Shown here in pieces: positions 1 to 64,000 of a DNA stretch of 64,000 nt; position 1 is the first letter of the stretch; each line of letters opens with the position of its first letter. The position numbers were made by a program, and so were the translations under genes. The notes under the pieces were generated by a model. That model was not told the DNA's origin. It made no database searches and saw only the letters and a program-made list of their open reading frames with translations. This stretch comes from Pseudomonas silesiensis (lineage in GTDB: Bacteria > Pseudomonadota > Gammaproteobacteria > Pseudomonadales > Pseudomonadaceae), in NCBI RefSeq assembly GCF_001661075.1, contig NZ_CP014870.1:3802501-3866500 (forward strand), given 5' to 3'.

Positions 1-45
1 ACGCGATACAAAACTCACTGCTTCATCCCGTAGAGGATTCACCCC

Positions 46-498
46 ATGAGCAAGATCGAAAAAGTCCTGGCCACCGGCAAAACCCACACCACCGTCAGCG
101 AAGCCGGCCTCACCTCGCGCGGCCATAACGGCAGCCTCGACATCACCCTGTCGACCCCCGGCAACGCCAAACCGGCCCACGTGTTCGCCGCCACCCAACC
201 GCACCCGACTGCCGAGCAATTGTTCGCCGGCGCCTGGTCCGCCTGCTACACCGCCGCCGTCGGGCTGGTAGCCGGTGAGATGAACGTGGTGCTGCCATCT
301 GACCTGTCCGTCGACATCGAAGTCGACCTGGGCCAGACCGGTCCGGCCTACTTCCTCCAGGCTCGACTGACCCTGCGCGTGCCGGGTCTGGCGCACGATG
401 TCGCCACCAGGCTGGCACACACCGCCGACCAGATTTGCCCGTACTCCAAAGCGACGCGGGGTAATATTGACGTGGCCCTGAACGTCCTCACGGCATGA
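46..498 (+). CDS. Organic hydroperoxide resistance protein (Ohr/OsmC family), copy 1
   Basis: A 150-residue Ohr-type thiol peroxidase, which reduces organic hydroperoxides in the cytoplasm using a reactive Cys pair. The two family cysteines are visible: C67 in WSACYTAA and C131 in the strongly conserved CPYSKATRGNIDV block near the C-terminus. Length is normal for Ohr (about 140-150). The start has a GAGGA ribosome site about 8 bases upstream. The next gene (608-1048) is a close paralogue and OhrR follows, so this is an Ohr/OhrR locus with a tandem duplication. The promoter lies mostly outside the window. OsmC proper is less likely because the CPYSKATRGN block is Ohr-like. Family call is confident; substrate is inferred. 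Confidence 0.93.
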   Translation: MSKIEKVLATGKTHTTVSEAGLTSRGHNGSLDITLSTPGNAKPAHVFAATQPHPTAEQLFAGAWSACYTAAVGLVAGEMNVVLPSDLSVDIEVDLGQTGPAYFLQARLTLRVPGLAHDVATRLAHTADQICPYSKATRGNIDVALNVLTA

Positions 499-548
499 CG
501 CACCGCGCGACGTTGATATCGATCGGCAGCTCCGATACGCCATATATG

Positions 549-573
549 TCGCATACGCTTAAAGCGCATGCGA
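549..573. promoter_or_regulatory. Candidate OhrR operator upstream of Ohr copy 2
   Basis: A near-perfect inverted repeat: TCGCATACGC, spacer TTAAA, GCGCATGCGA (nine of ten positions pair). It sits 35 bases before the start of the second Ohr gene. The half-site TCGCATACG recurs at 1121-1129 upstream of the MarR/OhrR gene, as expected if OhrR controls both its target and itself. Assignment to OhrR is inference. Confidence 0.55.
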
Positions 574-607
574 CCACCAAAACCATCCAGACAATGAGGA
601 CTCATCC

Positions 608-1048
608 ATGAACAAGATTGAAAAAGTACTGGCGACAGGCAAAACCCACACGACGTTCAGCAACGCTGGCAACTCTACCCACGGCCTCGACATCCAGCTG
701 TCCTCGCCGGGTAACGCAAAACTGGCACACGAGTTCACCGCCATCGTGCCGCACCCGACCGCCGAGCAATTGTTCGCCGGCGCCTGGTCGGCCTGCTACA
801 CCGCCGCCGTCGAGCTGGCGGCGAAAAACATGAAGGTGACGCTCCCGTCCAACCTGGCCGTCATCATCGAGGTCGATCTGGGCCAGAGCGGTGCGGCCTA
901 CTTCCTCCAGGCGCGTTTGACGCTGCGGGTGCCGGGCCTGACGCAGGACGTCGCAACGGAACTGGCGCACGCCGCCGACCAGATCTGTCCGTACTCGAAG
1001 GCGACCCGAGGCAATATCGATGTGGTCATTAACGCCCTGACGGCGTGA
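608..1048 (+). CDS. Organic hydroperoxide resistance protein (Ohr family), copy 2
   Basis: A 146-residue paralogue of the preceding gene, with the same MxKIEKVLATGKTHTT opening, C63 in WSACYTAA and C127 in the CPYSKATRGNIDV block. It should act as a dithiol peroxidase for organic hydroperoxides. The start follows an AATGAGGACTCATCC ribosome-site region. A palindrome suitable as an OhrR operator lies at 549-573, and a strong stem-loop (1059-1088) follows the stop. The two copies differ mainly in residues 18-45 and around 70-85. Tandem duplication is seen directly; functional divergence cannot be judged from sequence alone. Confidence 0.93.
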   Translation: MNKIEKVLATGKTHTTFSNAGNSTHGLDIQLSSPGNAKLAHEFTAIVPHPTAEQLFAGAWSACYTAAVELAAKNMKVTLPSNLAVIIEVDLGQSGAAYFLQARLTLRVPGLTQDVATELAHAADQICPYSKATRGNIDVVINALTA

Positions 1049-1058
1049 TCCATCCTGT

Positions 1059-1088
1059 GACCGGTTCGCCTTCACCGGCGAACCGGTC
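1059..1088. terminator. Stem-loop between Ohr copy 2 and ohrR
   Basis: A perfect 12-bp inverted repeat, GACCGGTTCGCC / GGCGAACCGGTC, around a 6-base loop TTCACC, starting 10 bases after the Ohr stop. There is no T tract, so it may be a transcript-end stabiliser or attenuator rather than a classical intrinsic terminator. A second small hairpin (ACCCGC-AA-GCGGGT, 1092-1105) follows. Confidence 0.5.
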
Positions 1089-1120
1089 GCAACCCGCAAG
1101 CGGGTACCATTCCGATAGAA

Positions 1121-1139
1121 TCGCATACGAGGTATATTC
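1121..1139. promoter_or_regulatory. Candidate OhrR half-operator upstream of the MarR gene
   Basis: TCGCATACGAGGTATATTC repeats the TCGCATACG half-site of the 549-573 palindrome and contains the short perfect palindrome ATAC-GAG-GTAT. Its position, about 45 bases before the ohrR start, suits autoregulation. This is inferred from the shared motif. Confidence 0.4.
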
Positions 1140-1180
1140 AGGTTTTTGCCAGCCACGTGTCGCGGCCGAAGAGGATGCAC

Positions 1181-1639
1181 ATGAAAACCACCGACAAGAC
1201 GGTCCCCGCCAACCCGAAACTCTCCGACTTCCTGTGTTTTGCGGTCTATTCCACCAACCTGGCGTTCGGCAAGGCCTACAAGCCGATTCTCGAGCAGCTG
1301 GGGCTGACCTACACGCAATACATCACCATCGTCGCGCTATGGGAACAAGATGACCAGACCGTGGGCAGCCTGGGCGAAAAGCTGTTTCTGGAGTCGAACA
1401 CCCTGACGCCGATCCTGAAGAAGCTCGAAGCGATGGGGTATCTGCAGCGCCAGCGCGATCCCGAGGACGAGCGCCAGGTACGGATCAGCTTGACGAAACA
1501 AGGTCGACAGCTGCGCGAAGGCCGCCCGGAACTGGGCCTGTCCGACGCCACCGGGCTGACGCCGGAGGAGTTCATGGACATGCAGAAGGCAGTCGTGACG
1601 CTGCGCAACAATCTCATCAAGTGGACCAAGGCCGGGTAA
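1181..1639 (+). CDS. ohrR: MarR-family organic hydroperoxide-responsive repressor (OhrR-like)
   Basis: About 152 residues with a MarR-type winged helix. The helix-turn-helix region LSxxLFLESNTLTPILKKLE is followed by the wing (RDPEDERQVRISLT). C19 in LSDFLCFAVYS matches the peroxide-sensing N-terminal cysteine of OhrR, which is oxidised by organic hydroperoxides and releases DNA. ATG at 1181 is preferred over the GTG at 1157 because GAAGAGG lies 6 bases before it. It lies directly after two Ohr genes and shares the TCGCATACG motif with the Ohr copy 2 upstream region. Probably represses the Ohr genes and itself. Confidence 0.88.
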   Translation: MKTTDKTVPANPKLSDFLCFAVYSTNLAFGKAYKPILEQLGLTYTQYITIVALWEQDDQTVGSLGEKLFLESNTLTPILKKLEAMGYLQRQRDPEDERQVRISLTKQGRQLREGRPELGLSDATGLTPEEFMDMQKAVVTLRNNLIKWTKAG

Positions 1640-1647
1640 TGCCCTGC

Positions 1648-2592
1648 CTACCCCACCAGATCGATCAACTGCTCGCGCTGCGCCCCCGTCAGCATCGGGC
1701 CAAACCCGGCACCGGCGTTTTCCGCCATGTAGCGCGGGTTGCCCGTCCCTGGAATGACACAGGTCACCGCCGGGTGCGCCAGCAGGAACTTGAGCGCCAG
1801 TTGCGGCCAACTGCTGACCCCCACTTGCGCGGCCCATCCCGGTAGCGGCTTGCCTTTCAAACGTGCGATCAGGCCACCACCCCCGAAGGGTCGATTGCAG
1901 ATCACCGCCACGCCGCGCTCGCGGCACAGCGGCAGCAGGCGTTTCTCCACGCCGCGATCATCCAGGGCATAGTTGATCTGCAGGAAATCCAGCTGTTCGG
2001 CCTTGAGCACGGCCTCTACCTCGTCATACGCCGACGCCGTGTAATGGGTGATGCCGATGTAGCGAATGCGCCCTTCTTCCTTCCATTTGCGCAAGGTCGG
2101 CAGGTGGGTTTTCCAGTCCAGCAGGTTGTGGATCTGCATCAGATCGATGCGGTCTGTCTGTAACAATTTGAAAGACTCTTCCATCTGCGCGATGCCTTCT
2201 TCGCGGCCGCGGGTCCAGACCTTGGTGGCCAGGAAGGCCGGCGAGCGCGGCCGGTGGATCGACAGCAATTCACCGGTGGTCTGTTCGGCGCGGCCATACA
2301 TCGGCGAACTGTCGACCACCGTGCCGCCCTTATGGAACAACGCACTGAGCACCGCGGGCAGATCCTTGTAGGCAGGGTCCGAGGGCGCGACATCGAAGCC
2401 GCGATAAGTGCCCAGGCCGACGACGGGCAACGGCTCGTTGCTGGAGGGGATGGCTCGGGTCAGCATGTTCTTGCCTCCTGTATCCTTCGGCGGCGGTGAC
2501 GCTGCGAAGGCCGGATCGAAGGTGAAGACCACCGAAGCACCGGCGGCCAGCGTGAGTAGTTGTCGACGGGTATATCCATCAGTTTGGCTCAT
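1648..2592 (-). CDS. Periplasmic aldo/keto reductase with Tat signal
   Basis: About 314 residues from ATG 2592. The start is chosen because it opens the Tat-like signal MSQTDGYTRRQLLTLAAGA (twin arginine at 9-10) and has GGAAGGA just upstream; a longer reading lacks both. The mature part is an aldo/keto reductase (NADPH-dependent TIM barrel): GLGTYRGFD near the start, catalytic Asp and Tyr in VVDSSPMYG, Lys in ATKVWT, His in MQIHN, and an RPFGGGG loop. The start overlaps the upstream transporter gene by 14 bases, so the two are translationally coupled. Tat export of an NADPH enzyme implies folding with its cofactor in the cytoplasm. Substrate unknown. Confidence 0.88.
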   Translation of the reverse strand: MSQTDGYTRRQLLTLAAGASVVFTFDPAFAASPPPKDTGGKNMLTRAIPSSNEPLPVVGLGTYRGFDVAPSDPAYKDLPAVLSALFHKGGTVVDSSPMYGRAEQTTGELLSIHRPRSPAFLATKVWTRGREEGIAQMEESFKLLQTDRIDLMQIHNLLDWKTHLPTLRKWKEEGRIRYIGITHYTASAYDEVEAVLKAEQLDFLQINYALDDRGVEKRLLPLCRERGVAVICNRPFGGGGLIARLKGKPLPGWAAQVGVSSWPQLALKFLLAHPAVTCVIPGTGNPRYMAENAGAGFGPMLTGAQREQLIDLVG

Positions 2593-3865
2593 GGAATGGT
2601 CCTTCCACACGTTTGCTGTCAGCCTTTTGCTGTTGCTGCCTGGCCAACCACAGGCATAAACAGCCCCACAGCCCGGCAAACGGCACGATCACCAGCGCCA
2701 CCAGGCCGAACCCGGCGCCCAGTGCCGTCAGTCCGGCGGACAACCAGCCACTGGCGGCATCGCCACCGCGATACACCAGGGTTTCGATGACATTCTTTGC
2801 CTTGTACTTTTCCTCCCGGCTGACCACGGTCCACAGCACTTCGCGGGCCGGCCGGACGATGGCGAACTCGACCGCGCGGCGCAACCCTTGCGCCAGGGCA
2901 ACGGTGGCCGGCACGGGTGCCAGGGCCATGGCGCTGAACGCCACGATCGTTGCCAACGGCAAGGCTGCCAGTGCCCCGCCGACGCCAATCAGACGGATCA
3001 ACGGCGCCGTCAGCAACAGCTGAAAAACCAACGTCAACGCCGACACCATCAAATCGACCACGGCGAAAAATTGCGTCCTGCTGGCCACATCAGCATAGCT
3101 ACCGGCGACGATCCGGCCCTGTTCGAAATACAGCAAGGTCGCGGCGCTGGTGTGCAACAGCATGAACAACACCAGCCCCAGCAGATAGCGCGAGCGCACA
3201 ATCAGGGTGATGCCGGCGAGCATGCTGCCGCCCAGGCGCCGATCATCCAGCAGGCGGCTGCCGGACTGCGATTGCGTGCGGGACAACAACGCCCGATAGC
3301 AGCGCACCGCGGCTTCCAGCAGCAGCGCCGCCGCGAGGGTCAACGCCACCGGGCCCAGGCGCGTGGCCATGGTCGCGGCCAGCAGGGGCCCGATGAAGGT
3401 GCCCAGGGTGCCGCCAGCCGCTATGAAGCCGAACAGGCGCCGCCCCTGTTCACTGGAAAAGCGGTCCACCAGCACGCTCCAGAAGATGCTGACAATGAAC
3501 AGGTTATAAATACTGATCCAGACGAAAAACACCCGCCCTACGTCGACCGGCGCGACGTGATTGGCGATCAAGCCGCCAAACACCAGCATCGACAAGGCGA
3601 TCAGGCGATAGATCAACGGCACGAAGCGAATGGCCGGCAGCCGCGACACCAGCGCACCGAACAGCGGCACCATCAACAGCATCACCACGAACGTGGCGGT
3701 GAACAGCCACTGCAGTTTGTCGGCGCCCCCCTCCAGACCCAGGGCATCGCGCAACGGGCGCACCAGGTAGTAGCTGGCGAGCACGCAAAAATGAAAGGCA
3801 AAACCCAACATCAGCGCCGTTCGTTCGGCTGGCCGTACGTCGAGCCACTTCAGAACGATGGGCAT
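2579..3865 (-). CDS. MFS/NTT-like membrane transporter
   Basis: 428 residues with about twelve hydrophobic segments. The opening (LGFAFHFCVLASYYLVRPLR) resembles bacterial ATP/ADP-translocase-like (NTP/NDP exchanger, Npt/Tlc-type) members of the MFS. Free-living bacteria carry such proteins with unknown substrates. The start ATG has GGAGGG upstream. It overlaps the Tat-exported aldo/keto reductase by 14 bases, so the two form an operon, though the link between exporter and reductase is unclear. It is divergent from the hydrolase gene at 3950. Assignment to the NTT-like group is from overall pattern; nucleotide transport is not demonstrated. Confidence 0.7.
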   Translation of the reverse strand: MPIVLKWLDVRPAERTALMLGFAFHFCVLASYYLVRPLRDALGLEGGADKLQWLFTATFVVMLLMVPLFGALVSRLPAIRFVPLIYRLIALSMLVFGGLIANHVAPVDVGRVFFVWISIYNLFIVSIFWSVLVDRFSSEQGRRLFGFIAAGGTLGTFIGPLLAATMATRLGPVALTLAAALLLEAAVRCYRALLSRTQSQSGSRLLDDRRLGGSMLAGITLIVRSRYLLGLVLFMLLHTSAATLLYFEQGRIVAGSYADVASRTQFFAVVDLMVSALTLVFQLLLTAPLIRLIGVGGALAALPLATIVAFSAMALAPVPATVALAQGLRRAVEFAIVRPAREVLWTVVSREEKYKAKNVIETLVYRGGDAASGWLSAGLTALGAGFGLVALVIVPFAGLWGCLCLWLARQQQQKADSKRVEGPFHEPN

Positions 3866-3949
3866 GCGGGCCCTCCGGTGCGTCCACTGTCGATCGACTA
3901 CACTCTGAGCGCTATCAGGCGATAGCAGCCTTCAGGCCCAGAGCAGTCA

Positions 3950-4738
3950 ATGCCGCCCACTAACGTTAGCCGAATGTCGCGCACCCTGGTGTCTCTCGTC
4001 GTCATCGTCGCAGCGCTGTACCTGGTGCTCTGTGTGGCGCTGTTCGTGTTCCAGCGCGCGCTTATCTATTTCCCGCAACCACGGGCCCTCGACGCTTCGG
4101 CAGCGCTGCTCACCTTGTCGGTTGACGACGCGCAGGTGCTGGTCACCGTGCGCCCCCGGGACGGCGCCGAGGCGTTGATCTATTTCGGCGGCAATGCCGA
4201 GGATGTGTCCCGTAACCTGCCCGGATTCGCCCGGGCCTTCCCTGACCATGCGCTCTACCTGATGCACTACCGGGGCTACGGCGGCAGTTCCGGCTCGCCC
4301 TCCGAAGAGGCGATCCAGCGCGATGCCCTGGCCCTGTTCGACCAGGTCTACGCCACGCACCGGCATATCGCCGTGGTCGGTCGCAGCCTGGGCTCCGGGG
4401 TCGCCGTGCGCCTCGCCAGCCAGCGACCGGCGGCGCGCCTGGTGCTGATCACGCCGTACAACAGTCTCGCAGAACTCGGGGCCAGGCTGTACCCGATGTT
4501 CCCGGTGAAGTGGCTGCTCAAGGACAACTTCGACTCCTGGAAATACGCCGCTCGTATCACAGTGCCGACGCTATTGATCGCGGCCGAGCACGACGAAGTG
4601 ATACCGCGTTCCAGTACCGAGCAACTCTACCGACACTTCGCCGACGGCGTGGCAACGATACGGGTCATACCAGGTGTCGGGCATAATTCAATTTCCGAAA
4701 GTCCCGACTATCTCAAACTGCTAAACAGCGGATTGTGA
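3950..4738 (+). CDS. Membrane-anchored alpha/beta hydrolase
   Basis: 262 residues: one N-terminal transmembrane segment (about residues 12-34), then an alpha/beta hydrolase of the ABHD17/YfhR-like type. Catalytic triad candidates are S146 in GRSLG (GxSxG), D215 in EHDEVIP and H245 in GVGHN; HYRGYGGSSG at 106-115 is the family oxyanion-region signature. Probably faces the periplasm and acts on an ester or thioester. An alternative start at ATG 3974 would lose only eight residues. The gene is followed by an AT-rich gap before the polysaccharide operon and shows no coupling to it. Substrate unknown. Confidence 0.82.
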   Translation: MPPTNVSRMSRTLVSLVVIVAALYLVLCVALFVFQRALIYFPQPRALDASAALLTLSVDDAQVLVTVRPRDGAEALIYFGGNAEDVSRNLPGFARAFPDHALYLMHYRGYGGSSGSPSEEAIQRDALALFDQVYATHRHIAVVGRSLGSGVAVRLASQRPAARLVLITPYNSLAELGARLYPMFPVKWLLKDNFDSWKYAARITVPTLLIAAEHDEVIPRSSTEQLYRHFADGVATIRVIPGVGHNSISESPDYLKLLNSGL

Positions 4739-5251
4739 ACACACCCATCTTTAGATGGAACTTTTTATCACTACCCAAACAACTACTAAAATCTCCATCA
4801 CATAACATGACAATATACAGGCGCCATTATTATGACCTATTGGCACTGCCTGATAAATTCCGAACGACAAGATAAAACTTGACAAATTCATATAAATCGA
4901 TGAATGGCATTAAAATAAAATATCGTTACAAATCATAGACTAATACTACTAACCTGCAGTAATATCTAGAAATAAAAAACAATTATTCGCGACTCACATT
5001 ATCTCGAAAAGTTTCAGTTATTAAATTAATAAAAAAACTTCACATAACCTTTGCCCTTATCGCCATTGATGTTAATAATCGCGCCGCTTTCGGACAGTCA
5101 CGCAACTTGCCCTCTAACTTTTAGTGATCGGCAAGTCTCTCTCGTATCACTCCGACCCTTACCACTCTCAACTATCGCAAGTTGATCCAGGCCCCAATCA
5201 TGCCTGGCTCGACTGATATGCGGCGCACTAGAACTGCGCAAGGAAGGCATC
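4739..5251. promoter_or_regulatory. AT-rich leader upstream of the polysaccharide operon
   Basis: About 500 bases without a convincing gene, clearly richer in A/T than the flanks, especially 4740-5045. A TTGACA hexamer at 4879-4884 could be a -35 element but no good -10 box follows at standard spacing. The region precedes the NGR-like operon (wecB onward) and probably holds its promoter, regulator sites and a long leader RNA. No clear terminator or palindromic operator was found by eye. Confidence 0.4.
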
Positions 5252-6448
5252 ATCGTTCGCCATCATTCACCGATCAGGATCCTCTCGATTTTCGGCACTC
5301 GTCCGGAAGCCATCAAGATGGCCCCCCTGGTCAAGGCTCTCGCTGCCGAGCCCGGCATTCATTCGCAGATCTGCGTCACTGGCCAACACCAAAGCATGCT
5401 TAAACAGGTGCTGGATCTGTTCGACTTGAAGGCCGATTACACCCTTGATGTCATGACCCCCAAGCAGACCCTGAACTCGCTGACCGCGGCGTTATACGCA
5501 GCGATCGACCCGGTGCTGGACATGACCCGGCCGGATCGGGTGCTGGTGCATGGCGATACGACCTCGGCCATGGTCGCGGCGATGGCGTCCTTTCACCGAC
5601 GCATTCCCGTGGGCCACGTCGAAGCCGGCTTGCGTACCGGTGATATCTACAGCCCGTGGCCGGAGGAAATGAACCGGCGCTGCATTGACCTGGGGGCGGA
5701 TCTGCTGTTTGCGCCGACCTGTGAATCCCGCGACAACCTGCTGGGTGAACGCCTGCAAGGGAAGACGCTGGTGACCGGCAATACCGTGATCGACGCCTTG
5801 CAACTGACGGCCAGACGCATCGAACAGAACCCGGCGCTGCGAGACAGCCTGGACCGGCAGTTCGCGTTCCTGCAGCCCGGGCGCAAGGTGTTGCTGGTGA
5901 CCGGCCATCGTCGGGAAAACTTCGGCGACGGCTTCCTGGATATCTGCAAGGCCCTGCGCCACCTGGCGCGGCGCGGGGATATCCAGATCGTCTACCCGGT
6001 GCATCTGAACCCCAATGTGCTGGGCCCGGTAACTGAACAACTGGGCGACTTGCCCAACGTGCACTTGATCGAACCCCTCGATTACCTGGCGTTCGTGCGC
6101 CTGATGCAGCGTGCCCACGTGATTCTCACCGACTCCGGTGGCGTGCAGGAAGAAGCGCCCTCCCTGGGCAAACCGGTGCTGGTGATGCGTGACGTCACCG
6201 AACGCCCGGAAGCCGTGGCCGCGGGCACCGTGCGGCTGGTCGGGACTGCACCGGCTTCGATCATCCAGGGGGTCAACGCCTTGTTCGATGACGATCTGTT
6301 ATGGCGCCGAACGGCCCAGGCGGCCAACCCTTACGGCGATGGCAAGGCCAGTGCCCGCATCGTCGACGCCCTGCTGGGCCGCCCGGTCGATGAGTTCGCC
6401 GTGAATCGCCCGCCCGGACAGCGGCAACACGCCCGTGCCGTACCGTAA
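5252..6448 (+). CDS. wecB: UDP-N-acetylglucosamine 2-epimerase (non-hydrolysing)
   Basis: Converts UDP-GlcNAc to UDP-ManNAc in the cytoplasm. Family motifs: IFGTRPEAIKMAPL at the N-terminus, VHGDTTS, GHVEAGLRTGD, PEEMNRR, VTGHRRENFG and LTDSGGVQEEAP. The essential N-terminal IFGTRPEAIK segment (from 5288) is in frame but lies upstream of the first ATG (5318). The frame is open back to a TGA at 5183-5185 without any ATG, GTG or TTG. A ribosome-like AAGGAAGG at 5240-5247 points to an ATC start at 5252 or 5249, or a sequence change in the start codon. First gene of the operon; UDP-ManNAc would supply the NfrB synthase, as in the E. coli NGR system. Function secure, start uncertain. Confidence 0.88.
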   Translation: MVRHHSPIRILSIFGTRPEAIKMAPLVKALAAEPGIHSQICVTGQHQSMLKQVLDLFDLKADYTLDVMTPKQTLNSLTAALYAAIDPVLDMTRPDRVLVHGDTTSAMVAAMASFHRRIPVGHVEAGLRTGDIYSPWPEEMNRRCIDLGADLLFAPTCESRDNLLGERLQGKTLVTGNTVIDALQLTARRIEQNPALRDSLDRQFAFLQPGRKVLLVTGHRRENFGDGFLDICKALRHLARRGDIQIVYPVHLNPNVLGPVTEQLGDLPNVHLIEPLDYLAFVRLMQRAHVILTDSGGVQEEAPSLGKPVLVMRDVTERPEAVAAGTVRLVGTAPASIIQGVNALFDDDLLWRRTAQAANPYGDGKASARIVDALLGRPVDEFAVNRPPGQRQHARAVP

Positions 6449-6518
6449 AAAAGAATCACTCGGTGTTCACCTCTTTGTAACCCGCTCGCCCCCTCTTACC
6501 TGCTCGAGATCTGCCTGA

Positions 6519-8732
6519 ATGAAGTCTTCCGTTGCCCTCCATACGGGTGCGCTCAGCGCCCTTGCCTGTGGCGTGAGCCTGCTAGCGCTCATGCCCGCCT
6601 TTGCCCTGGCGGCGGACAGCCCGCTCACCCAGGCGATCAACCGGCTCAACGCCGATACCCGGCAGGAGCGCGAAATCCGCTTGAGCGACCTGGGGATCGA
6701 CGCACCGATCATCCTCGGCTCCACCGACGCCCGACGCGAACTGTACCTGCCGGTGCCCGCCGGTGTGCCACTGACGGATGCCACGCTGAATTTCGACGCC
6801 AGCTACCTCAATGGCGAGGGTGGCCGCAATACGTTGCTGCTGTCGCTGGACGGCTATCCGGTTCGCGCCGAAGGGCTCAGCGAAGCCCAGGGCGATGCCA
6901 GCGCCACTTTGGGCGTGGACAAGAAAGCGCGGGACAGCGGCTCACTGCGCCTGGGCATTGCCTGGTCGTCGATCGTGTCCAGGGTGCTGTGCGAAGACGA
7001 ACGCGCCATCGGCAACGTTCTACGTATCGAGCCCGCCACCCGCCTCAATTACAGCTACGACGCCAGCCAGCTACACGACGTCGGCGCCGCCTGGACAGCG
7101 TTGCCGGGCAAACCGGGGATCATGGTCGCACCGGGCACCCTGTCCGCCGACAGCTATGACGCGGCCTGGCGCCTGGGTGTGGCCCTGGAGCGCATTGGCA
7201 AGCACAGTCGCATCCTGCCCTTCCCTGCCCTGCAAGACAGCGTTGACCTCAACGGCCTGCGCATCCCCGCTGAACTGCTGGCGATTCCGGCGTTCGCCAG
7301 CCTCAACGGCAAAGGCACGCACGTTCTGGCGGAGCCGGCGCAAATCGGCGCGCTATTGATGCTGGGGCAGACACCGAACGTCCAGGCGGACCTGGCCGTC
7401 AACGATCCGCAACTGCTCAAGGCCGTCAATGAGTCACTGGACGCGCTGCAGCGCCAGATCCAGGGCCTCGACGCCTCGGCAGCCACCGCCTTCACGCAAT
7501 GGCGTGAGCGGCATATCAATGCAGGTCTGGCCGCCACCGGAACGGACAATGTGCGCCTGGCATTGCTCGGTACACGACCGGTACTGATGATCGCGCCCCA
7601 GGCCACCGGCAAGGCGCTGGCCCTGTTCAGTTCAGCCTGGAACACCTTGGCCCGCAGCCGCCAATTGACGGTCAGCGAAGCACAGCTGCCGTTGAGCGCC
7701 GACGGTCGCGTGGCCTTGTCGCGCCTGGGCGGCAATCCCGGCGCCATTGACGTATTGGCCAAGTCCGACTGGAGCACCTCGTTCCCCTTGGGCAGTGTGG
7801 CCTATGACGGTCGCCTGCCGGTCAAGGCGGTGATCGATGTGTCTGCCGCACCCGGCGCCTCGGACACCGCGCCGGTGGCCTCGCTGTTCCTCAACGACTA
7901 CCTGATTGGCGCGCAACAGCTGGTGGCCAATGGGGAAAAGCAGCGCATCGAAGCGTCTGTCCCGCGCTACGCCCTGGGCTCGAAGAACGTGTTGCGGGTG
8001 TCGTTCCAGCGCCAGCCGGTCAGCGACCGCTGCCTGGAAACACCCCAGGCGTTCCCGGTCTCGGTGCTGCCAACCAGTCACATCGTGCTGGAAAAAACCG
8101 CCCTGGATAACGACTTCTCCGGCATGGCCGCGCGCTTTGCCATGGACGCGCAGATCCTCGTGCCACAAGCCTATCTCGAGCATCCGGCGAGCAGCTTGCC
8201 ACAAGTGATCTCGGTGGCTGATGCCGCCGGCGTTTCGCCGCTGCGGGCACAGCTGAACGTCAGTGCCGACCCCAAGGCGTCGGTCGCGCCGGACAAGGCC
8301 TTCCTTGCCTTCGAGCTGCCGATCAAGGACAGCAAGGAATCGGTGCAGGTCGATGAGCAGGGTCGCCTGCGCATCAATCACAAGGATCAGGTGCTGCTAG
8401 ACGTGCATCCCCTCAACCACCTGGCCTCGTTGCAAGTGGTGATTGCCGGCGGCCAGCACGGCCTGGTCTACCGCGCCCTGGGCGCCGACGCACCGCGCTT
8501 CGCCCGGCAGATTCTGCTGACCCGCGGCGACGTGGCCATCCTCGGTGACAAGGGTGCACTGACCACCTTCAACACTCAGGACCCGAGCGGCAGCCAACTG
8601 ATCGACAACGAAGAACCCAAGGGGCTGGACGCCTGGCGCAAACCGTCGTGGCTGTGGCTGATTCCCGGCGGCATCCTGTTGGTCCTCATCCTGTTGCTGG
8701 CCGGCCGTAACGCCCGTCGCAATCGCCAGTAA
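6519..8732 (+). CDS. BcsB-like periplasmic subunit of polysaccharide synthase
   Basis: 737 residues: Sec signal peptide (cleavage near ALAADS, residue 32), a large periplasmic part with BcsB-like features (IILGSTDARRELYLPVPAG with jelly-roll repeats, VSRVLCEDERAIGNVL, VLRVSFQRQPVSDRCLE), and a single C-terminal transmembrane helix (WLWLIPGGILLVLILLLAG) followed by a basic tail. BcsB anchors to the cellulose synthase BcsA and guides the emerging glycan. Here the gene lies between wecB and the NfrB-like synthase (12-base gap), so it is probably the periplasmic partner of NfrB. No BcsA, BcsC or BcsZ is present. Its pairing with NfrB is inference; the E. coli NGR pathway has no described BcsB. 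Confidence 0.8.
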   Translation: MKSSVALHTGALSALACGVSLLALMPAFALAADSPLTQAINRLNADTRQEREIRLSDLGIDAPIILGSTDARRELYLPVPAGVPLTDATLNFDASYLNGEGGRNTLLLSLDGYPVRAEGLSEAQGDASATLGVDKKARDSGSLRLGIAWSSIVSRVLCEDERAIGNVLRIEPATRLNYSYDASQLHDVGAAWTALPGKPGIMVAPGTLSADSYDAAWRLGVALERIGKHSRILPFPALQDSVDLNGLRIPAELLAIPAFASLNGKGTHVLAEPAQIGALLMLGQTPNVQADLAVNDPQLLKAVNESLDALQRQIQGLDASAATAFTQWRERHINAGLAATGTDNVRLALLGTRPVLMIAPQATGKALALFSSAWNTLARSRQLTVSEAQLPLSADGRVALSRLGGNPGAIDVLAKSDWSTSFPLGSVAYDGRLPVKAVIDVSAAPGASDTAPVASLFLNDYLIGAQQLVANGEKQRIEASVPRYALGSKNVLRVSFQRQPVSDRCLETPQAFPVSVLPTSHIVLEKTALDNDFSGMAARFAMDAQILVPQAYLEHPASSLPQVISVADAAGVSPLRAQLNVSADPKASVAPDKAFLAFELPIKDSKESVQVDEQGRLRINHKDQVLLDVHPLNHLASLQVVIAGGQHGLVYRALGADAPRFARQILLTRGDVAILGDKGALTTFNTQDPSGSQLIDNEEPKGLDAWRKPSWLWLIPGGILLVLILLLAGRNARRNRQ

Positions 8733-8744
8733 CGGAAACCTTCG

Positions 8745-10859
8745 ATGACCTCGCTTTATTGGCCCTATTGGCTGGCCCACTACTACAGCTTCCTGGAGAT
8801 CTCGACCATTGTGGTCGCGGTGCTGATCCTGATCTCCGGCCTGGACGATCTGTTCATCGACCTGTGGTACTGGTCGCGCCGCCTGTTCCGCAAACTCACC
8901 GCGGAGCGCAAATACCGGCCGCTGACGGCCGAGCAGTTGCTGGCGCGGGATGAACAGCCCCTGGCGATCATGGTCCCGGCCTGGCTGGAATATGACGTGA
9001 TCGCACCGATGATCGAGAACATGGTGTCGACCCTGGATTACCAGAACTATGTGGTCTTCGTCGGCACCTACATCAACGACCAGCGCACCATCGATGAAGT
9101 GGAACGCATGCGCCGGCGCTACAAGCAGCTGCACCGGGTGGAAGTGCCGCACGCCGGCCCGACCTGCAAGGCCGACTGCCTGAATTGGGTGATCCAGGCC
9201 ATCTTCCTCCATGAGCAAACCCATGGCATGACCTTCGCCGGCGTGGTGATGCACGACAGCGAAGACGTGCTGCACCCGATGGAACTGCGCCTGTTCAACT
9301 ATTTGCTGCCACGCAAGGACATGATCCAGCTGCCGGTGGTGTCACTGGAACGCAACTGGTACGAGTGGGTGGCCGGCACCTACATGGACGAATTCGCCGA
9401 ATGGCACGGCAAGGATCTGGTGGTGCGTGAAAGCATGACCGATACCGTGCCATCGGCCGGTGTCGGCACCTGTTTCTCCCATCGAGCCCTGCGCGTGCTG
9501 GCCGGGAAAAACCGGAACCAGCCATTCAACACCGACAGTCTGACCGAGGACTACGACGTCGGCGCGCGCCTGGCCAAGGTCGGCATGAACGCGATCTTCG
9601 TGCAGTTCCCGGTGCAGTTTCGGGTGTTGCGCAAATCATGGTTCCGCAAGCCTTACGAATCGACCCTGAAAATGCCGTTGTGCGTGCGCGAATTGTTCCC
9701 GGACACCTTCCGCACCGCGTTCCGCCAGAAAGCGCGCTGGACCCTGGGCATCGGGTTGCAAGGCTGGGAGCAAATGGGCTGGAGCGGCTCGCTGGCCAAC
9801 CGGTATCTGCTGTTTCGTGACCGCAAAGGCCTGGTGACGGCGTTCGTCAGCATCATCGCCTATGTCATCCTGGCGCAGTTGCTGGGCCTGATCATCCTGC
9901 GCCAGAGCGGCCTGTGGGACGTGAGTTTCCCGACGCCCTTCGAAAGCAATGGTTTTATCGCGTACTTGCTGCTCGCCAACGGTATCGCCCTGGCCTGGCG
10001 GATCGCGCACCGCTGCTATTTCACCACCGTGCTGTACGGCTGGCAGCATGGCTTGCTGTCCATCCCGCGGATGGTCGTGGGCAATTTCGTCAACTTCATG
10101 GCAGCGTCCCGTGCCTGGCGCATGTTCCTGGTCGGCAAGGTGCTCAACCGCAAGCTGGTCTGGGACAAGACCATGCACGACTTCCCGTCCACCGATCTGG
10201 TCGCAGCCGCACCGCGCAAGCTGGGCAGTGTGTTGCTGTCCTGGCAGGCGATCAACGACACCGACCTGCAAAGCGCCCTGGCGGAACAGAAAACCCGGCA
10301 CATGCCGTTGGGGCGGATTCTGCTCAGCAACGGTTGGCTGGACGACGAAACCCTGGCCGAAGCCATCGCCTTCCAGAACGACTTGCCGCGGGTGTTCGAC
10401 GTAGCGGCCAAGGCACGGGACTCGACGCTGAAGCTGGACGATGAATTCGCCCTGCGCTGGCGCGTGGTGCCGCTGGGCTTGAATGCCCAGGGCCGTGCGC
10501 AAGTGGCCGTGGCCAACCCGTTGCCGGCCGAAGGTCTGCGACAGGTCAGCGATGAGTTGGGCAGCGTGCCGGTGCAGCTGATTGCCCGGGAAAGCGAAAT
10601 CGTCGCGCGATTGCGTCATCTGAAAGTGCGCGAAGGCCAGTCGGTTCCCGACGCCGGGGCACCACTGCTGGGCGACCTGCTGATCGAAATGGGCCTGATG
10701 GATCGCGACGTGTTCAGCCGCGCCATGCTGCAGTACCGCCCGCAATATCACGGCCGCATCGGCGACTACCTGGTCGACAGCGGCGTGCTGCCTCGCGCCA
10801 CCATCGAAAAGGCCGTCGCGCGTCAGCACAGCCACTATCCCGAGGAGCTTCCGGCATGA
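8745..10859 (+). CDS. nfrB: NfrB-like polysaccharide synthase with tandem MshEN c-di-GMP-binding regions
   Basis: 704 residues. An N-terminal transmembrane helix is followed by a GT2 glycosyltransferase domain with D171/D174 in MHDSEDVLH, TEDYD at 267-271 (catalytic Asp) and the processive-synthase motif QKARW (QxxRW) at 328-332, then further membrane helices. The C-terminus has MshEN-type motifs: 24-residue units starting at K492 and P521 with a 5-residue spacer, and a second pair starting near L641 and R671. MshEN regions bind c-di-GMP; in E. coli NfrB this activates synthesis of a ManNAc glycan used by phage N4. The ATG of nfrA overlaps the stop (ATGA). Should polymerise UDP-ManNAc from WecB at the inner membrane. 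Confidence 0.9.
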   Translation: MTSLYWPYWLAHYYSFLEISTIVVAVLILISGLDDLFIDLWYWSRRLFRKLTAERKYRPLTAEQLLARDEQPLAIMVPAWLEYDVIAPMIENMVSTLDYQNYVVFVGTYINDQRTIDEVERMRRRYKQLHRVEVPHAGPTCKADCLNWVIQAIFLHEQTHGMTFAGVVMHDSEDVLHPMELRLFNYLLPRKDMIQLPVVSLERNWYEWVAGTYMDEFAEWHGKDLVVRESMTDTVPSAGVGTCFSHRALRVLAGKNRNQPFNTDSLTEDYDVGARLAKVGMNAIFVQFPVQFRVLRKSWFRKPYESTLKMPLCVRELFPDTFRTAFRQKARWTLGIGLQGWEQMGWSGSLANRYLLFRDRKGLVTAFVSIIAYVILAQLLGLIILRQSGLWDVSFPTPFESNGFIAYLLLANGIALAWRIAHRCYFTTVLYGWQHGLLSIPRMVVGNFVNFMAASRAWRMFLVGKVLNRKLVWDKTMHDFPSTDLVAAAPRKLGSVLLSWQAINDTDLQSALAEQKTRHMPLGRILLSNGWLDDETLAEAIAFQNDLPRVFDVAAKARDSTLKLDDEFALRWRVVPLGLNAQGRAQVAVANPLPAEGLRQVSDELGSVPVQLIARESEIVARLRHLKVREGQSVPDAGAPLLGDLLIEMGLMDRDVFSRAMLQYRPQYHGRIGDYLVDSGVLPRATIEKAVARQHSHYPEELPA

Positions 10860-13399
10860 ACCGCCCTTTCCTGACCCTCATGGCCACGGGGCTGAGCCTG
10901 ATGCCCGGGTTGGTTCATGGCGAAACGCTGCCGTTGCCGTTGACCGGGCCGGCCTATGTGGCCGCCAACGAAGCGTACAGCGCCTACGAGCGCAAAGATT
11001 ACGACCTGGCCATCGCCAAGGCCCGCGAAGCATTGCGCCAGCGGGCAGATATCACCCGTTTGAACACGCTGATCGGGCTGGCACAGCGTGACAAGGACTT
11101 GCGTGATCATCCCAAACGCTATCCGCAGTCCCGCCAGGCCCCGGGCTTCAGTGCAGCGGCCCGGGCCTTCAAGGCCTATGATCGCGATAACTTCGGCCTC
11201 GCTGCCCAGGCAGCCCGCCAAGCCATTGCACAGGCACCCGGGCGCATGGATTACCGGTTGCTGTTGATCGAATCCTTGCAGCGCCAACCCGATCTGCTGG
11301 CAGCGGATCAAGCCACCACCCAGGCCTTGGCCGTGTTCCCGGACGACGATATGTTGTTGATGCGCCGCGAGGCGATCCGTCGTCAATTGGCGGCACCGCT
11401 GGCCGTTCAGGGCTATCGCGCCCTGGAACTGGGCCAGGTGTCACTGGCCGTGGACCAGGCCAGGAAAGCCGTGGCCTGGGCACCGGAAATCGGCGCCAAT
11501 CAGCAACTGCTGATCAGTGCCCTGCTCGCCGCCAGGGACTATCCCGGCGCCGAACAGGCCGCGTCGGGGGCATTGGCCCGGGACGATGGCGAAATCGCGC
11601 CATGGATTCTGCGCAGCTATGCCCTTGATCGTCAGGGCAAAATCCAGGCGGCCGAGGCAGACCTGAATCAGGCACTGGCCATCGATGGCCTGCTGGAGGC
11701 GGAAGTCCGCGACCTGCGTTTCTTCGCCGCCGACGCCGCACTGGCCCATGGCGAGCCACAACAGGCGCTCAAGCATCTGCAGCCACTGGCCGACGATGAC
11801 AGCGGCGAAGTGGCCCGTCGGCGAACCGCCGCGCGAATGGCGCTGCGACAGAAAAACCATGGTCTGGACACTGTCGCCGATTTTCCGGCACCCGCCTTGA
11901 ATTGTCAGGAAACCGCCTTCGGCCTGGTGTGCGATATCTGGCCGGGCAACCAGCGCGACGGCGGCACCGACATGGCCGGCCAGGCGTACGCGTCCCTGGC
12001 CCGCAAGGACGCTGCGACCGCGGTGGCCCTGGCGAATCAAGCCATCGCCCGCGCGCCGCGTAATCCGGCGTACCGGCGCCTGCTGGTCAGCGCCCTGAGC
12101 GAGCAGAAACGCGTGCCTGAAGCCATCGCAGCGGCCAGCGAAGGCCTCAGGATCACCGGCGATGACGCCCGGCTGCTGGCCCAGCGCGGCCGCCTGCGTC
12201 AACGATCCGGTGACGATGCCGGGGCACGCCAGGACTTCACCCGGGCCTTGGCCTTGGGCAGCCTGCCCGCTTACGAAGAAGCCAGTCTGTACGCCGCCAT
12301 CGGCCAACGCCGTACCGCGCGCGAACGGCTGCAACAAGCGCGGGACACCGGCGAACTGGAGTCCATGAGCGCGCTGCAGATCGCTTATCTGTCGGTCCAG
12401 GCCGGCGACGATGACGCGGCCCACGGGTCGTTTCGCAAGGCCGACGCCGATACCCGGCTCACGCCGACGGCAACCCAGGACGCCGCCTACACCGCCATGC
12501 GGGTCAATGACGATGAGCAAGCCGTCAGCTACTTCAAGCGCGTGATCGACGCACAAGGTACCGGTGACCTCGAGATGCCCGCGCAGCAGCTGTTCGACAC
12601 CCGTCGCGCAGTGGCCGATGTGTCGCGCACCTGGGGCCTGACCAACACCACCAGTTATCGGGGCAACAGTTCCAGCAGCGGCCTGAGTTCAGCCCCGACC
12701 AGCGGCAGCAACAGCAATGACAACCTGCAGAACAGCACCGAATTGTCCTGGCGTCCCCTGGGCTATCGCAACGCACGTTTTGTCGAACTCTACGGACGTA
12801 TCACCGACACCCTGTGGAGCAAGAACAGCGATTCGGACACCGGTCTGGACGCCCTGCAAGGCGCCGTGGGTGTCAGGGTCAAACCCTTCACGGCGCTGAA
12901 CGTAATGGCCGCCGTCGAGCGCACATTCCCCCTGGGATCGTCGGACGTCGATGGCGACTGGCTGGTGCGCCTGGGCTATGGCTCCAGCGTCGGCACCGAC
13001 CTGCGGGTGGATACCTCCAGCTGGTGGACTTCGCAGTTGTTTGCCGAGGCCGGTCATTACATCAATGACTCGCGCGATTACTTCAACAGCGAATGGCAGG
13101 TGGGCCGCAGTTATGCCATCGGCGGCACGGGTTCGCGCTGGGTGAGCTTCCCCCATGTCGTGGCCGCGTTTGACTACGACTCCAAAATGCACAGCGAGAC
13201 CACAGCGGACGGCAGTACCGACACATCATCCGGCAAGGCTGGAGGCCTCGGGATCGGCAACAACGTGCGTTACTGGTTCCGCGAAGACACCTACAACGCC
13301 CCCCGCTCCTATGTGGACTTTTCCCTGCAGTACCGTGTGAAAGTGCTGGGCGATGAGCGCGCCAAAGGCGTGTTCGCGCGCCTGACTTACTCCTATTGA
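10856..13399 (+). CDS. nfrA: NfrA-like outer-membrane polysaccharide exporter
   Basis: 847 residues: Sec signal (cleavage near VHGET, about residue 23), a long alpha-helical TPR-rich periplasmic part (about 35-560) and a C-terminal beta-barrel matching the NfrA C-terminal domain, ending in the aromatic LTYSY expected for BAM-dependent insertion. NfrA is the outer-membrane receptor of phage N4 and the export port of the NGR glycan; E. coli NfrA is somewhat longer (about 990). A low-complexity Ser/Gly/Asn linker (about residues 600-625) precedes the barrel. The start overlaps the nfrB stop by 4 bases. It combines scaffold and pore in one chain, as BcsC and PgaA do. Confidence 0.87.
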   Translation: MNRPFLTLMATGLSLMPGLVHGETLPLPLTGPAYVAANEAYSAYERKDYDLAIAKAREALRQRADITRLNTLIGLAQRDKDLRDHPKRYPQSRQAPGFSAAARAFKAYDRDNFGLAAQAARQAIAQAPGRMDYRLLLIESLQRQPDLLAADQATTQALAVFPDDDMLLMRREAIRRQLAAPLAVQGYRALELGQVSLAVDQARKAVAWAPEIGANQQLLISALLAARDYPGAEQAASGALARDDGEIAPWILRSYALDRQGKIQAAEADLNQALAIDGLLEAEVRDLRFFAADAALAHGEPQQALKHLQPLADDDSGEVARRRTAARMALRQKNHGLDTVADFPAPALNCQETAFGLVCDIWPGNQRDGGTDMAGQAYASLARKDAATAVALANQAIARAPRNPAYRRLLVSALSEQKRVPEAIAAASEGLRITGDDARLLAQRGRLRQRSGDDAGARQDFTRALALGSLPAYEEASLYAAIGQRRTARERLQQARDTGELESMSALQIAYLSVQAGDDDAAHGSFRKADADTRLTPTATQDAAYTAMRVNDDEQAVSYFKRVIDAQGTGDLEMPAQQLFDTRRAVADVSRTWGLTNTTSYRGNSSSSGLSSAPTSGSNSNDNLQNSTELSWRPLGYRNARFVELYGRITDTLWSKNSDSDTGLDALQGAVGVRVKPFTALNVMAAVERTFPLGSSDVDGDWLVRLGYGSSVGTDLRVDTSSWWTSQLFAEAGHYINDSRDYFNSEWQVGRSYAIGGTGSRWVSFPHVVAAFDYDSKMHSETTADGSTDTSSGKAGGLGIGNNVRYWFREDTYNAPRSYVDFSLQYRVKVLGDERAKGVFARLTYSY

Positions 13400-13407
13400 G
13401 GACTGAC

Positions 13408-14061
13408 ATGAACGTTAGCGTTTTTTTGTGGCTGGGTCTTGGCCTGGTCTCGACAGGGGCACAAGCCGCCCCTGAAATTGCCCGGCTGTACGCGCCCACA
13501 CTGCCCGAAGGTTCCGCCTGGGTACGGGTGGTCAATCCCGCCGATACTTCCATGCAGGTCCGGGTAGGCCAAGGCGCGACCCTGGCCCTTTCCGCCCAGG
13601 CCGACGTGGCCAGCCCGTTCCAGGTCGTGGACTCGCAACAGCCGATTGACGTCACCGTCAATGGTCGCGAGATCAAAGGCCTGACCGCACCGAAAGGCGC
13701 CTGGGTTACGCTGATTCTCGACAGCAACCCGGCACGGGCCCCACGGCTGGTCATCGATCCGCCACTACGCGGTAAAGACCTGCGCGCCGAACTCAACTTT
13801 TATAACTTGAGCAGCGGCTGTGAACAGGCCGAGATCCAGCTGGCCAATGGCGCCCCGGTATTCAAGCAGGTGCCGTTCAACGGACAAGCCCAGCGCACGA
13901 TCAACCCGGTGCAGGCGACCTTGGTTGCCAGCTGCAACCAGCACCGCAGCCTGCCGATGAAACTGGCGCCCTTCAAGGCCGGTGATCGCTATAGCCTGTT
14001 CCTGATCGGTTCCCCTCAGGCGCCACGTTTGATTGGCCTTGTCGACCAGGCTGCGCCATGA
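13408..14061 (+). CDS. AlgF-like periplasmic O-acetylation protein
   Basis: 217 residues from ATG 13408, preferred because GAGGA lies 5 bases upstream. Signal peptide (about residues 1-20, ending GAQAAP), then two beta-sandwich-like halves resembling AlgF: ARLYAPTLPEGSAWVRVVNP, a FQVV...VTVNGREIKG stretch, LVIDPPLRGKDLRAELNFYN and REINPV-like TINPVQATLV. AlgF takes part in alginate O-acetylation with AlgI and AlgJ; WssG does so for acetylated cellulose. It lies between nfrA and an AlgJ/X-like gene, so the exported glycan is probably O-acetylated. No AlgI-type MBOAT is in the window. Confidence 0.75.
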   Translation: MNVSVFLWLGLGLVSTGAQAAPEIARLYAPTLPEGSAWVRVVNPADTSMQVRVGQGATLALSAQADVASPFQVVDSQQPIDVTVNGREIKGLTAPKGAWVTLILDSNPARAPRLVIDPPLRGKDLRAELNFYNLSSGCEQAEIQLANGAPVFKQVPFNGQAQRTINPVQATLVASCNQHRSLPMKLAPFKAGDRYSLFLIGSPQAPRLIGLVDQAAP

Positions 14062-15047
14062 TCCGCTCATTCGAACCGCTGCGCTTTATCCATCGCTCGT
14101 CGTTTCCCGGCATCGTCGCCGGCCTGCTGCTAGGCTTGTCGGGCACCGGCGTGCAAGCGGCATCGGCGGTGATCACCGGTGATGGCGGCTGGCTGTTCCC
14201 GGCCTGGGAAAGCCTGAGCAAGGTCGATAACCCCGGCACCACCCGCAACGTTGCGCTGGTGAAACAACTTCAGCAGCAACTTGCGCGCCAACACATCGGG
14301 TTAATCGTGTTGGTGGTGCCGATGAAGGCACCGTTTTATGCCCGGCGCCTGCCCGCCGGTCAGCCTTTGAGCGCCGCCGTCATGCAGCGCTATGACCACT
14401 TGCAGGTTGACCTGACCCAAGCGGGCCTGACCACGCTGAACATCAAGCCGATTCTGCAACGGACCGAGCAAGGCCAGCAGACGGCGTTTTACCGCGCCGA
14501 TTATCACTGGACCGCCTGGAGTGCCGAAAACACCGCCGACGCCACGGCGCAACTGATCTCGCAGCGATATGGCCTGTCGGGTGAAACCGGCGGCGGCGCG
14601 GCGCTGGGCGAGTGGTTCGACCGACGCGCGTTCGGTGACCTGGCGAGCAACTTCCTGCCGGCGATCAAGCGCAAAGCCATTGGTCGCGATATCTACACCG
14701 TTCGCCATCAGGCAGAGAAAGACCTGCTGATCGACGACGTGCCAGCCCCGGTCCAAGTGATCGGCAACAGTTTTGTCCAGCCGTACCTGGGTTTTACCCA
14801 GAAGCTGTCCAACGCTCTGGACCGACCCGTCGCACTGACCTGGAACCCCGGCGATGTCGGCCCGTGGGCTACGCTGCTGCAATACCTGGAGTCGCCGGAT
14901 TTTGCGCAACACAAGCCGCAAGTCATCGTCTGGCAATTCAATGAAGGCCAGTTCCACCTAGGTCCTGATGCAGCCGCCAACTGGAATGCAAAAGGCGTCA
15001 TCCCGCCGGGCCAATGGCATCAGCGCATCGAGAAGGCACTGCAGTGA
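14058..15047 (+). CDS. AlgJ/AlgX-like SGNH acetyltransferase
   Basis: 329 residues with an N-terminal signal or anchor (about 18-36) and an SGNH-hydrolase-like domain of the AlgJ/AlgX/WssI group. Catalytic candidates are D148 and H150 in ADYHWTAW (the DxHW signature) and S238 in IGNSFVQPY. Such enzymes move acetyl groups onto polymer hydroxyls in the periplasm. The start overlaps the AlgF-like gene (ATGA) and the end overlaps the next gene (GTGA). Together with the AlgF-like protein this gives an acetylation module, but the inner-membrane acetyl donor (AlgI) must be encoded elsewhere. Confidence 0.8.
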   Translation: MIRSFEPLRFIHRSSFPGIVAGLLLGLSGTGVQAASAVITGDGGWLFPAWESLSKVDNPGTTRNVALVKQLQQQLARQHIGLIVLVVPMKAPFYARRLPAGQPLSAAVMQRYDHLQVDLTQAGLTTLNIKPILQRTEQGQQTAFYRADYHWTAWSAENTADATAQLISQRYGLSGETGGGAALGEWFDRRAFGDLASNFLPAIKRKAIGRDIYTVRHQAEKDLLIDDVPAPVQVIGNSFVQPYLGFTQKLSNALDRPVALTWNPGDVGPWATLLQYLESPDFAQHKPQVIVWQFNEGQFHLGPDAAANWNAKGVIPPGQWHQRIEKALQ

Positions 15048-15907
15048 GGATTTTCGGCTACACCGCCAGTCGCGCAGCCCTTGCGGCCCTGTCGCTCGCC
15101 GTCCTCCTCGGCGCGGGTGTCGGCTTGCTCTACGTGACGAGTACCAAGGCCCTGGCACCGGGGATCGTCGGCATCGTCTGGCAGCCGGACAACAAGACCG
15201 TCGGCATCAATGGCAACTGGGAAAAACTGGGCGCTCGGGAACTGTTGGTGCAATGGACGGTGGTCGACGACCAGGCCTTCATTCCCGACAGCGGCTTGCC
15301 CAGCGTCCCTGTCCTGCCCGATTGGGCGCGCATCGCCAAGGCGCCCTGGGCCCAGGATGTCATCCTCGGGCTGGCCGGTTATTTCAGCGAGAACCGCTCA
15401 CGGGACAACATCGAACAACTGGCGGCGGTCTCGGAACGCATCGCCAGGTTGCCGACGCCACTGCACGTCACCGGCTGGTATTTCCCGGCCGAAGTCGACC
15501 CCAGCTGGACCCGCGCCAAGGAACTGCCGGCGCTGCTGGCCAAGCTGCCGCGCCCGCTGTGGATCAGTGTCTACGACGGCGCCAACATCGGCCCTGCGGC
15601 CACGGCCGACTGGCTCAAGCAATGGCTGCCGGATGACATCGGCGTGTTCTTTCAGGATGGCGTCGGCGTTTATGCGCGCACGGCACCGGTGGCCCGAACC
15701 TATGCCGACGCCCTGGCCGACCGTCTGGGCAAGGAGCGTGTGCGCATTATCGTCGAAGCCTTCCGCCCCAACTTCGGCGGCGGCTTCCGCTCCGCGACTG
15801 CGGCCGAACTCAAGACGCAGTTAGCCGCGTATGACGACTATCCGCTGTACCTGTTCGACGGTCCGCACTACGTGACACCCGAACTGGTGGAGCAATTGCA
15901 GCCCTGA
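15044..15907 (+). CDS. Putative periplasmic glycoside hydrolase (DUF4434-like; candidate YbcH counterpart)
   Basis: 287 residues from GTG 15044, which overlaps the preceding stop (GTGA). N-terminal hydrophobic signal or anchor (about 10-32), then a TIM-barrel-like domain with VGIVWQPDNK, ELLVQWTVVDD, TGWYFPAEVDPSW (E150 a candidate acid) and WISVYDGANIGP, resembling DUF4434-type putative glycosidases. Last gene of the operon; export operons often end with a hydrolase that trims the polymer (compare BcsZ, PelA, AlgL). The E. coli NGR locus also has a small signal-bearing protein, YbcH, next to nfrA. Equivalence with YbcH is a guess from position and size. A REPIN follows the stop. Confidence 0.62.
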   Translation: MRIFGYTASRAALAALSLAVLLGAGVGLLYVTSTKALAPGIVGIVWQPDNKTVGINGNWEKLGARELLVQWTVVDDQAFIPDSGLPSVPVLPDWARIAKAPWAQDVILGLAGYFSENRSRDNIEQLAAVSERIARLPTPLHVTGWYFPAEVDPSWTRAKELPALLAKLPRPLWISVYDGANIGPAATADWLKQWLPDDIGVFFQDGVGVYARTAPVARTYADALADRLGKERVRIIVEAFRPNFGGGFRSATAAELKTQLAAYDDYPLYLFDGPHYVTPELVEQLQP

Positions 15908-15920
15908 CGGCCCAATGCCC

Positions 15921-16021
15921 CTGTAGGAGCGAGCTCGCTCGCGATGGACTCAAGAGCGCCGCGTTTAACCAGCAAACACGCATTATCGTTAACGACCATC
16001 GCGAGCGAGTTCGCTCCTACA
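15921..16021. repeat. REPIN: two inverted REP units
   Basis: TGTAGGAGCGAGCTCGCTCGCGATGG (two fragments of one REP) at 15921-15947 is mirrored at 15996-16021 by the inverse unit ending CGCTCCTACA, with about 48 bases between. This is the Pseudomonas REPIN form, mobilised in trans by RAYT transposases. It lies just after the polysaccharide operon and may also shape its transcript end. Confidence 0.85.
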
Positions 16022-16094
16022 AAAAGCCGCATTAGCCCTGACGGAACGCTTCAATTTGCCGAAACCAGCCTGAGCCAAACCGGCGGCACCGGTA

Positions 16095-17303
16095 TTACTC
16101 GTAAGGGAGCCAGAGCACCGGGCCCGGCGGCAACTTGTGCCACGGATAGCCCTTCGCGCCGAGTTCAAAGGCGTACTCGAACAAGCGCTTCATGTACTCG
16201 CCATCGAATCGATGATTGCGCGAAAAGCCGAAGTCGGTGCCGATATAGGCAAGATTGAAGTCGGCCCCATCCTGCTTCGCCATCCGGTAGATTCGATCGA
16301 GGTCGCTGATGCCCTGGGTTTGAATCAAGGCACTGATGGCTCGACCGCCAATGCTCAAGGTACGGCGCTTCGTACCGGACCACTGCGGTTCCAGCTTGCC
16401 GTTACGAATGACATAAAAGTGACGTTCATGGCGCATGGGGGCGCCCGGCACTTTGTTCATCGCCATCACGGTGCCAGGCGGGTAGAGGAACATCTGGGTG
16501 ATGACGCCGCCATCCACGTGCATTTCCTGGAACAGTTTGCCGTCGACTTCTACATCGATCATGACCGGGGAAACGGCGCCGGGAATGCTCATCGAGGCGA
16601 CCATGATGTTGCGAAACAGCTCGAGCGCCCCCGGCGCCTGGCTGGCGGCGATAGTGCCCATGTTCCAGGTGACAGGCCGCGCGCAATCAAGGTCGGTGGT
16701 ACCGATCATCAGGATTCGGCCCTTGGCATATTCCGCCGCGATCTGCGCCAGCACCTCGGGCGTGATGTACTTCGCGATGAGCCGCGCCAGTGGCTTGCTG
16801 TCGGCCACTCCGTCGCTGGCAAGCCGCGTCAGGACATTACGCGAACGGAAAATGTCCTTCGGCCCGACGGCGTTGCAGATATGCTGGATGACTGCATCGT
16901 ACTGCGGCCCCAGGAACGCAAACGGGGCGACCAGGGCGCCGGCGCTGATGCCCGTGACAATCTTGAACACCGGACGGGTGCCATGCAGGGTCCACCCCGC
17001 AATGAGCCCCGCGGCAAAGGTGCCGGCGTCGCCGCCACCGGAAATGGCCAGCATGCTTGCCAGCGGCAGGATGGTGTCCGGCCTGCCGGTTGCCATGAGC
17101 GCCTCATGCTCTCTCTTGTTGGATGCAATGGCATCCTGAATGAACGGGCTCAGGTCCTGGTCCATCCAGTAGCGCGCATTGGGAATACCCGGTATCACCG
17201 CTTTTTCCGTTAAAGTCGGTGGCACGGCATCACGGCGTTGCAGGCATGCCTGAAGCAACATGTTCAGGGTTGAGGCACCGGGTCTGAGCTGGAACGGGTT
17301 CAC
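16095..17303 (-). CDS. Patatin-like phospholipase
   Basis: 402 residues from a GTG start with GGAGG 7 bases upstream. Patatin-fold lipid acyl hydrolase: oxyanion motif GGGDAG (89-94), nucleophile S120 in GISAG and catalytic D264 in VDGGV. An N-terminal LLQAC at 16-20 could be a lipobox, but the preceding n-region has only one basic residue (R7), so lipoprotein status is uncertain. Length suits bacterial patatin-like proteins without accessory domains. It converges on the polysaccharide operon across a REPIN and shows no operon partner. Substrate unknown. Confidence 0.85.
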   Translation of the reverse strand: MNPFQLRPGASTLNMLLQACLQRRDAVPPTLTEKAVIPGIPNARYWMDQDLSPFIQDAIASNKREHEALMATGRPDTILPLASMLAISGGGDAGTFAAGLIAGWTLHGTRPVFKIVTGISAGALVAPFAFLGPQYDAVIQHICNAVGPKDIFRSRNVLTRLASDGVADSKPLARLIAKYITPEVLAQIAAEYAKGRILMIGTTDLDCARPVTWNMGTIAASQAPGALELFRNIMVASMSIPGAVSPVMIDVEVDGKLFQEMHVDGGVITQMFLYPPGTVMAMNKVPGAPMRHERHFYVIRNGKLEPQWSGTKRRTLSIGGRAISALIQTQGISDLDRIYRMAKQDGADFNLAYIGTDFGFSRNHRFDGEYMKRLFEYAFELGAKGYPWHKLPPGPVLWLPYE

Positions 17304-17361
17304 AACGCCTCCTCCGGCCCCTGCATTCGACAGAGAACGCGCTCATCCTGTTATTCGTTGA

Positions 17362-17571
17362 GATGTCCTTGCCGGTGGTGCCCGAGATGGCTATTTGCAA
17401 GCTCAGCGCGACACCTGGTTCAAACGTCCAGTCACTTATCTTGCGCCCCTTTACGAGAGAAACAAATACGTTGGCCGCGTCCCGGGATGTCTGGGCAAAA
17501 CCTTTGCAATGCAGGTCACCGTGTCTGCCGGCTTCGCAGCGATGCTGATCTTCGACACCCGTCTACCCTGA
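17362..17571 (+). pseudogene. Possible decayed gene fragment
   Basis: The stretch between the patatin and cupin genes has one frame that stays open from just after a TGA (17359-17361) to a TGA at 17569-17571 and reads like real protein (for example KRPVTYLAPLYERNKYVGRV and FAMQVTVSAGFAAM). It has no plausible ribosome site and I do not recognise the family. It may be the 3' remnant of a lost gene. The rest of the 17304-17796 gap contains REP sequences and nothing else I can see. Confidence 0.3.
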
Positions 17572-17652
17572 TCGATGCGCTGGAACAGTGACAGGCGCCG
17601 ACGATCGGCAAATGGATTTCAGCGGTCACAAGACGTCACTTGAAATGCTGCT

Positions 17653-17750
17653 CCTGTGGGAGCGAGCTTGCTCGCGAAGAGGACCTGACATTCAACATTG
17701 ATGATGCTGAAAGACTGCTATCGTCGGAACGCCGCCCGGAGCAAGCCCCC
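17653..17750. repeat. REP units, partly degenerate
   Basis: CTGTGGGAGCGAGCTTGCTC at about 17653-17672 with CGCGAAGAGG after it, and a decayed partner at about 17717-17750 (CGTCGGAACGCCGCCCGGAG). The partner's CGGAACGCCGCCCGGA text recurs at 59623 and, with small changes, near 50585, showing a shared REPIN subfamily. Confidence 0.7.
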
Positions 17751-17796
17751 CATCGACTGCGTTTACCGACTGACATTGGTGGCCAATCATCGCCGC

Positions 17797-18267
17797 TTAC
17801 TTGGACAACTCCACAGCCGGCACGCCTTTCTTCACGATATAGGTCGCCAGCTCCGACGCCTTGCCTGTACCGACGTTCTTCGCGACATGCGCAGTGCCAG
17901 CGGGGATATACAGGGATTCACCGGCCTTGAGCGTTACCGGCGGCTGTCCCTCGAGCTGATACTCGAACGTGCCCTCCAGGACGTAGGCAACCTCCACACC
18001 GGGGTGGGAATGCTTGGGCGATGACACACCCGGATCGATATCAACCAGTACCTGAACCACCTCACGCCCGGAAACATCCAGGTCGCGCTTCAACAGGTCC
18101 GTGCGGTGGATCCCGGTTTGCCAGCTTTTTGCCGGCTGCGACGCTTGGCCGGCTTCAGCGGGAGCCTTCGATTCTTGAGCTTGGGAAACGCCGGCGAAGG
18201 CAGTGAACGCCAGGCTGGCGGCAATGGCCAGCAGGCCAGTGGTGTTGCGAAAGTTGATACGGGACAT
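17797..18267 (-). CDS. Periplasmic cupin-domain protein
   Basis: About 156 residues from ATG 18267, chosen for its GGAG site and because it opens a clear signal peptide (MSRINFRNTTGLLAIAASLA, cleavage near SQAQE). The mature part is a single cupin barrel: PKHSHPGVEVAYVLEGTFEY carries metal-ligand candidates H-x-H and E, and GESLYIPAGTAHVAKN closes the second motif with its His. Probably a small metal-binding beta-barrel of unknown function in the periplasm. It stands alone, between REP sequences and a third Ohr gene. Confidence 0.82.
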   Translation of the reverse strand: MSRINFRNTTGLLAIAASLAFTAFAGVSQAQESKAPAEAGQASQPAKSWQTGIHRTDLLKRDLDVSGREVVQVLVDIDPGVSSPKHSHPGVEVAYVLEGTFEYQLEGQPPVTLKAGESLYIPAGTAHVAKNVGTGKASELATYIVKKGVPAVELSK

Positions 18268-18508
18268 CGCATTTCTCCAGGGATTACACGGCAAGGCCGC
18301 GCCAGGTTTGCCGCGGTTGCGGTGGCTCTATTGGGAGGCCGCCGTGTATCGCGCAAGTGTCGCCAAACCCATGGTTTTGTATGCGAAGGTAGCTGTCGGG
18401 GCGGTGGATACGTACCGATACAAATCGCAGCAGCGTATCGACTTGCCTGCCCATCAATTCATCGCGAGGGTGAAGCGCCGGCTTCACCCTTGCGACGACA
18501 GTTCAGGT

Positions 18509-18925
18509 TCAGGCCAGGTTGATCTCGACCTCGATATTGCCCCGCGTGGCCTTGGAGTACGGACACAATTGATGGCCTTTATCCACCAGCTTGCGGGCCG
18601 TGTCTTGGTCCATGCCCGGCAGTTTGATGTTGAGGCGGGCCTGGAGCAGATAGCCGCCCGCATTGGTGCCCAGGTCAACTTCGGCATCGATGCTCAGGTC
18701 AGGCGGAAGCTTGACCTGCATTTCGCGCGCCGCCACCTGCATTGCACCAATGAAGCAGGCAGACCAACCGGCGGCGAACAACTGCTCCGGATTGGTGCCG
18801 TCGCCCGGGCCGCCAGGCGACGAATGCTTGACGTCGAGACGGCCATCATCGCTGCGTGACGCGCCGTCCCGTCCACCGGTGGTGTGGACTTTGGCGGTGT
18901 AGAGTACTTTTTCGAGCTGGGACAT
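18509..18925 (-). CDS. Organic hydroperoxide resistance protein (Ohr family), copy 3
   Basis: 138 residues from ATG 18925, preceded by AGGAGATCATC. Third Ohr-family peroxidase of the window and less like the two at 46-1048. Reactive cysteines are C57 in GWSACFIGA and C121 in CPYSKATRGNIEV. The SACFIGAM context is closer to canonical Ohr than the SACYTAA form of copies 1 and 2, so this may be the ancestral-type enzyme. No regulator lies next to it. Cytoplasmic reduction of organic hydroperoxides is expected. Confidence 0.92.
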   Translation of the reverse strand: MSQLEKVLYTAKVHTTGGRDGASRSDDGRLDVKHSSPGGPGDGTNPEQLFAAGWSACFIGAMQVAAREMQVKLPPDLSIDAEVDLGTNAGGYLLQARLNIKLPGMDQDTARKLVDKGHQLCPYSKATRGNIEVEINLA

Positions 18926-19204
18926 GATGATCTCCTGATTGAAAAGGTAAAAAAACTGCCTTCGACGCACATCCCGATCGAGTCGCCTCTAAGGGGGGTG
19001 GGTGAAGACGTCGTTTACGCGCGCTCAGGTGAATCGCAAAGCTCGCCTGCTCATCGGATCAGGCCTGGCTTGGCTCCTTCGTAAGAGGACAGCCGGCACG
19101 CCTCGCATCATGGATTTGCCGCCCGATCGGGCTTGTCCATAAACCGTAACGCGCCGGATCTCTCACTATAGTTCGTGTCAGTGCGTCTATCGGGTTGCCG
19201 GTCG

Positions 19205-19440
19205 CCTGCCGGTCTCGCTCCCACAGGGGGGGTGCGGGTGTCCGGGAGATTTGCGCCTGGCACCGTCCCAATGTGGGAGCGAGCTTGCTCGCGATCGCGG
19301 TCCGTCAGTCGCCGCGATGTTGAATGTGCCGCCGTCTTCGCGAGCAAGCTCGCTCCCACAGGTGACTGATGGTGTCGGCGAGATTGCGCCGGACACCGTC
19401 CCAATGTGGGAGCGAGTTTGCTCCGGGCGGCACTCGATCA
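19205..19440. repeat. REP array (four units)
   Basis: Units at about 19205-19226, 19271-19297, 19336-19361 and 19403-19430 in alternating orientation, all with a GGGAGCGAGCTTGCTCGCG-like core. The text ACCGTCCCAATGTGGGAGCG occurs twice (about 19262 and 19395), so part of the array is a direct duplication. The stretch 18926-19204 upstream holds no gene I can support. Confidence 0.85.
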
Positions 19441-19809
19441 CCTGCGCGGCGACTGCATGCGCGCTAGACGCTGCGGCCAGTTCCCACCATTGGCACGCTG
19501 ACATTCTTCTTCGGAATCGAACTGCACATGGGCCGAGACCGGACTGAGCAGAACCTGCGCTTCGCTCAACGCTTGAGCGGTCAGTTCAATCATGCGTCCA
19601 CCCTGCCCGCTCGCCAGTGCCTGATTCTTTTGCGTCTGCGTCTCGAACACCCAGACCACCCTCAGACTGGAAGGAAATTCGGCATAGTCGATCTCGTGGG
19701 TCAGCCAGGCGAAACCGACCAGCTCCGCCTTGGCCGTCTCGCACGCCTCGGTGAGAGTGGCGACCAGTCGCCGTTCTATGTGCGCCTGCTCGCGTTTGCT
19801 TAAACCCAT
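19438..19809 (-). CDS. Conserved hypothetical cytoplasmic protein
   Basis: About 123 residues from ATG 19809 (MGLSKREQAHIERRLVATLT...). The longer upstream reading is Asp/Gly-rich and out of character, and overlaps the DUF2269-like gene. No signal peptide or membrane segment; a predicted alpha-beta fold with ETAKAELVGFAWLTHEIDY and LRVVWVFET. The start overlaps the end of the DUF2269-like gene by about 10 bases, making it the last gene of a three-gene operon. Function unknown. Confidence 0.72.
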   Translation of the reverse strand: MGLSKREQAHIERRLVATLTEACETAKAELVGFAWLTHEIDYAEFPSSLRVVWVFETQTQKNQALASGQGGRMIELTAQALSEAQVLLSPVSAHVQFDSEEECQRANGGNWPQRLARMQSPRR

Positions 19810-20306
19810 GATTGAATTCCCAGCATCCCAACCATTTGCGCCGGCGTCATTTTTGTCACCATCATCATCACAATCACGAACATCCCCGTAAAACCGACAA
19901 TCCCCAGCCAGAACCATTTGTTGTAAACCGACCGATATTCATCGTTCAGATCCTGCCCTGTGTCGACCGCATTCAACGCCATGGCATGAAGTCGCTTCTG
20001 TAACACTAACACCGGAAGCCAAAGCGAACCGACGCACAGGAAGATGATCAACGAGGTCAGGATCCATTCCGTGGTCAATGGCAGTCCAGACAGCTGCATC
20101 AGCAGGTAGCCAGTCGCGATCTGAATCAAGCCAGCCGGCGTGGTAATCCAGGTGTCGAACCGCACGACCATTCTGGCCACGTGGGCGATCACTTGAGGAT
20201 TGGCTGTGCGGCTGGCCGCAATCAAATACAGGTAAGAGCCCATGCCGAATCCGAACAGGAAGATCGCGGCGATGACATGAACGTATTTCAGGCACAGGTA
20301 CAGCAT
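19800..20306 (-). CDS. DUF2269-like integral membrane protein
   Basis: About 168 residues from ATG 20306, which comes just 2 bases after the stop of the upstream gene. Four to five hydrophobic helices; the opening MLYLCLKYVHVIAAIFLFGF and a central RFDTWITTPAGLIQIATGYL resemble the DUF2269 family of inner-membrane proteins. Its coupling to a saccharopine-dehydrogenase-like protein and a small hypothetical suggests a shared but unknown role. Confidence 0.75.
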   Translation of the reverse strand: MLYLCLKYVHVIAAIFLFGFGMGSYLYLIAASRTANPQVIAHVARMVVRFDTWITTPAGLIQIATGYLLMQLSGLPLTTEWILTSLIIFLCVGSLWLPVLVLQKRLHAMALNAVDTGQDLNDEYRSVYNKWFWLGIVGFTGMFVIVMMMVTKMTPAQMVGMLGIQSWV

Positions 20307-20308
20307 GT

Positions 20309-21436
20309 TCAAGACTGCTCGTCGGAGAAGCGTACGCACAGGTGCAGGTTTGCCGGATCGTTTATGGCGGCCATGTACTCGTCGACACCGATTTCGCCCA
20401 CGCAGGCCCGGGCACCGGGTTCGGGACAGTAGCCCTGGACGACTTTCGCCACCAGGGCCACGGCCGCACAGCTCGGAATCTGCGGCCCCTTGTCATTATT
20501 GGCCGTCAGTTGCGCCGTCATCGACAGCGGTTTCCCATCACTGCCCAACCCTTTGACGTCGATGTACATCGCACTTTTACCATCGCCGAAGCGCTCGAAC
20601 CGGGTACCCCAGCGATGCAAGCGTGCCGCCCAGACCGCAGGGTCGCGAACCAGACCGATTCTCAGCGCTTCGGCAAGCAACCAGTTAACCACACCACCAA
20701 GCTTGAGACCCGAACCCGCCTTGAAGCTCAAGGTCCTGGCCCCATAGCGACTCGGGAAGATATCCATATCCGGCACGTCTACATTGGCCAGTACCCGTGT
20801 CCCCAGCGGCGGCATTTTACGCAGGGTAAGGTTCTGCCAACCCGACACGTCATGCACCTGGCCGTTCCTGAGTTGTTTGATGGGCTTGCCGGCGTAGGCC
20901 AGTACACCCTCGACAGTGGACAGACCCGGCATCTTGGCCGATGAAGAAATGCCATGCTCGATCGAGTCGATGTGCTGAAAACGGTGGCGATACTCGTCGA
21001 TGATGGCGGATGACAGCGTCGGCACCGAGCTGCAACCACTGAGGATGACAACGCCTGCCTGCTTTGCTCGTTCGTCGAGTGCATCGATACCATTGACGAA
21101 GGTGCGACAGTCAGACAGGTCGCAGTAATTCACTCCGGCGGCGATGCAGCCTTGTGCCACTGCATAGGACTGCCCCTGAAACGGGCCGCCGGTGTGGATC
21201 ACCCAGTCGATGCCCATTGCCTGCAATGTAGAGGAGAACGTTGAGTCCATGGCGTCGCCGCACCAACTTTCACAGGCTCGACCTGAGCTGGCGTGCAGCT
21301 CATTGACCTTGCGCAGCGTCTTGTGCGAATCACGCCCCGAGATCACCAGCGCGACGCCTGCCATAGCGATCAAATGCCTGCAGACGATGCTGCCGAAGTT
21401 TCCGTAGCCGCCGACCACCATTACCCTGAGTGTCAT
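20309..21436 (-). CDS. Saccharopine dehydrogenase-like NAD(P)-binding protein
   Basis: 375 residues. N-terminal Rossmann fold with VMVVGGYGNFGSIVCRHL (GxGxxG-like, residues 5-22) and the SGRDSHKTLRKVNEL second strand, then HTGGPFQGQSYAVAQGCIAAG and YCDLSDCRTFV typical of saccharopine dehydrogenase NADP-binding proteins. It probably acts as an oxidoreductase or reductase-like protein of unknown substrate; true lysine-pathway function is not implied. First gene of a three-gene operon with the DUF2269-like and small hypothetical genes, and divergent from the repeat-protein gene at 21661. Confidence 0.8.
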   Translation of the reverse strand: MTLRVMVVGGYGNFGSIVCRHLIAMAGVALVISGRDSHKTLRKVNELHASSGRACESWCGDAMDSTFSSTLQAMGIDWVIHTGGPFQGQSYAVAQGCIAAGVNYCDLSDCRTFVNGIDALDERAKQAGVVILSGCSSVPTLSSAIIDEYRHRFQHIDSIEHGISSSAKMPGLSTVEGVLAYAGKPIKQLRNGQVHDVSGWQNLTLRKMPPLGTRVLANVDVPDMDIFPSRYGARTLSFKAGSGLKLGGVVNWLLAEALRIGLVRDPAVWAARLHRWGTRFERFGDGKSAMYIDVKGLGSDGKPLSMTAQLTANNDKGPQIPSCAAVALVAKVVQGYCPEPGARACVGEIGVDEYMAAINDPANLHLCVRFSDEQS

Positions 21437-21660
21437 TCAACGCATCCCTGAACCATTTGATCATGCAGCCAACCCGCCCGAGAAGGGCCCGGGGAGCTTC
21501 TCTGATATCGGTCGGGCAGGCAAACAAAAACAGGGCGCGCTGCGCTAAACCATCCATTACCGACGTCGATAGTCTCCATCAACCCAATGAAGTTCTCTTA
21601 AAAACTCCGGGGCGTAACATCGCCTCCATACCAAACAACTACACCCCGGAGCACACCATC

Positions 21661-22179
21661 ATGAAACGCCAAGTCCTTCTCAGCATCGCTTTCTCGGTTT
21701 TTGCAGTGAACGCTTTCGCCGCTACTTCTGCTCACCCGGTTGTCGCTGAAGGCGGCTCGGATCGTCTGATTGAAAGCCGTGTGGCTGAGGGTGGTTCGGA
21801 TCGTTTGATCGAAAACCGCGTTGCGGCAGATGGCTCGGATCGTTTGATCGAAAATCGCGTCGCTGCCGATGGTTCGGATCGTCTGATCGAAAATCGCGTC
21901 GCTGCCGATGGTTCGGATCGTTTGATCGAAAACCGCGTTGCGGCTGATGGCTCGGATCGTCTGATCGAGAATCGCGTGGCTGCCGATGGCTCGGATCGTC
22001 TGATCGAGAATCGCGTGGCTGCCGATGGTTCGGATCGTCTGATCGAGAATCGCGTCGCTGCCGATGGTTCGGATCGTCTGATCGAGAATCGCGTCGCTGC
22101 CGATGGCTCGGATCGTTTGATCGAGAATCGTGTTGCCGAAGGTGGTTCGGATCGTTTGATCGAAAGCCGTGCGGCATAA
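21661..22179 (+). CDS. Secreted protein of eleven 13-residue repeats
   Basis: 172 residues from ATG 21661 (GGAG 8 bases upstream). A Sec signal peptide (MKRQVLLSIAFSVFAVNAFA, residues 1-20) and a seven-residue linker precede eleven exact-length repeats of 13 residues, VA(E/A)(G/D)GSDRLIE(N/S)R, then AA. The first, second and last copies carry AEGG and the eight central ones AADG, so the array expanded from within. No cysteines or other domain. Pseudomonads carry similar short secreted VAEGGSDR proteins, sometimes labelled phage infection protein without functional proof. A strong intrinsic terminator follows, so it is a free-standing transcript. Function unknown. Confidence 0.85.
   Translation: MKRQVLLSIAFSVFAVNAFAATSAHPVVAEGGSDRLIESRVAEGGSDRLIENRVAADGSDRLIENRVAADGSDRLIENRVAADGSDRLIENRVAADGSDRLIENRVAADGSDRLIENRVAADGSDRLIENRVAADGSDRLIENRVAADGSDRLIENRVAEGGSDRLIESRAA
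21742..22170 (+). repeat. Tandem 39-bp coding repeat, 11 copies
   Basis: Eleven uninterrupted 39-base units in frame. Synonymous differences (GATGGTTCG versus GATGGCTCG, CGTTTG versus CGTCTG) mark sub-blocks that repeat, so copies were gained by unequal exchange and copy number is likely to vary between strains. Confidence 0.9.
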
Positions 22180-22209
22180 GTGAATGATTTTACCGCGACA
22201 CTCAACGAA

Positions 22210-22240
22210 AAACCCGGCATCGCCTGCCGGGTTTTTTTAT
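22210..22240 (+). terminator. Intrinsic terminator of the repeat-protein gene
   Basis: Stem AAACCCGGCA / TGCCGGGTTT with a 5-base loop and a run of seven or more T on the + strand, 30 bases after the stop. Confidence 0.93.
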
Positions 22241-22345
22241 ACCTGCAATAACCTGCAGTTCATGGGATGCACGGGCAATCGCCAGATCGCCGCCTACCGT
22301 ATTTAAACTATCCCTGCATACAGCCAATTGTGGAAAACGCCGAAC

Positions 22346-22470
22346 CTGTAGGAGCCGGCCTGGCGAAGGCGTCTGCTTGGGCGCTGCAAGGCTTGAGGCC
22401 GCCTTCTATGCTCATTCAGGAAAAACGCGTTATCGTTTACGACCATCGCGAGCAAGCTTGCTCCTACAGC
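22346..22470. repeat. REP pair of two types
   Basis: CTGTAGGAGCCGGCCTGGCG near 22346-22366 and an inverse unit CATCGCGAGCAAGCTTGCTC at about 22444-22463 (ending CTACAGC). The two arms belong to different REP subtypes, unlike the clean REPIN at 15921. Confidence 0.75.
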
Positions 22471-22491
22471 CCCCACCCGACGGAGATACCC

Positions 22492-22794
22492 GTGACAACG
22501 CTTACCGCCCGCGAGGTTTACCAATCACTGCGCGACGCCGCCCTGGGCATTCGCCCTTTGCAGCGCCTCGGTGAACAATCCGGGCCTGGCTTGGTGCAGG
22601 TCGATATCGAGGGCTGGCGCCTGACCCTCGACGTCGACAGCAACCATTTGCGTCATTGCCAGCGCTGCCAGAGCCCGGACGGCCGCGAGGGCGTGTTCGA
22701 CGGCTGGCAACGCACCGACCCTGTCAGTCTGCTCAGCACCTGGGAGCTGGCGCAGATCGAACGTCTGCTGGCTGAGCTCAAAACCGCGGTTTGA
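22492..22794 (+). CDS. Small conserved hypothetical protein
   Basis: 100 residues from GTG 22492, chosen because CGGAG lies upstream and because earlier codons run through REP sequence. Opens MTTLTAREVYQSLRDAALGI; HLRHCQRCQSPDGREG contains a CxxC pair. No signal peptide. I do not recognise a function. Its 3' end overlaps the convergent dehydratase gene by 17 bases. Confidence 0.7.
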   Translation: MTTLTAREVYQSLRDAALGIRPLQRLGEQSGPGLVQVDIEGWRLTLDVDSNHLRHCQRCQSPDGREGVFDGWQRTDPVSLLSTWELAQIERLLAELKTAV

Positions 22795-24052
22795 TCGCCT
22801 TCCACTCCGGCTTGTAACGCTGCATCTGCTTCACGTCGTCGCGCTGGCGAATGCCGCAGGTCAGGTATTGGTCGTGCAGCTTGCCCAATTGGTCGTGATC
22901 CAGTTCCAGCCCCAACCCCGGTGCGCGGGTGATCTTCACGCAACCGTCGACGATCGGCAGCTTGCCGCCCTTGATCACCTCTTCATCGGGCTCCTGCCAG
23001 GGGTAATGGGTGTCGCAGGCATAATCGAGGTTGGGCACTGAAGCGGCGAGATGCGCCATGGCCATCAGGCTGATGCCCAGGTGCGAGTTGGAATGCATCG
23101 ACACGCCCAGGCCAAAGGTCTGACACATTTTCGCCAGCGCCTGGGTGTCGCGCAGGCCACCCCAGTAATGGTGGTCGGCAAGCACGATCTGCACGCTGTT
23201 CAAGGCGACGCTGCGGCGAAATTCATCAAAGTCGGTGACCACCATGTTCGTCGCCAGCGGCAGCCCGGTGCGCTTGTGCAGTTCTGACATGCCGTCCAGG
23301 CCCGGCGTCGGGTCTTCGTAATATTGCAGGTCGTCGCCGAGCAATTCGGCCATGCGAATCGAGGTTTCCAGCGACCAGTTGCCGTTCGGGTCGATGCGCA
23401 GCGGGTAACCGGGAAACGCTTTTTTCAGCGCCTTGATGCACGACACTTCGTGTTCGGGCGGCAGCGTGCCGGCCTTGAGCTTGATGCTCTTGAAGCCATA
23501 GGTCTCGATCATGCGGCGGGCCTGGGCGACGATCTGCGCTTCGTTCAGGGCTTCGCCCCAATTGTCCGGCTTGTAGGGCGAGTCGACGTGTTGGGCGTAC
23601 TTGAAGAACAGATAGGCGCTGAACGGAATCTGGTCGCGGATCGCACCGCCCAGCAAATCCACCAAGGGCACATTCAACGAATGCGCCTGCAAATCCAGAA
23701 ACGCCACTTCAAACGCCGAGTAGGCGTTGCTCACCGCTTTGCTCGCATGGGAGCCCGGGGCCAATTCCGCACCGGCGATGCTCGCGGGCTTGTTCGCCGC
23801 CACGGTGGCCTGGACGATGCTGCGCAGTTGATTGAGATTGAACGGATCGAGGCCGATCAGTTGCGATTGCAGTTGCTGCTGGATCGCCAGCGCCGGGGCG
23901 TCGCCGTAGCTCTCCCCCAGCCCGATGTAGCCATTGTCGCTTTCGATCTCGATGATCGAGCGCAGCGCAAAGGGTTCGTGAATACCGCTGGCGTTGAGCA
24001 GCGGCGGGTCACGGAAGGCGATGGGGGTGACGGTTACTCGTTTGATTTTCAA
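22778..24052 (-). CDS. Enolase-superfamily dehydratase, glucarate dehydratase-like
   Basis: 424 residues from a TTG start that overlaps the transporter stop (TTGA) with GGGAG upstream. Enolase superfamily, GlucD-type: K191/K193 in KLKAG, metal ligands D221 and N223 in DPNGNW and E246 in YYEDPTPG, then ADHHYWGG (about 292-299) and MHSNSHLG (H320). Such enzymes dehydrate acid sugars (D-glucarate, L-idarate) to keto-deoxy-glucarate in the cytoplasm. Coupled to an ACS-family MFS importer and next to a divergent LysR, which fits aldarate uptake and catabolism. The GlucD-related subgroup can be poorly active on glucarate, so the exact substrate is open. Confidence 0.85.
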   Translation of the reverse strand: MKIKRVTVTPIAFRDPPLLNASGIHEPFALRSIIEIESDNGYIGLGESYGDAPALAIQQQLQSQLIGLDPFNLNQLRSIVQATVAANKPASIAGAELAPGSHASKAVSNAYSAFEVAFLDLQAHSLNVPLVDLLGGAIRDQIPFSAYLFFKYAQHVDSPYKPDNWGEALNEAQIVAQARRMIETYGFKSIKLKAGTLPPEHEVSCIKALKKAFPGYPLRIDPNGNWSLETSIRMAELLGDDLQYYEDPTPGLDGMSELHKRTGLPLATNMVVTDFDEFRRSVALNSVQIVLADHHYWGGLRDTQALAKMCQTFGLGVSMHSNSHLGISLMAMAHLAASVPNLDYACDTHYPWQEPDEEVIKGGKLPIVDGCVKITRAPGLGLELDHDQLGKLHDQYLTCGIRQRDDVKQMQRYKPEWKAIKPRF

Positions 24053-25443
24053 GAGGCTGCTCCCTTTGCATCAGGTTTCATAGCGTGATTTAGAACATGT
24101 TGTGGGGTCGCGTTGTCGGCGGCTTTACCGTTCGGCGCGCGAGGGGCGTCACCACGGGGCGCGGTGCGGGCGAAGAAGATCACCACCGCCGCCACCAGCG
24201 AGGTGCCCGCCAGGCCGTACAACCCGCCTTCGATGGAACCGGTGGTCTGCTCCAGGAAACCGAACGCGGTCGGGGCCACGAAGCCGCCTAGGTTGCCGAT
24301 GGAGTTGATCAGGGCGATCACCGCCGCGGCAATGCGCGCATCCAGATAGCCTTGGGGAATCGGCCAGAACAGTGCCGAGGCGGCCTTGAACCCAATGGCG
24401 GCGAAGCAGATGGCGACGAAGGCGAAGACCGGCCCGCCGGTGGTCGACATGAACATGCCGAACGCGGCAATCACCAGGGTCACCGCGACCCAGGCCTGCT
24501 GGTGTTTCCACTTGCTGGCCATGGCGGCGAAGCCGTACATCGCAATGATGGAAATGATCCACGGGATCGAGTTGAACAGGCCGACCTGGAAGTCGCCAAG
24601 GTTGCCCATTTTCTTGATCATGCTCGGCAGCCAGAACGTGGCACCGTAAATGGTCAGGGCGATGGAAAAGTAGATGAAGCAAAACAACGCGATCTGCCTG
24701 TCCGCCAGCAGCTTGAACATCGAGGGCTTGACGGTCTGCACCGCTTCGCGAGCCTGTTGTTCCAGGGCGATGGCGCCGACCAGGGCATCCTTCTCTTCGA
24801 CGCTGAGCCATTTCGCTTCCCGCGGATGGGATTGCAGCCAGAACCAGACAAACCCGCACAGCACGATGGAGGCAAAGCCTTCGATCAGGAACATCCACTG
24901 CCAGCCGTGCAGGCTCATCCCGCTGACGTTGAGCAGCGCGCCGGACACCGGACCGGAGATCACCGAGGCAATGGCCGAGCCGCTGAGAAAGATCGCCATC
25001 GCCTTGCCGCGTTCAGTCGACGGCAGCCATTGAGTGAAGTAGTAAATGATGCCGGGAAAAAAACCGGCTTCGGCTGCACCGAGGATGAAGCGCAGCACAT
25101 AGAAACTGGTTTCGCCGCGGACAAAGGCCATGGCCATGGCGGCCGCGCCCCAGGTGAACATGATGCGCGTCAGCCAGGCGCGGGCACCGTAGCGTTGCAG
25201 CAGCATGTTGGAGGGCACTTCGAAGATCGCGTAACCGATGAAGAACAGCCCGGCACCCAGGCCATAGGCCGCCGCGCCGATGCCGAGGTCGGTTTCCAGG
25301 TGGCTGCGCACGAAGCCGATGTTGACCCGGTCGATGTAGTTGACGATGAACATCACCACGAACAGCGGCATTACGTGGCGCTTGACCTTGGCCGCTGCGC
25401 GGGCGAGCACATGCGGATCCGGCGGACTCTGGAGGGTATTCAA
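24049..25443 (-). CDS. MFS transporter of the anion:cation symporter family (aldarate/hexonate type)
   Basis: 464 residues, twelve transmembrane helices, TTG start with GGGAG upstream. ACS-family signatures: FVVMFIVNYIDRVNIGFVRS in helix 1, LGAGLFFIGYAIFEVPSNML in helix 2, AEAGFFPGIIYYFTQW in helix 4. Members import glucarate, galactarate, galactonate or tartrate with protons. Coupled by overlap to the glucarate-dehydratase-like gene, whose substrate it presumably imports, and divergent from a LysR regulator. Confidence 0.88.
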   Translation of the reverse strand: MNTLQSPPDPHVLARAAAKVKRHVMPLFVVMFIVNYIDRVNIGFVRSHLETDLGIGAAAYGLGAGLFFIGYAIFEVPSNMLLQRYGARAWLTRIMFTWGAAAMAMAFVRGETSFYVLRFILGAAEAGFFPGIIYYFTQWLPSTERGKAMAIFLSGSAIASVISGPVSGALLNVSGMSLHGWQWMFLIEGFASIVLCGFVWFWLQSHPREAKWLSVEEKDALVGAIALEQQAREAVQTVKPSMFKLLADRQIALFCFIYFSIALTIYGATFWLPSMIKKMGNLGDFQVGLFNSIPWIISIIAMYGFAAMASKWKHQQAWVAVTLVIAAFGMFMSTTGGPVFAFVAICFAAIGFKAASALFWPIPQGYLDARIAAAVIALINSIGNLGGFVAPTAFGFLEQTTGSIEGGLYGLAGTSLVAAVVIFFARTAPRGDAPRAPNGKAADNATPQHVLNHAMKPDAKGAAS

Positions 25444-25507
25444 GGGGCGACTCCCGATCGTTGTTTTTTTAGGGGCAGGCCGATGATGGACGCCGACATT
25501 GATCCCG

Positions 25508-25546
25508 TCTAATCTAACTTGGCATTCGATTGATACCTGGATTAGA
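25508..25546. promoter_or_regulatory. Candidate LysR operator in the divergent promoter
   Basis: Perfect 7-bp inverted repeat TCTAATC (25508-25514) and GATTAGA (25540-25546) immediately before the LysR start and about 65 bases from the transporter start. The placement suits control of both directions by the LysR protein. Confidence 0.45.
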
Positions 25547-25549
25547 TCA

Positions 25550-26452
25550 ATGTTCGAGCTAACTCAACTGCGCTGCTTCACCACGGTGGCGACCGAACTC
25601 AACTTCCGTCGCGCCGCCGAACGCCTGAACATGACCCAGCCGCCTCTCAGTCGACAGATTCAACTGTTGGAGCATCACCTCGGCGTCGAGCTGTTCACCC
25701 GCACCACCCGCAGCGTCGCCCTGACCGCTGCCGGGCGGGCGTTTTTCATCGAAGCGCAAAACCTGCTGGAGCGGGCGCAGCAAGCCGCCGTCACCGCCCG
25801 GCGTTTTGCCGAGGGCGATATCGGCTCGGTCAATATCAGCTTCGTCGGCAGCGCGGTGTATGAGTTCCTGCCGAAGGTCATCACCGAAGCCCGCCTCAAG
25901 CAGCCCCATGTCAAAATCGACCTGTCGGAGATGAACACCTACCAACAACACGAAGCCTTGCGCGCTCGCCGGATCGACCTGGGTATCGTCCGCGCGCCCT
26001 TGCTGGAGCCTGGCTACGCCACCGAGTGCCTGGTGCGCGAGCCATTCGTCCTGGCCGTTCCCGACAGCCATCCCCTGGCCACTGCCGACTGCGTGTCGGT
26101 CCAGGACCTCGATGCCCAGCCTTTTCTAATGTATTCCCACGCTGCCTATCCCCCGTTCAACGAACTGCTGACCGGCATGCTGCGCTCGGCCCGCGTGGCA
26201 CCGGAATACGTGCAATGGCTGGGTTCATCGCTGACCATCCTGGCCCTTGTCAACGCCGGCATGGGCCTGGCCCTGGTGCCGCGCTGCGCCACCAGTGTGG
26301 TGTTCAAGAACGTAGTTTTTCGCGACATCGACCTCGGGGAAGGCGTGCAAAGCGAGCTGCATCTGATCTGGCGCGAGAACAACGACAACCCGGCCTTTGC
26401 GATGCTGCTGGAGGGGATTCGCCGGGCGGTAAGAGAAGGTTGGGGGACATGA
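25550..26452 (+). CDS. LysR-family regulator of the aldarate genes
   Basis: 300 residues from ATG 25550, the start that opens the standard LysR helix-turn-helix MFELTQLRCFTTVATELNFR...AAERLNMTQPPLSRQIQLLE; earlier codons overlap the promoter. The C-terminal periplasmic-binding-protein-like domain (about 90-295) senses a ligand, presumably the acid sugar or its product. Divergent from the MFS/dehydratase operon and followed by a REPIN. Target assignment follows from the divergent layout. Confidence 0.9.
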   Translation: MFELTQLRCFTTVATELNFRRAAERLNMTQPPLSRQIQLLEHHLGVELFTRTTRSVALTAAGRAFFIEAQNLLERAQQAAVTARRFAEGDIGSVNISFVGSAVYEFLPKVITEARLKQPHVKIDLSEMNTYQQHEALRARRIDLGIVRAPLLEPGYATECLVREPFVLAVPDSHPLATADCVSVQDLDAQPFLMYSHAAYPPFNELLTGMLRSARVAPEYVQWLGSSLTILALVNAGMGLALVPRCATSVVFKNVVFRDIDLGEGVQSELHLIWRENNDNPAFAMLLEGIRRAVREGWGT

Positions 26453-26455
26453 CCC

Positions 26456-26540
26456 TGCAGGAGCCGGCCCGGCGAAGGCGGTCTCGAGCCTTGTAGCGGC
26501 CAGGAAGACTCCTTCGCCGGCAAGCCGGCTCCTACAGGGG
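26456..26540. repeat. REPIN of the GGAGCCGGC type
   Basis: Units CTGCAGGAGCCGGCCCGGCG (from 26456) and the inverse CGCCGGCAAGCCGGCTCCTA (from about 26516) flank about 30 bases. Lies between two convergent LysR genes. Confidence 0.8.
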
Positions 26541-26564
26541 TTTGGCGTTTTCCACAATTGCGCG

Positions 26565-27458
26565 TCAGTTTTGCATGGCCGTTATGCGCATATTCGCCTT
26601 CAAAAAACTCATCAACTCGGCCGCTGCGGGCGACAAGCTGTGACCTTTGCGGCACAGGATGCCGATCTGACGTTCCACTTTCGGCTCTGAAAGCGGCAGA
26701 AACACCAGCTGTTCATTGCCCTGGGGAAACGCCAGGGACGGCAGTGTCGTGATGCCAATGCCTTGTTCGAGCATCGCGATCAGGGAAATCATATTGGAGA
26801 CGAACAGCAGGCTGCTCTCCAGCAGCCCCGCCGCCGCGGTGCCTTCGAGCAACCGCGAAGTGCCATTGCGCACCAGCGGATACGCCTGCAGGCTGGACCA
26901 GTGCAAGGCCCCGCCCGCCTCTACCAACGGGTGATCATGGCGGCAGACCACGCCGACCTGATCACTCAGGATCGGCACAAAATCAATCCGCTCATCGGGC
27001 ATCCAGACACTGCTGATCGCGAAGTCCACCTGCCCCTGGAGCAACAGTTGCTGGACGCTGTCGGCATTACCGTCCTGAATGCTGATCTGCAGCTTCGGAT
27101 GCTCGGCGACAAATCCCGCCAACAAATGCGGCAGCAATCGACTGGCCACCGACGGCACCGTGGCGATGCTGACCTGACCGATTTCATGCCGCGCCAGCAA
27201 ACTCACCTCTCGCGCAATCCGGTCGTGATGCGCCAGCAGGTCCTGGAACAACGGCAAACAATGCTCGCCAAAGGGCGTCAGCTCGGTTTTGCCGCCTTTT
27301 TCAAAGAGGGCCTGGCCAAGCTTCTGTTCCAGCTCCCGTACCGCCAACGACAGCGCCGGCTGCGTGCGATAGGCCTGTTTGGCCGCGCCGTGAAAGCTTT
27401 TCAGCTGCGCGACCAGCACGAAATAGCGTAATTGAGTGATCTTCAGCTCGGGCAACAC
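26565..27458 (-). CDS. LysR-family regulator of the downstream catabolic operon
   Basis: 297 residues from a GTG start with AAGGA 9 bases upstream. N-terminal helix-turn-helix (ITQLRYFVLVAQLKSFHGAA...TQPALSLAVRELE) and a LysR substrate-binding domain. It is divergent from the aldehyde dehydrogenase gene at 27551 across a 92-base AT-rich promoter region that must serve both genes, so it very likely controls the ALDH-to-RidA operon and itself. The inducer is unknown but is probably the operon's substrate. Confidence 0.9.
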   Translation of the reverse strand: MLPELKITQLRYFVLVAQLKSFHGAAKQAYRTQPALSLAVRELEQKLGQALFEKGGKTELTPFGEHCLPLFQDLLAHHDRIAREVSLLARHEIGQVSIATVPSVASRLLPHLLAGFVAEHPKLQISIQDGNADSVQQLLLQGQVDFAISSVWMPDERIDFVPILSDQVGVVCRHDHPLVEAGGALHWSSLQAYPLVRNGTSRLLEGTAAAGLLESSLLFVSNMISLIAMLEQGIGITTLPSLAFPQGNEQLVFLPLSEPKVERQIGILCRKGHSLSPAAAELMSFLKANMRITAMQN

Positions 27459-27550
27459 GGTAAGTTTTCCTTATCATTTCATTTTTATTATTAATTTTTG
27501 TTTGCAGATTAATACTCTCATGATGGGAACCACGCAATCGGAGGTTCCCC

Positions 27551-28993
27551 ATGGCACTGCAACCCTGCAAGAACTACATCGCTGGACACTGGTGTGAAGG
27601 CCAAGCCGTTATCGCCAACCACAGCCCTTCGGATGTCGAAGACATCGTCGGCCACTATCACCAGGCCAGCGCCGAACAGACCTTTGAGGCCATCGCTGCC
27701 GCCCGTGAGGCCCAGCCACTGTGGGCAGCCACCGGCCTGGAGCAGCGGCAACAGGTGCTGATGGCCATTGGCAACGAGTTAATGGCGCGCAAGGACGAGC
27801 TGGGTGAGCTGCTCTCCCGCGAAGAAGGCAAACCGCTGGCCGAGGGCATCGGCGAAGTCAATCGCTCTGCCCAGTTCTTCCATTACTACGCCGCCGAAGT
27901 GCTGCGGCAGATGGGCGAGACGGCCGCGTCGGTGCGCCCGGGCATCGAGATTGAAGTGCAGCGCGAACCGGTCGGTGTGGTCGGCATCATCACCCCGTGG
28001 AATTTCCCGATGGCCACCGCGGCCTGGAAAATTGCCCCGGCACTGGCCTTCGGCAACGCGGTGGTGTTCAAGCCGGCCAACCTGGTGCCCGCCAGCGCCT
28101 GGGCCTTGAGCGAAATCATCAGCCGCCAGGCTTTGCCGCCCGGAACCTTCAACCTGGTGATGGGCACCGGCGGTGTCGTGGGCGAAAGCCTGATCCAGTC
28201 GCCGGATATCGACGCGCTGACCTTCACCGGCTCACTGGCCACCGGACGCCGAGTGGCGGTTGCCACGGCCGGCAACCTGGTGCGCTGCCAGCTGGAAATG
28301 GGCAGCAAGAATGCGCTGGTGGTGCTCGATGACGCTGACCTGGAAATCGCCGTGGAATGCGCGTTGAACGGTGCCTTCTTCGGTACCGGGCAAAAATGCA
28401 CCGCCTCGTCGCGACTTATCGTCTGTGACGGTATCCATGACCGTTTTGTCGACGCACTGATTGCACGCATGCGTCAGCTGAAGGTCGGCCACGCCCTCGA
28501 ACAAGGCGTACAGATCGGCCCGGTGGCCGAAGCCCGGCAACTGGAACAGAACCTTCAATACCTGCAACTGGCCGCGGAAGAAGGCGCCACCCTGGTCGAA
28601 GGCGGCGAGCTGCTGGCGCTGGAGCCGGCCGGGCATTACATGCGGCCGGCGCTGTTCATCAACAGCCATAACGGCATGCGCATCAACCGCGAAGAAGTCT
28701 TCGGCCCGATTGCCTGCGTGATCCGGGTCAGCGACTACGAACAGGCCCTGGCGGTCTTGAACGACACCGAGTACGGCCTCACCGCCGGGATCATCACCCA
28801 GTCGCTGCGCCATGCCAGCGATTTCAAGCGCCGCGCCCGCACCGGCTGCGTGATGGTCAACCTGCCCACCGCTGGCACCGATTACCACGTGCCGTTTGGC
28901 GGGCGCAAAAACTCGAGTTTCGGCCCGCGCGAACAAGGGCAATACGCCCGCGACTTCTACACCGTGGTCAAGACCACTTATGTGCGTCCCTGA
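27551..28993 (+). CDS. NAD(P)-dependent aldehyde dehydrogenase
   Basis: 480 residues with GGAGG before the ATG. Class 3-type ALDH fold: PWNFP (N151), E249 in QLEMGSKN, nucleophile C283 in GTGQKCTASS, and EEVFGPI near 387. The sequence resembles alpha-ketoglutarate-semialdehyde/2,5-dioxovalerate dehydrogenases, but this cannot be fixed by eye. First gene of an operon with an M19-like protein, a BCCT transporter, a DUF3726-like protein and RidA, under a divergent LysR. It would oxidise an aldehyde made during breakdown of an imported (probably quaternary-amine) compound. Confidence 0.9.
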   Translation: MALQPCKNYIAGHWCEGQAVIANHSPSDVEDIVGHYHQASAEQTFEAIAAAREAQPLWAATGLEQRQQVLMAIGNELMARKDELGELLSREEGKPLAEGIGEVNRSAQFFHYYAAEVLRQMGETAASVRPGIEIEVQREPVGVVGIITPWNFPMATAAWKIAPALAFGNAVVFKPANLVPASAWALSEIISRQALPPGTFNLVMGTGGVVGESLIQSPDIDALTFTGSLATGRRVAVATAGNLVRCQLEMGSKNALVVLDDADLEIAVECALNGAFFGTGQKCTASSRLIVCDGIHDRFVDALIARMRQLKVGHALEQGVQIGPVAEARQLEQNLQYLQLAAEEGATLVEGGELLALEPAGHYMRPALFINSHNGMRINREEVFGPIACVIRVSDYEQALAVLNDTEYGLTAGIITQSLRHASDFKRRARTGCVMVNLPTAGTDYHVPFGGRKNSSFGPREQGQYARDFYTVVKTTYVRP

Positions 28994-29006
28994 ATCGGAG
29001 ATCACC

Positions 29007-29993
29007 ATGCACGACTTATTGATGATCGATGGCCTGCAATACTCCAACTGGAACGAAGAGATCTTTCGCCAGATGCAGTCCGGCGGCCTGAGCGCGGTAC
29101 ACGCCACCATCGCCTACCACGAAAACGCCCGGGAGACCCTGTCGCGAATCGGCGAATGGAACCGGCGTTTCGAGACCTGGCCCGAGCTGATTCGCCCGGT
29201 GCGCGAGGCGGCGGATATTCGTCTGGCGCATCAGGAAGGCCGCGTCGGGATCTTCTTCGGCTTCCAGAATTGCTCGCCCATCGAAGACGACATCAGCCTG
29301 GTGGAAATCTTCCGCCAGCTGGGCGTGCTGATCATGCAGCTCACCTATAACAACCAGAGCCTGCTGGCCAGCGGCTGTTACGAGACCGAAGACAACGGCA
29401 TCAGCCGCTTCGGCCGCCAGGTAATCAGCGAGATGAACCGCGTCGGCATGCTGATCGACATGTCCCACAGCGCCGAGCGCAGCACCCTGCAAGCCATCGA
29501 GCTGTCGAGCCGGCCGGTGATCGTGTCCCATGCCAACCCGTCGAGCTTCCACGCCGCCAAACGCAACAAATCCAACGCGGTATTGCGCGGCATCGCCGAG
29601 TCCGGCGGCCTGCTCGGTTTCAGCACTTACCCCTTCCACCTCAAGGGTGCGTCGGGCTGCACCCTCGAAGCGTTCTGCGACATGGTCGCCAATACCGCGG
29701 ACTTGATGGGTGTCGAGCACATCGGCATCGGCACCGACCTGTGCCAGCAGCAACCGCTGGGGGTACTGGAGTGGATGCGCAACGGGCGCTGGAGCAAGGA
29801 CAAGGATTACGGCGAAGGCTCGAAGGATAACGCCAGCTGGCCGTCACCCCTGCAATGGTTCCGCGACAGCCGCGACTTCCCGGTCATCGCCCGGGGTCTG
29901 CAAGCCCGCGGCTTCGCCGAGGACGAGGTGCGCAACATCATGGGACTCAACTGGCTACGCCTGCTGGAAAGCGCCACCACCGCACAACACTGA
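29007..29993 (+). CDS. M19 (renal dipeptidase)-like protein with altered metal site
   Basis: 328 residues from ATG 29007 (CGGAGATCACC upstream). TIM-barrel fold of the M19 membrane-dipeptidase family: DMSHSAERST (H154) and VIVSHANPSSF (H175) match the paired zinc histidines with the family's 21-residue spacing, and IGIGTDLCQ follows. The usual N-terminal HxD is replaced by L10 and Y12 in MIDGLQYSNW, and the bridging Glu by Q87 in FGFQNCSP. This is a known divergent subgroup found near betaine/dimethylglycine genes, so loss of di-zinc peptidase activity is likely and the true reaction unclear. Second gene of the operon. Confidence 0.82.
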   Translation: MHDLLMIDGLQYSNWNEEIFRQMQSGGLSAVHATIAYHENARETLSRIGEWNRRFETWPELIRPVREAADIRLAHQEGRVGIFFGFQNCSPIEDDISLVEIFRQLGVLIMQLTYNNQSLLASGCYETEDNGISRFGRQVISEMNRVGMLIDMSHSAERSTLQAIELSSRPVIVSHANPSSFHAAKRNKSNAVLRGIAESGGLLGFSTYPFHLKGASGCTLEAFCDMVANTADLMGVEHIGIGTDLCQQQPLGVLEWMRNGRWSKDKDYGEGSKDNASWPSPLQWFRDSRDFPVIARGLQARGFAEDEVRNIMGLNWLRLLESATTAQH

Positions 29994-30019
29994 CGCCTGA
30001 TCACAACCGTGAGGACAGC

Positions 30020-30103
30020 ATGAAAAACAACAACAATAGCGTCCCGTTCATCTCCCCACTCGGCGATGGACAGCCTCAAGCGCGTATTTTGGAGGCATCA
30101 TGA
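30020..30103 (+). CDS. 27-residue ORF between the M19-like and BCCT genes
   Basis: ATG 30020 with GTGAGGA upstream opens a 27-codon frame, MKNNNNSVPFISPLGDGQPQ..., whose TGA overlaps the BCCT start codon (ATGA at 30100). The GGAGG that serves the BCCT gene lies inside this ORF. It looks like a coupling or leader peptide; alternatively it is a short conserved protein. No match is known to me. Support is the good ribosome site and the exact overlap. Confidence 0.5.
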   Translation: MKNNNNSVPFISPLGDGQPQARILEAS

Positions 30104-31652
30104 AAACCACCAGCACCTTGCAAGTCGACAGCCCGCCGCTGAACCTTGCGCCGCCGAAGAAAGACATCGACTGGCCGCTGTTTCTCATCAGTGGCGGCTT
30201 CCTCGGCGCGTTCCTGATCGCGGCGCTGATCGACATCGATGGCGTGTCGCTGCTGGTGAACACGCTGTTCGCCTGGTCGACCCGGTTCTTCGGGCTCTAC
30301 TGGCAGATTCTGATGCTGTTGACCTTCGCCGTGAGCCTGTTCATCTGCTTCAGCAAATGCGGGCGAGTCCGGCTCGGCGGTGTCGACCAGCGCCCCGACA
30401 CCAGCACCTTCAACTGGATCGCGGTGATCATGTGCGCCCTGCTCGCCGGCGGTGGCGCCTTCTGGGCCGCGGCCGAACCGATGATGCACTTCGCAAGCCC
30501 GCCCCCACTGTTCGCCGGGGTGCAAGCGCACACCGAAGCGGCAGCGCATGCGGCGCTCGCGCAGTCCTTCGTGCACTGGGGTTTCCTCGCCTGGGCCGTG
30601 CTGGGCAGCCTGCTGTCCATCGTGTTGATGCACCTGCATTACGACAAGGGCCTGCCACTGGCACCGCGTACGCTGCTGTATCCGCTGCTCGGCGAGCGCG
30701 CGCTCAAAGGCCCGATCGGCACCCTGGCGACGCCACTTCCATCATCGCCGTGGTCGCCGGCACCATCGGCCCGATCGGCTTCCTCGGCCTGCAAATCAGC
30801 AGTGCGTTGCATTCGGTCTGGGGCATCCCCAATGACCTGACGGTGCAGTCGATCACCATTGTCCTGGTCACGGTGATGTACACCACCTCCTGCCTGGTCG
30901 GGCTCAAGGGCATCCGCTTCGTCAGCGAGATCAATGTCTGGCTGATGATCGGCCTGGCGATCTTCATGGTGGCGTTCGGGCCGACCATGTTCATCCTCGG
31001 CGGCTTCCCGTCGGCGTTCGCCCTGCACCTGGAACAGTTCATCCCGATGACGCTGTTTCGCGCCGATCCGAAATGGCTCGACTGGTGGACGGTATTCTAC
31101 TGGGGCTGGTTCATCGGCTATGCACCGATGGTCGCGCTCTATGTGGCGAAGATCTCCCGTGGCCGGACCATCCGCGAAGTGATCATGACCCTGTCGATTA
31201 TCGCTCCCATCGTGACCATGTTCTGGTTCACCGTGGTCGGCGGCACCGGCATCGGCCTGGAACTGCAAACCCCCGGCATCGTCACGGCCAATGGCGCACA
31301 ACCCGAAGCGCTGCTGTTGGGGGTGACGCAAAACCTTCCCCTGGGTGGCCTGGTCTCCGCACTGTTCCTGTTCCTGAGCTTCATCTCGGTCGCCACCAAC
31401 GGCGATGCCATGGCGTTCACCGTGGCGATGGCCATGTCGAGCAATGACAAGCCGAAAAAATGGCTGAGGGCCTTCTGGGCCATCGGCATGGGCCTGGCCG
31501 CCGTGGTGCTGATCACCATCGGTTCCGGCGGGGTCACGGCCCTGCAATCCTTTATCGTGATTACCGCGGTGCCGGTGTCGCTGTTGATTCTGCCGTCGCT
31601 CTGGGATGCGCTGCGAATCGCCCGGCACATGGCTCGCGAACAGGCTGTCTGA
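30100..31652 (+). pseudogene. BCCT-family transporter, broken by a one-base frameshift
   Basis: The two halves read as a complete betaine/carnitine/choline transporter. From ATG 30100 (TTGGAGGCATC upstream) the frame gives the first helices up to LKGPIGTLA. Near 30727-30730 the reading must shift to continue DATSIIAVVAGTIGPIGFLG. The text ACCCTGGCGACGCC lacks one base relative to the expected ACC CTG GC(N) GAC GCC. The rest, including TFRAD-like TLFRADPKWLDWWTVFYWGW and PMVALYVAKISRGRTIREV, is intact to the TGA at 31650. BCCT proteins import quaternary amines with Na+ or H+. Either a real loss of the importer or a sequencing error in a GC-rich stretch. Confidence 0.85.
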
Positions 31653-31675
31653 TGATGAATAGTTCAGGAATCGCA

Positions 31676-33397
31676 ATGATGTCTCCGTCCCGCACCGACG
31701 CCGAACCACAACCGACCCTGCGCCCCGCGGCGCAGGTCATGGACCTGGATCGGCTGGGCAGTCACTTTCAAAGCCGGCTGAGTTTCGTGCGCAGCAGCAT
31801 GCGGCGCATGATGAACGAGCAGTGGCGCATCCAGCGCACCTGCTTCGACCTGGATGCCGAAGGTTTTGGCACTGCCATCTACCGCATCGACACCGCCAGT
31901 GCGCATTACCACTGCGTGATTTTCTCGAATGACCTGCCGCCGGAAAAACGCAGCGACCGGGTGATCGCCGATCAGTGGGATGTCAGCTTCGTCCTGCTCG
32001 CCGGGGATGTCGATGAGCAGCAGCTGGCCGATCTGCGGCGCAACGTGCCCTTGCAGGAAGCCGGGCGCTTCGATGCCCGGGTGCTGGTGCTGTCACGGGC
32101 CAACCGCAGCCTGCGCAACTTCGAGCGTTTCCTCGGGGCGCTGGCCGAAGGTTGCCAGCCAGACCCGCGGCAACTTGCCGAGGTGGGCTACCTGTATCGC
32201 ACCACTGCCGTCTACGGCAACGGCAAGTTCGGCATCGCCGACTTCAGTTGCCTGCAAGGTAATGCCGACTTCACCCAACCCTTCAGCGCGCAGATGTTTA
32301 CCGTGTACCTGCTGCGGCACTTCAGCATCGAGCAAATCGAACACATGGCCCGGGCGCGCAATCCGCAACGGGCGGTCGGGCTGGACATCGCCCTGCAACG
32401 CTACCTCGGGGTCGGCAATTCCACGGGGCTGGGCATGGCGCCGTTCCTGATCAATCACCCGCAGCTGGTCAATCAATGGCTGTGGGCCAGGGAAACCGCC
32501 TTGGCCCGGGTCTTGGCGCACCCTGCCGATCTGCCCCGGGTGCAACGTTTCCAGGCGCTGCTGCAACGTGCTTGCCAGCACCTGGCGCAAACCCGCACCG
32601 ACGACCCGCGGCAAAGCACAATCGACCGGCAGACCCTGGCCGAGCTTGGGCAACTGGCCGAGTGGTTCGACGGGCAGCCGGTCAGTACCGACCTGTGGCC
32701 ACGGGTGCAGGCCTGGGCCGAGCGGCACGGCGGTAACGGTTGCCAGGAATTGCTGGTGAGCCTGCTGCTGGAGCTGTACCCCGAACAGGTCGATCCGCTG
32801 GCCGAACAGATGTCGGTCAAGGAAGGCTTTCGACTCAATGCCGAGATGCCGCTGGATGAGTTGTGCGATCTGATAGAGAGCCGCTACCGCTGGGCACTCG
32901 ACTATGACTTGAGCGCCGCCGAGGCCAACCATTTCTTCTGGTATCGCTCGGCGGAAAAGGAAGAACCCCGCCTGGGCGAGCGCGCCATGGTACCGGGTGC
33001 CGAGAAGGAAATGCAGTTGGGCATCGCACACAACATTCAACGCTGCCACCGCGCCTTGTTGGTCTATCGGGAACAGCATCCGCAGCAACTGACTGCGCAC
33101 TTCCTGCTGGCCCAGCCGCAGTTCAAGGGCACCGTCTGCCGCTTGCAGGGCATGGACCGCTGCGCCTATGGGGAAATCCGCGCCAACCTGATGGACCGCG
33201 GCATGCTGCCGATCCACCTGCTGCGTTGCAAGTTGGCGTTCTTCGGGGCCGGCAAGTTCGATCCCAAGTCCAGTCGGTGGGTGCGCATCACCTTGTTCCA
33301 GGGCGCGCCGCTGGTCAGCGAGATTGGCCAACCCTTCGACGATGACTGGAATTTCGCCGTCATGCCCCCACTGGCAACCGCTGCCGGAGAACTCTGA
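31676..33397 (+). CDS. Large protein of unknown function in the BCCT/ALDH operon
   Basis: 573 residues from ATG 31676 (CAGGAA 5 bases upstream); ATG 31652, which overlaps the BCCT stop, is an alternative. No signal peptide or membrane helix. Readable stretches include RLSFVRSSMRRMMNEQWRIQ, YHCVIFSNDLPPEKRSDRVI, LYRTTAVYGNGKFGIADF and WALDYDLSAAEANHFFWYRS. I do not recognise a family. Its place between the transporter and the DUF3726-like/RidA genes argues for an enzyme or assembly protein acting on the imported compound. Confidence 0.75.
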   Translation: MMSPSRTDAEPQPTLRPAAQVMDLDRLGSHFQSRLSFVRSSMRRMMNEQWRIQRTCFDLDAEGFGTAIYRIDTASAHYHCVIFSNDLPPEKRSDRVIADQWDVSFVLLAGDVDEQQLADLRRNVPLQEAGRFDARVLVLSRANRSLRNFERFLGALAEGCQPDPRQLAEVGYLYRTTAVYGNGKFGIADFSCLQGNADFTQPFSAQMFTVYLLRHFSIEQIEHMARARNPQRAVGLDIALQRYLGVGNSTGLGMAPFLINHPQLVNQWLWARETALARVLAHPADLPRVQRFQALLQRACQHLAQTRTDDPRQSTIDRQTLAELGQLAEWFDGQPVSTDLWPRVQAWAERHGGNGCQELLVSLLLELYPEQVDPLAEQMSVKEGFRLNAEMPLDELCDLIESRYRWALDYDLSAAEANHFFWYRSAEKEEPRLGERAMVPGAEKEMQLGIAHNIQRCHRALLVYREQHPQQLTAHFLLAQPQFKGTVCRLQGMDRCAYGEIRANLMDRGMLPIHLLRCKLAFFGAGKFDPKSSRWVRITLFQGAPLVSEIGQPFDDDWNFAVMPPLATAAGEL

Positions 33398-33398
33398 T

Positions 33399-34124
33399 AT
33401 GCGTGTCTCGCTCAATGAAATCCAGGTGATCTGCCGCAAGGCCTTCGAAGGCATCGGCTTTGCCCCGGGTGATTGCGACGACGCCGCCGAGATGATCGCC
33501 TGGCTGCAATTGCAGGGGCTGGACGGTATCGGCGCGCTGAAAAAAGCCCTGGCCTTTCTCCACGATGAAGTCGATCGGCCGTTCGACACCTGTTACGAAG
33601 ATGCCGCACAACTGACCCTCGATGCCCACGGCCAAAGCGTCTTGCGCTGCGCCGCCCAGGCCATCGAGCTGGGCGTGAGCAAGGCCCTGCGCGGCGGCAG
33701 TGCCCAGGTCCGGATCCGCCACTGCCACAACCGCATCCTGCTGCTTGGCTACCTGGCGCGCTGCACCGAACAGGGGCTGAACTTTTGCGTCTACTGGCGC
33801 GACGCCCGCCAGGAACTGGTCGCCACCCTGGCCGCCGGGCAAAGCACGCCGTCCTTGCGGGTCTATGAGTTGCCATCCTCCGCCCGCAGCGACGAGCAAA
33901 GCATCAACGTGTTGATCTCGCGGCACTTCACCCTGCTGCCACGGCTCAGCGCCGAGGACGCGGCCCCTGTCGACCCACCGCTCCCCGCCCGCCAACTCGC
34001 CGCCGGCCTTGAGGTCGACGACGAAGTCTGGGTCATGTTGAAAAAACTGGGCGAACAGGTGCTGGTGGAAAGCACCGAAGAGTCCCGACGCCGCGGTGCC
34101 GGCGAAAGCAGCGACGCCCGCTGA
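33399..34124 (+). CDS. DUF3726-like protein (Ldh2-family-like fold)
   Basis: 241 residues from ATG 33399, one base after the previous stop, with GGAGA upstream. The opening MRVSLNEIQVICRKAFEGIG and the early helical GDCDDAAEMIAWLQLQGLDG resemble DUF3726 proteins, which look related to the malate/lactate (Ldh2) dehydrogenase fold; I see no clear nucleotide-binding motif. C-terminal tail is charged. Tightly coupled to the unknown protein before it. Family name held with moderate confidence, function unknown. Confidence 0.65.
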   Translation: MRVSLNEIQVICRKAFEGIGFAPGDCDDAAEMIAWLQLQGLDGIGALKKALAFLHDEVDRPFDTCYEDAAQLTLDAHGQSVLRCAAQAIELGVSKALRGGSAQVRIRHCHNRILLLGYLARCTEQGLNFCVYWRDARQELVATLAAGQSTPSLRVYELPSSARSDEQSINVLISRHFTLLPRLSAEDAAPVDPPLPARQLAAGLEVDDEVWVMLKKLGEQVLVESTEESRRRGAGESSDAR

Positions 34125-34156
34125 ACATCATTAAGCCTGCTTTTAGGAAACCATCG

Positions 34157-34531
34157 ATGAAATACGCCATCAAGACCGACCTCTTCGCCTCGCGCGCCCC
34201 CATGGAATGGGCGGTGGTCGGCAACGGCACGCTGTACACCGCGCAGATCCCCATCGACCGCCAGGGCCAGGTGGTCAGCGGCGGCATCGAAGCGCAGGCC
34301 CGCCAGACCCTGGACAACTTGCGCCATACCCTGGAGGCCGCCGGCAGCTCGCTGGATGCCGTGACCCAGGTGCTGATCTACGTCACCGACCGTCGTTACC
34401 TGGCCACGGTCAACGAGCTCTACACCGAGTACTTCCAGGCGCCCTACCCCAACCGCGCGGCCGTGGTGGTCGCCGGGCTGGCCAGAGAGGAGATGCTGGT
34501 GGAACTGGTGGTGTACGCGTGCATGGACTGA
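34157..34531 (+). CDS. RidA-family enamine/imine deaminase
   Basis: 124 residues, TAGGAAACC upstream of ATG. RidA/YjgF trimeric fold: R100 in YPNRAAV and E116 in EEMLVELVVYA are the usual binding-site residues, with IPIDRQGQVVSGGIEAQARQ near the start. Family members hydrolyse reactive enamines or imines released by PLP or oxidase chemistry. Last gene of the 27.5-34.5 kb operon, suggesting that a nitrogenous intermediate forms in the pathway. Confidence 0.9.
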   Translation: MKYAIKTDLFASRAPMEWAVVGNGTLYTAQIPIDRQGQVVSGGIEAQARQTLDNLRHTLEAAGSSLDAVTQVLIYVTDRRYLATVNELYTEYFQAPYPNRAAVVVAGLAREEMLVELVVYACMD

Positions 34532-34549
34532 GCCCGTGCGGGCGGCGCC

Positions 34550-35182
34550 TCATTGGGGGCGCCGAACCACCCTCACCTTGCCACTGTTGCCACCGCCGCA
34601 GAAGAACCGCTCGCCGCCATCGGCCTCAAGTCCCGACACCCCGACGCCCTCCGGCAGTTTGAGGCTTTCCAGCACCTCGCCGTTTTGCGGATCGACTCGG
34701 CGCAATTCACTCTCGTCCTCTTCCCAGGTGCCATGCCACAGCTGCCCTTCGACCCAGGTCACCCCGGTGACAAAGCGGTTGGACTCGATCGTGCGCAAAA
34801 TCTTCCCGGTTTCGGCATCGATCTGGTGAATTTTGCGATCGCGATAGCGACCGACCCACAGCGTGCCCTCGGCCCAGGTGAGCCCCGAATCATTACCGCC
34901 CCCCGGTGCCGGGATACTGTTGAGCACCCGCCCGGTCTGCGGGTCGATTTTCTGGATGCGATCGGCGGCGATCTGAAACAGGTACTGGCCGTCGAAAGCC
35001 GTGCCCGCATCGGCGGTGACATCGATCGAGCGCAGGGTCTTGCCGCTTTCCGGGTCCAAAGCGTTGAGCTTTTCGCCGCTGGCGAACCAGACCTGGCGGC
35101 CGTCCCAGGTCAGGCCATGGACGGTGTCGATACCGGGAAACGGGCCATATTCACGCAGTATTTCAGCGGTTGAGCTTTTCAT
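34550..35182 (-). CDS. Beta-propeller protein (glutamine-cyclotransferase/SMP-like)
   Basis: 210 residues made of repeating propeller blades: GLTWDGRQVWFAS, IDPQTGRVLNSI, GLTWAEGTLWVGRYRDRKI, IDAETGKILRTI, GVTWVEGQLWHGTWEED and RVDPQNGEVLESL. No signal peptide, so cytoplasmic. The fold resembles glutaminyl-peptide cyclotransferase or Vgb-type propellers, but no catalytic set can be named. It lies 36 bases after a transcription-regulator gene in the same direction and is probably co-transcribed with it. Confidence 0.75.
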   Translation of the reverse strand: MKSSTAEILREYGPFPGIDTVHGLTWDGRQVWFASGEKLNALDPESGKTLRSIDVTADAGTAFDGQYLFQIAADRIQKIDPQTGRVLNSIPAPGGGNDSGLTWAEGTLWVGRYRDRKIHQIDAETGKILRTIESNRFVTGVTWVEGQLWHGTWEEDESELRRVDPQNGEVLESLKLPEGVGVSGLEADGGERFFCGGGNSGKVRVVRRPQ

Positions 35183-35218
35183 GCTGGCTTCCTCGTTTGC
35201 GGGTTGATGGCGTCCATC

Positions 35219-36439
35219 CTAGTCACTCGGCAGTGGCGCCGGGAGTAACAAGGTCGTCGCGAAACCCGGTATCGGTGGAGTCATCCAGCGCCGCGCCCGC
35301 CCACGCCCGAATGCCTGCACCCTGCCGGCCGCCGCCAGCGCTTCGAGGGTGCGCTGCACGGTGCGCTGACTGGCGCCGAGGGCCAGCGCCAGGGCGGAAC
35401 TCGACCATGATTCGCCGTCGGCGAGGAAGGCGAACACCGCAGCAAACTTTTCATCGACCGGTGGCGCCAGCACCACCACGTCGGCTGAGACCAAAGGCAC
35501 CAAGGCAAATCCGCGCGGGGTCGCCATCACACCGGCCAAGGGTTTGAGCGCCGCACGCAACCGGCCTATTTCGACACGCAAGCGGGCGCGATGGGATTCA
35601 TCCGTCAGTTTCAAGCGAAAAGCCCCGGCGATCAGCGCTTCGCGCGACACGCCGCCGGGCCAGGTCTCGGCCATCATTCGGGCCAGGGTGAACAGCACGG
35701 GACGGGTGACCAGGGACACCGACATGCCGGCGCCCCGCACGCTGTAACGACACGCATCCACCACCAGTGAGGTTGAGCTCAGCAGCGCTTCAACCTCATC
35801 CAGCAACAGGGGCCGCTCTTCACCGTGGGCGATCAGCCGTGCGGCGGGCGTGTCGAGGATGAGCGCGGCGTTTTCGACCTCGGCGGTCAGTGCCGGGATA
35901 GCGGCCAATTCGGCAGCATGCCGGGCTCGTGCCAGGGCATTGTGCGCCGACTGCGATTGCAGGCGGCGAATGGCAATCCCCGCCACCACCAGTTCATGGG
36001 CGGCGCGCAACACCGGCGGTAGCGGTGCAGGATCGAGCGCGGCGAGCAAGGCTTCAGCCTCGTCGAGCCGGCCGATCAGCAGCAAGCGTCGGATCTGCAG
36101 GTAGCGCGCATGGGCCGCGTTCACCCGATCGCCATGAGCCTCAAGCGTCACCCGCGCCGTATCAAGCGCCTTCACCGGCCAGCCCAGGTCCCGCGACGCG
36201 AGGGCGATCTCGGCCTCGGCGACCACACACCGCGCCCGGGCCACCGCCTCTTTCGGCCCAAAGGCCCGCGCCGCACTTTTCACCAGCGCCCTGGCCCGCA
36301 CCAGGTCGCCAAGCTGCGCCATGGCGATGCCCCGCAGGGCGAGCGCCGACGCGTCGTCACGCAACGCCACCCGGTCCAGCGCCCCGAGCGGATCACCCGC
36401 GGCCAGTGCGCGTGCCGCCGCGGTGATCAATGAGTCCAT
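35219..36439 (-). CDS. Transcriptional regulator with OmpR-like and C-terminal HTH domains
   Basis: 406 residues, Ala/Arg-rich. About residues 1-210 are alpha-helical and TPR-like. Residues about 225-320 resemble an OmpR/PhoB-type winged helix (RPVLFTLARMMAETWPGGVS, SHRARLRVEIGRLRAALKPL). About 345-395 holds another helix-turn-helix (ALALGASQRTVQRTLEALAA). This is a recognisable regulator architecture without a receiver domain. Promoter target is probably its own operon with the beta-propeller gene. Signal unknown. Confidence 0.75.
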   Translation of the reverse strand: MDSLITAAARALAAGDPLGALDRVALRDDASALALRGIAMAQLGDLVRARALVKSAARAFGPKEAVARARCVVAEAEIALASRDLGWPVKALDTARVTLEAHGDRVNAAHARYLQIRRLLLIGRLDEAEALLAALDPAPLPPVLRAAHELVVAGIAIRRLQSQSAHNALARARHAAELAAIPALTAEVENAALILDTPAARLIAHGEERPLLLDEVEALLSSTSLVVDACRYSVRGAGMSVSLVTRPVLFTLARMMAETWPGGVSREALIAGAFRLKLTDESHRARLRVEIGRLRAALKPLAGVMATPRGFALVPLVSADVVVLAPPVDEKFAAVFAFLADGESWSSSALALALGASQRTVQRTLEALAAAGRVQAFGRGRARRWMTPPIPGFATTLLLPAPLPSD

Positions 36440-36564
36440 GTGTTGTGCGCCATAGCTGTCACTCCCGTCGAGCGATACCGGGTTTGAGTCTGATTCACGG
36501 AGTAAAGCATTCGCCGGTCCGGGCTATGGGGTTTTTTGATTGTCACGCTATCAAACTGTTCACA

Positions 36565-36890
36565 AAATCCGTGCACGACAGTGACCAAGCTGTAGGAGCT
36601 GGCTTGCCAGCGAAAGCGCTGGGTCAGCTTGCATCGATGTTGAATGTGCCGCCGCCTTCGCGAGCAAGCTCGCTCCCACAGGGGGTCTGCGGCGAACTCA
36701 AAATCCGTGCACGACCGCGATCAAAACTGTGGGAGCGAGCTTGCTCGCGAAAGCGGTTGGTCACCTGTATTGATGTCGCCTGACACTCCGCCTTCGCTGG
36801 CAAGCCAGCTCCTACAGTGGATCGGTGGTGAACACTGGATCCGTGCACGACAGCGATCAACTGTAGGAGCTGGCTTGCCAGCGAAGAGGC
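36565..36890. repeat. REP array with 136-bp tandem period
   Basis: Five REP units (about 36590-36615, 36655-36681, 36728-36752, 36790-36817, 36861-36886) in alternating orientation. The anchor GTGCACGAC recurs at 36571, 36707 and 36843, exactly 136 bases apart, so whole REPIN units were duplicated in tandem. TTGAATGTGCCGCCGCCTTC beside one unit nearly repeats text at about 19320. Confidence 0.85.
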
Positions 36891-36914
36891 CCATACAGTC
36901 GCCACATAGCCATG

Positions 36915-37045
36915 AGTCATACGACCTCTTGTGCAATACCCCATTCCCCCCGCAAGCAATCATCCCCCCACACAACCCCCAGCCCACAACAATCCAACAA
37001 GCTCCCCACCCTTGCCCCTCCAAACCAAATACGGTACAAACCCTT
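36915..37045 (+). promoter_or_regulatory. C-rich, G-poor leader; possible Rho-utilisation region
   Basis: The + strand upstream of the DMT permease is rich in C and A with very few G (for example TCCCCCCACACAACCCCCAG). Such unstructured C-over-G RNA is the hallmark of Rho loading sites. The bias continues into the first 60 bases of the gene. Whether the transcript starts early enough to include it is unknown. Confidence 0.35.
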
Positions 37046-37048
37046 GAT

Positions 37049-37061
37049 GTTGTACGACAAC
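37049..37061. promoter_or_regulatory. Candidate GntR/FadR-type operator
   Basis: Perfect palindrome GTTGT-ACG-ACAAC, fitting the TNGTNNNACNA pattern of FadR-subfamily GntR regulators, 30 bases before the permease start. No GntR gene is nearby, so the regulator would act in trans. Confidence 0.4.
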
Positions 37062-37090
37062 CTGATAAAAACACCCGACCATCCCCAACG

Positions 37091-38077
37091 ATGACAAATA
37101 CCCTTCGAGCCCCTGCCATGACCCGCCCCACCAACACACAAACCGTCCCGCCCCCCTTCCCCCGCCACCTCGCCGTACTCATCCTGCTATGCATGGGCTG
37201 CGCCTTCGCCGGCAACCATGTGGCCGCCCGGGTGGCGTTCGATGACGGCGCCGGCGTGTTGCTGGCGATCCTGATGCGTTCGGGCGCAACCGTGTTGGTG
37301 CTGGCCGCGCTGGTACTCTGGCAACACCAAAGTCTGCGCCTGCCCGCAGGCGCCTGGCGCTGGCAACTGCTGCTGGGCTTGCTGATCACCGCACAAAGTC
37401 TGTGCCTCTACTCCGCCGTCGCCCGGGTGCCGGTGGCGCTGGCACTGCTGGTGGCCAACGTCTTCCCCATCCTGCTGGCACTACTCACCTGGGCGCTGGG
37501 CGGACCACGACCGACCGCCCGCACCGCCTCATTAATGGGATTGATTCTGCTCGGGCTGGTGTTCGTGCTGGACGTGCCGGGACGCCTCTCGGCCAACAGC
37601 AGCGCCGGCCCGCAATGGCTGCTCGGCGTCGCCCTCGCCTTCTGCGCCGCCAGCGTGTTCGCCTGCGCGCTGTGGATCACCGATCACAAACTGTCCCAGG
37701 TGCGCGGTTCGGTGCGCAGCCTGCTGACCATCTTCATCGTCTTCAGCAGCGTCAACCTCGCCGGCCTGGCCGACGCCCTTCCCGGCGGCCTGAACCTGCC
37801 GGCCACCACCACCGGCTGGCTGGCGCTCGCTACGCTGGTGGTGCTCTACGGCACGGGGTTCATCGTGCTGTTCATCTCGGTGCCGCGCCTGGACATGCCG
37901 CGCAATGCACCGGTGATGAACATCGAACCGCTGGCGACCTTGTTGATGGGCTGGATCGTGCTGGACCAGATGCTGAGTGCGGGTCAGGTGATGGGTGGGG
38001 TGATCGTTGTCACGGGTATTGTGTTGTTGACGTATCGCAAGGCGGTCAGCAAGGTCGAAGCAAAAGAACCGGCCTGA
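37091..38077 (+). CDS. EamA/DMT-family permease
   Basis: 328 residues from ATG 37091 (ATG 37118 is possible; neither has a strong ribosome site). Ten transmembrane helices in two EamA halves: ILLCMGCAFAGNHVAARVAF opens the first, ALAFCAASVFACALWITDHK the second, ending LSAGQVMGGVIVVTGIVLLT. Such permeases export amino acids or metabolites. A C-rich leader and a GntR-like palindrome lie upstream. It converges with a TssM remnant, the stops being 4 bases apart. Confidence 0.85.
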   Translation: MTNTLRAPAMTRPTNTQTVPPPFPRHLAVLILLCMGCAFAGNHVAARVAFDDGAGVLLAILMRSGATVLVLAALVLWQHQSLRLPAGAWRWQLLLGLLITAQSLCLYSAVARVPVALALLVANVFPILLALLTWALGGPRPTARTASLMGLILLGLVFVLDVPGRLSANSSAGPQWLLGVALAFCAASVFACALWITDHKLSQVRGSVRSLLTIFIVFSSVNLAGLADALPGGLNLPATTTGWLALATLVVLYGTGFIVLFISVPRLDMPRNAPVMNIEPLATLLMGWIVLDQMLSAGQVMGGVIVVTGIVLLTYRKAVSKVEAKEPA

Positions 38078-38081
38078 CAGC

Positions 38082-38472
38082 TTATGGCAAGGTGAATCCT
38101 CGCAACTTCAGCAACGCCAACGGCCCCGCGCCCAGTTCCGTGCGCAGGTTCCGGGTCAGCTCCAGGCCGTCCGGGGCCTTGAGTTGCAGCCGGTGCAGGA
38201 TGTCGCTGTCGTTCAGCGGGGAGCCCCGGGCTTTTTCCAGCAGGCGGATCAACCCCCCAGGTTACTTCGTAGTCACCGAACAGCCGTTCACTGGCCTGCA
38301 CGCTGTTCCAGATCAAATTAGTGCCCGGGTGGCTGCTGAAGCCAGGCCAACTGAAGCGCTGCCAGCTTTCCTTCTGGTTGAAGTATTCGTGTTTCTCGCC
38401 ATTGAGGACGAAGGTGGTTTGCACCACGTCACGCACCGCTTTGCCGCGCAGTTCGAAACTGCATGCGAATTC
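38082..38472 (-). pseudogene. C-terminal remnant of a TssM/IcmF T6SS protein
   Basis: About 130 codons that read as the end of TssM: a CSFELRGKAVRDVVQTTFVL stretch, HEYFNQKESWQRFSWPG and ERLFGDYEVTWG. In a second frame follows the usual LIRLLEKARGS and RTELGAGPLALLKLRGF ending. A C6 run at 38253-38258 (one base too many) causes the shift. The rest of TssM, an inner-membrane protein of about 1100-1200 residues, is absent. The fragment directly follows the TAG ending the upstream ORF. It indicates a recombination or deletion scar from a full T6SS cluster. Confidence 0.7.
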
Positions 38473-39699
38473 CTATTTAGAAGGTGCCGACACAGGCATC
38501 AAGACCGTGCCCCAGAGTCCGGCCGTGGCAGGGCCACCACCACTGAAAATCAACTGCGCTCCAGCGCCGCGCTCAATCGTCTGCGTCGCGGCCGCGATAG
38601 CCAGCCAAGGTGATGCTTTTCCGGGATGCCCCAGCAACGCATCGAGGTTGCAAAGCGCCTGCTTGCCCAGCATGGGTTCTTTAGCCAACACGGTCGCGAT
38701 GGACGCATGACGTTGTGGGTCGATACCCACCCGCCAGGTCTTCTCGATTGACTTCGCTTCAAGCGGCACCCAATCGAGGGCTTGACGCGTGGCATAGAGC
38801 AGATCGGCGTCGGTAGGCTGGCGCTCCTGCTCAGGCCGGTGCAGGTAGGCGATTGGCGCCAAGGTGGTTTGCGTCAGGCGATTGCCGAACAACACACCGA
38901 CGGCGACTTCTGCCGTGCCCTCGGGCTGTTCCGGTGCAAGCTGCACGGCCAGCACCAGCAGCAAGGCCTGGTCACCGATGCGCTGGTCGAGCCATTGATC
39001 CAGCGCGGCCAGCCCGTTGCCCTCGACGGGTACTGTCGATTGGCGGATGCCGGACTCGCGCCATGCCTTTCGCCATGCAGCGCGCCACTGGTCCTCAGAC
39101 AAACCGCTATCGACTTCCAGTAGCAGGGCGAGCGGCGCGTTATCAGGCTATCGCGCCAGGGTTGGCGCCAAGTCGGAGAGCACCTGTGCAAGTATTCGCA
39201 GTAGTGTCCGTTTGAGGTCTGCGTCCGTACCCGCTGACAGGCGACTATGACTAAAAGTAGTCAGGTCCGACCTCGACGGCTGAGATTTCAGGGCTATGGT
39301 TGCGCTCAGCAAGGCATCCAGTTGTGCGGCTGGCGGCTCCCCTGGCGCTGAAAGCGCGGTATACCAGCACACACCCAACACTTGCTGCGAGCGTCGACCC
39401 TGTCGAATTTTGCGGATCAGGACTTCTTCCCGCGCTTCATCCCAACCATCGGCAGCAGCGTGTTCGCCCATATGAAACAGCATTCGCCCAAAACCCAGCA
39501 CGCACCAACTCAGGATCGGTATGCCTAAGGCCAGGCCCCAGAATTCACCAGGTTTCTGGTGCAACGTTTCGTCGCCGAACAGCAAGGTCCCTCCGAGTCC
39601 CAACAACGAACCCGACAGCAGCAAGCCGAGCCACAACCAGATACGAGGCCGTGCAGGACGTGGCGCAAGAGGTGGAACTTTATCCAGTCTGACGGGCAT
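38473..39699 (-). pseudogene. Membrane protein gene of a T6SS island, interrupted by TAG
   Basis: From ATG 39699 (MPVRLDKVPPLAPRPARPRI) two transmembrane helices are followed by a cytoplasmic or periplasmic part. A TAG at 39148-39150 interrupts the frame, but the same frame continues sensibly (PDNAPLALLLEVDSGLSEDQ...) to a TAG at 38473. The second part, about 225 residues, includes QRIGDQALLLVLAVQLAPEQ and LLYATRQALDWVPLEAKSIE. The family is unknown to me but the location, downstream of VgrG and effector genes, suggests an accessory of the island. Either a real nonsense mutation or an error. Confidence 0.6.
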
Positions 39700-39912
39700 G
39701 ACTAACGCGCTCTCGTTTCAGATAGGGGGGAAATTAATGCACGTCCGCTGCGAGCATTGATTATGCCTTGCATACTTTACCTCTCATCTAGGAGCCCGGC
39801 GCCTAACCATACTGGCTCTTTTTAATATTCCAGAACTGAAGCCACTGCTGATCGTCTTTCTAGAGCCCACTGCACACCAACAAATGATATGCAGTCGAAT
39901 CGAAAACTTTCA

Positions 39913-40629
39913 CTACAAACATTTATCAGTGGCTAGTTTTTTTAAATCATCTTCCGTCTTTCTGGCAAATCCAATGGGCTCTTCAGATCGGAGAATATCG
40001 AGATATTTAAGCTGAGGACTGCCGCCATTCAAAAACACTAAAAAAACATCAGCCTCTTTAAAACCAAAGCAGCCAGAGGGACCTTTGATATATTTCTGAG
40101 GCAATGCATTCTCAAGCGCCTCCTCCGAAGCATATCTATCATAAATTTCAACATCGCCAATCGTTCCCAACAAGAAGTTAGTCGCCAGTTTCTGCTTGAA
40201 AACGGGGCTTGTATCGAAAGAAAAAATCGAAGACGACCACCTGTTTGAATTGTTCTGTGCAACTTCAACATAGTCCTCGCTCAGCGGAATGTTAAGCCCA
40301 CACGTCCCAGCCGACATCCTGGCGCCATTATAATTATTTCGACTATCAGCGTAAGCACAATCAATTAATATCTCCTTCCCCCTTGACAGCAGGGTAAAAT
40401 AAAAACTATCTCTGGAAAGAACGAGCAACGCAGGAATGCCGTTTATATCAACCAAACTACGAGCGACATTGTATTCATTGCCCGTAATATTTTCATACAC
40501 TACTTCGCCACTCCCATCACGCAACACCACACTTCCAGCTTTCGCCCCATTTACTATTTCAACTGCAGCTGATTTTGAAAAGGGCGAAATCAAAAACAAC
40601 ACCATGATAAAGAACGTTTTTTTTGACAT
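39913..40629 (-). CDS. Secreted hypothetical protein, candidate immunity
   Basis: 238 residues from ATG 40629, which opens a signal peptide (MSKKTFFIMVLFLISPFSKS, cleavage near SAAVE). No domain recognised; Cys are few, and the C-terminus ends DDLKKLATDKCL. The gene is AT-rich compared with flanks, as is the whole 39.7-43.0 kb stretch. An internally deleted paralogue lies at 41341-41489, so this is a duplicated family. Periplasmic location and position behind a peptidoglycan-acting effector suggest an immunity or related role, but the effector's own neighbour (41528) is the stronger candidate. Confidence 0.65.
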   Translation of the reverse strand: MSKKTFFIMVLFLISPFSKSAAVEIVNGAKAGSVVLRDGSGEVVYENITGNEYNVARSLVDINGIPALLVLSRDSFYFTLLSRGKEILIDCAYADSRNNYNGARMSAGTCGLNIPLSEDYVEVAQNNSNRWSSSIFSFDTSPVFKQKLATNFLLGTIGDVEIYDRYASEEALENALPQKYIKGPSGCFGFKEADVFLVFLNGGSPQLKYLDILRSEEPIGFARKTEDDLKKLATDKCL

Positions 40630-40743
40630 ATCACAACCCCGAAGACAGCACAGAAGTTTGTTTAAGAACATCTTCAAATTTTTCAGCGCATGAAGTAATC
40701 AGCGCCTGCTTGCGGTGACTACGATATTGAAAAACTATAAATA

Positions 40744-41187
40744 CTAATTTTCCGTGTTGCATTTGCAGGTCACTTCGTTGATTTCTTCCTTTTCCTGGCA
40801 GGAAAGGTGATCTGCCAGGCCATTATAAAATATTGCTTCGCAGGACATAACTGTCTCACCGATGGGCTGTAGGGGGGTCACTCCAATTTTGAATAGAAGT
40901 TTTCCATCTTTGAAGGCGCCCTCTTTGACATCCACAGCTGTGTATCCGTCATTAAAGCCTTTACCAGCTAATGAGCAGATTTTTTTCTCTGCTGATACCG
41001 TCCCTCTACTGCCAGGAAGCAAATTTTGGATAACAATACATGATTCATCCGATGAAATAAGATATCGAACCAAAAGATCTCCTACGTCGCCTGTCCCTGC
41101 CATAATTACTCTCTTATAGTTAAATTCCGAAGCCTCACCCAAACCAGCGGCGAAAGCAGCCAGTACAAACAAACAAATTGTTTTCAT
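40744..41187 (-). CDS. Small secreted hypothetical protein
   Basis: 147 residues with a signal peptide (MKTICLFVLAAFAAGLGEAS). The mature part has six cysteines (for example CIVIQ, KKICSLAG, VMSCEAIFY, LSCQEKEE, TCKCN), consistent with disulphides in the periplasm. Family not recognised. AT-rich, between two members of a duplicated secreted family in the VgrG island; an immunity or cargo-related protein is plausible only by context. Confidence 0.6.
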   Translation of the reverse strand: MKTICLFVLAAFAAGLGEASEFNYKRVIMAGTGDVGDLLVRYLISSDESCIVIQNLLPGSRGTVSAEKKICSLAGKGFNDGYTAVDVKEGAFKDGKLLFKIGVTPLQPIGETVMSCEAIFYNGLADHLSCQEKEEINEVTCKCNTEN

Positions 41188-41340
41188 TGCTCTATATACT
41201 CCGATCTTCGCTTAAACCTATCGTCTGGGACGTTCGACCAACGATCTCTATTGGACATTATATTTCTTACCAGCCCAATATCACTTTCAACAAAGGGCTT
41301 TGAATGAAAGTTCTCGCATGCGTGGTGTAAACGCCCACTT

Positions 41341-41489
41341 TTAAAGGTGCTTGTCAACCGCCAACTTCTTCAAGTCGTCTCCTTGCAGTCTTTGAAATTG
41401 ATACTTCCCGGCTTTTTACCGACGACTATTTCTATTGCTGACGCCTCAAAGCAGACGAAAAACAGAAGCAACGACATAGGCACTAACAT
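41341..41489 (-). pseudogene. Internally deleted paralogue of the 39913-40629 gene
   Basis: From ATG 41489 a 39-codon frame gives a signal-like MLVPMSLLLFFVCFEASAIE followed by IVVGKKPGSINFKD, matching AVEIVNGAKAGSVVLRD of the intact paralogue. In another frame the next bases give GDDLKKLAVDKHL, matching its C-terminal DDLKKLATDKCL. Everything between is missing. This is a clear remnant of a once-tandem family. The rest of the 41188-41527 gap holds nothing else I can support. Confidence 0.75.
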
Positions 41490-41527
41490 TTCTTTCAGCA
41501 ATTTCGCACACAATATCGAAACACCCA

Positions 41528-42343
41528 CTATCTTTCACCACAGTGATCTACCGCACTAAAACTCAGCATTTCTTGCGACACCCACGCTTCGGTAACTATT
41601 TTTCCGAGATAACGAACTTTAAGCCAATTACCATCACCAGTAGAGTCGAGTACTACGACCCTATCACCCTTGACAAGGTATGTTTTTGTAATCCCTAAAG
41701 AAGAAGGGATCCGAGACAAATATGCTCGCTCCGAAATTATGCAGGCATCAGCAATTATATTTGTCCCGAGAAAACTTATCGCAAAATTTGTCTCCCCGTG
41801 CTGATCGTAGGTTGTCACTCTCTCGAGATCGGAATTAATAGCCTCACGAAATTCCGATCGATAAAACTCCCCCCGATCACCTTTATATATTTCAATCCTT
41901 GAAAAAGGGCCATCATGTTTGACGCTTGTCAACTCCCCCTGACCATTCAAGTAAGGTGAACCAAATACCTCACCGTGTTCAGAAAACAGGACAACTCCAT
42001 CTCTAATTGTAGTGACAAACAGAGCGTATAGGCTATTCGCGCCAGCCTCGAACAACTTAACAAATACATCATTAATATTGTTATCATTGACATCCATGAA
42101 CAATACTTCTACGGCCCCTCCCCCTTCCAGAACGTCACCCTTCAACAATACCCATTCATTATCACCCAATCGAAACCAATACTTATTTTTTTCAAGTTTT
42201 ACCTGGACTTCATAACCCATTGCCAGCATCGAGTTAAAAACTTTAGCGTTTTTCTCGGCGCTTGCGAAGCCAGGAACACTTACCTGAACAAGCAACAGTA
42301 TTAAAAACACAAATGCGACAGCTTTATTTTTTGAATATTTCAT
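41528..42343 (-). CDS. Periplasmic immunity candidate (XAC2610-like with SH3-like C-terminus)
   Basis: 271 residues from ATG 42343, the start that opens a signal peptide (KYSKNKAVAFVFLILLLVQ, cleavage near ASAEK). It overlaps the 3' end of the effector gene by 20 bases, the usual effector-immunity arrangement. VLFMDVNDNNINDVFVKLF is the Asp/Asn-rich segment of XAC2610-type proteins; the C-terminal TYLVKGDRVVVLDSTGDGNW reads like a bacterial SH3. A periplasmic inhibitor of a peptidoglycan hydrolase fits both the signal and position. Immunity function is inferred. Confidence 0.72.
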   Translation of the reverse strand: MKYSKNKAVAFVFLILLLVQVSVPGFASAEKNAKVFNSMLAMGYEVQVKLEKNKYWFRLGDNEWVLLKGDVLEGGGAVEVLFMDVNDNNINDVFVKLFEAGANSLYALFVTTIRDGVVLFSEHGEVFGSPYLNGQGELTSVKHDGPFSRIEIYKGDRGEFYRSEFREAINSDLERVTTYDQHGETNFAISFLGTNIIADACIISERAYLSRIPSSLGITKTYLVKGDRVVVLDSTGDGNWLKVRYLGKIVTEAWVSQEMLSFSAVDHCGER

Positions 42344-45079
42344 CGCTTTCACCAAAATAACGCTTCCAGATATCAAACCCTACCGCACTTCCCACTAACG
42401 AACTTTCTGAAATTTTATACTTCGTAAACTCTTTCCCCCCATGCACAGAACAAGTAGAAACCTTAAGTTTCTCAATGAGCGCCAGGGCATACTGCTCCCT
42501 TTCATGCGCATGGTTAAACCCTCCATTGACGCCAATTATGATTTTAATGAAATCGTTATTTTTTGAAAGCTTGCTCATATCGCCCCACGCAGAACCCTTC
42601 CTCCAAAACCATCCTGCAGAACCAGTAACCAATCGCATATTGGTCGCGACTTGCTCTACTGGCGTGAACATGGACATATGCTCGCTTTTAAAATAAGATT
42701 GATAGTTTTCGATATGGGTTAATTGAATCAACCCCCTTCCATGATAATTACTCCCACCCCGATAATTATTCCAATGATCAGGAATTGAGCCATCTTTATT
42801 TCTATACTCTTCGGTTGTTTTAAATCTATCGCACTCTACTGCTATATTAGACAGAAAGAACGCCTTATCCAGACAATCTTTTATTCCATATCTATTCATA
42901 GCATCATTCAACATCACTAAAAAGTTTTTGGCGCCAACGCCTTTGATTGCTGAATGATTAGATTTTAGAAACAGGCCACTCATTATTTGATGTTCCGATA
43001 TCACGGCTTGCATCTCATCCAGAGTGACATCCCTTCCACAAGCACAAGATCGCTGTGTAAACCTTCCAGCGATTCCCACCGGATGAAAGTGATAGACCTC
43101 CCCATGCGCCGGAATCCCGACTCCCGCAGCCACCTCCCCCCACCAACACATCTGCCTGATCCGCTGCTTCTCCGCCAACCAATTCAAATGTGGCGTCGAA
43201 CCGCTATGCCCAAGTACCTCATCCAGCCGGTCCCATTTGCCCGGTTTGTGGTACCACTCGCTTTCACAATTGACGATCAACTGCGAAATCGACTGTGCGT
43301 GGGCGGGCAGGCTGATTGCCGTTCGCAGCTCTTCAGCCGTCATCCTGCCATTGCGGTCGGTGTCGATGATGTCGTACAGCCGGGTCTTCAACGGCCCCGT
43401 GTCCCCTTCATCCGCCATGGGACCGAAACGCTCGAGTTGCGCTTCGCTCAGGCGTTTAACGGCGCGCAGGAATGAGGCCATGAATTCCTGAGGGACGTCG
43501 TATTCGTCGATGATGTCGTAGCCTTCCCACGACCAGGGACTGACCCATGGGGTGACGCCGACTTCTTCCCGCACCCAGCCATTGAGCAGGTGGTTGTCCG
43601 CGCCGTGCAGCAACCCGTCCAGGCGATACCAGTGACTGGCTTTGCGACTCTCGCTCGCGGTCACCTGGATTTTTCGGTCGGCCGGTAGGTCATCCAGTAC
43701 GCTTTTGGGGATTAACAGGTCGGCAGCACTGAGTGGGCTGGCGACACTCCATACCTTCAGTAGGGCCGCCGTGGCATTTTCTTGATGAGGCACCACGGCG
43801 GTGCCCATGGCGAGCTTCAGCCAGGTCCTGTCTTTTTCCGGCAGGCGTTTGGCCCAGGCGCGACTGGCCTTGATGAATGAATCGACGTCATCGCCACTGA
43901 ACACTTCCAGATGCAGCTTCTGTTCCGGCTGCTGCGCACCGCTCTCCTGGTACCGGCCGAGGTGGCCGATCAGTTCCCCGGCCTTGATCGCGACGGGCGT
44001 GTCGAGCACCACCACCCGGTCCGGCCCCAGCGGTTTCTGCTCGCCTTGCAACGCGGCGAAATGCACGTACTGGTCGATGCGTTCCAGTTTGCGGTAATTG
44101 CTGTCGCCACTGAGTGTGAAGCGCGTGCCATTCGGCAGTTCCATGAGGACTTCGCTGTGAAAGTCCGGTTCGGCGTAGACATTGAGCGAGCCTCCGAGCG
44201 CCTTGACGTAATAGTCGTCCCCGGCGATGAGCATGATCTCGGAGAGGGACACATAGCCGCGCAGCGATCCATCGGCGCTGATCAGATTGGCGGGGCCGAG
44301 ACGATTCTCCAGCTTACGCATGTGTCCCTTGCCACTGACGGTGACTTCGGCGCCCCGTGGCAAGAGGTCGATCACCTTGCCGTTCCGGTCCTGGGTGCGC
44401 ACGTTCAGGCCACACAGCTCAAGATTTCCGGGGCGGACGTCGTTCACCGTCTGTTTGACGCGACGGATCGGACTCTCGGGCCAGAACGCCGGGCGAGTGA
44501 GGGTGGGGTCCTCGTGGTACACCGACCAGTCTTGCAGGTGCATGTACAGGCTGTAGACGGTCAGGCTGGGCGGCGCGTCCGGGCTGCCATTGATTTTTGG
44601 TGGTTGCAGCCGGTGGCGGACCAGCACGAAATTGCGCGAGAACGGTTTTTCTACGGTTTGTTATCGATGAAATATGCCGTGGTCGGCGCCTGCGTGTCGA
44701 TGCGGTAGGCCACTACTTCACCGTCAGCCAGGCAGTGCACGCTGGATTGATCCAGGGTTTCGGCGGTGCCGCTGTCGAAATGGATGCCGCCGTGGAAGAG
44801 GCCGCTGCGGCCGAGGGGGAAATAGCCTGCTTTCGCGTTGGCCAGGTGGGTCAGTTGCAACAGCGGGTTGCGTGTCTCCTTGGAGGTATCTTTGTCCTTG
44901 AACGGGTGGCTCCAGTTTTTCAGTGTCTGCAATCCATCGGCGCCTGGCTCTGGCGAAGTGTCAGCCACAACCGTCGATAAGGCGGGAGCGGGTCGGATGG
45001 GAGTCACGGGCGCGGCAGATCGTGAGTGCCGGCCGAACGACGACTCGGTGCCAAACAGCCAAATGAGAAAATCGCGCAT
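42324..45079 (-). pseudogene. T6SS peptidoglycan-hydrolase effector gene, split by a frameshift
   Basis: Two frames (45079-44651 and 44627-42324) make one protein of about 918 residues. At about 44650 the text would be in frame with one more A in the AACAAACC run (IDNK-TVEKPFSRNF). Order: N-terminal M23/LytM-like fold (LFHGGIHFD, YSLYMHL, IGHLGRYQE...LHLEVF) with SH3-like insertions, an EF-hand (DTDRNGRMTAEEL), and a C-terminal GH19-like lysozyme (FKTTEEY with Glu, YHGRGLIQLTHIENY). It follows vgrG by 31 bases and overlaps a periplasmic immunity candidate, like bifunctional TseP-type effectors. Cargo delivery by the neighbouring VgrG is expected if the frame is intact in the cell. Confidence 0.78.
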
Positions 45080-45110
45080 AGTGTGCTTCACTCCTTGGGT
45101 CTTTTAGGGA

Positions 45111-47489
45111 TCAGGCTGAGAAATCCGAGAGCCCCACGGACTCGGCTTGGTGCTCGGACAGTTGAGCCAGCTGCGGTATTTCCAGCGATTGCCTGGCTGC
45201 ACCGCTGTAGTCGAAATGCGCCGCCTTGACCTTGTAATCACCTGCCGTTCCCGACTCGATACTGGAGGGGTCGAGGGTGATGTAGCTGCCACCGGCGTTG
45301 AGGGTGATTTTCTTCTTGGCGGTGATATGGATTTCGTCTTCGGTACTGGTGATTGCCAGGCCGTGGCGCGCCATCAGTTCGAGTGTGTCGTTTTGCGCTT
45401 GCACGCTTACTGGCCCGTGGTTGGCGATCAGTTTGATCCCCAGCTTGCGCACGAACACACTCAACCCCTGCCCCACCCCGATGAACAGGCGCTTGACCAC
45501 GCTGAGGTCGGCTTCGCCGCCGGCGTTGAGCATCAGGTTGTTTTGCGCGGCCAATTGCAGATGCTTGCCGCTGGTGAGGGCGATGCCCTGGGGCGCGCTG
45601 AGGAGTACTACGGCGGCTTTGAGCTCTTCGAGTTGTTGGCGCACGAATGCCAGTTGTGCCTGCACATCCGCGGGATCTGCGTTGGCGGCCTGGGCATTTT
45701 CAGAAAGTTGCTGCAGCTGCTCCCCCGCCTGTTGCAGGCGGCCGATGGCCGCGCTCATTTCCAGGACCGGCCCCTGCGCCTTGGCCTGTTCATCGGCACT
45801 GATAAACACCCCCTTCCCCGCCCGAATCGACCCCCAGCCATCGGTGCGCAACTCAAACCCTTCACCCCGCCGCTGCTGCTCGGCATCGACCAAATGCCCA
45901 AGATTCAGCTGGCTCTTGCCACTGTGCTCGGTACTCAGCTTGACGTGCTCTTTGCCCCTTGTGTCCTCCATCCGCAGCTTGTTGTTGGCCGGCGTGCGCA
46001 GCACGTTGCGTTTGTAATTGCGCGCGCGCAGGGTCACGTGGTCGCGGTGCTCGCTGTCGTGCAGGGCGTGGGCGATGTAGGGGCGGTCGGGGTCGCCCTG
46101 TTCGAAGGCCACCGCCACTTCGGTGCCGGCGATCAGCGGCAGGTGCAGGCCGTGGGTGTCGCCGGCGTAGGGCCGGGCCAGGCGCAGCCACATGCTTTCC
46201 TCGCCGGGTTTCCAGGTGTCGCGGTCGAACAGGAACTGCACGCAGTAGCGCCCTTCAACGTCGATTTCGGCGTAGGGGTCGTGTTTTTGCGGGTTGCTGA
46301 CCCGGGCCGGGAGGGTGCCGGCGATTTGCGGTTTGGGCTGCAGCGGTGGGCGGAAGCACACGCTTTCCGAATAGGGGATGGCCTGGAACCGGGCTTCGAA
46401 GCTGGCGTCGCGGGCGGCGCGGGTGCTGAGGTGGGTGATGACCGTGCCGCGGGCGAAGGCCTGGGGCGCGCCGCCGGTGATTTTCAGCACCTGGCCCGGG
46501 GCCAGGGTGGCGCTGCTGCTGGTGCCGCTGAGGCGGGTCTGGTCGTTGAGGTAACGTTCGTGTTGCAGGCGGGCGTAGAAGTAGCCGGTTTCCGGTGGCA
46601 GGTCTTCGTAGAATTGATAGCGGTCGCCGAGGGCGGTGTAGGGTTCGGCGTAGTGGTAGGCCTCGCCGTAGGTGGTGGTCGCGCCGCGGGTGTGGTCGAT
46701 CTCGCCGTCGAGGTGGGCGTAGGCGTCACGGTGCTGGTAGGTGCGGATGTTGACCTGGCGTTCCACCACCTGGTGTTGGGTTTGCAGGGCCCAGACGCCG
46801 TCCTGCTCGGTGCTGCTCAGGCCGGCGGGCGAGTGGTACGGCAGCTCGATGCCGGACTGGTAATGCAGCTGATCGTCGTGGAATTCGACGACGTCGAGGT
46901 GCAGGCGTTCGTCGCCGGTGAAGCGGTACCAGATGCCGACCTCGGCCAGCAGGCGGGCGATGAAGGCCAGGTCGCTTTCGCCGTATTGCATGACTTGCAG
47001 GCGCCTGGGGTAGGTGCGGGTGAGCTTGAAGAAAAAATCCTCGCCGCGGAAATCGTGGCGGCTGCGCAGGATGTGTTCGACGATTTCCGGCACGGACTGG
47101 TGTTGGTAGAGGCGGAACTGCTGGCCGCGGGCGAGCAAGGCCAGGCGTGGTTGCAGGGTGATTTCGTAGCGGGCTTCGTCGATGGAGCCGGACAGGCGTT
47201 TGAAACCGGTGACCACGCCGTGCAGGGTGCGCAGCGGTTTGATCGGCAGGTCCCGGGTCAGGAAGCTGGGCTTGCGCGGTGGGGCGTGCAGGCTGAAACG
47301 GGCGTCGCGATTGAGCAGCTGGTCGGCGGCGATGTCCTGTTCGGTGCAGGTGAATTCGATGACGTAGTGGAAGGGCTGGCTGAGTTGTTCTTCGCCGTGG
47401 AAGGCCAGGACGTCGAGGGTGGCGTCGAAGTTGTGGACGCTGAGTTTATGCCGGCTGTGGTCGAAGAAGGTGCGTATGGGGTTGGGCAT
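45111..47489 (-). CDS. vgrG: Type VI secretion tip protein VgrG (with DUF2345)
   Basis: 792 residues from ATG 47489 (GGAAGG upstream). Gp27-like base (HNFDATLDVLAFHGEEQLSQ onward), the ENPVHP-like YRFTGDERLHLDVVEFHDDQ region, a gp5/OB-fold part (GTEVAVAFEQGDPDRPYIAH) and a C-terminal DUF2345 beta-helix (GKHLQLAAQNNLMLNAGGEA, AKKKITLNAGGSYITLDPSS). Forms the trimeric spike that carries effectors. No sheath, baseplate or Hcp gene is nearby, so this is an orphan vgrG island dependent on a T6SS elsewhere. Directly upstream of the peptidoglycan-hydrolase effector. Confidence 0.93.
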   Translation of the reverse strand: MPNPIRTFFDHSRHKLSVHNFDATLDVLAFHGEEQLSQPFHYVIEFTCTEQDIAADQLLNRDARFSLHAPPRKPSFLTRDLPIKPLRTLHGVVTGFKRLSGSIDEARYEITLQPRLALLARGQQFRLYQHQSVPEIVEHILRSRHDFRGEDFFFKLTRTYPRRLQVMQYGESDLAFIARLLAEVGIWYRFTGDERLHLDVVEFHDDQLHYQSGIELPYHSPAGLSSTEQDGVWALQTQHQVVERQVNIRTYQHRDAYAHLDGEIDHTRGATTTYGEAYHYAEPYTALGDRYQFYEDLPPETGYFYARLQHERYLNDQTRLSGTSSSATLAPGQVLKITGGAPQAFARGTVITHLSTRAARDASFEARFQAIPYSESVCFRPPLQPKPQIAGTLPARVSNPQKHDPYAEIDVEGRYCVQFLFDRDTWKPGEESMWLRLARPYAGDTHGLHLPLIAGTEVAVAFEQGDPDRPYIAHALHDSEHRDHVTLRARNYKRNVLRTPANNKLRMEDTRGKEHVKLSTEHSGKSQLNLGHLVDAEQQRRGEGFELRTDGWGSIRAGKGVFISADEQAKAQGPVLEMSAAIGRLQQAGEQLQQLSENAQAANADPADVQAQLAFVRQQLEELKAAVVLLSAPQGIALTSGKHLQLAAQNNLMLNAGGEADLSVVKRLFIGVGQGLSVFVRKLGIKLIANHGPVSVQAQNDTLELMARHGLAITSTEDEIHITAKKKITLNAGGSYITLDPSSIESGTAGDYKVKAAHFDYSGAARQSLEIPQLAQLSEHQAESVGLSDFSA

Positions 47490-50335
<2,846 letters not shown>

Positions 50336-50357
50336 TTGAAAGGTACTGCTGAAAACC

Positions 50358-50393
50358 CGCAACGCCTCCCACTGTGGAGGCGTTGCGCTTTTT
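50358..50393 (+). terminator. Intrinsic terminator of katG
   Basis: Stem CGCAACGCCTCC / GGAGGCGTTGCG with a six-base loop, followed by CTTTTT, 23 bases after the katG stop. Confidence 0.93.
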
Positions 50394-50503
50394 GGCTGGC
50401 GAGGTCTTGCCCTGCATTGAGCCCGGCGCACTTGACGCTTCAAGCCGTTAAGTGGGACAACGTGCGTGCCCTGAAAAGAACACTCGATGCAAGCGTTCAA
50501 TGC

Positions 50504-50620
50504 TTGTAGGAGCGAGCTTGCTCGCGATGGTCGCTAACGATAACGCGTGTTTGCTGGATAACACGCGGTGCTCTGGCGTCCATCGTCAGAATGCCGCCCG
50601 GAGCGAGCTTGCTCCTACAA
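50504..50620. repeat. REPIN
   Basis: TTGTAGGAGCGAGCTTGCTC from about 50505 with CGCGATGG after it, and the inverse arm at about 50580-50620 ending AGCGAGCTTGCTCCTACAA. The internal text (CCATCGTCAGAATGCCGCCC) is related to the degenerate arms at 17717 and 59618. Confidence 0.85.
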
Positions 50621-50692
50621 TGTCCAGAACTGAACAGCATTACGATGCAAGCGTTGGGTTATTTCAAGAATTAAGGAAGATTCGTCAGCCCC

Positions 50693-51709
50693 ATGAAAAC
50701 CCTACTCTGCTTGCTGATCGCCATCAGCGTCGGTGTCGCGCTGCAGTACGCCGGCATCCCCCATGGCCTGTTGCTGGGCTCGATACTCGCCACCGCATTG
50801 TTCGCCAGCAACCTGCGCTTTTCACCCACCCTGCCCCTCAGTCTTGGCTATGTGCAAATCGTCCTGGGGATCGCAACCGGCCTGATGTTCAAGTCATGGG
50901 ACAGCCAAACGGCGGCGGCCATGTTGCCCAGCCTGGGGTTCATGCTGCTGGCCCTGGCAGTCCAGAGCGCCGTGGCCGGTTGCTGGCTGCTCAGGGTCTC
51001 GGGATGGAACCGCAAGGACAGCCTGCTGGCGGTCTACCCCGGCGCCCTCGCCGCGGTGTTCGACTTGCTCGAGTCCGAACGCGCGTCCGGCAAAGTGATC
51101 GTCGTGCACCTGGTCCGCCTGCTGTCGATCACCGTGCTGGTCAGTTTTTGCATTCCCGCGCAGACCAGCGCGGTTATTGCCCAGAGCAGTCCGTTGGTCA
51201 CGGGTACGGCATTGAGCCTGCTGTCGCTGATCGCCTTGAGCATGGTGCTCGGCCGATTGCTGCTGCGCGTCGGCGTCCCCGCCCCCTTCATGCTCACCGC
51301 GATTGTCGTCACCGGCGTCTACATCAAGATGGGTTATCTGCAGGCCTTCCACATGCCGCAATGGAGTGTCGACAGTGCCGTTGTCCTGCTGGGTGTGTTG
51401 ATTGGCTCGAAGTTCAAGGACATCCCGCTGACGGAACTCATGCGCCACGGCCGTGCCGGGCTGATGTCCGTATCACTCATGCTGCTGATCGCAGCGGCCT
51501 TTGCCGTGATGGCCGGGCGGGTGCTGGACAGCGATCCCTTCACGTTGTGGTTGGCGTACATGCCTGGCGCCATCGAGACCATCACACTCGTCGCCTTCAG
51601 TGGCGGGTTGAACGTGGTGTTCATCCTGACTCATCATCTGGTGCGGATGGTGGTGCTGCACTTTGCGCCAGCCTTGCTTATTCAGGCGCGGCGCTGGCGG
51701 GAGGTTTGA
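50693..51709 (+). CDS. AbrB-family membrane protein (ammonia monooxygenase-like)
   Basis: 338 residues with about ten hydrophobic segments and the AbrB-family pattern of two similar halves (SVGVALQYAGIPHGLLLGSI and VGVPAPFMLTAIVVTGVYIK), plus the AYMPGAIETITLVAFS signature near the end. These proteins are often annotated as ammonia monooxygenase or AbrB regulators, but are inner-membrane proteins of unknown transport role and have no link to ammonia oxidation here. No operon partner. Confidence 0.8.
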   Translation: MKTLLCLLIAISVGVALQYAGIPHGLLLGSILATALFASNLRFSPTLPLSLGYVQIVLGIATGLMFKSWDSQTAAAMLPSLGFMLLALAVQSAVAGCWLLRVSGWNRKDSLLAVYPGALAAVFDLLESERASGKVIVVHLVRLLSITVLVSFCIPAQTSAVIAQSSPLVTGTALSLLSLIALSMVLGRLLLRVGVPAPFMLTAIVVTGVYIKMGYLQAFHMPQWSVDSAVVLLGVLIGSKFKDIPLTELMRHGRAGLMSVSLMLLIAAAFAVMAGRVLDSDPFTLWLAYMPGAIETITLVAFSGGLNVVFILTHHLVRMVVLHFAPALLIQARRWREV

Positions 51710-51733
51710 ACGGTGGCGGCACTGCGGGAAGGA

Positions 51734-51817
51734 CTAAACGGGAGAGATAGTGGCAAGGGCGCCGATCAAAATGGTCAACACCAGAAATCCACCGAGGAAA
51801 AATGCCATCTTGCCCAT
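51734..51817 (-). CDS. 27-residue membrane microprotein
   Basis: ATG 51817 with GGAGG 4 bases upstream opens MGKMAFFLGGFLVLTILIGA followed by a short LATISPV tail: one positively charged residue at the N-terminus and a single predicted transmembrane helix. Too short for routine gene calling. Antisense-convergent to the AbrB-like gene, whose stop is 24 bases away. The ideal ribosome site and composition support real translation; function unknown. Confidence 0.6.
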   Translation of the reverse strand: MGKMAFFLGGFLVLTILIGALATISPV

Positions 51818-51985
51818 GGGGCCTCCTACGTTATGAGTTTGCGGTGCAGTAGCTGACGACACTGCGAACCGTGCTGTCATTGTGAGCCGTGGACGCTGTG
51901 CATTACAGCAGCAGATGGCGCAGGAAAATACGGATCAGATTCCTCCAAGCTCGATGACACCCTAAACATCGCTGCCGCACCCGGC

Positions 51986-52088
51986 CCCTGTGGGAGCGTG
52001 GCTTGCCCGCGATGGCGTCCTGATGGCTGGCCTGGCTCTCCAGTCCGCACGCAATCCAACTGTAGGAGCTGGCTTGCCAGCGAAGGCG
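51986..52088. repeat. REP pair
   Basis: CTGTGGGAGCGTGGCTTGCC at about 51987 and CTGTAGGAGCTGGCTTGCCA at about 52060, both in direct orientation, so not a REPIN. The remainder of 51818-52154 has no supportable gene. Confidence 0.75.
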
Positions 52089-52154
52089 TCCTGGCAGCCA
52101 ACCTATCCATATCGACCTTACTCTTCTCCCTGTATATACAGTCTTGAACCTCAC

Positions 52155-52466
52155 CTACTCCTGCGGATCAACCTGATCCAACACCCGATTCACCGACAAC
52201 TCCGCCAATGAAATCATCTGCTGAATCGCCAATGCCAGATTACATTTCGGACCTTCAAGGATAAACGCCAACTCACTGGCCATGACACTGGCTGAAGCAA
52301 GGGTTTCACAGGCGTGAACCAGGAGCGTCTCGCTATTTACGGTGGGGACAATGGTGAAGATGGGGTTGGGACGACGCTCGGCCATGGCTGGCTTGCGAGA
52401 TGGAGACTCTGGATCGAATTTTGGCGACTCGGTTGTATGGGATGGCTTAGCGTTGTCGTTGAGCAT
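52155..52466 (-). CDS. Small Pseudomonas hypothetical (DUF3077/DUF6124-like)
   Basis: 103 residues, cytoplasmic, opening MLNDNAKPSHTTESPKFDPE and with a helical C-terminal half (TVNSETLLVHACETLASASV..., SLAELSVNRVLDQVDPQE). The pattern matches the DUF3077 family of small pseudomonad proteins, which have no established function. Stands alone between REPs and the Tde/Tdi cassette. Confidence 0.65.
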   Translation of the reverse strand: MLNDNAKPSHTTESPKFDPESPSRKPAMAERRPNPIFTIVPTVNSETLLVHACETLASASVMASELAFILEGPKCNLALAIQQMISLAELSVNRVLDQVDPQE

Positions 52467-52637
52467 CTGGAACTCCGATGGATGGGGTTCCTATGAGAAA
52501 TACGGGCTACCACACCCGGTCGCTGCCTTGGCAGCGACGGCGGAAGATTAGCGAGGGGGCTTCCGAGAGGCAAGCCTATTGGCTTGTAGGAAATCTCCGA
52601 GACATTCGTGCCATCACTTTGCGGCAGCTATGATGTT

Positions 52638-53255
52638 TCAAATTTTCGGAAAATCCCAGTCGGTAAGTGGCGACAGTTGAGACAAAAACTCCAAGTATTC
52701 TATCGTTTTGACCTTTTCAACATGCTCTAAATCTATCGATCCACCGAGAGCCAAAGCAGGCACCAGCCCATACATTTCGTCAGCTTTAAGTTCGCCTAAC
52801 TTCTCCACAGCCGGTTTAAACAAAAGATCCAAGTCGTTATAATCGGGATCCATGGATGAAAAAAACACACGCACCCCAAAATCAAGTTTCTCACCTGTAA
52901 AAATGGAGACACGGGTGGAGAAACGTGCCATATAAGCAGCGATCGTCACGCAATACCCGCTTTTTTCTCCCCACACATAAAGATCACCAAATGCACCACG
53001 TGCAATAACATAGTAGTTATCTTGGTGATAAAGTTCTGTATCAACCAACCACTGCGCCAGTACGGCTTCGTACTCCTGAGGGTTGACCGTCCAAAACAAC
53101 CCGTCCCCGTATCCGCACCACCCAAACTCTTTCCAATACTCGATCAATTGTCCGGGAAGTTTGTTTTCATACCGAGCCACGCTCGATTCCGAAACTTCCT
53201 GGCGTGTGGTTGGAGCGCCGAACTGTTTGATAAAAAAAGCATAATCTTCGTCCAA
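52638..53255 (-). CDS. Tdi-like immunity protein (GAD-like + DUF1851), copy 2
   Basis: 205 residues from TTG 53255, chosen because AGGGGG lies 6 bases upstream and the paralogue has the same arrangement. N-terminal GAD-like domain (DEDYAFFIKQFGAP...) and C-terminal DUF1851 (GLVPALALGGSIDLEHVEKV), the organisation of Tdi proteins that neutralise Tde DNase effectors. Nearly colinear with the 53493-54110 gene and the same length, so a tandem duplicate. The second copy may protect against a variant effector or be an orphan immunity gene. No membrane or signal sequence, as expected for a cytoplasmic DNase inhibitor. Confidence 0.82.
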   Translation of the reverse strand: MDEDYAFFIKQFGAPTTRQEVSESSVARYENKLPGQLIEYWKEFGWCGYGDGLFWTVNPQEYEAVLAQWLVDTELYHQDNYYVIARGAFGDLYVWGEKSGYCVTIAAYMARFSTRVSIFTGEKLDFGVRVFFSSMDPDYNDLDLLFKPAVEKLGELKADEMYGLVPALALGGSIDLEHVEKVKTIEYLEFLSQLSPLTDWDFPKI

Positions 53256-53373
53256 AGCCAACCCCCTATTTTCATCTTTTAAGGTTTGCACACATTTTTG
53301 TTGCGCTGCGAATAGCCTCAAAAAAAACGGGTCAGAAAAAACGGGGTCGTAGAAAAAACTTGGCAGATTTATT

Positions 53374-53388
53374 TTAGACGTCGTCTAA
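53374..53388. promoter_or_regulatory. 15-bp palindrome between the two Tdi-like genes
   Basis: Perfect inverted repeat TTAGACG-T-CGTCTAA in the 237-base spacer. A regulator site or small RNA stem are both possible. No promoter motif can be assigned around it. Confidence 0.3.
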
Positions 53389-53492
53389 CGCCTTAATAAA
53401 TCCGCCGCCTCTTAGGTCAATGCTAGTACTAGCGCCGGCCATGAACATCTTTGAGTTGGCTAAGTGAAAAGGCGATCAAGTCAGTATCACAA

Positions 53493-54110
53493 TCAAATAT
53501 CAGGAAAACCCCAATCTCGAAGTGGGGACAACTGAGATAAAAATTCGAGGTGCTCGACTGTATTAACTTTCCGTAGATTATCCAGTTCTATCGATCCACC
53601 AAGCGCTAAAGCAGGTACGAGTCCATACATCTCATCAGGCTTGAGTCTCCCGAGCTTTCTGACTGCTGGTACGAACATCTCTCCAAAATCGTTGGATCCA
53701 GCATTCATGGCCGAGAAGAAAACCTTCACTCCAAAATCGAGTTGCGAACCGGTGAATCTGGAGTCGCGAAAGGTATAGCGTGCCATCGGGCATGAGATAG
53801 TCAGGCAATACCCGCTTGTTTCTCCCCATACGTAAAGCACACCAAAAGCGCTGCGGGCGATTACGTGATAACAGTCTCGATCGTAAAACTCAGTGTCGGC
53901 TAACCAGTAGCTCAGCAGCGGCTCATAATCCTGAGGATTGACAATCCAGAAAATACCATCTGTATATCCGCCCCAACCATACTCCATCCAGTATTCAAGT
54001 AATTGATCTGGAAGTTTATGCCGATATCGAGCAATGGTCGACTCTGGAACTTCTCGACGTTCAATTTGAGTTCCAAATTCTTCAACAAAAAGTGCAAAAT
54101 ATTCGTCCAC
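53493..54110 (-). CDS. Tdi-like immunity protein (GAD-like + DUF1851), copy 1
   Basis: 205 residues from GTG 54110, with AGGGGG 6 bases upstream; the upstream ATG at 54146 would overlap the effector stop and adds residues outside the family. Opens VDEYFALFVEEFGTQ (GAD-like domain), with a C-terminal DUF1851 (GLVPALALGGSIELDNLRKV). Lies 10 bases after the Ntox15 effector, so it is its expected cognate inhibitor in the cytoplasm. The gene is AT-richer than the N-terminal half of the effector. Confidence 0.88.
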   Translation of the reverse strand: MDEYFALFVEEFGTQIERREVPESTIARYRHKLPDQLLEYWMEYGWGGYTDGIFWIVNPQDYEPLLSYWLADTEFYDRDCYHVIARSAFGVLYVWGETSGYCLTISCPMARYTFRDSRFTGSQLDFGVKVFFSAMNAGSNDFGEMFVPAVRKLGRLKPDEMYGLVPALALGGSIELDNLRKVNTVEHLEFLSQLSPLRDWGFPDI

Positions 54111-54120
54111 TGCCAACCCC

Positions 54121-55476
54121 CTATTTGCATCTTTCAAGTTTAGCATTAACCTTTATCGTGCTGCGCAATGTTTCTGGCACGTCATTGGCAGCAGCATCCA
54201 GGCTACTTATTCTACTGGGCCATTGGGACCCGAGGCTCGAGTTGATTCGTCGGTCTCCAAAGTCACTGATAATATCCTTTCCTCCTGCAAACAGATCGGG
54301 ATTATGCAAAGCGGCCAGCGTTTCCATTTTTTTAGAGGTCAGTTCTCTGGCTGAAATCCTTGCATTTTTTGGGGCTACTCCCTCAGCCACCAGATCGCCA
54401 AATAATTTGGTTTCAATATCAAGACTAAGCATTTTGCGAGCATCCGCAGCAATCTTCGGATCCCTCAAAACGTTCTTCGTCGTAAACGCCTCCCGTCCCC
54501 TCAAGAACTCGTCCACGCTCAAATCATTCAACCCTCTTTCCTGCCCCGCCAACTGCCGATCAAACTCCGGAATCTTCTCAGTATGCTTCTTGCTTACGTT
54601 GAAGCATGGCACCTTGTGCTCCGCCATGCCCAACGGTTTTTTTGGTGAAGGATTTTCTGGTTGGCGACGTGTGGGCAGTGGCGCTTCCAGTGGGGCGAGC
54701 GCGCCCTTTTGATGTTTCGGTTGTTGCAGGTCCGGATGTTTTTTTAGTGCTTCTTCATGCTTGAGCATCCACTGCCCCAGTCGCGCACCTTTGGAGCTTG
54801 CTCGCATCTGACTGGCAAGAACGTGGGCATTACCTCGCCCTCGCATGAGGTACTCAACGATTGCTCCCAGCAAGAGGATGACGACTTCCTCATGTCCCCG
54901 TGCGATGTGCTGGGAGGCCCGGTCTATGGCAAAAGGATCATCATGGCTGTAGGGATTTAATCCCTCATCGCCCTGTGTCCCTCTCCACGCGATGTTGATG
55001 CCATCCAGGTAGTACTCGCCAATGCGCGGCACGCCCTCGACGAAAAACTCGGCAACGGAAACCAGGCCGAGTGCTCCCAGTATCCAGGTGCTGACTTGCA
55101 AGCCCATTGCAGCGCCAGCCATCCCCAACGGGATGGCGCCCGCGCCTCCTGCAAACGCGCCTACGCCGGCACCCATTGCGCCGCCTGCCAGGACACTGCC
55201 GGCAACGATCATTGCCATTTGATTAACGACGCTGATCAGTTCGTTCAGGACGCTGGCGATGTCGAGGTCTTGGAAGCGTTGCCTCAAGGAATTGGCGGCC
55301 TCCCACTCTGCTCGAGTGAACGCCGTCCTGATGCCGTGGATTCGCCGAATACTCAGGCTTATGGAGGACTTGTATTCATTGAGGTGAATACGGGAGTGTC
55401 CTCCCTGATAGCCCATGTTGTGAGTTATCCGATCTTCTATTTCAAACCATGTGGGCACGATGTTCCAAAGCGCCAT
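54121..55476 (-). CDS. Tde-like T6SS DNase effector (glycine-zipper N-terminus, Ntox15 toxin)
   Basis: 451 residues from ATG 55476, with CAGGAAG upstream; the longer reading has no ribosome site. N-terminal part with a glycine-zipper hydrophobic stretch (about 91-126, AGSVLAGGAMGAGVGAFAGG), as in Tde-type effectors, where it aids translocation into the target cell. C-terminal Ntox15 (Tox-43) domain beginning near CFNVSKKHTEKIPEFDRQLA, with the nuclease HxxD at H391-D394 (HNPDLFAGG). Tde1 of Agrobacterium is a DNase of this type with Tdi1 as antidote; here two Tdi-like genes follow. No VgrG, chaperone or Hcp is adjacent, so it is an orphan cassette. Confidence 0.85.
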   Translation of the reverse strand: MALWNIVPTWFEIEDRITHNMGYQGGHSRIHLNEYKSSISLSIRRIHGIRTAFTRAEWEAANSLRQRFQDLDIASVLNELISVVNQMAMIVAGSVLAGGAMGAGVGAFAGGAGAIPLGMAGAAMGLQVSTWILGALGLVSVAEFFVEGVPRIGEYYLDGINIAWRGTQGDEGLNPYSHDDPFAIDRASQHIARGHEEVVILLLGAIVEYLMRGRGNAHVLASQMRASSKGARLGQWMLKHEEALKKHPDLQQPKHQKGALAPLEAPLPTRRQPENPSPKKPLGMAEHKVPCFNVSKKHTEKIPEFDRQLAGQERGLNDLSVDEFLRGREAFTTKNVLRDPKIAADARKMLSLDIETKLFGDLVAEGVAPKNARISARELTSKKMETLAALHNPDLFAGGKDIISDFGDRRINSSLGSQWPSRISSLDAAANDVPETLRSTIKVNAKLERCK

Positions 55477-55811
55477 TCTGTGTCTTCCTGACAAGGACGA
55501 AGTACTGGCGAAGCTGATGGCCACAGACATGAACCTGGTATCAAACAGCGCGGAAACTTCTAATCATTCACCTTATATCAAACGGTTTTCTTAAAACAAT
55601 AAAACCTGGAAAAATCTCAAGGGCCATTTTTGAACAAAGGAAGTTTCACACGCTAAACTTCACGACATCTGTAGGAAGTATCTTACTTGCACAGCCTGAC
55701 ACCTGAATTCAGTATTTTATTGTTATTACATCGCATCCAGATGTGAAAATTTATGCATGGGCCGGCAACTGCTATTCAGATGCTTCAAATATCAAAAAAA
55801 CTAACACCCAC
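55477..55811. other. AT-rich gap upstream of the Tde-like effector
   Basis: About 335 bases without a supportable gene, markedly AT-rich around 55560-55640. Contains the presumed promoter of the effector cassette (reading toward lower coordinates). No tRNA or attachment site was recognised at this end of the cassette. Confidence 0.4.
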
Positions 55812-55850
55812 AAAAAAGCCCGCTGACCATCACCGGTTCAGCGGGCTTTC
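55812..55850 (-). terminator. Intrinsic terminator of mqo
   Basis: Inverted repeat of AAAGCCCGCTGA with TCAGCGGGCTTT around 11 bases; on the minus strand the stem ends in a T run (GGGCTTTTTTG), 16 bases beyond the mqo stop. Confidence 0.9.
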
Positions 55851-55865
55851 AAACAGCTTTTCTAC

Positions 55866-57524
55866 TTACAAAGCCATATCACTAGCAGCATTCTCTTTCA
55901 CAGCCTTCGGCTGTTCAGCGGCAGCAGGAACAGCAGGCACAGCAGGAACTGCAGCCTGACCAATCACCGGCGGCGGAGTCAGCTCCAACACCTTGGCGGT
56001 ATAAGCCCACTCCTCAGCCACCTTCTCAGGGCTACCATTCAACTGCGTGCCATAACTCGGCACGATCTGATGCAACTTCTCCTGCCAAGCCGGGGAAGCG
56101 ACCTTATCCTTGAACACCTTCTGCAGCACAGTCAGCATGATCGGCGCAGCCGTCGAAGCGCCCGGCGACGCACCCAGCAGACCGGCAATGCTGCCGTCCT
56201 GCGAAGCGACGATCTCGGTGCCCAGCTTCAGCACGCCACCGGCGGCTTCGTCACGCTTGATGATCTGCACGCGCTGGCCGGCTTGCCACAGGCGCCAGTC
56301 TTCGGCCTTGGCGTTCGGGAAGTATTCCTTCAGGGCGTCGAGGCGGTCTTCGTCCGACAGCATCAGTTGGCCGGCGAGGTACTCGACCAGCGGGTATTCC
56401 TTGATGCCGACCTTGGTCATTGGCCACACGTTGTGGGTGGTGGTGGTGCTCAGCAGGTCCAGGTACGAGCCTTCCTTGAGGAACTTGGTGCTGAAGGTCG
56501 CGAATGGGCCAAACAGGATGACGCGCTTGCCGTCCAGGACACGGGTGTCCAGGTGCGGGACCGACATCGGCGGTGCGCCAACCGAGGCTTTGCCGTAGGC
56601 CTTGGCCAGGTGTTGCTCGGCGAGGGTCGGGTTTTCGGTGACGAGGAACGAGCCGCCTACCGGGAAGCCTGCGTATTCCTTGGCTTCAGGAATGCCGGAC
56701 TTCTGCAGCAGATGCAGGGCACCGCCGCCGGCGCCGATGAACACGAACTTGGCGTCGGTTTCGGATTTTTTGCCGTCCTTGAGGTTTTTGTAGCTGACGC
56801 GCCAGCTGCCGTCTTCGTTCCGGGTGATGTCCTGCACTTCGCTGGACAGTTTCAGGTCGAATTTCGGCGTGGTTTGCAGGTGCGCAACGAACTGGCGGGT
56901 GATTTCGCCGAAGTTGACGTCGGTACCGATCGGGGACCAGGTGGCGGCGATTTTCTGGTTCGGGTCACGCCCTTCCATCATCAGCGGCACCCACTTCTTG
57001 ATCACCGCCGGGTCTTCGGAGTACTGCATGCCGGCGAACAGCGGGCTCGCTTGCAGGGCTTCGTAGCGCTTTTTCAGGAACTTGATGTTGTCGTCGCCCC
57101 ACACAAAGCTCATGTGCGGCGTGGAGTTGATGAACGAACGCGGGTTTTTCAGCACGCCTTGCTGGACCTGCCAGGCCCAGAACTGACGGGAGATCTGGAA
57201 AGCTTCGTTGATTTCAACGGCTTTCGGGATCTGCACGTTGCCCTTGTCGTCTTCCGGGGTGTAGTTCAGCTCGGCCAGGGCTGAGTGACCGGTGCCGGCG
57301 TTGTTCCAGCCGTTGGAGCTTTCCTGGGCGACGCCGTCGAGACGCTCGATCATTTCCATCGAGGTGCCGGGTTCCAGCTCGTTGAGCCACACACCCAGGG
57401 TCGCGCTCATGATCCCGCCGCCAATCAGCAGCACGTCGACCTTCTTTGCCTCTTCCGCCTGAACGGACGTGATCCCCATCGACAAAGCGAGCCCCAGCAG
57501 GGCTGTGTTCATTTTTTTAAACAT
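55866..57524 (-). CDS. mqo: Malate:quinone oxidoreductase with signal-like N-terminus and Ala/Pro tail
   Basis: 552 residues from ATG 57524, chosen for AGGTG 6 bases upstream. FAD enzyme oxidising malate to oxaloacetate and passing electrons to quinone: [20 protein letters not shown] (about 32-51) binds FAD, followed by [20 protein letters not shown] and the C-terminal [15 protein letters not shown]. The first 25 residues ([20 protein letters not shown], cleavage-like VQAEE) form a Sec-type signal absent from classical cytoplasmic Mqo. The end carries an extra [16 protein letters not shown] tail. Both are seen in pseudomonad Mqo paralogues; the side of the membrane on which it works is therefore open. 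Confidence 0.92.
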
Positions 57525-57908
57525 CTGTTGCACCTATGATAAAACGCCATCCGCCCTTCCATCCCCATGCATCAGGCCCCTGGTTCACGGCAGGCAGGCA
57601 GCCTGGCGTGGGTTCCCGCACAAGGATTGGAGGGTGGGCACACAAGGCCGACGTGATCCATCGACCCCAGTTTATATGTCCCTGCTGAACTGACTTCTTA
57701 TCATTATTGGCCTCAGCTTCTTGAGCGACAGTGATTCTGTTGGCGCGTCTGGAGGACACGCAAACTGAATAGGTCAAAGCAAGTTAGTGCGAAGAATATC
57801 ACGACATGGCAAACCCGCGCGTCTGTTCCCTGTTCGATGGTCCGGGCACGGGCGCCGCACGCCACTATACTGATGCTGATTTTTCTGTTGAGCCGGTGAG
57901 GAACTGTC
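57525..57908. other. Gap between divergent mqo and ilvD
   Basis: About 380 bases with promoters for both directions and no gene I can support. No attenuator-like leader peptide rich in branched-chain codons was seen upstream of ilvD. Confidence 0.5.
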
Positions 57909-59591
57909 ATGAGCGATAAGGTCGATTTGCGCAAATACTCCTCTCAAGTGGTGGACGGTGTGGAACGTGCACCCGGGCGCTCCATGCTGCGCGCCGTGGG
58001 CTTCACCGACGAGGACTTCAAGAAGCCGCAGATCGGCATCGCCTCGACCTGGGCGATGGTCACGCCGTGCAACATGCACATCGACAAGCTGGCGATCGAA
58101 GCGGAAAAAGGCGCGAATGCCGCCGGCGCCAAGGGCGTGATCTTCAACACCATCACCATTTCCGACGGCATCGCCAACGGCACCGAGGGCATGAAATATT
58201 CCCTGGTGTCGCGGGAGGTGATTGCCGATTCCATCGAAGTCGTCGCCGGTTGCGAGGGCTTTGACGGACTGGTGACCGTAGGTGGCTGCGACAAGAACAT
58301 GCCAGGCTGCCTGATCGGCATGGCGCGGCTCAATCGCCCTTCCATCTTCGTCTATGGCGGCACCATCCGCCCCGGTGCCGGCCACACCGACATCATTTCG
58401 GTGTTCGAAGCGGTCGGCCAGAATGCCCGGGGCGATATCAACGAGATCCAGGTCAAGCAGATCGAGGAAGTGGCGATTCCCGGACCCGGTTCCTGCGGCG
58501 GTATGTACACGGCCAACACCATGGCCTCGGCCATCGAGGCGCTGGGCATGAGCCTGCCCGGTTCCAGCTCCCAGGACGCGGTGGGCAGCGACAAGGCCTC
58601 GGACAGTTTCCGCGCCGGCCAGCAGGTGATGGAGCTGCTCAAGCTGGACCTCAAGCCCCGGGACATCATGACCCGCAAGGCCTTTGAAAACGCGATTCGG
58701 GTGGTAATCGCCCTCGCCGGCTCGACCAATGCGGTGCTGCACCTGTTGGCCATGGCCCATGCGGTGGATGTGGAGCTGACCCTGGATGATTTCGTCGAGC
58801 TGGGCAAGGTGTCACCGGTAGTGGCCGACCTGCGCCCCAGCGGCAAGTACATGATGAGCGAACTGGTGGCCATCGGCGGCATCCAGCCGTTGATGAAGCG
58901 CATGCTGGCTGCCGGCATGCTGCATGGCGATGTGCTGACGGTCACTGGCAAGACCCTGGCGGAGAACCTGGAAAACGTGCCTGACTATCCCGAAGGCCAG
59001 GACGTGATCCTGCCCTTCGACCAGCCGGTGAAGAAGGACTCGCACCTGGTAGTGCTGCGCGGCAACCTGTCGCCCACTGGCGCGGTCGCCAAGATCACCG
59101 GCAAGGAGGGCCTGCGTTTTGAAGGCACCGCTCGGGTGTATCACGGTGAGGAAGGCGCGCTGGCGGGCATTCTCAACGGCGAAGTCAAGGCCGGCGACGT
59201 GATCGTGATCCGCTACGAAGGCCCCAAGGGCGGACCCGGCATGCGCGAAATGCTCTCGCCGACATCGGCGGTGATGGGCAAGGGCCTGGGCAAGGATGTG
59301 GCGCTGATTACCGACGGCCGTTTCTCCGGTGGTTCGCACGGCTTCGTGGTGGGGCATATCACCCCCGAAGCGTTCGAAGGCGGGCCGATTGCGCTGATCG
59401 AAGACGGCGACAGGATCACGATCGATGCTGAAACCCGGCAGATCATGGTCGATGTGTCCGACGCCGAGCTGGCCGAGCGCAAGACCCGCTGGGTGCGGCC
59501 GGAATCGAAGTACAAGCGCGGGGTGTTGGCCAAGTATGCGAAGACCGTGTCCAGTGCTTCGGAAGGCGCTGTGACGGATAAGTATCTATAG
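57909..59591 (+). CDS. ilvD: Dihydroxy-acid dehydratase (IlvD/Edd family)
   Basis: 560 residues, GTGAGGAAC upstream of ATG. Dehydrates 2,3-dihydroxy acids in valine, isoleucine and pantothenate synthesis. Iron-sulphur cysteines in TPCNMH, GGCDKNMPGC and PGSCGGMYTANTMASAIEAL; also GGSHGFVVGHITPEA near the end. The 560-residue length is that of the shorter, probably [2Fe-2S], group; pseudomonads often have a second longer IlvD (about 613), so the two could differ in oxidant sensitivity or in substrate (sugar acids). Confidence 0.9.
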   Translation: MSDKVDLRKYSSQVVDGVERAPGRSMLRAVGFTDEDFKKPQIGIASTWAMVTPCNMHIDKLAIEAEKGANAAGAKGVIFNTITISDGIANGTEGMKYSLVSREVIADSIEVVAGCEGFDGLVTVGGCDKNMPGCLIGMARLNRPSIFVYGGTIRPGAGHTDIISVFEAVGQNARGDINEIQVKQIEEVAIPGPGSCGGMYTANTMASAIEALGMSLPGSSSQDAVGSDKASDSFRAGQQVMELLKLDLKPRDIMTRKAFENAIRVVIALAGSTNAVLHLLAMAHAVDVELTLDDFVELGKVSPVVADLRPSGKYMMSELVAIGGIQPLMKRMLAAGMLHGDVLTVTGKTLAENLENVPDYPEGQDVILPFDQPVKKDSHLVVLRGNLSPTGAVAKITGKEGLRFEGTARVYHGEEGALAGILNGEVKAGDVIVIRYEGPKGGPGMREMLSPTSAVMGKGLGKDVALITDGRFSGGSHGFVVGHITPEAFEGGPIALIEDGDRITIDAETRQIMVDVSDAELAERKTRWVRPESKYKRGVLAKYAKTVSSASEGAVTDKYL

Positions 59592-59617
59592 GAAGGTACT
59601 TCGTCAGGACTGACGCC

Positions 59618-59730
59618 TTCGTCGGAACGCCGCCCGGAACAGGCTCGCTCCCACATTGGGGTCTCGGGGCGCTCACAATTCCGTGTCCACCCAAGCCCCC
59701 CCTGTGGGAGCGAGCTTGCTCGCGAAGAGG
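59618..59730. repeat. REPIN, one degenerate arm
   Basis: Degenerate arm CGTCGGAACGCCGCCCGGAA near 59622 leading into CTCGCTCCCACATT, and a clean unit CTGTGGGAGCGAGCTTGCTC near 59702. The remainder of 59592-59973 is unremarkable. Confidence 0.75.
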
Positions 59731-59973
59731 CCCTCATAAACAATACAAAAACCACTAGGCGTCGCAGCCCTTCCCCCTCCCCCGGTCGCCCTTCAAAGCT
59801 TCTCGTAACAAATACACCCGCAATCCCGTAAAACTTCTGAATTCCCCCCCGACTCTCACTCTTACGCTGGCAAACCTCCCTGCATCGTCAAACTGCATTT
59901 CATCGGCAGTTAATGCCCTCAGGTTATGAGTTCGCCTCGCAAAAACCCTCACCCCCCCTTTCAGGAATCGCCT

Positions 59974-60495
59974 ATGAAACGCTCCATGTGGTTTGGATTG
60001 ATCGCTACGCTGGCAACCGGCACGGCACACGCAGCTTCCCAGGAAGTGCCCATGAATCTGGTGAGCGCCGAGGGGGTGCCAAAGGCCATCGGCACGATAA
60101 CGGTCAACGAGACGCCCTATGGCCTGTTGTTCACGCCGAATCTCAAATCCCTGCCAGCGGGCATGCACGGTTTTCATGTGCACGAAAACGGCAGCTGCGA
60201 AGCCGGCATGAAGGATGGGGTCAAAGGTGCCGCGCTGGCGGCCGGGGGACATCTGGACCCGCAGAAAACCGGCAAGCACCTGGGCCCATATGCCGACGGG
60301 CACCTGGGGGATCTGCCGGCGGTCTACGTGACAGCCGATGGCATCGCCAACTATCCGGTACTGGCGCCGCGCCTCAAGACGCTCTCGCAAATCAAAGGGC
60401 ACGCGCTGATGATCCACGCCGGCGCCGATAATCATTCGGACATGCCAAAACCCTTGGGCGGTGGCGGCGATCGTGTGGCGTGCGGTGTGATCTGA
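59974..60495 (+). CDS. sodC: Periplasmic Cu/Zn superoxide dismutase
   Basis: 173 residues from ATG 59974, the start that opens a signal peptide (about 1-20, cleavage near AHAAS); TTTCAGGAATCGCC upstream. Cu/Zn ligands: H68 and H70 (GFHVHENG), H93, H102 and H110 with D113, and H148 ([12 protein letters not shown]). C75 and C170 form the family disulphide. Removes superoxide in the periplasm. The signature GDRVACGVI closes the protein. Monocistronic, converging with the chemoreceptor. Confidence 0.95.
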
Positions 60496-60542
60496 CCCCA
60501 CGCCATCGCTGTTGGTGCCTGCGATCTTCCAGCGACGCTACC

Positions 60543-62156
60543 TCAAAGCCGAAACCGATCCACCGATTGCGACAGCCTGCCCGCCAAGGTGGACAGTTCA
60601 TCGGTGGTCGACGCCGTGCGGCCGATGACCTGGCTGTTGCCCTCGGACATACCGGCGATCATTTCCACTTGATGGGCGATTTCGTTGCTGGCCAGGCTCT
60701 GTTCACCAATGGTGCGGGTGATGTCGTTGACCAGTTGCGTGGTACTCAGCGTAGCGTCGAGGATTTCGCGGATGGCGCGTTCGACCTCGGCGGTGACTGC
60801 CATGCCTTTATCGACCTGGGCCACGCCCTCTTCCATGCTGGTCACCGCCTCACGGGTGCTGAGCTGGATTCGCGCGACCATGGCGGCAATTTCCTGGGTG
60901 GAGGCGCTGGTACGTCCCGCCAGGCTGCGCACTTCGTCGGCCACCACGGCAAAACCCCGGCCCTGTTCGCCGGCGCGAGCGGCCTCGATGGCGGCGTTCA
61001 GCGCCAGCAGGTTGGTTTGATCGGCAATGCCCTTGATCACCTGGATGATGCTGAAGATCGCTTCGGACTCCTTGTCCAGCGTGCGGATCACCTGGGCCGA
61101 TTGCTGCGCCGAACGGGCGATGCCGTCCATGTCGTTGACCACCTGATGGATCACCCGCCCACCGTCCTTGGCCAGGGACTCCGCCTGGTTGGCCATGTTC
61201 AGCGCCCGCTCGGCATGGCGGGTGATTTCCTCGATGCTGGCGGTCATCTCGCTGGCGGCCGCCGCCATGGTGCTGGCCGCGGCGCTTTGCTGCTGGCTGC
61301 TGCCGGCGACCTCGTGACAGCCGTTGCTCAATTGTTGGCTCATACCGCTCACACCATGGGCGTTGCTGCGAACCGCCTCGATCATGCCGCGCAGGTCGCG
61401 TTGCATGGTCGCCAGGCTACGAATCAGCGCACTGGCTTCGTCGTTGCGGGTGGGCTCGACAATAGGTTCGCTCAAGTTGCCATGGGCGATGCTGTCGGCA
61501 ATGCGGCTGGCGGTGTGCAACGGCCCCATGATACTCAGGATCACCCAGCGGCCTTGGAGGAGCAGCAATAGCAGGCTGGCGATAAGCATGCCGCCAATGG
61601 CGAACCTGGCGTTGCTGATGGCTTGCGCGGTACCGGCGCTGGTCTGTTGGGTGTCGGTTTCGATCAGCTCGCTGAGCGCGGCCATCTGGTCTTCGAGCTG
61701 GCTGAACGCAGCATTGAAGCTGCCCAGTTCTTTTTGTGCGGCATCGGGATTGGCCAGCGCCAGGCCGACGATGCGTTCGGCGGCGTTGATGTAGGTATCC
61801 AGGCTCGGCTTGACCTTGTCCAGGCCGGCCTTGAGGGTGGCGTGTACCGGCAGCTTGAGGTTTTCACCGAGCACTTCACGAAAGTGTGCCGCATGTTCCT
61901 CGATGGAACTGCGCACCTCGGTGGCGCTGCTGGTGCTTTTGCCCAACCCGACCAGCATCGCGGCGAGCACGTCGGCGCGTAACGCGTCGTGCATCATGTC
62001 GGCTTCCAGGTGATTGCGCAGCGCGGTCATGCTGACCTCATTGTCGTTCACCGCCTGCGCCATCTGGGTGTTCCCCAGGTAGCTGACCAGGCTCATGATC
62101 AAGGCGGTGAGCAGGCCCGTGCCAATCAACAACAGCAATCTTATTTTTATCGACAC
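60543..62156 (-). CDS. Methyl-accepting chemotaxis protein
   Basis: 537 residues from a GTG start with GGGGA upstream. First helix about 5-28, a four-helix-bundle-like periplasmic sensor domain, second transmembrane helix about 187-210, HAMP (about 211-265), then the cytoplasmic signalling coiled coil with the conserved hairpin DQTNLLALNAAIEAARAGEQ and GRGFAVVADEVRSLAGRTS. No C-terminal CheR pentapeptide. Ligand unknown; the sensor is a 4HB-type domain. Confidence 0.93.
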   Translation of the reverse strand: MSIKIRLLLLIGTGLLTALIMSLVSYLGNTQMAQAVNDNEVSMTALRNHLEADMMHDALRADVLAAMLVGLGKSTSSATEVRSSIEEHAAHFREVLGENLKLPVHATLKAGLDKVKPSLDTYINAAERIVGLALANPDAAQKELGSFNAAFSQLEDQMAALSELIETDTQQTSAGTAQAISNARFAIGGMLIASLLLLLLQGRWVILSIMGPLHTASRIADSIAHGNLSEPIVEPTRNDEASALIRSLATMQRDLRGMIEAVRSNAHGVSGMSQQLSNGCHEVAGSSQQQSAAASTMAAAASEMTASIEEITRHAERALNMANQAESLAKDGGRVIHQVVNDMDGIARSAQQSAQVIRTLDKESEAIFSIIQVIKGIADQTNLLALNAAIEAARAGEQGRGFAVVADEVRSLAGRTSASTQEIAAMVARIQLSTREAVTSMEEGVAQVDKGMAVTAEVERAIREILDATLSTTQLVNDITRTIGEQSLASNEIAHQVEMIAGMSEGNSQVIGRTASTTDELSTLAGRLSQSVDRFRL

Positions 62157-62384
62157 GTTGTGGGTCCCCAGTCAGATGGATAAAGCCCTGCGCGCAGGAC
62201 TTCTCTGAACGGGTTATCGACTGTGCCGGGCGCTAATTGAGGGCTATTTCCATACGCTCGTTTGTTTTAATACATGCGGTTGTCATCGACTGTTTTTTCG
62301 CGTCTCGCGCACAGGAAAACCAACAACAGGCACACAACACCTTCAGGAGCCTGGCTCGCCAGCGATGGGTCCACACGCCCCGGC

Positions 62385-63152
62385 CTAATGCCCTGCTTGC
62401 CACAGCCCGGCCTCGCGACCTAGAAGTGCTTGCAGGGTCAGCGCGTTGGCCAGCGCAAACCCGCTGGCGGTGTTATCAAAGATGCACCAGCGGGTCGCGC
62501 CCGCCTGCATCGGGTTTTGCACCTGCCGCGCCAACGCCTCCAATCGACTCAGGTCGTAGTCGCTGTGATAAATGCGCGGCGAGCCGTGCCAGCGCCAGTA
62601 TTGAATCCCCGACCACCCGCCCGGGGTATCGCCCCCACTGATGCGCGATGGGTCGGCAGCGACCTGCCCTATTCGCAACTCGACCAACAGGGCTTGCGCG
62701 TTCAGCCAGCTCTCATGCCGCGGTTCAAGCACCACCGGCCCGGCATAACGTTGCCGCAGCGCCAAGAAAAACCCTGCGGCAACGCTTTCGTCGTAATCCA
62801 GCGATGGTGGCAACTGCACCAGCAGGCAACCCAAGGCATCACCCAGCGCCGTGCACTCGGACAAAAACGCGTCCAGCAACAGTTCGCAGCCCTGCAAGCG
62901 CTGAACGTGGGTGATGAGTTTGGGCACTTTGACCGAAAACCGGAACGTCGCCGGTACCGACTGCGCCCAGCGCCAATAGGTCTGCGACCGATGCGGGCGA
63001 TAAAAAGAGCTGTTGATTTCAACGGCCGAGAGTTGCGAGGCGTAACGCTGCAGATGTGTGCCGTCCTCTGGAAACTTCGGCCAGTGTTCTCGCGGCAGGC
63101 TCCAACCGGCGCATCCGACGTACACCGACGGGATTTGATTCACCTGGTTCAA
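62385..63152 (-). CDS. DUF72 protein
   Basis: 255 residues from a TTG start that overlaps the upstream stop (TTGA); GTG at 63143 is possible. DUF72 TIM-barrel: VYVGCAGWSLPREHW near the start, QLSAVEINSSFYRPHR, RFSVKVPKLITH and LEPRHESW. Function of this widespread family is unsettled. Coupled to the HhH protein gene. A single degenerate REP (around 62341-62370) lies after the stop. Confidence 0.85.
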   Translation of the reverse strand: MNQVNQIPSVYVGCAGWSLPREHWPKFPEDGTHLQRYASQLSAVEINSSFYRPHRSQTYWRWAQSVPATFRFSVKVPKLITHVQRLQGCELLLDAFLSECTALGDALGCLLVQLPPSLDYDESVAAGFFLALRQRYAGPVVLEPRHESWLNAQALLVELRIGQVAADPSRISGGDTPGGWSGIQYWRWHGSPRIYHSDYDLSRLEALARQVQNPMQAGATRWCIFDNTASGFALANALTLQALLGREAGLWQAGH

Positions 63153-63580
63153 TAGAGCACCGCCGCGGCATCGCGCATGAAAATCTCCAGGGTCTTGGGC
63201 CCTACCCCGTCGAACTCGAGCAAGCGCTTTTCGAAGGCTTGGCGATCGGCGCTGGCGGCCTGAATCTGGCCAATCTTGCCGGCGTATTCCTCGCTGAGTT
63301 TTTTACACAGGTTCAACAGGCGCGTCGCGGTGGTCTCGTCGTAGCGCACGTAATGAGCTTCGCCCAGCATCGAAACCAATTGCTGATGGGTACAGCCACC
63401 CAGCTTGCGCGCGGTATCACGCCCGTGTTTTTCAACGATCACGCGGTAGGCCTGGGCGGCGATTTCAGCCTGGATACGCTTGCCCATCAGGAAGCTGGCG
63501 ATAAACCATTTGAACAAGGCGCTTTCGTCTGCATGTTGCAGATGGATACCGAGATCGCTGGCACTGATCGATTTGTTCAT
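63149..63580 (-). CDS. Helix-hairpin-helix (endonuclease III-like) protein
   Basis: 143 residues. The C-terminal LLEFDGVGPKTLEIFMRDAA is a helix-hairpin-helix that binds DNA backbones, and ASFLMGKRIQAEIAAQAYRV resembles the helical part of HhH-GPD glycosylases; the catalytic Asp/Lys and Fe-S cysteines of Nth/MutY are not visible, so it is a reduced relative. Overlaps the DUF72 gene by 4 bases. A role in DNA repair is plausible but unproved. Confidence 0.7.
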   Translation of the reverse strand: MNKSISASDLGIHLQHADESALFKWFIASFLMGKRIQAEIAAQAYRVIVEKHGRDTARKLGGCTHQQLVSMLGEAHYVRYDETTATRLLNLCKKLSEEYAGKIGQIQAASADRQAFEKRLLEFDGVGPKTLEIFMRDAAAVLY

Positions 63581-63749
63581 TTCAGGCGTTCCTCTCTCAA
63601 GGCCGGCACCATCACGGGCTTCCTAACCTTCGAGAAAAGCGCGCCCTGCAAGTTCGTTTTTTCCGCGACTCGTGCTAGGTTGTACGATGACTGATGAGTC
63701 ACATTTAATGACCGTCGCTCCCGACAACCACAACAACAAGGAACCACCC

Positions 63750-64000
63750 ATGAAACGAACCAGATTGCTGATTGTTTTTCTGTGCCTCTTCACTGGCTAC
63801 GTAACGGCAGCCCCGTCCCCGGGCGAGAACGAGGTCGCGCGAGCCGTCGACCACCTGACGCAAGCCATGCTGAAAAAGAACATTCCCGAACTGCAAGCAC
63901 TGACCGCCGAGAACCTCACCTACGGGCACTCCAGCGGAAAAATCCAGGACAAGAAAGCATTCATCGCCGATATCGAAACCGGCAAAAGCGCGTTCAAGAC
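63750..64000 (+). CDS. Secreted SnoaL/DUF4440-like protein, 3' end outside the window
   Basis: First 83 codons from ATG 63750, with AAGGAACC upstream. Signal peptide MKRTRLLIVFLCLFTGYVTA (cleavage near TAAPS), then AVDHLTQAMLKKNIPELQAL and ENLTYGHSSGKIQDKKAF, which matches the start of NTF2-like DUF4440 proteins: helix, cone-fold strand with Tyr/His. Role unknown; truncated by the window edge. Confidence 0.75.
   Translation, partial: MKRTRLLIVFLCLFTGYVTAAPSPGENEVARAVDHLTQAMLKKNIPELQALTAENLTYGHSSGKIQDKKAFIADIETGKSAFK

Follow-up and report, generated by a model that had tools for sequence, protein, structure and literature searches.

An NGR/PGR-type exopolysaccharide operon of Pseudomonas silesiensis with a candidate AUC start codon in wecB

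The E. coli NGR system (NfrBA-YbcH) is reported to have the gene order nfrB-nfrA-ybcH and to depend on WecB, whose gene is placed in the ECA operon (PMC8669469, PMC8669472); the annotation of the E. coli locus itself lists neither wecB nor bcsB nor any alg gene. In Achromobacter xylosoxidans, nfrA, nfrB and wecB form a cluster that also encodes a BcsB homologue and O-acetyltransferases of the periplasm (PMC8669472), the nfr cluster of Simplicispira suum carries an insert for an alginate-type acetyltransferase complex, and wecB-linked nfr operons are reported for Pseudomonas (both PMC8669469). The PGR locus of Acinetobacter baumannii, with BcsB, NfrB and WecB homologues and a PgaB-C-like protein, was shown genetically to be needed for phage adsorption, phage StAb3 requiring it; the passage describing this locus names no genes for acetylation (PMC12507263). 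The locus described here, which the first-pass annotation had presented as not yet described as a unit, therefore has published counterparts in Achromobacter, Simplicispira, Pseudomonas soli and Acinetobacter.

The window (the whole 64,000-nucleotide stretch of Pseudomonas silesiensis DNA that was analysed) contains seven co-directional genes on the + strand, from wecB to a ybcH homologue (5252..15907). Open reading frames and family matches bear out the single direction originally proposed, and the spacing is as claimed, with 70 bases between wecB and bcsB, 12 between bcsB and nfrB, and overlaps or a short gap thereafter. The first gene, wecB (5252..6448), encodes a predicted UDP-GlcNAc 2-epimerase of 398 amino acids (TIGR00236, 428 bits; PF02350), the sole match of its type (TIGR00236) found in its own genome. 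It is followed by a gene for a BcsB-like periplasmic, membrane-anchored subunit (6519..8732; PF03170, E 2.9e-6), by nfrB (8745..10859), encoding a GT2 synthase with a C-terminal MshEN domain (NF012033, 1163 bits; PF13632; PF05157; NF053729, matching in two stretches) whose translation shows HDSED, TED and QKARW, and by nfrA (10856..13399), encoding a TPR protein with an NfrA C-terminal domain (PF13283, E 6.4e-59), the putative outer-membrane exporter. The algF-like gene (13408..14061; PF11182, E 1.4e-16) was listed as an ORF from TTG 13396, ATG 13408 being the more likely start, and overlaps a gene for an AlgJ-like SGNH acetyltransferase bearing the motifs DYH and GNS (14058..15047; PF16822, E 8.4e-62). 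The last gene (15044..15907; DUF4434, PF14488; NF007404 below cut-off), for which GTG 15044 is a more likely start than ATG 15014, encodes a TIM-barrel, glycoside-hydrolase-like protein with an N-terminal anchor.

NfrB shares with its E. coli counterpart the MshEN domain and 39% identity (653 of 1170 bits with the E. coli NfrB model NF008411, below its cut-off); the likeness of the NfrA C-terminal region is weak (23% identity). The terminal protein is itself the YbcH homologue (27% identity, E 9e-8), so YbcH and the DUF4434 protein, which had been treated as two things, are one thing counted twice; its predicted model (pLDDT 91) resembles BT_0435 and the C-terminal domain of PgaB, giving it a predicted PgaB-C-like barrel. 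The BcsB-like protein is likewise predicted to fold like BcsB: a fold search with its model (pLDDT 78) retrieved BcsB structures (lowest E 9.6e-25, TM near 0.5), whereas a sequence search of the PDB returned no match for it.

Families, predicted folds and synteny together support the assignment of the operon to the NGR/PGR type among synthase-dependent polysaccharide systems, as they do the first-pass reading of an NGR core joined by a BcsB-like subunit and an O-acetylation pair: NfrB combines GT2 and MshEN, an NfrA-type exporter lies in the operon and WecB is available. Two other system types were rejected. A cellulose synthase (Bcs) would agree with the BcsB-like fold, but the synthase carries MshEN and has no PilZ match; of a PNAG (Pga) system only the PgaB-C-like barrel is present, by fold, and no deacetylase family matches any of the seven proteins. 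The c-di-GMP control that had also been proposed finds its one support in the MshEN domain of NfrB (PF05157, NF053729). Other pseudomonads are reported to have a diguanylate cyclase close by. Scanning the entire window for such motifs gave no GGDEF-type match; a diguanylate-cyclase-like protein without GGDEF is reported in the A. baumannii locus (PMC12507263). The same scan returned three EAL-like strings only.

The gene order is conserved far beyond chance. Matches to wecB, bcsB, nfrB, nfrA and ybcH occur in the same order in all 56 Pseudomonas loci kept by a scan of the 80 of 368 with the highest NfrB similarity, a non-random sample. The order wecB-bcsB-nfrB-nfrA recurs in 19 of 24 other loci, several of the 24 stopping at contig ends. 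NfrB of the operon type (at least 81% identity over nearly the full length) is present in 36 of 298 Pseudomonas genomes, including that of P. silesiensis, and the operon occurs in at least three layouts within Pseudomonas (one locus, split at a contig end, was excluded from the layout counts).

The pair of O-acetylation genes departs from the alginate arrangement. Among the 56 Pseudomonas loci, 26 carry algF together with an AlgJ-like gene and none of these 26 carries algI, whereas algI is found in all nine betaproteobacterial loci with algF, which have two SGNH genes instead of one. An alginate-type O-acetylation machinery within a single locus was rejected on the same ground, AlgI being absent from the operon, a gap that the first-pass reading did not notice. 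The pattern of algF with an AlgJ-like gene and no algI in Pseudomonas was not found in the open-licence PMC literature searched. The operon AlgJ-like protein shares 30% identity with the ALGX-type protein encoded just after algI in its own genome and 22% with the one encoded before it. That genome has one MBOAT match, the alginate algI itself, outside the operon, which suggests that the acetyl supply may be shared with alginate; an MBOAT protein is present in all 36 relatives, with or without the AlgJ-like gene, so co-occurrence is uninformative on this point. That the pair is independent of AlgI, drawing on another acyl carrier protein or acting as an esterase or chain-binding pair, is a serious possibility, somewhat short of even odds: the operon has no AlgI-like match and AlgF and AlgJ-like proteins could be re-used, yet the D-x-H and G-N-S motifs are intact in the operon AlgJ-like protein and AlgJ/X-like genes accompany algI in the nine betaproteobacterial loci (motifs listed for five). 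Shared supply from AlgI is the reading we prefer; O-acetylation as such would also require an acetyl exporter, and none is encoded in the operon.

The start of wecB is unusual. The first-pass coordinate, 5252, falls on an ATC codon (5252-5254), which had passed unremarked, and in the window the open frame contains neither ATG nor GTG nor TTG ahead of the N-terminal GTRPEAIK motif; the first in-frame ATG (5318) would remove that motif. Loci were located by the pattern GTRPE[A/G]IKMAP, which matched in 70 of 70 and whose codons vary silently. After removal of two exact duplicates, the Shine-Dalgarno-spaced start position of 68 distinct Pseudomonas loci reads ATC in 41, ATG in 26 and ATT in one, ATC being a near-cognate codon kept across species; these counts include near relatives and hence non-independent sequences. 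In the ATC class, the median dN/dS of wecB is 0.08 in 59 of 60 sampled pairs, pointing to purifying selection (60 pairs per class, first 330 codons, no alignment, dS outside 0.05-2 excluded); one ATG-class pair gave 1.5, probably through an indel. The presence of the motif in all 70 loci, its silent variation and the low dN/dS together argue that translation of this frame begins before the first ATG. At the start position P. kilonensis carries ATG and its sister P. brassicacearum ATC, the surrounding sequence being nearly identical, and ATG is the wecB start in the six layout-B and nine layout-C loci in which wecB was found. In each of the 22 non-Pseudomonas loci listed, inspection by eye places an ATG, GTG or TTG in frame shortly before the motif. 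Of 13 internal isoleucine positions invariant in the ATC class, one is ATC in all 41 loci, which speaks for the start; but ATC is the commonest isoleucine codon and that one internal column is uniform as well, so invariance of the ATC is by itself a weak argument.

A start elsewhere, at a TTG, CTG or ATG upstream in the leader or at ATG 5318, with the ATC an ordinary triplet, appears improbable. Six of the 42 non-ATG loci, the window included, have an open frame without ATG, GTG or TTG before GTRPE, and the other 36 have one of these codons, nearest 5 to 22 codons upstream; in 11 of the 42 a start-like codon lies within eight codons upstream of the ATC or after it, and one locus has a further start-like codon seven codons downstream of the start position. 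Codons −14 to −1 were tabulated for the 39 ATC loci of equal spacing. Across the 42 loci, codon −6 is CTG in 16, TTG in seven and ATG in two, which would suit an upstream start, but in 17 it is not start-like (TGC, CCG, AAT, GTT, ACT), and it belongs to the 3′ side of a paired hairpin. Database annotation is uneven, and in part favours other starts: among 120 WecB copies listed of 333, 38 begin exactly at the ATC, 44 after the motif and 38 elsewhere. Against this, both the ATG class and the comparison of P. kilonensis with P. brassicacearum point to the ATC as the start, and initiation at ATG 5318 would cost a motif retained by all 70 loci (with A or G at one position). Two database copies (P0004 and P0072) match the ATC loci L035 and L049 in sequence, so an annotation pipeline already reads ATC as methionine there.

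Initiation at the ATC, the preferred reading, would take place behind a structured leader. A likely promoter (5051..5079, + strand; TTGCCC, a spacing of 17 and AATAAT, with TGTTAATAAT at 5070-5079) was predicted by consensus match, and its TAATAAT block is present in 15 of 15 sequences listed, the window included. Downstream lie hairpin 1 (5187..5207, + strand; CCAGGC/GCCTGG), with both-side changes in six of six pairs across 68 loci and 82.3% of cells paired, and hairpin 2 (5223..5239, + strand; GCGCA/TGCGC), with both-side changes in two of five pairs and 91.6% of cells paired. Hairpin 2 directly precedes the Shine-Dalgarno sequence AAGGAAGG (5240..5247, + strand), at whose place a purine run is found in the 42 non-ATG loci listed. 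Double-change cells number 72 against 25.9 (s.d. 4.0) in shuffles, the counted pairs being taken from the window itself, which favours them. Two of five covariation measures are barely above shuffles: pairs with both-side changes (8 versus 6.3, reached by 22 of 500) and pair types (19 versus 17.3, reached by 81 of 500). RNAalifold predicted no structure for the 68 leaders, the leader in the window is no more stably folded than shuffled sequences (z −0.9), and Rfam gave no match over 3900-6600 at E up to 1.

Conserved non-canonical starts are reported as AUU for infC and pcnB in E. coli, and in Staphylococcus aureus for infC, cvfC1 and ccpN, where reporter yield is about 10% of that from AUG (PMC13009471). 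Like these genes, wecB would combine an unusual start codon that is retained between species with a Shine-Dalgarno sequence and lower yield; those cases are AUU or AUA, whereas wecB would use AUC, in a sugar-nucleotide gene of a Pseudomonas polysaccharide operon. A conserved AUC start of wecB was not found in the open-licence PMC literature searched.

We give a probability of roughly 0.72 to the model in which the operon makes an NGR/PGR exopolysaccharide with AlgI-fed acetylation and a UDP-ManNAc supply held low by the AUC start. WecB would make UDP-ManNAc, which NfrB would polymerise while moving the chain across the inner membrane once c-di-GMP binds MshEN; the BcsB-like protein would guide the chain across the periplasm, where the AlgF/AlgJ-like pair may O-acetylate it with acetyl groups from the alginate AlgI and the YbcH-type barrel may bind or trim it, and NfrA would export it. 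The supply of UDP-ManNAc would stay low through translation of wecB from a conserved AUC behind a structured leader. The polymer is probably ManNAc-based and may serve as a phage receptor. It is doubtful that the polymer has another basis, or that the locus is silent or decaying: no chemistry was found for the locus and an AUC start might reflect weak selection for expression, but the seven genes all have open frames, wecB shows purifying selection, and WecB is reported to be required for phage infection via such a receptor in Acinetobacter (PMC12507263) and in E. coli.

The locus extends a known family of phage-receptor glycans into soil and plant-associated Pseudomonas. If true, the wecB start would be a natural, conserved AUC start in a bacterial metabolic gene and would make it directly testable whether the choice of start codon sets the dose of a phage receptor. 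Sharing of AlgI, if true, would join two exopolysaccharides usually treated apart. A wider and rather unlikely proposal is that an IF3-sensitive AUC valve on UDP-ManNAc, c-di-GMP control of the synthase and borrowed alginate acetyls would, in a large Pseudomonas clade, couple phage sensitivity, alginate and translation state.

In the open frame of wecB, on the + strand of the window, no ATG, GTG or TTG codon occurs before position 5318, which falls after GTRPEAIK, the N-terminal WecB motif that is necessary for catalysis. The codon correctly spaced from the Shine–Dalgarno (SD) sequence is ATC (5252–5254), and initiation at AUC is the most economical reading of the wecB sequences, with a probability of roughly 0.8. 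Across 68 distinct loci, the SD-spaced codon is ATC in 41, ATG in 26 and ATT in one; ATG occupies this position in one clade (for example, in loci of the P. syringae group) and ATC in the clade of the window. A quick-method tree of 62 rows, built from NfrB together with WecB, explains the ATC label with 3 changes, versus 21.1 in shuffles. A supported group unites 30 ATC rows with a single ATG row, that of P. kilonensis (L051); another locus (L124) has an ATG in the same context. ATC appears in a second place on a long branch (L081), and the ATT locus (L063) lies at the base.

The SD-spaced ATC is constant, whereas the codon preceding it varies (ATC, GTC or ACC). The first 12 residues from GTRPE onward are invariant in the 41 ATC loci, with silent codon changes only, although the search pattern for the loci, which matched 70 of 70, itself fixed most of these residues. 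wecB is under purifying selection. Among 120 database WecB copies listed of 333 found, 38 start at the ATC codon, 44 after the GTRPEAIK motif and 38 elsewhere. In two copies (P0004 and P0072), the initial Met coincides with an ATC in the corresponding loci (L035 and L049), so automatic annotation has already used this start. Searches of the open-licence PMC literature found no paper remarking on an AUC start of wecB. The infC gene of E. coli starts at AUU; the P. silesiensis infC frame has an SD sequence followed by ATT, with the next in-frame ATG six codons downstream, consistent with that known start.

A promoter-like element with a conserved TAATAAT block precedes wecB, which would give a leader of ~165 bases. 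Upstream of this promoter, a AAAAGTTTCA block (5006–5015), identical in 14 of the 15 sequences shown, is possibly an activator site or UP element. Two hairpins lie just 5′ of the SD sequence. Over 68 loci, 86.6% of hairpin cells are paired, versus 11–46% with the partners slid, and double-change cells number 72 versus 25.9 in shuffles; two stricter measures are only slightly above shuffles (reached by 22/500 and 81/500). RNAalifold returned no structure for the leaders, and the window leader alone folds no better than shuffles.

All seven operon genes proposed by the first-pass annotation are present, with corrected boundaries, and the operon very likely belongs to the NGR/PGR family. By Pfam and NCBIfam, the wecB product is a UDP-GlcNAc 2-epimerase (TIGR00236, 428 bits) and the nfrB product an NfrB-type glycosyltransferase (NF012033, 1163 bits) with an MshEN domain; the bcsB-like product gives a weak BcsB match (E 2.9e-6), and the remaining four match NfrA_C, AlgF, ALGX and DUF4434. 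For the BcsB-like protein, the best PDB matches of an AlphaFold model (32 sequences, pLDDT 78) are 22 cellulose synthase complex chains, mostly named BcsB (best E 9.6e-25, TM 0.36–0.50). The last protein, a YbcH homologue by sequence comparison, is a predicted TIM barrel (24 sequences, pLDDT 91) closest to BT_0435 (TM 0.60) and to the glycoside hydrolase domain at the C terminus of PgaB (TM 0.50). The AlgJ/X-like protein retains the D-x-H and G-N-S motifs; it is 30% identical to the ALGX-type protein encoded immediately after algI in the P. silesiensis genome (a single contig of 6.82 Mb) and 22% identical to the one encoded before algI; gene order, inspected by eye, suggests that these are AlgJ and AlgX, respectively. 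Among named matches, Pseudomonas lini and P. fluorescens PS833 stand closest (NfrB identity 98%). Elsewhere in the window, a 246-aa BCCT transporter ORF (30100–30840) covers only profile positions 1–178 of 485 and is possibly truncated; the ORFs at 31460–33397 (645 aa) and 45147–47591 (814 aa) have no Pfam match at E 0.01.

Among the best 80 of 368 loci by NfrB similarity, algF and one AlgJ-like gene occur, always as a pair, in 26 of 56 Pseudomonas loci, none of which has an AlgI-like ORF; algF is found in 9 of 24 non-Pseudomonas loci, and each of the nine also has a match to AlgI plus a second SGNH gene. The AlgJ-like gene of Pseudomonas resembles one of the two betaproteobacterial paralogues (for example, a profile seeded with the window's gene scores them at 426 versus 264 bits in L092). 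The sole MBOAT match in the P. silesiensis genome sits in the apparent alginate operon. Sharing of this AlgI with the nfr operon is plausible, at about even odds. In 36 genomes searched for MBOAT and the AlgJ-like gene, P. silesiensis included, the AlgJ-like gene is present at 68% identity or above in 17; in 13 of these the only MBOAT lies ~1.5 kb from the AlgJ-type protein (distances compared by eye). This co-occurrence fits a borrowed acetyl supply without testing it, because all 19 other genomes also carry MBOAT. Separately, the pair tracks the start codon (26 of 31 ATC loci, 1 of 25 ATG and 0 of 1 ATT, for L033–L088 plus the window), an association that may be mere shared ancestry.

In a survey of 298 genus genomes, P. 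silesiensis included, NfrB of the window type (at least 81% identity) occurs in 36, a 63–65% form in 6 and a 38–44% relative in 54; one further match is split at a contig end (G076) and the rest are short. Four genomes (G258, G261, G025 and G211) hold two nfrB types. Loci were retrieved for 13, 6 and 10 of these sets, respectively, plus G076. Layout A is wecB-bcsB-nfrB-nfrA-(algF-algJ)-ybcH. Layout B, in all six 63–65% loci (L114–L119), is wecB-bcsB-nfrB-nfrA-algX-algX-algI, with no algF or ybcH match; its NfrB is short (572–579 aa), stops matching at about residue 549 and thus appears to miss part of the MshEN region, and in one locus (L115) wecB and bcsB are each broken into two frames. Layout C (10/10) combines nfrB with nfrA but gives no match to bcsB; 9 of the loci have wecB, 9 a YbcH match and 7 GGDEF, in agreement with the Pseudomonas nfr operons described in PMC8669469.

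The first-pass annotation had considered the operon undescribed as a unit. That claim falls, because PMC8669472, PMC8669469 and PMC12507263 together describe its kind, including Pseudomonas nfr operons linked to wecB, nfr clusters bearing an acetyltransferase and an Achromobacter cluster carrying BcsB. Conserved near-cognate starts that lower yield have a precedent in S. aureus (PMC13009471). A throttle role for the AUC start of wecB is plausible, at somewhat below even odds. An Acinetobacter locus is required by a phage, as documented in PMC12507263 by escape mutants, clean deletion, complementation and adsorption. The polymer of P. silesiensis could possibly serve as a phage receptor.
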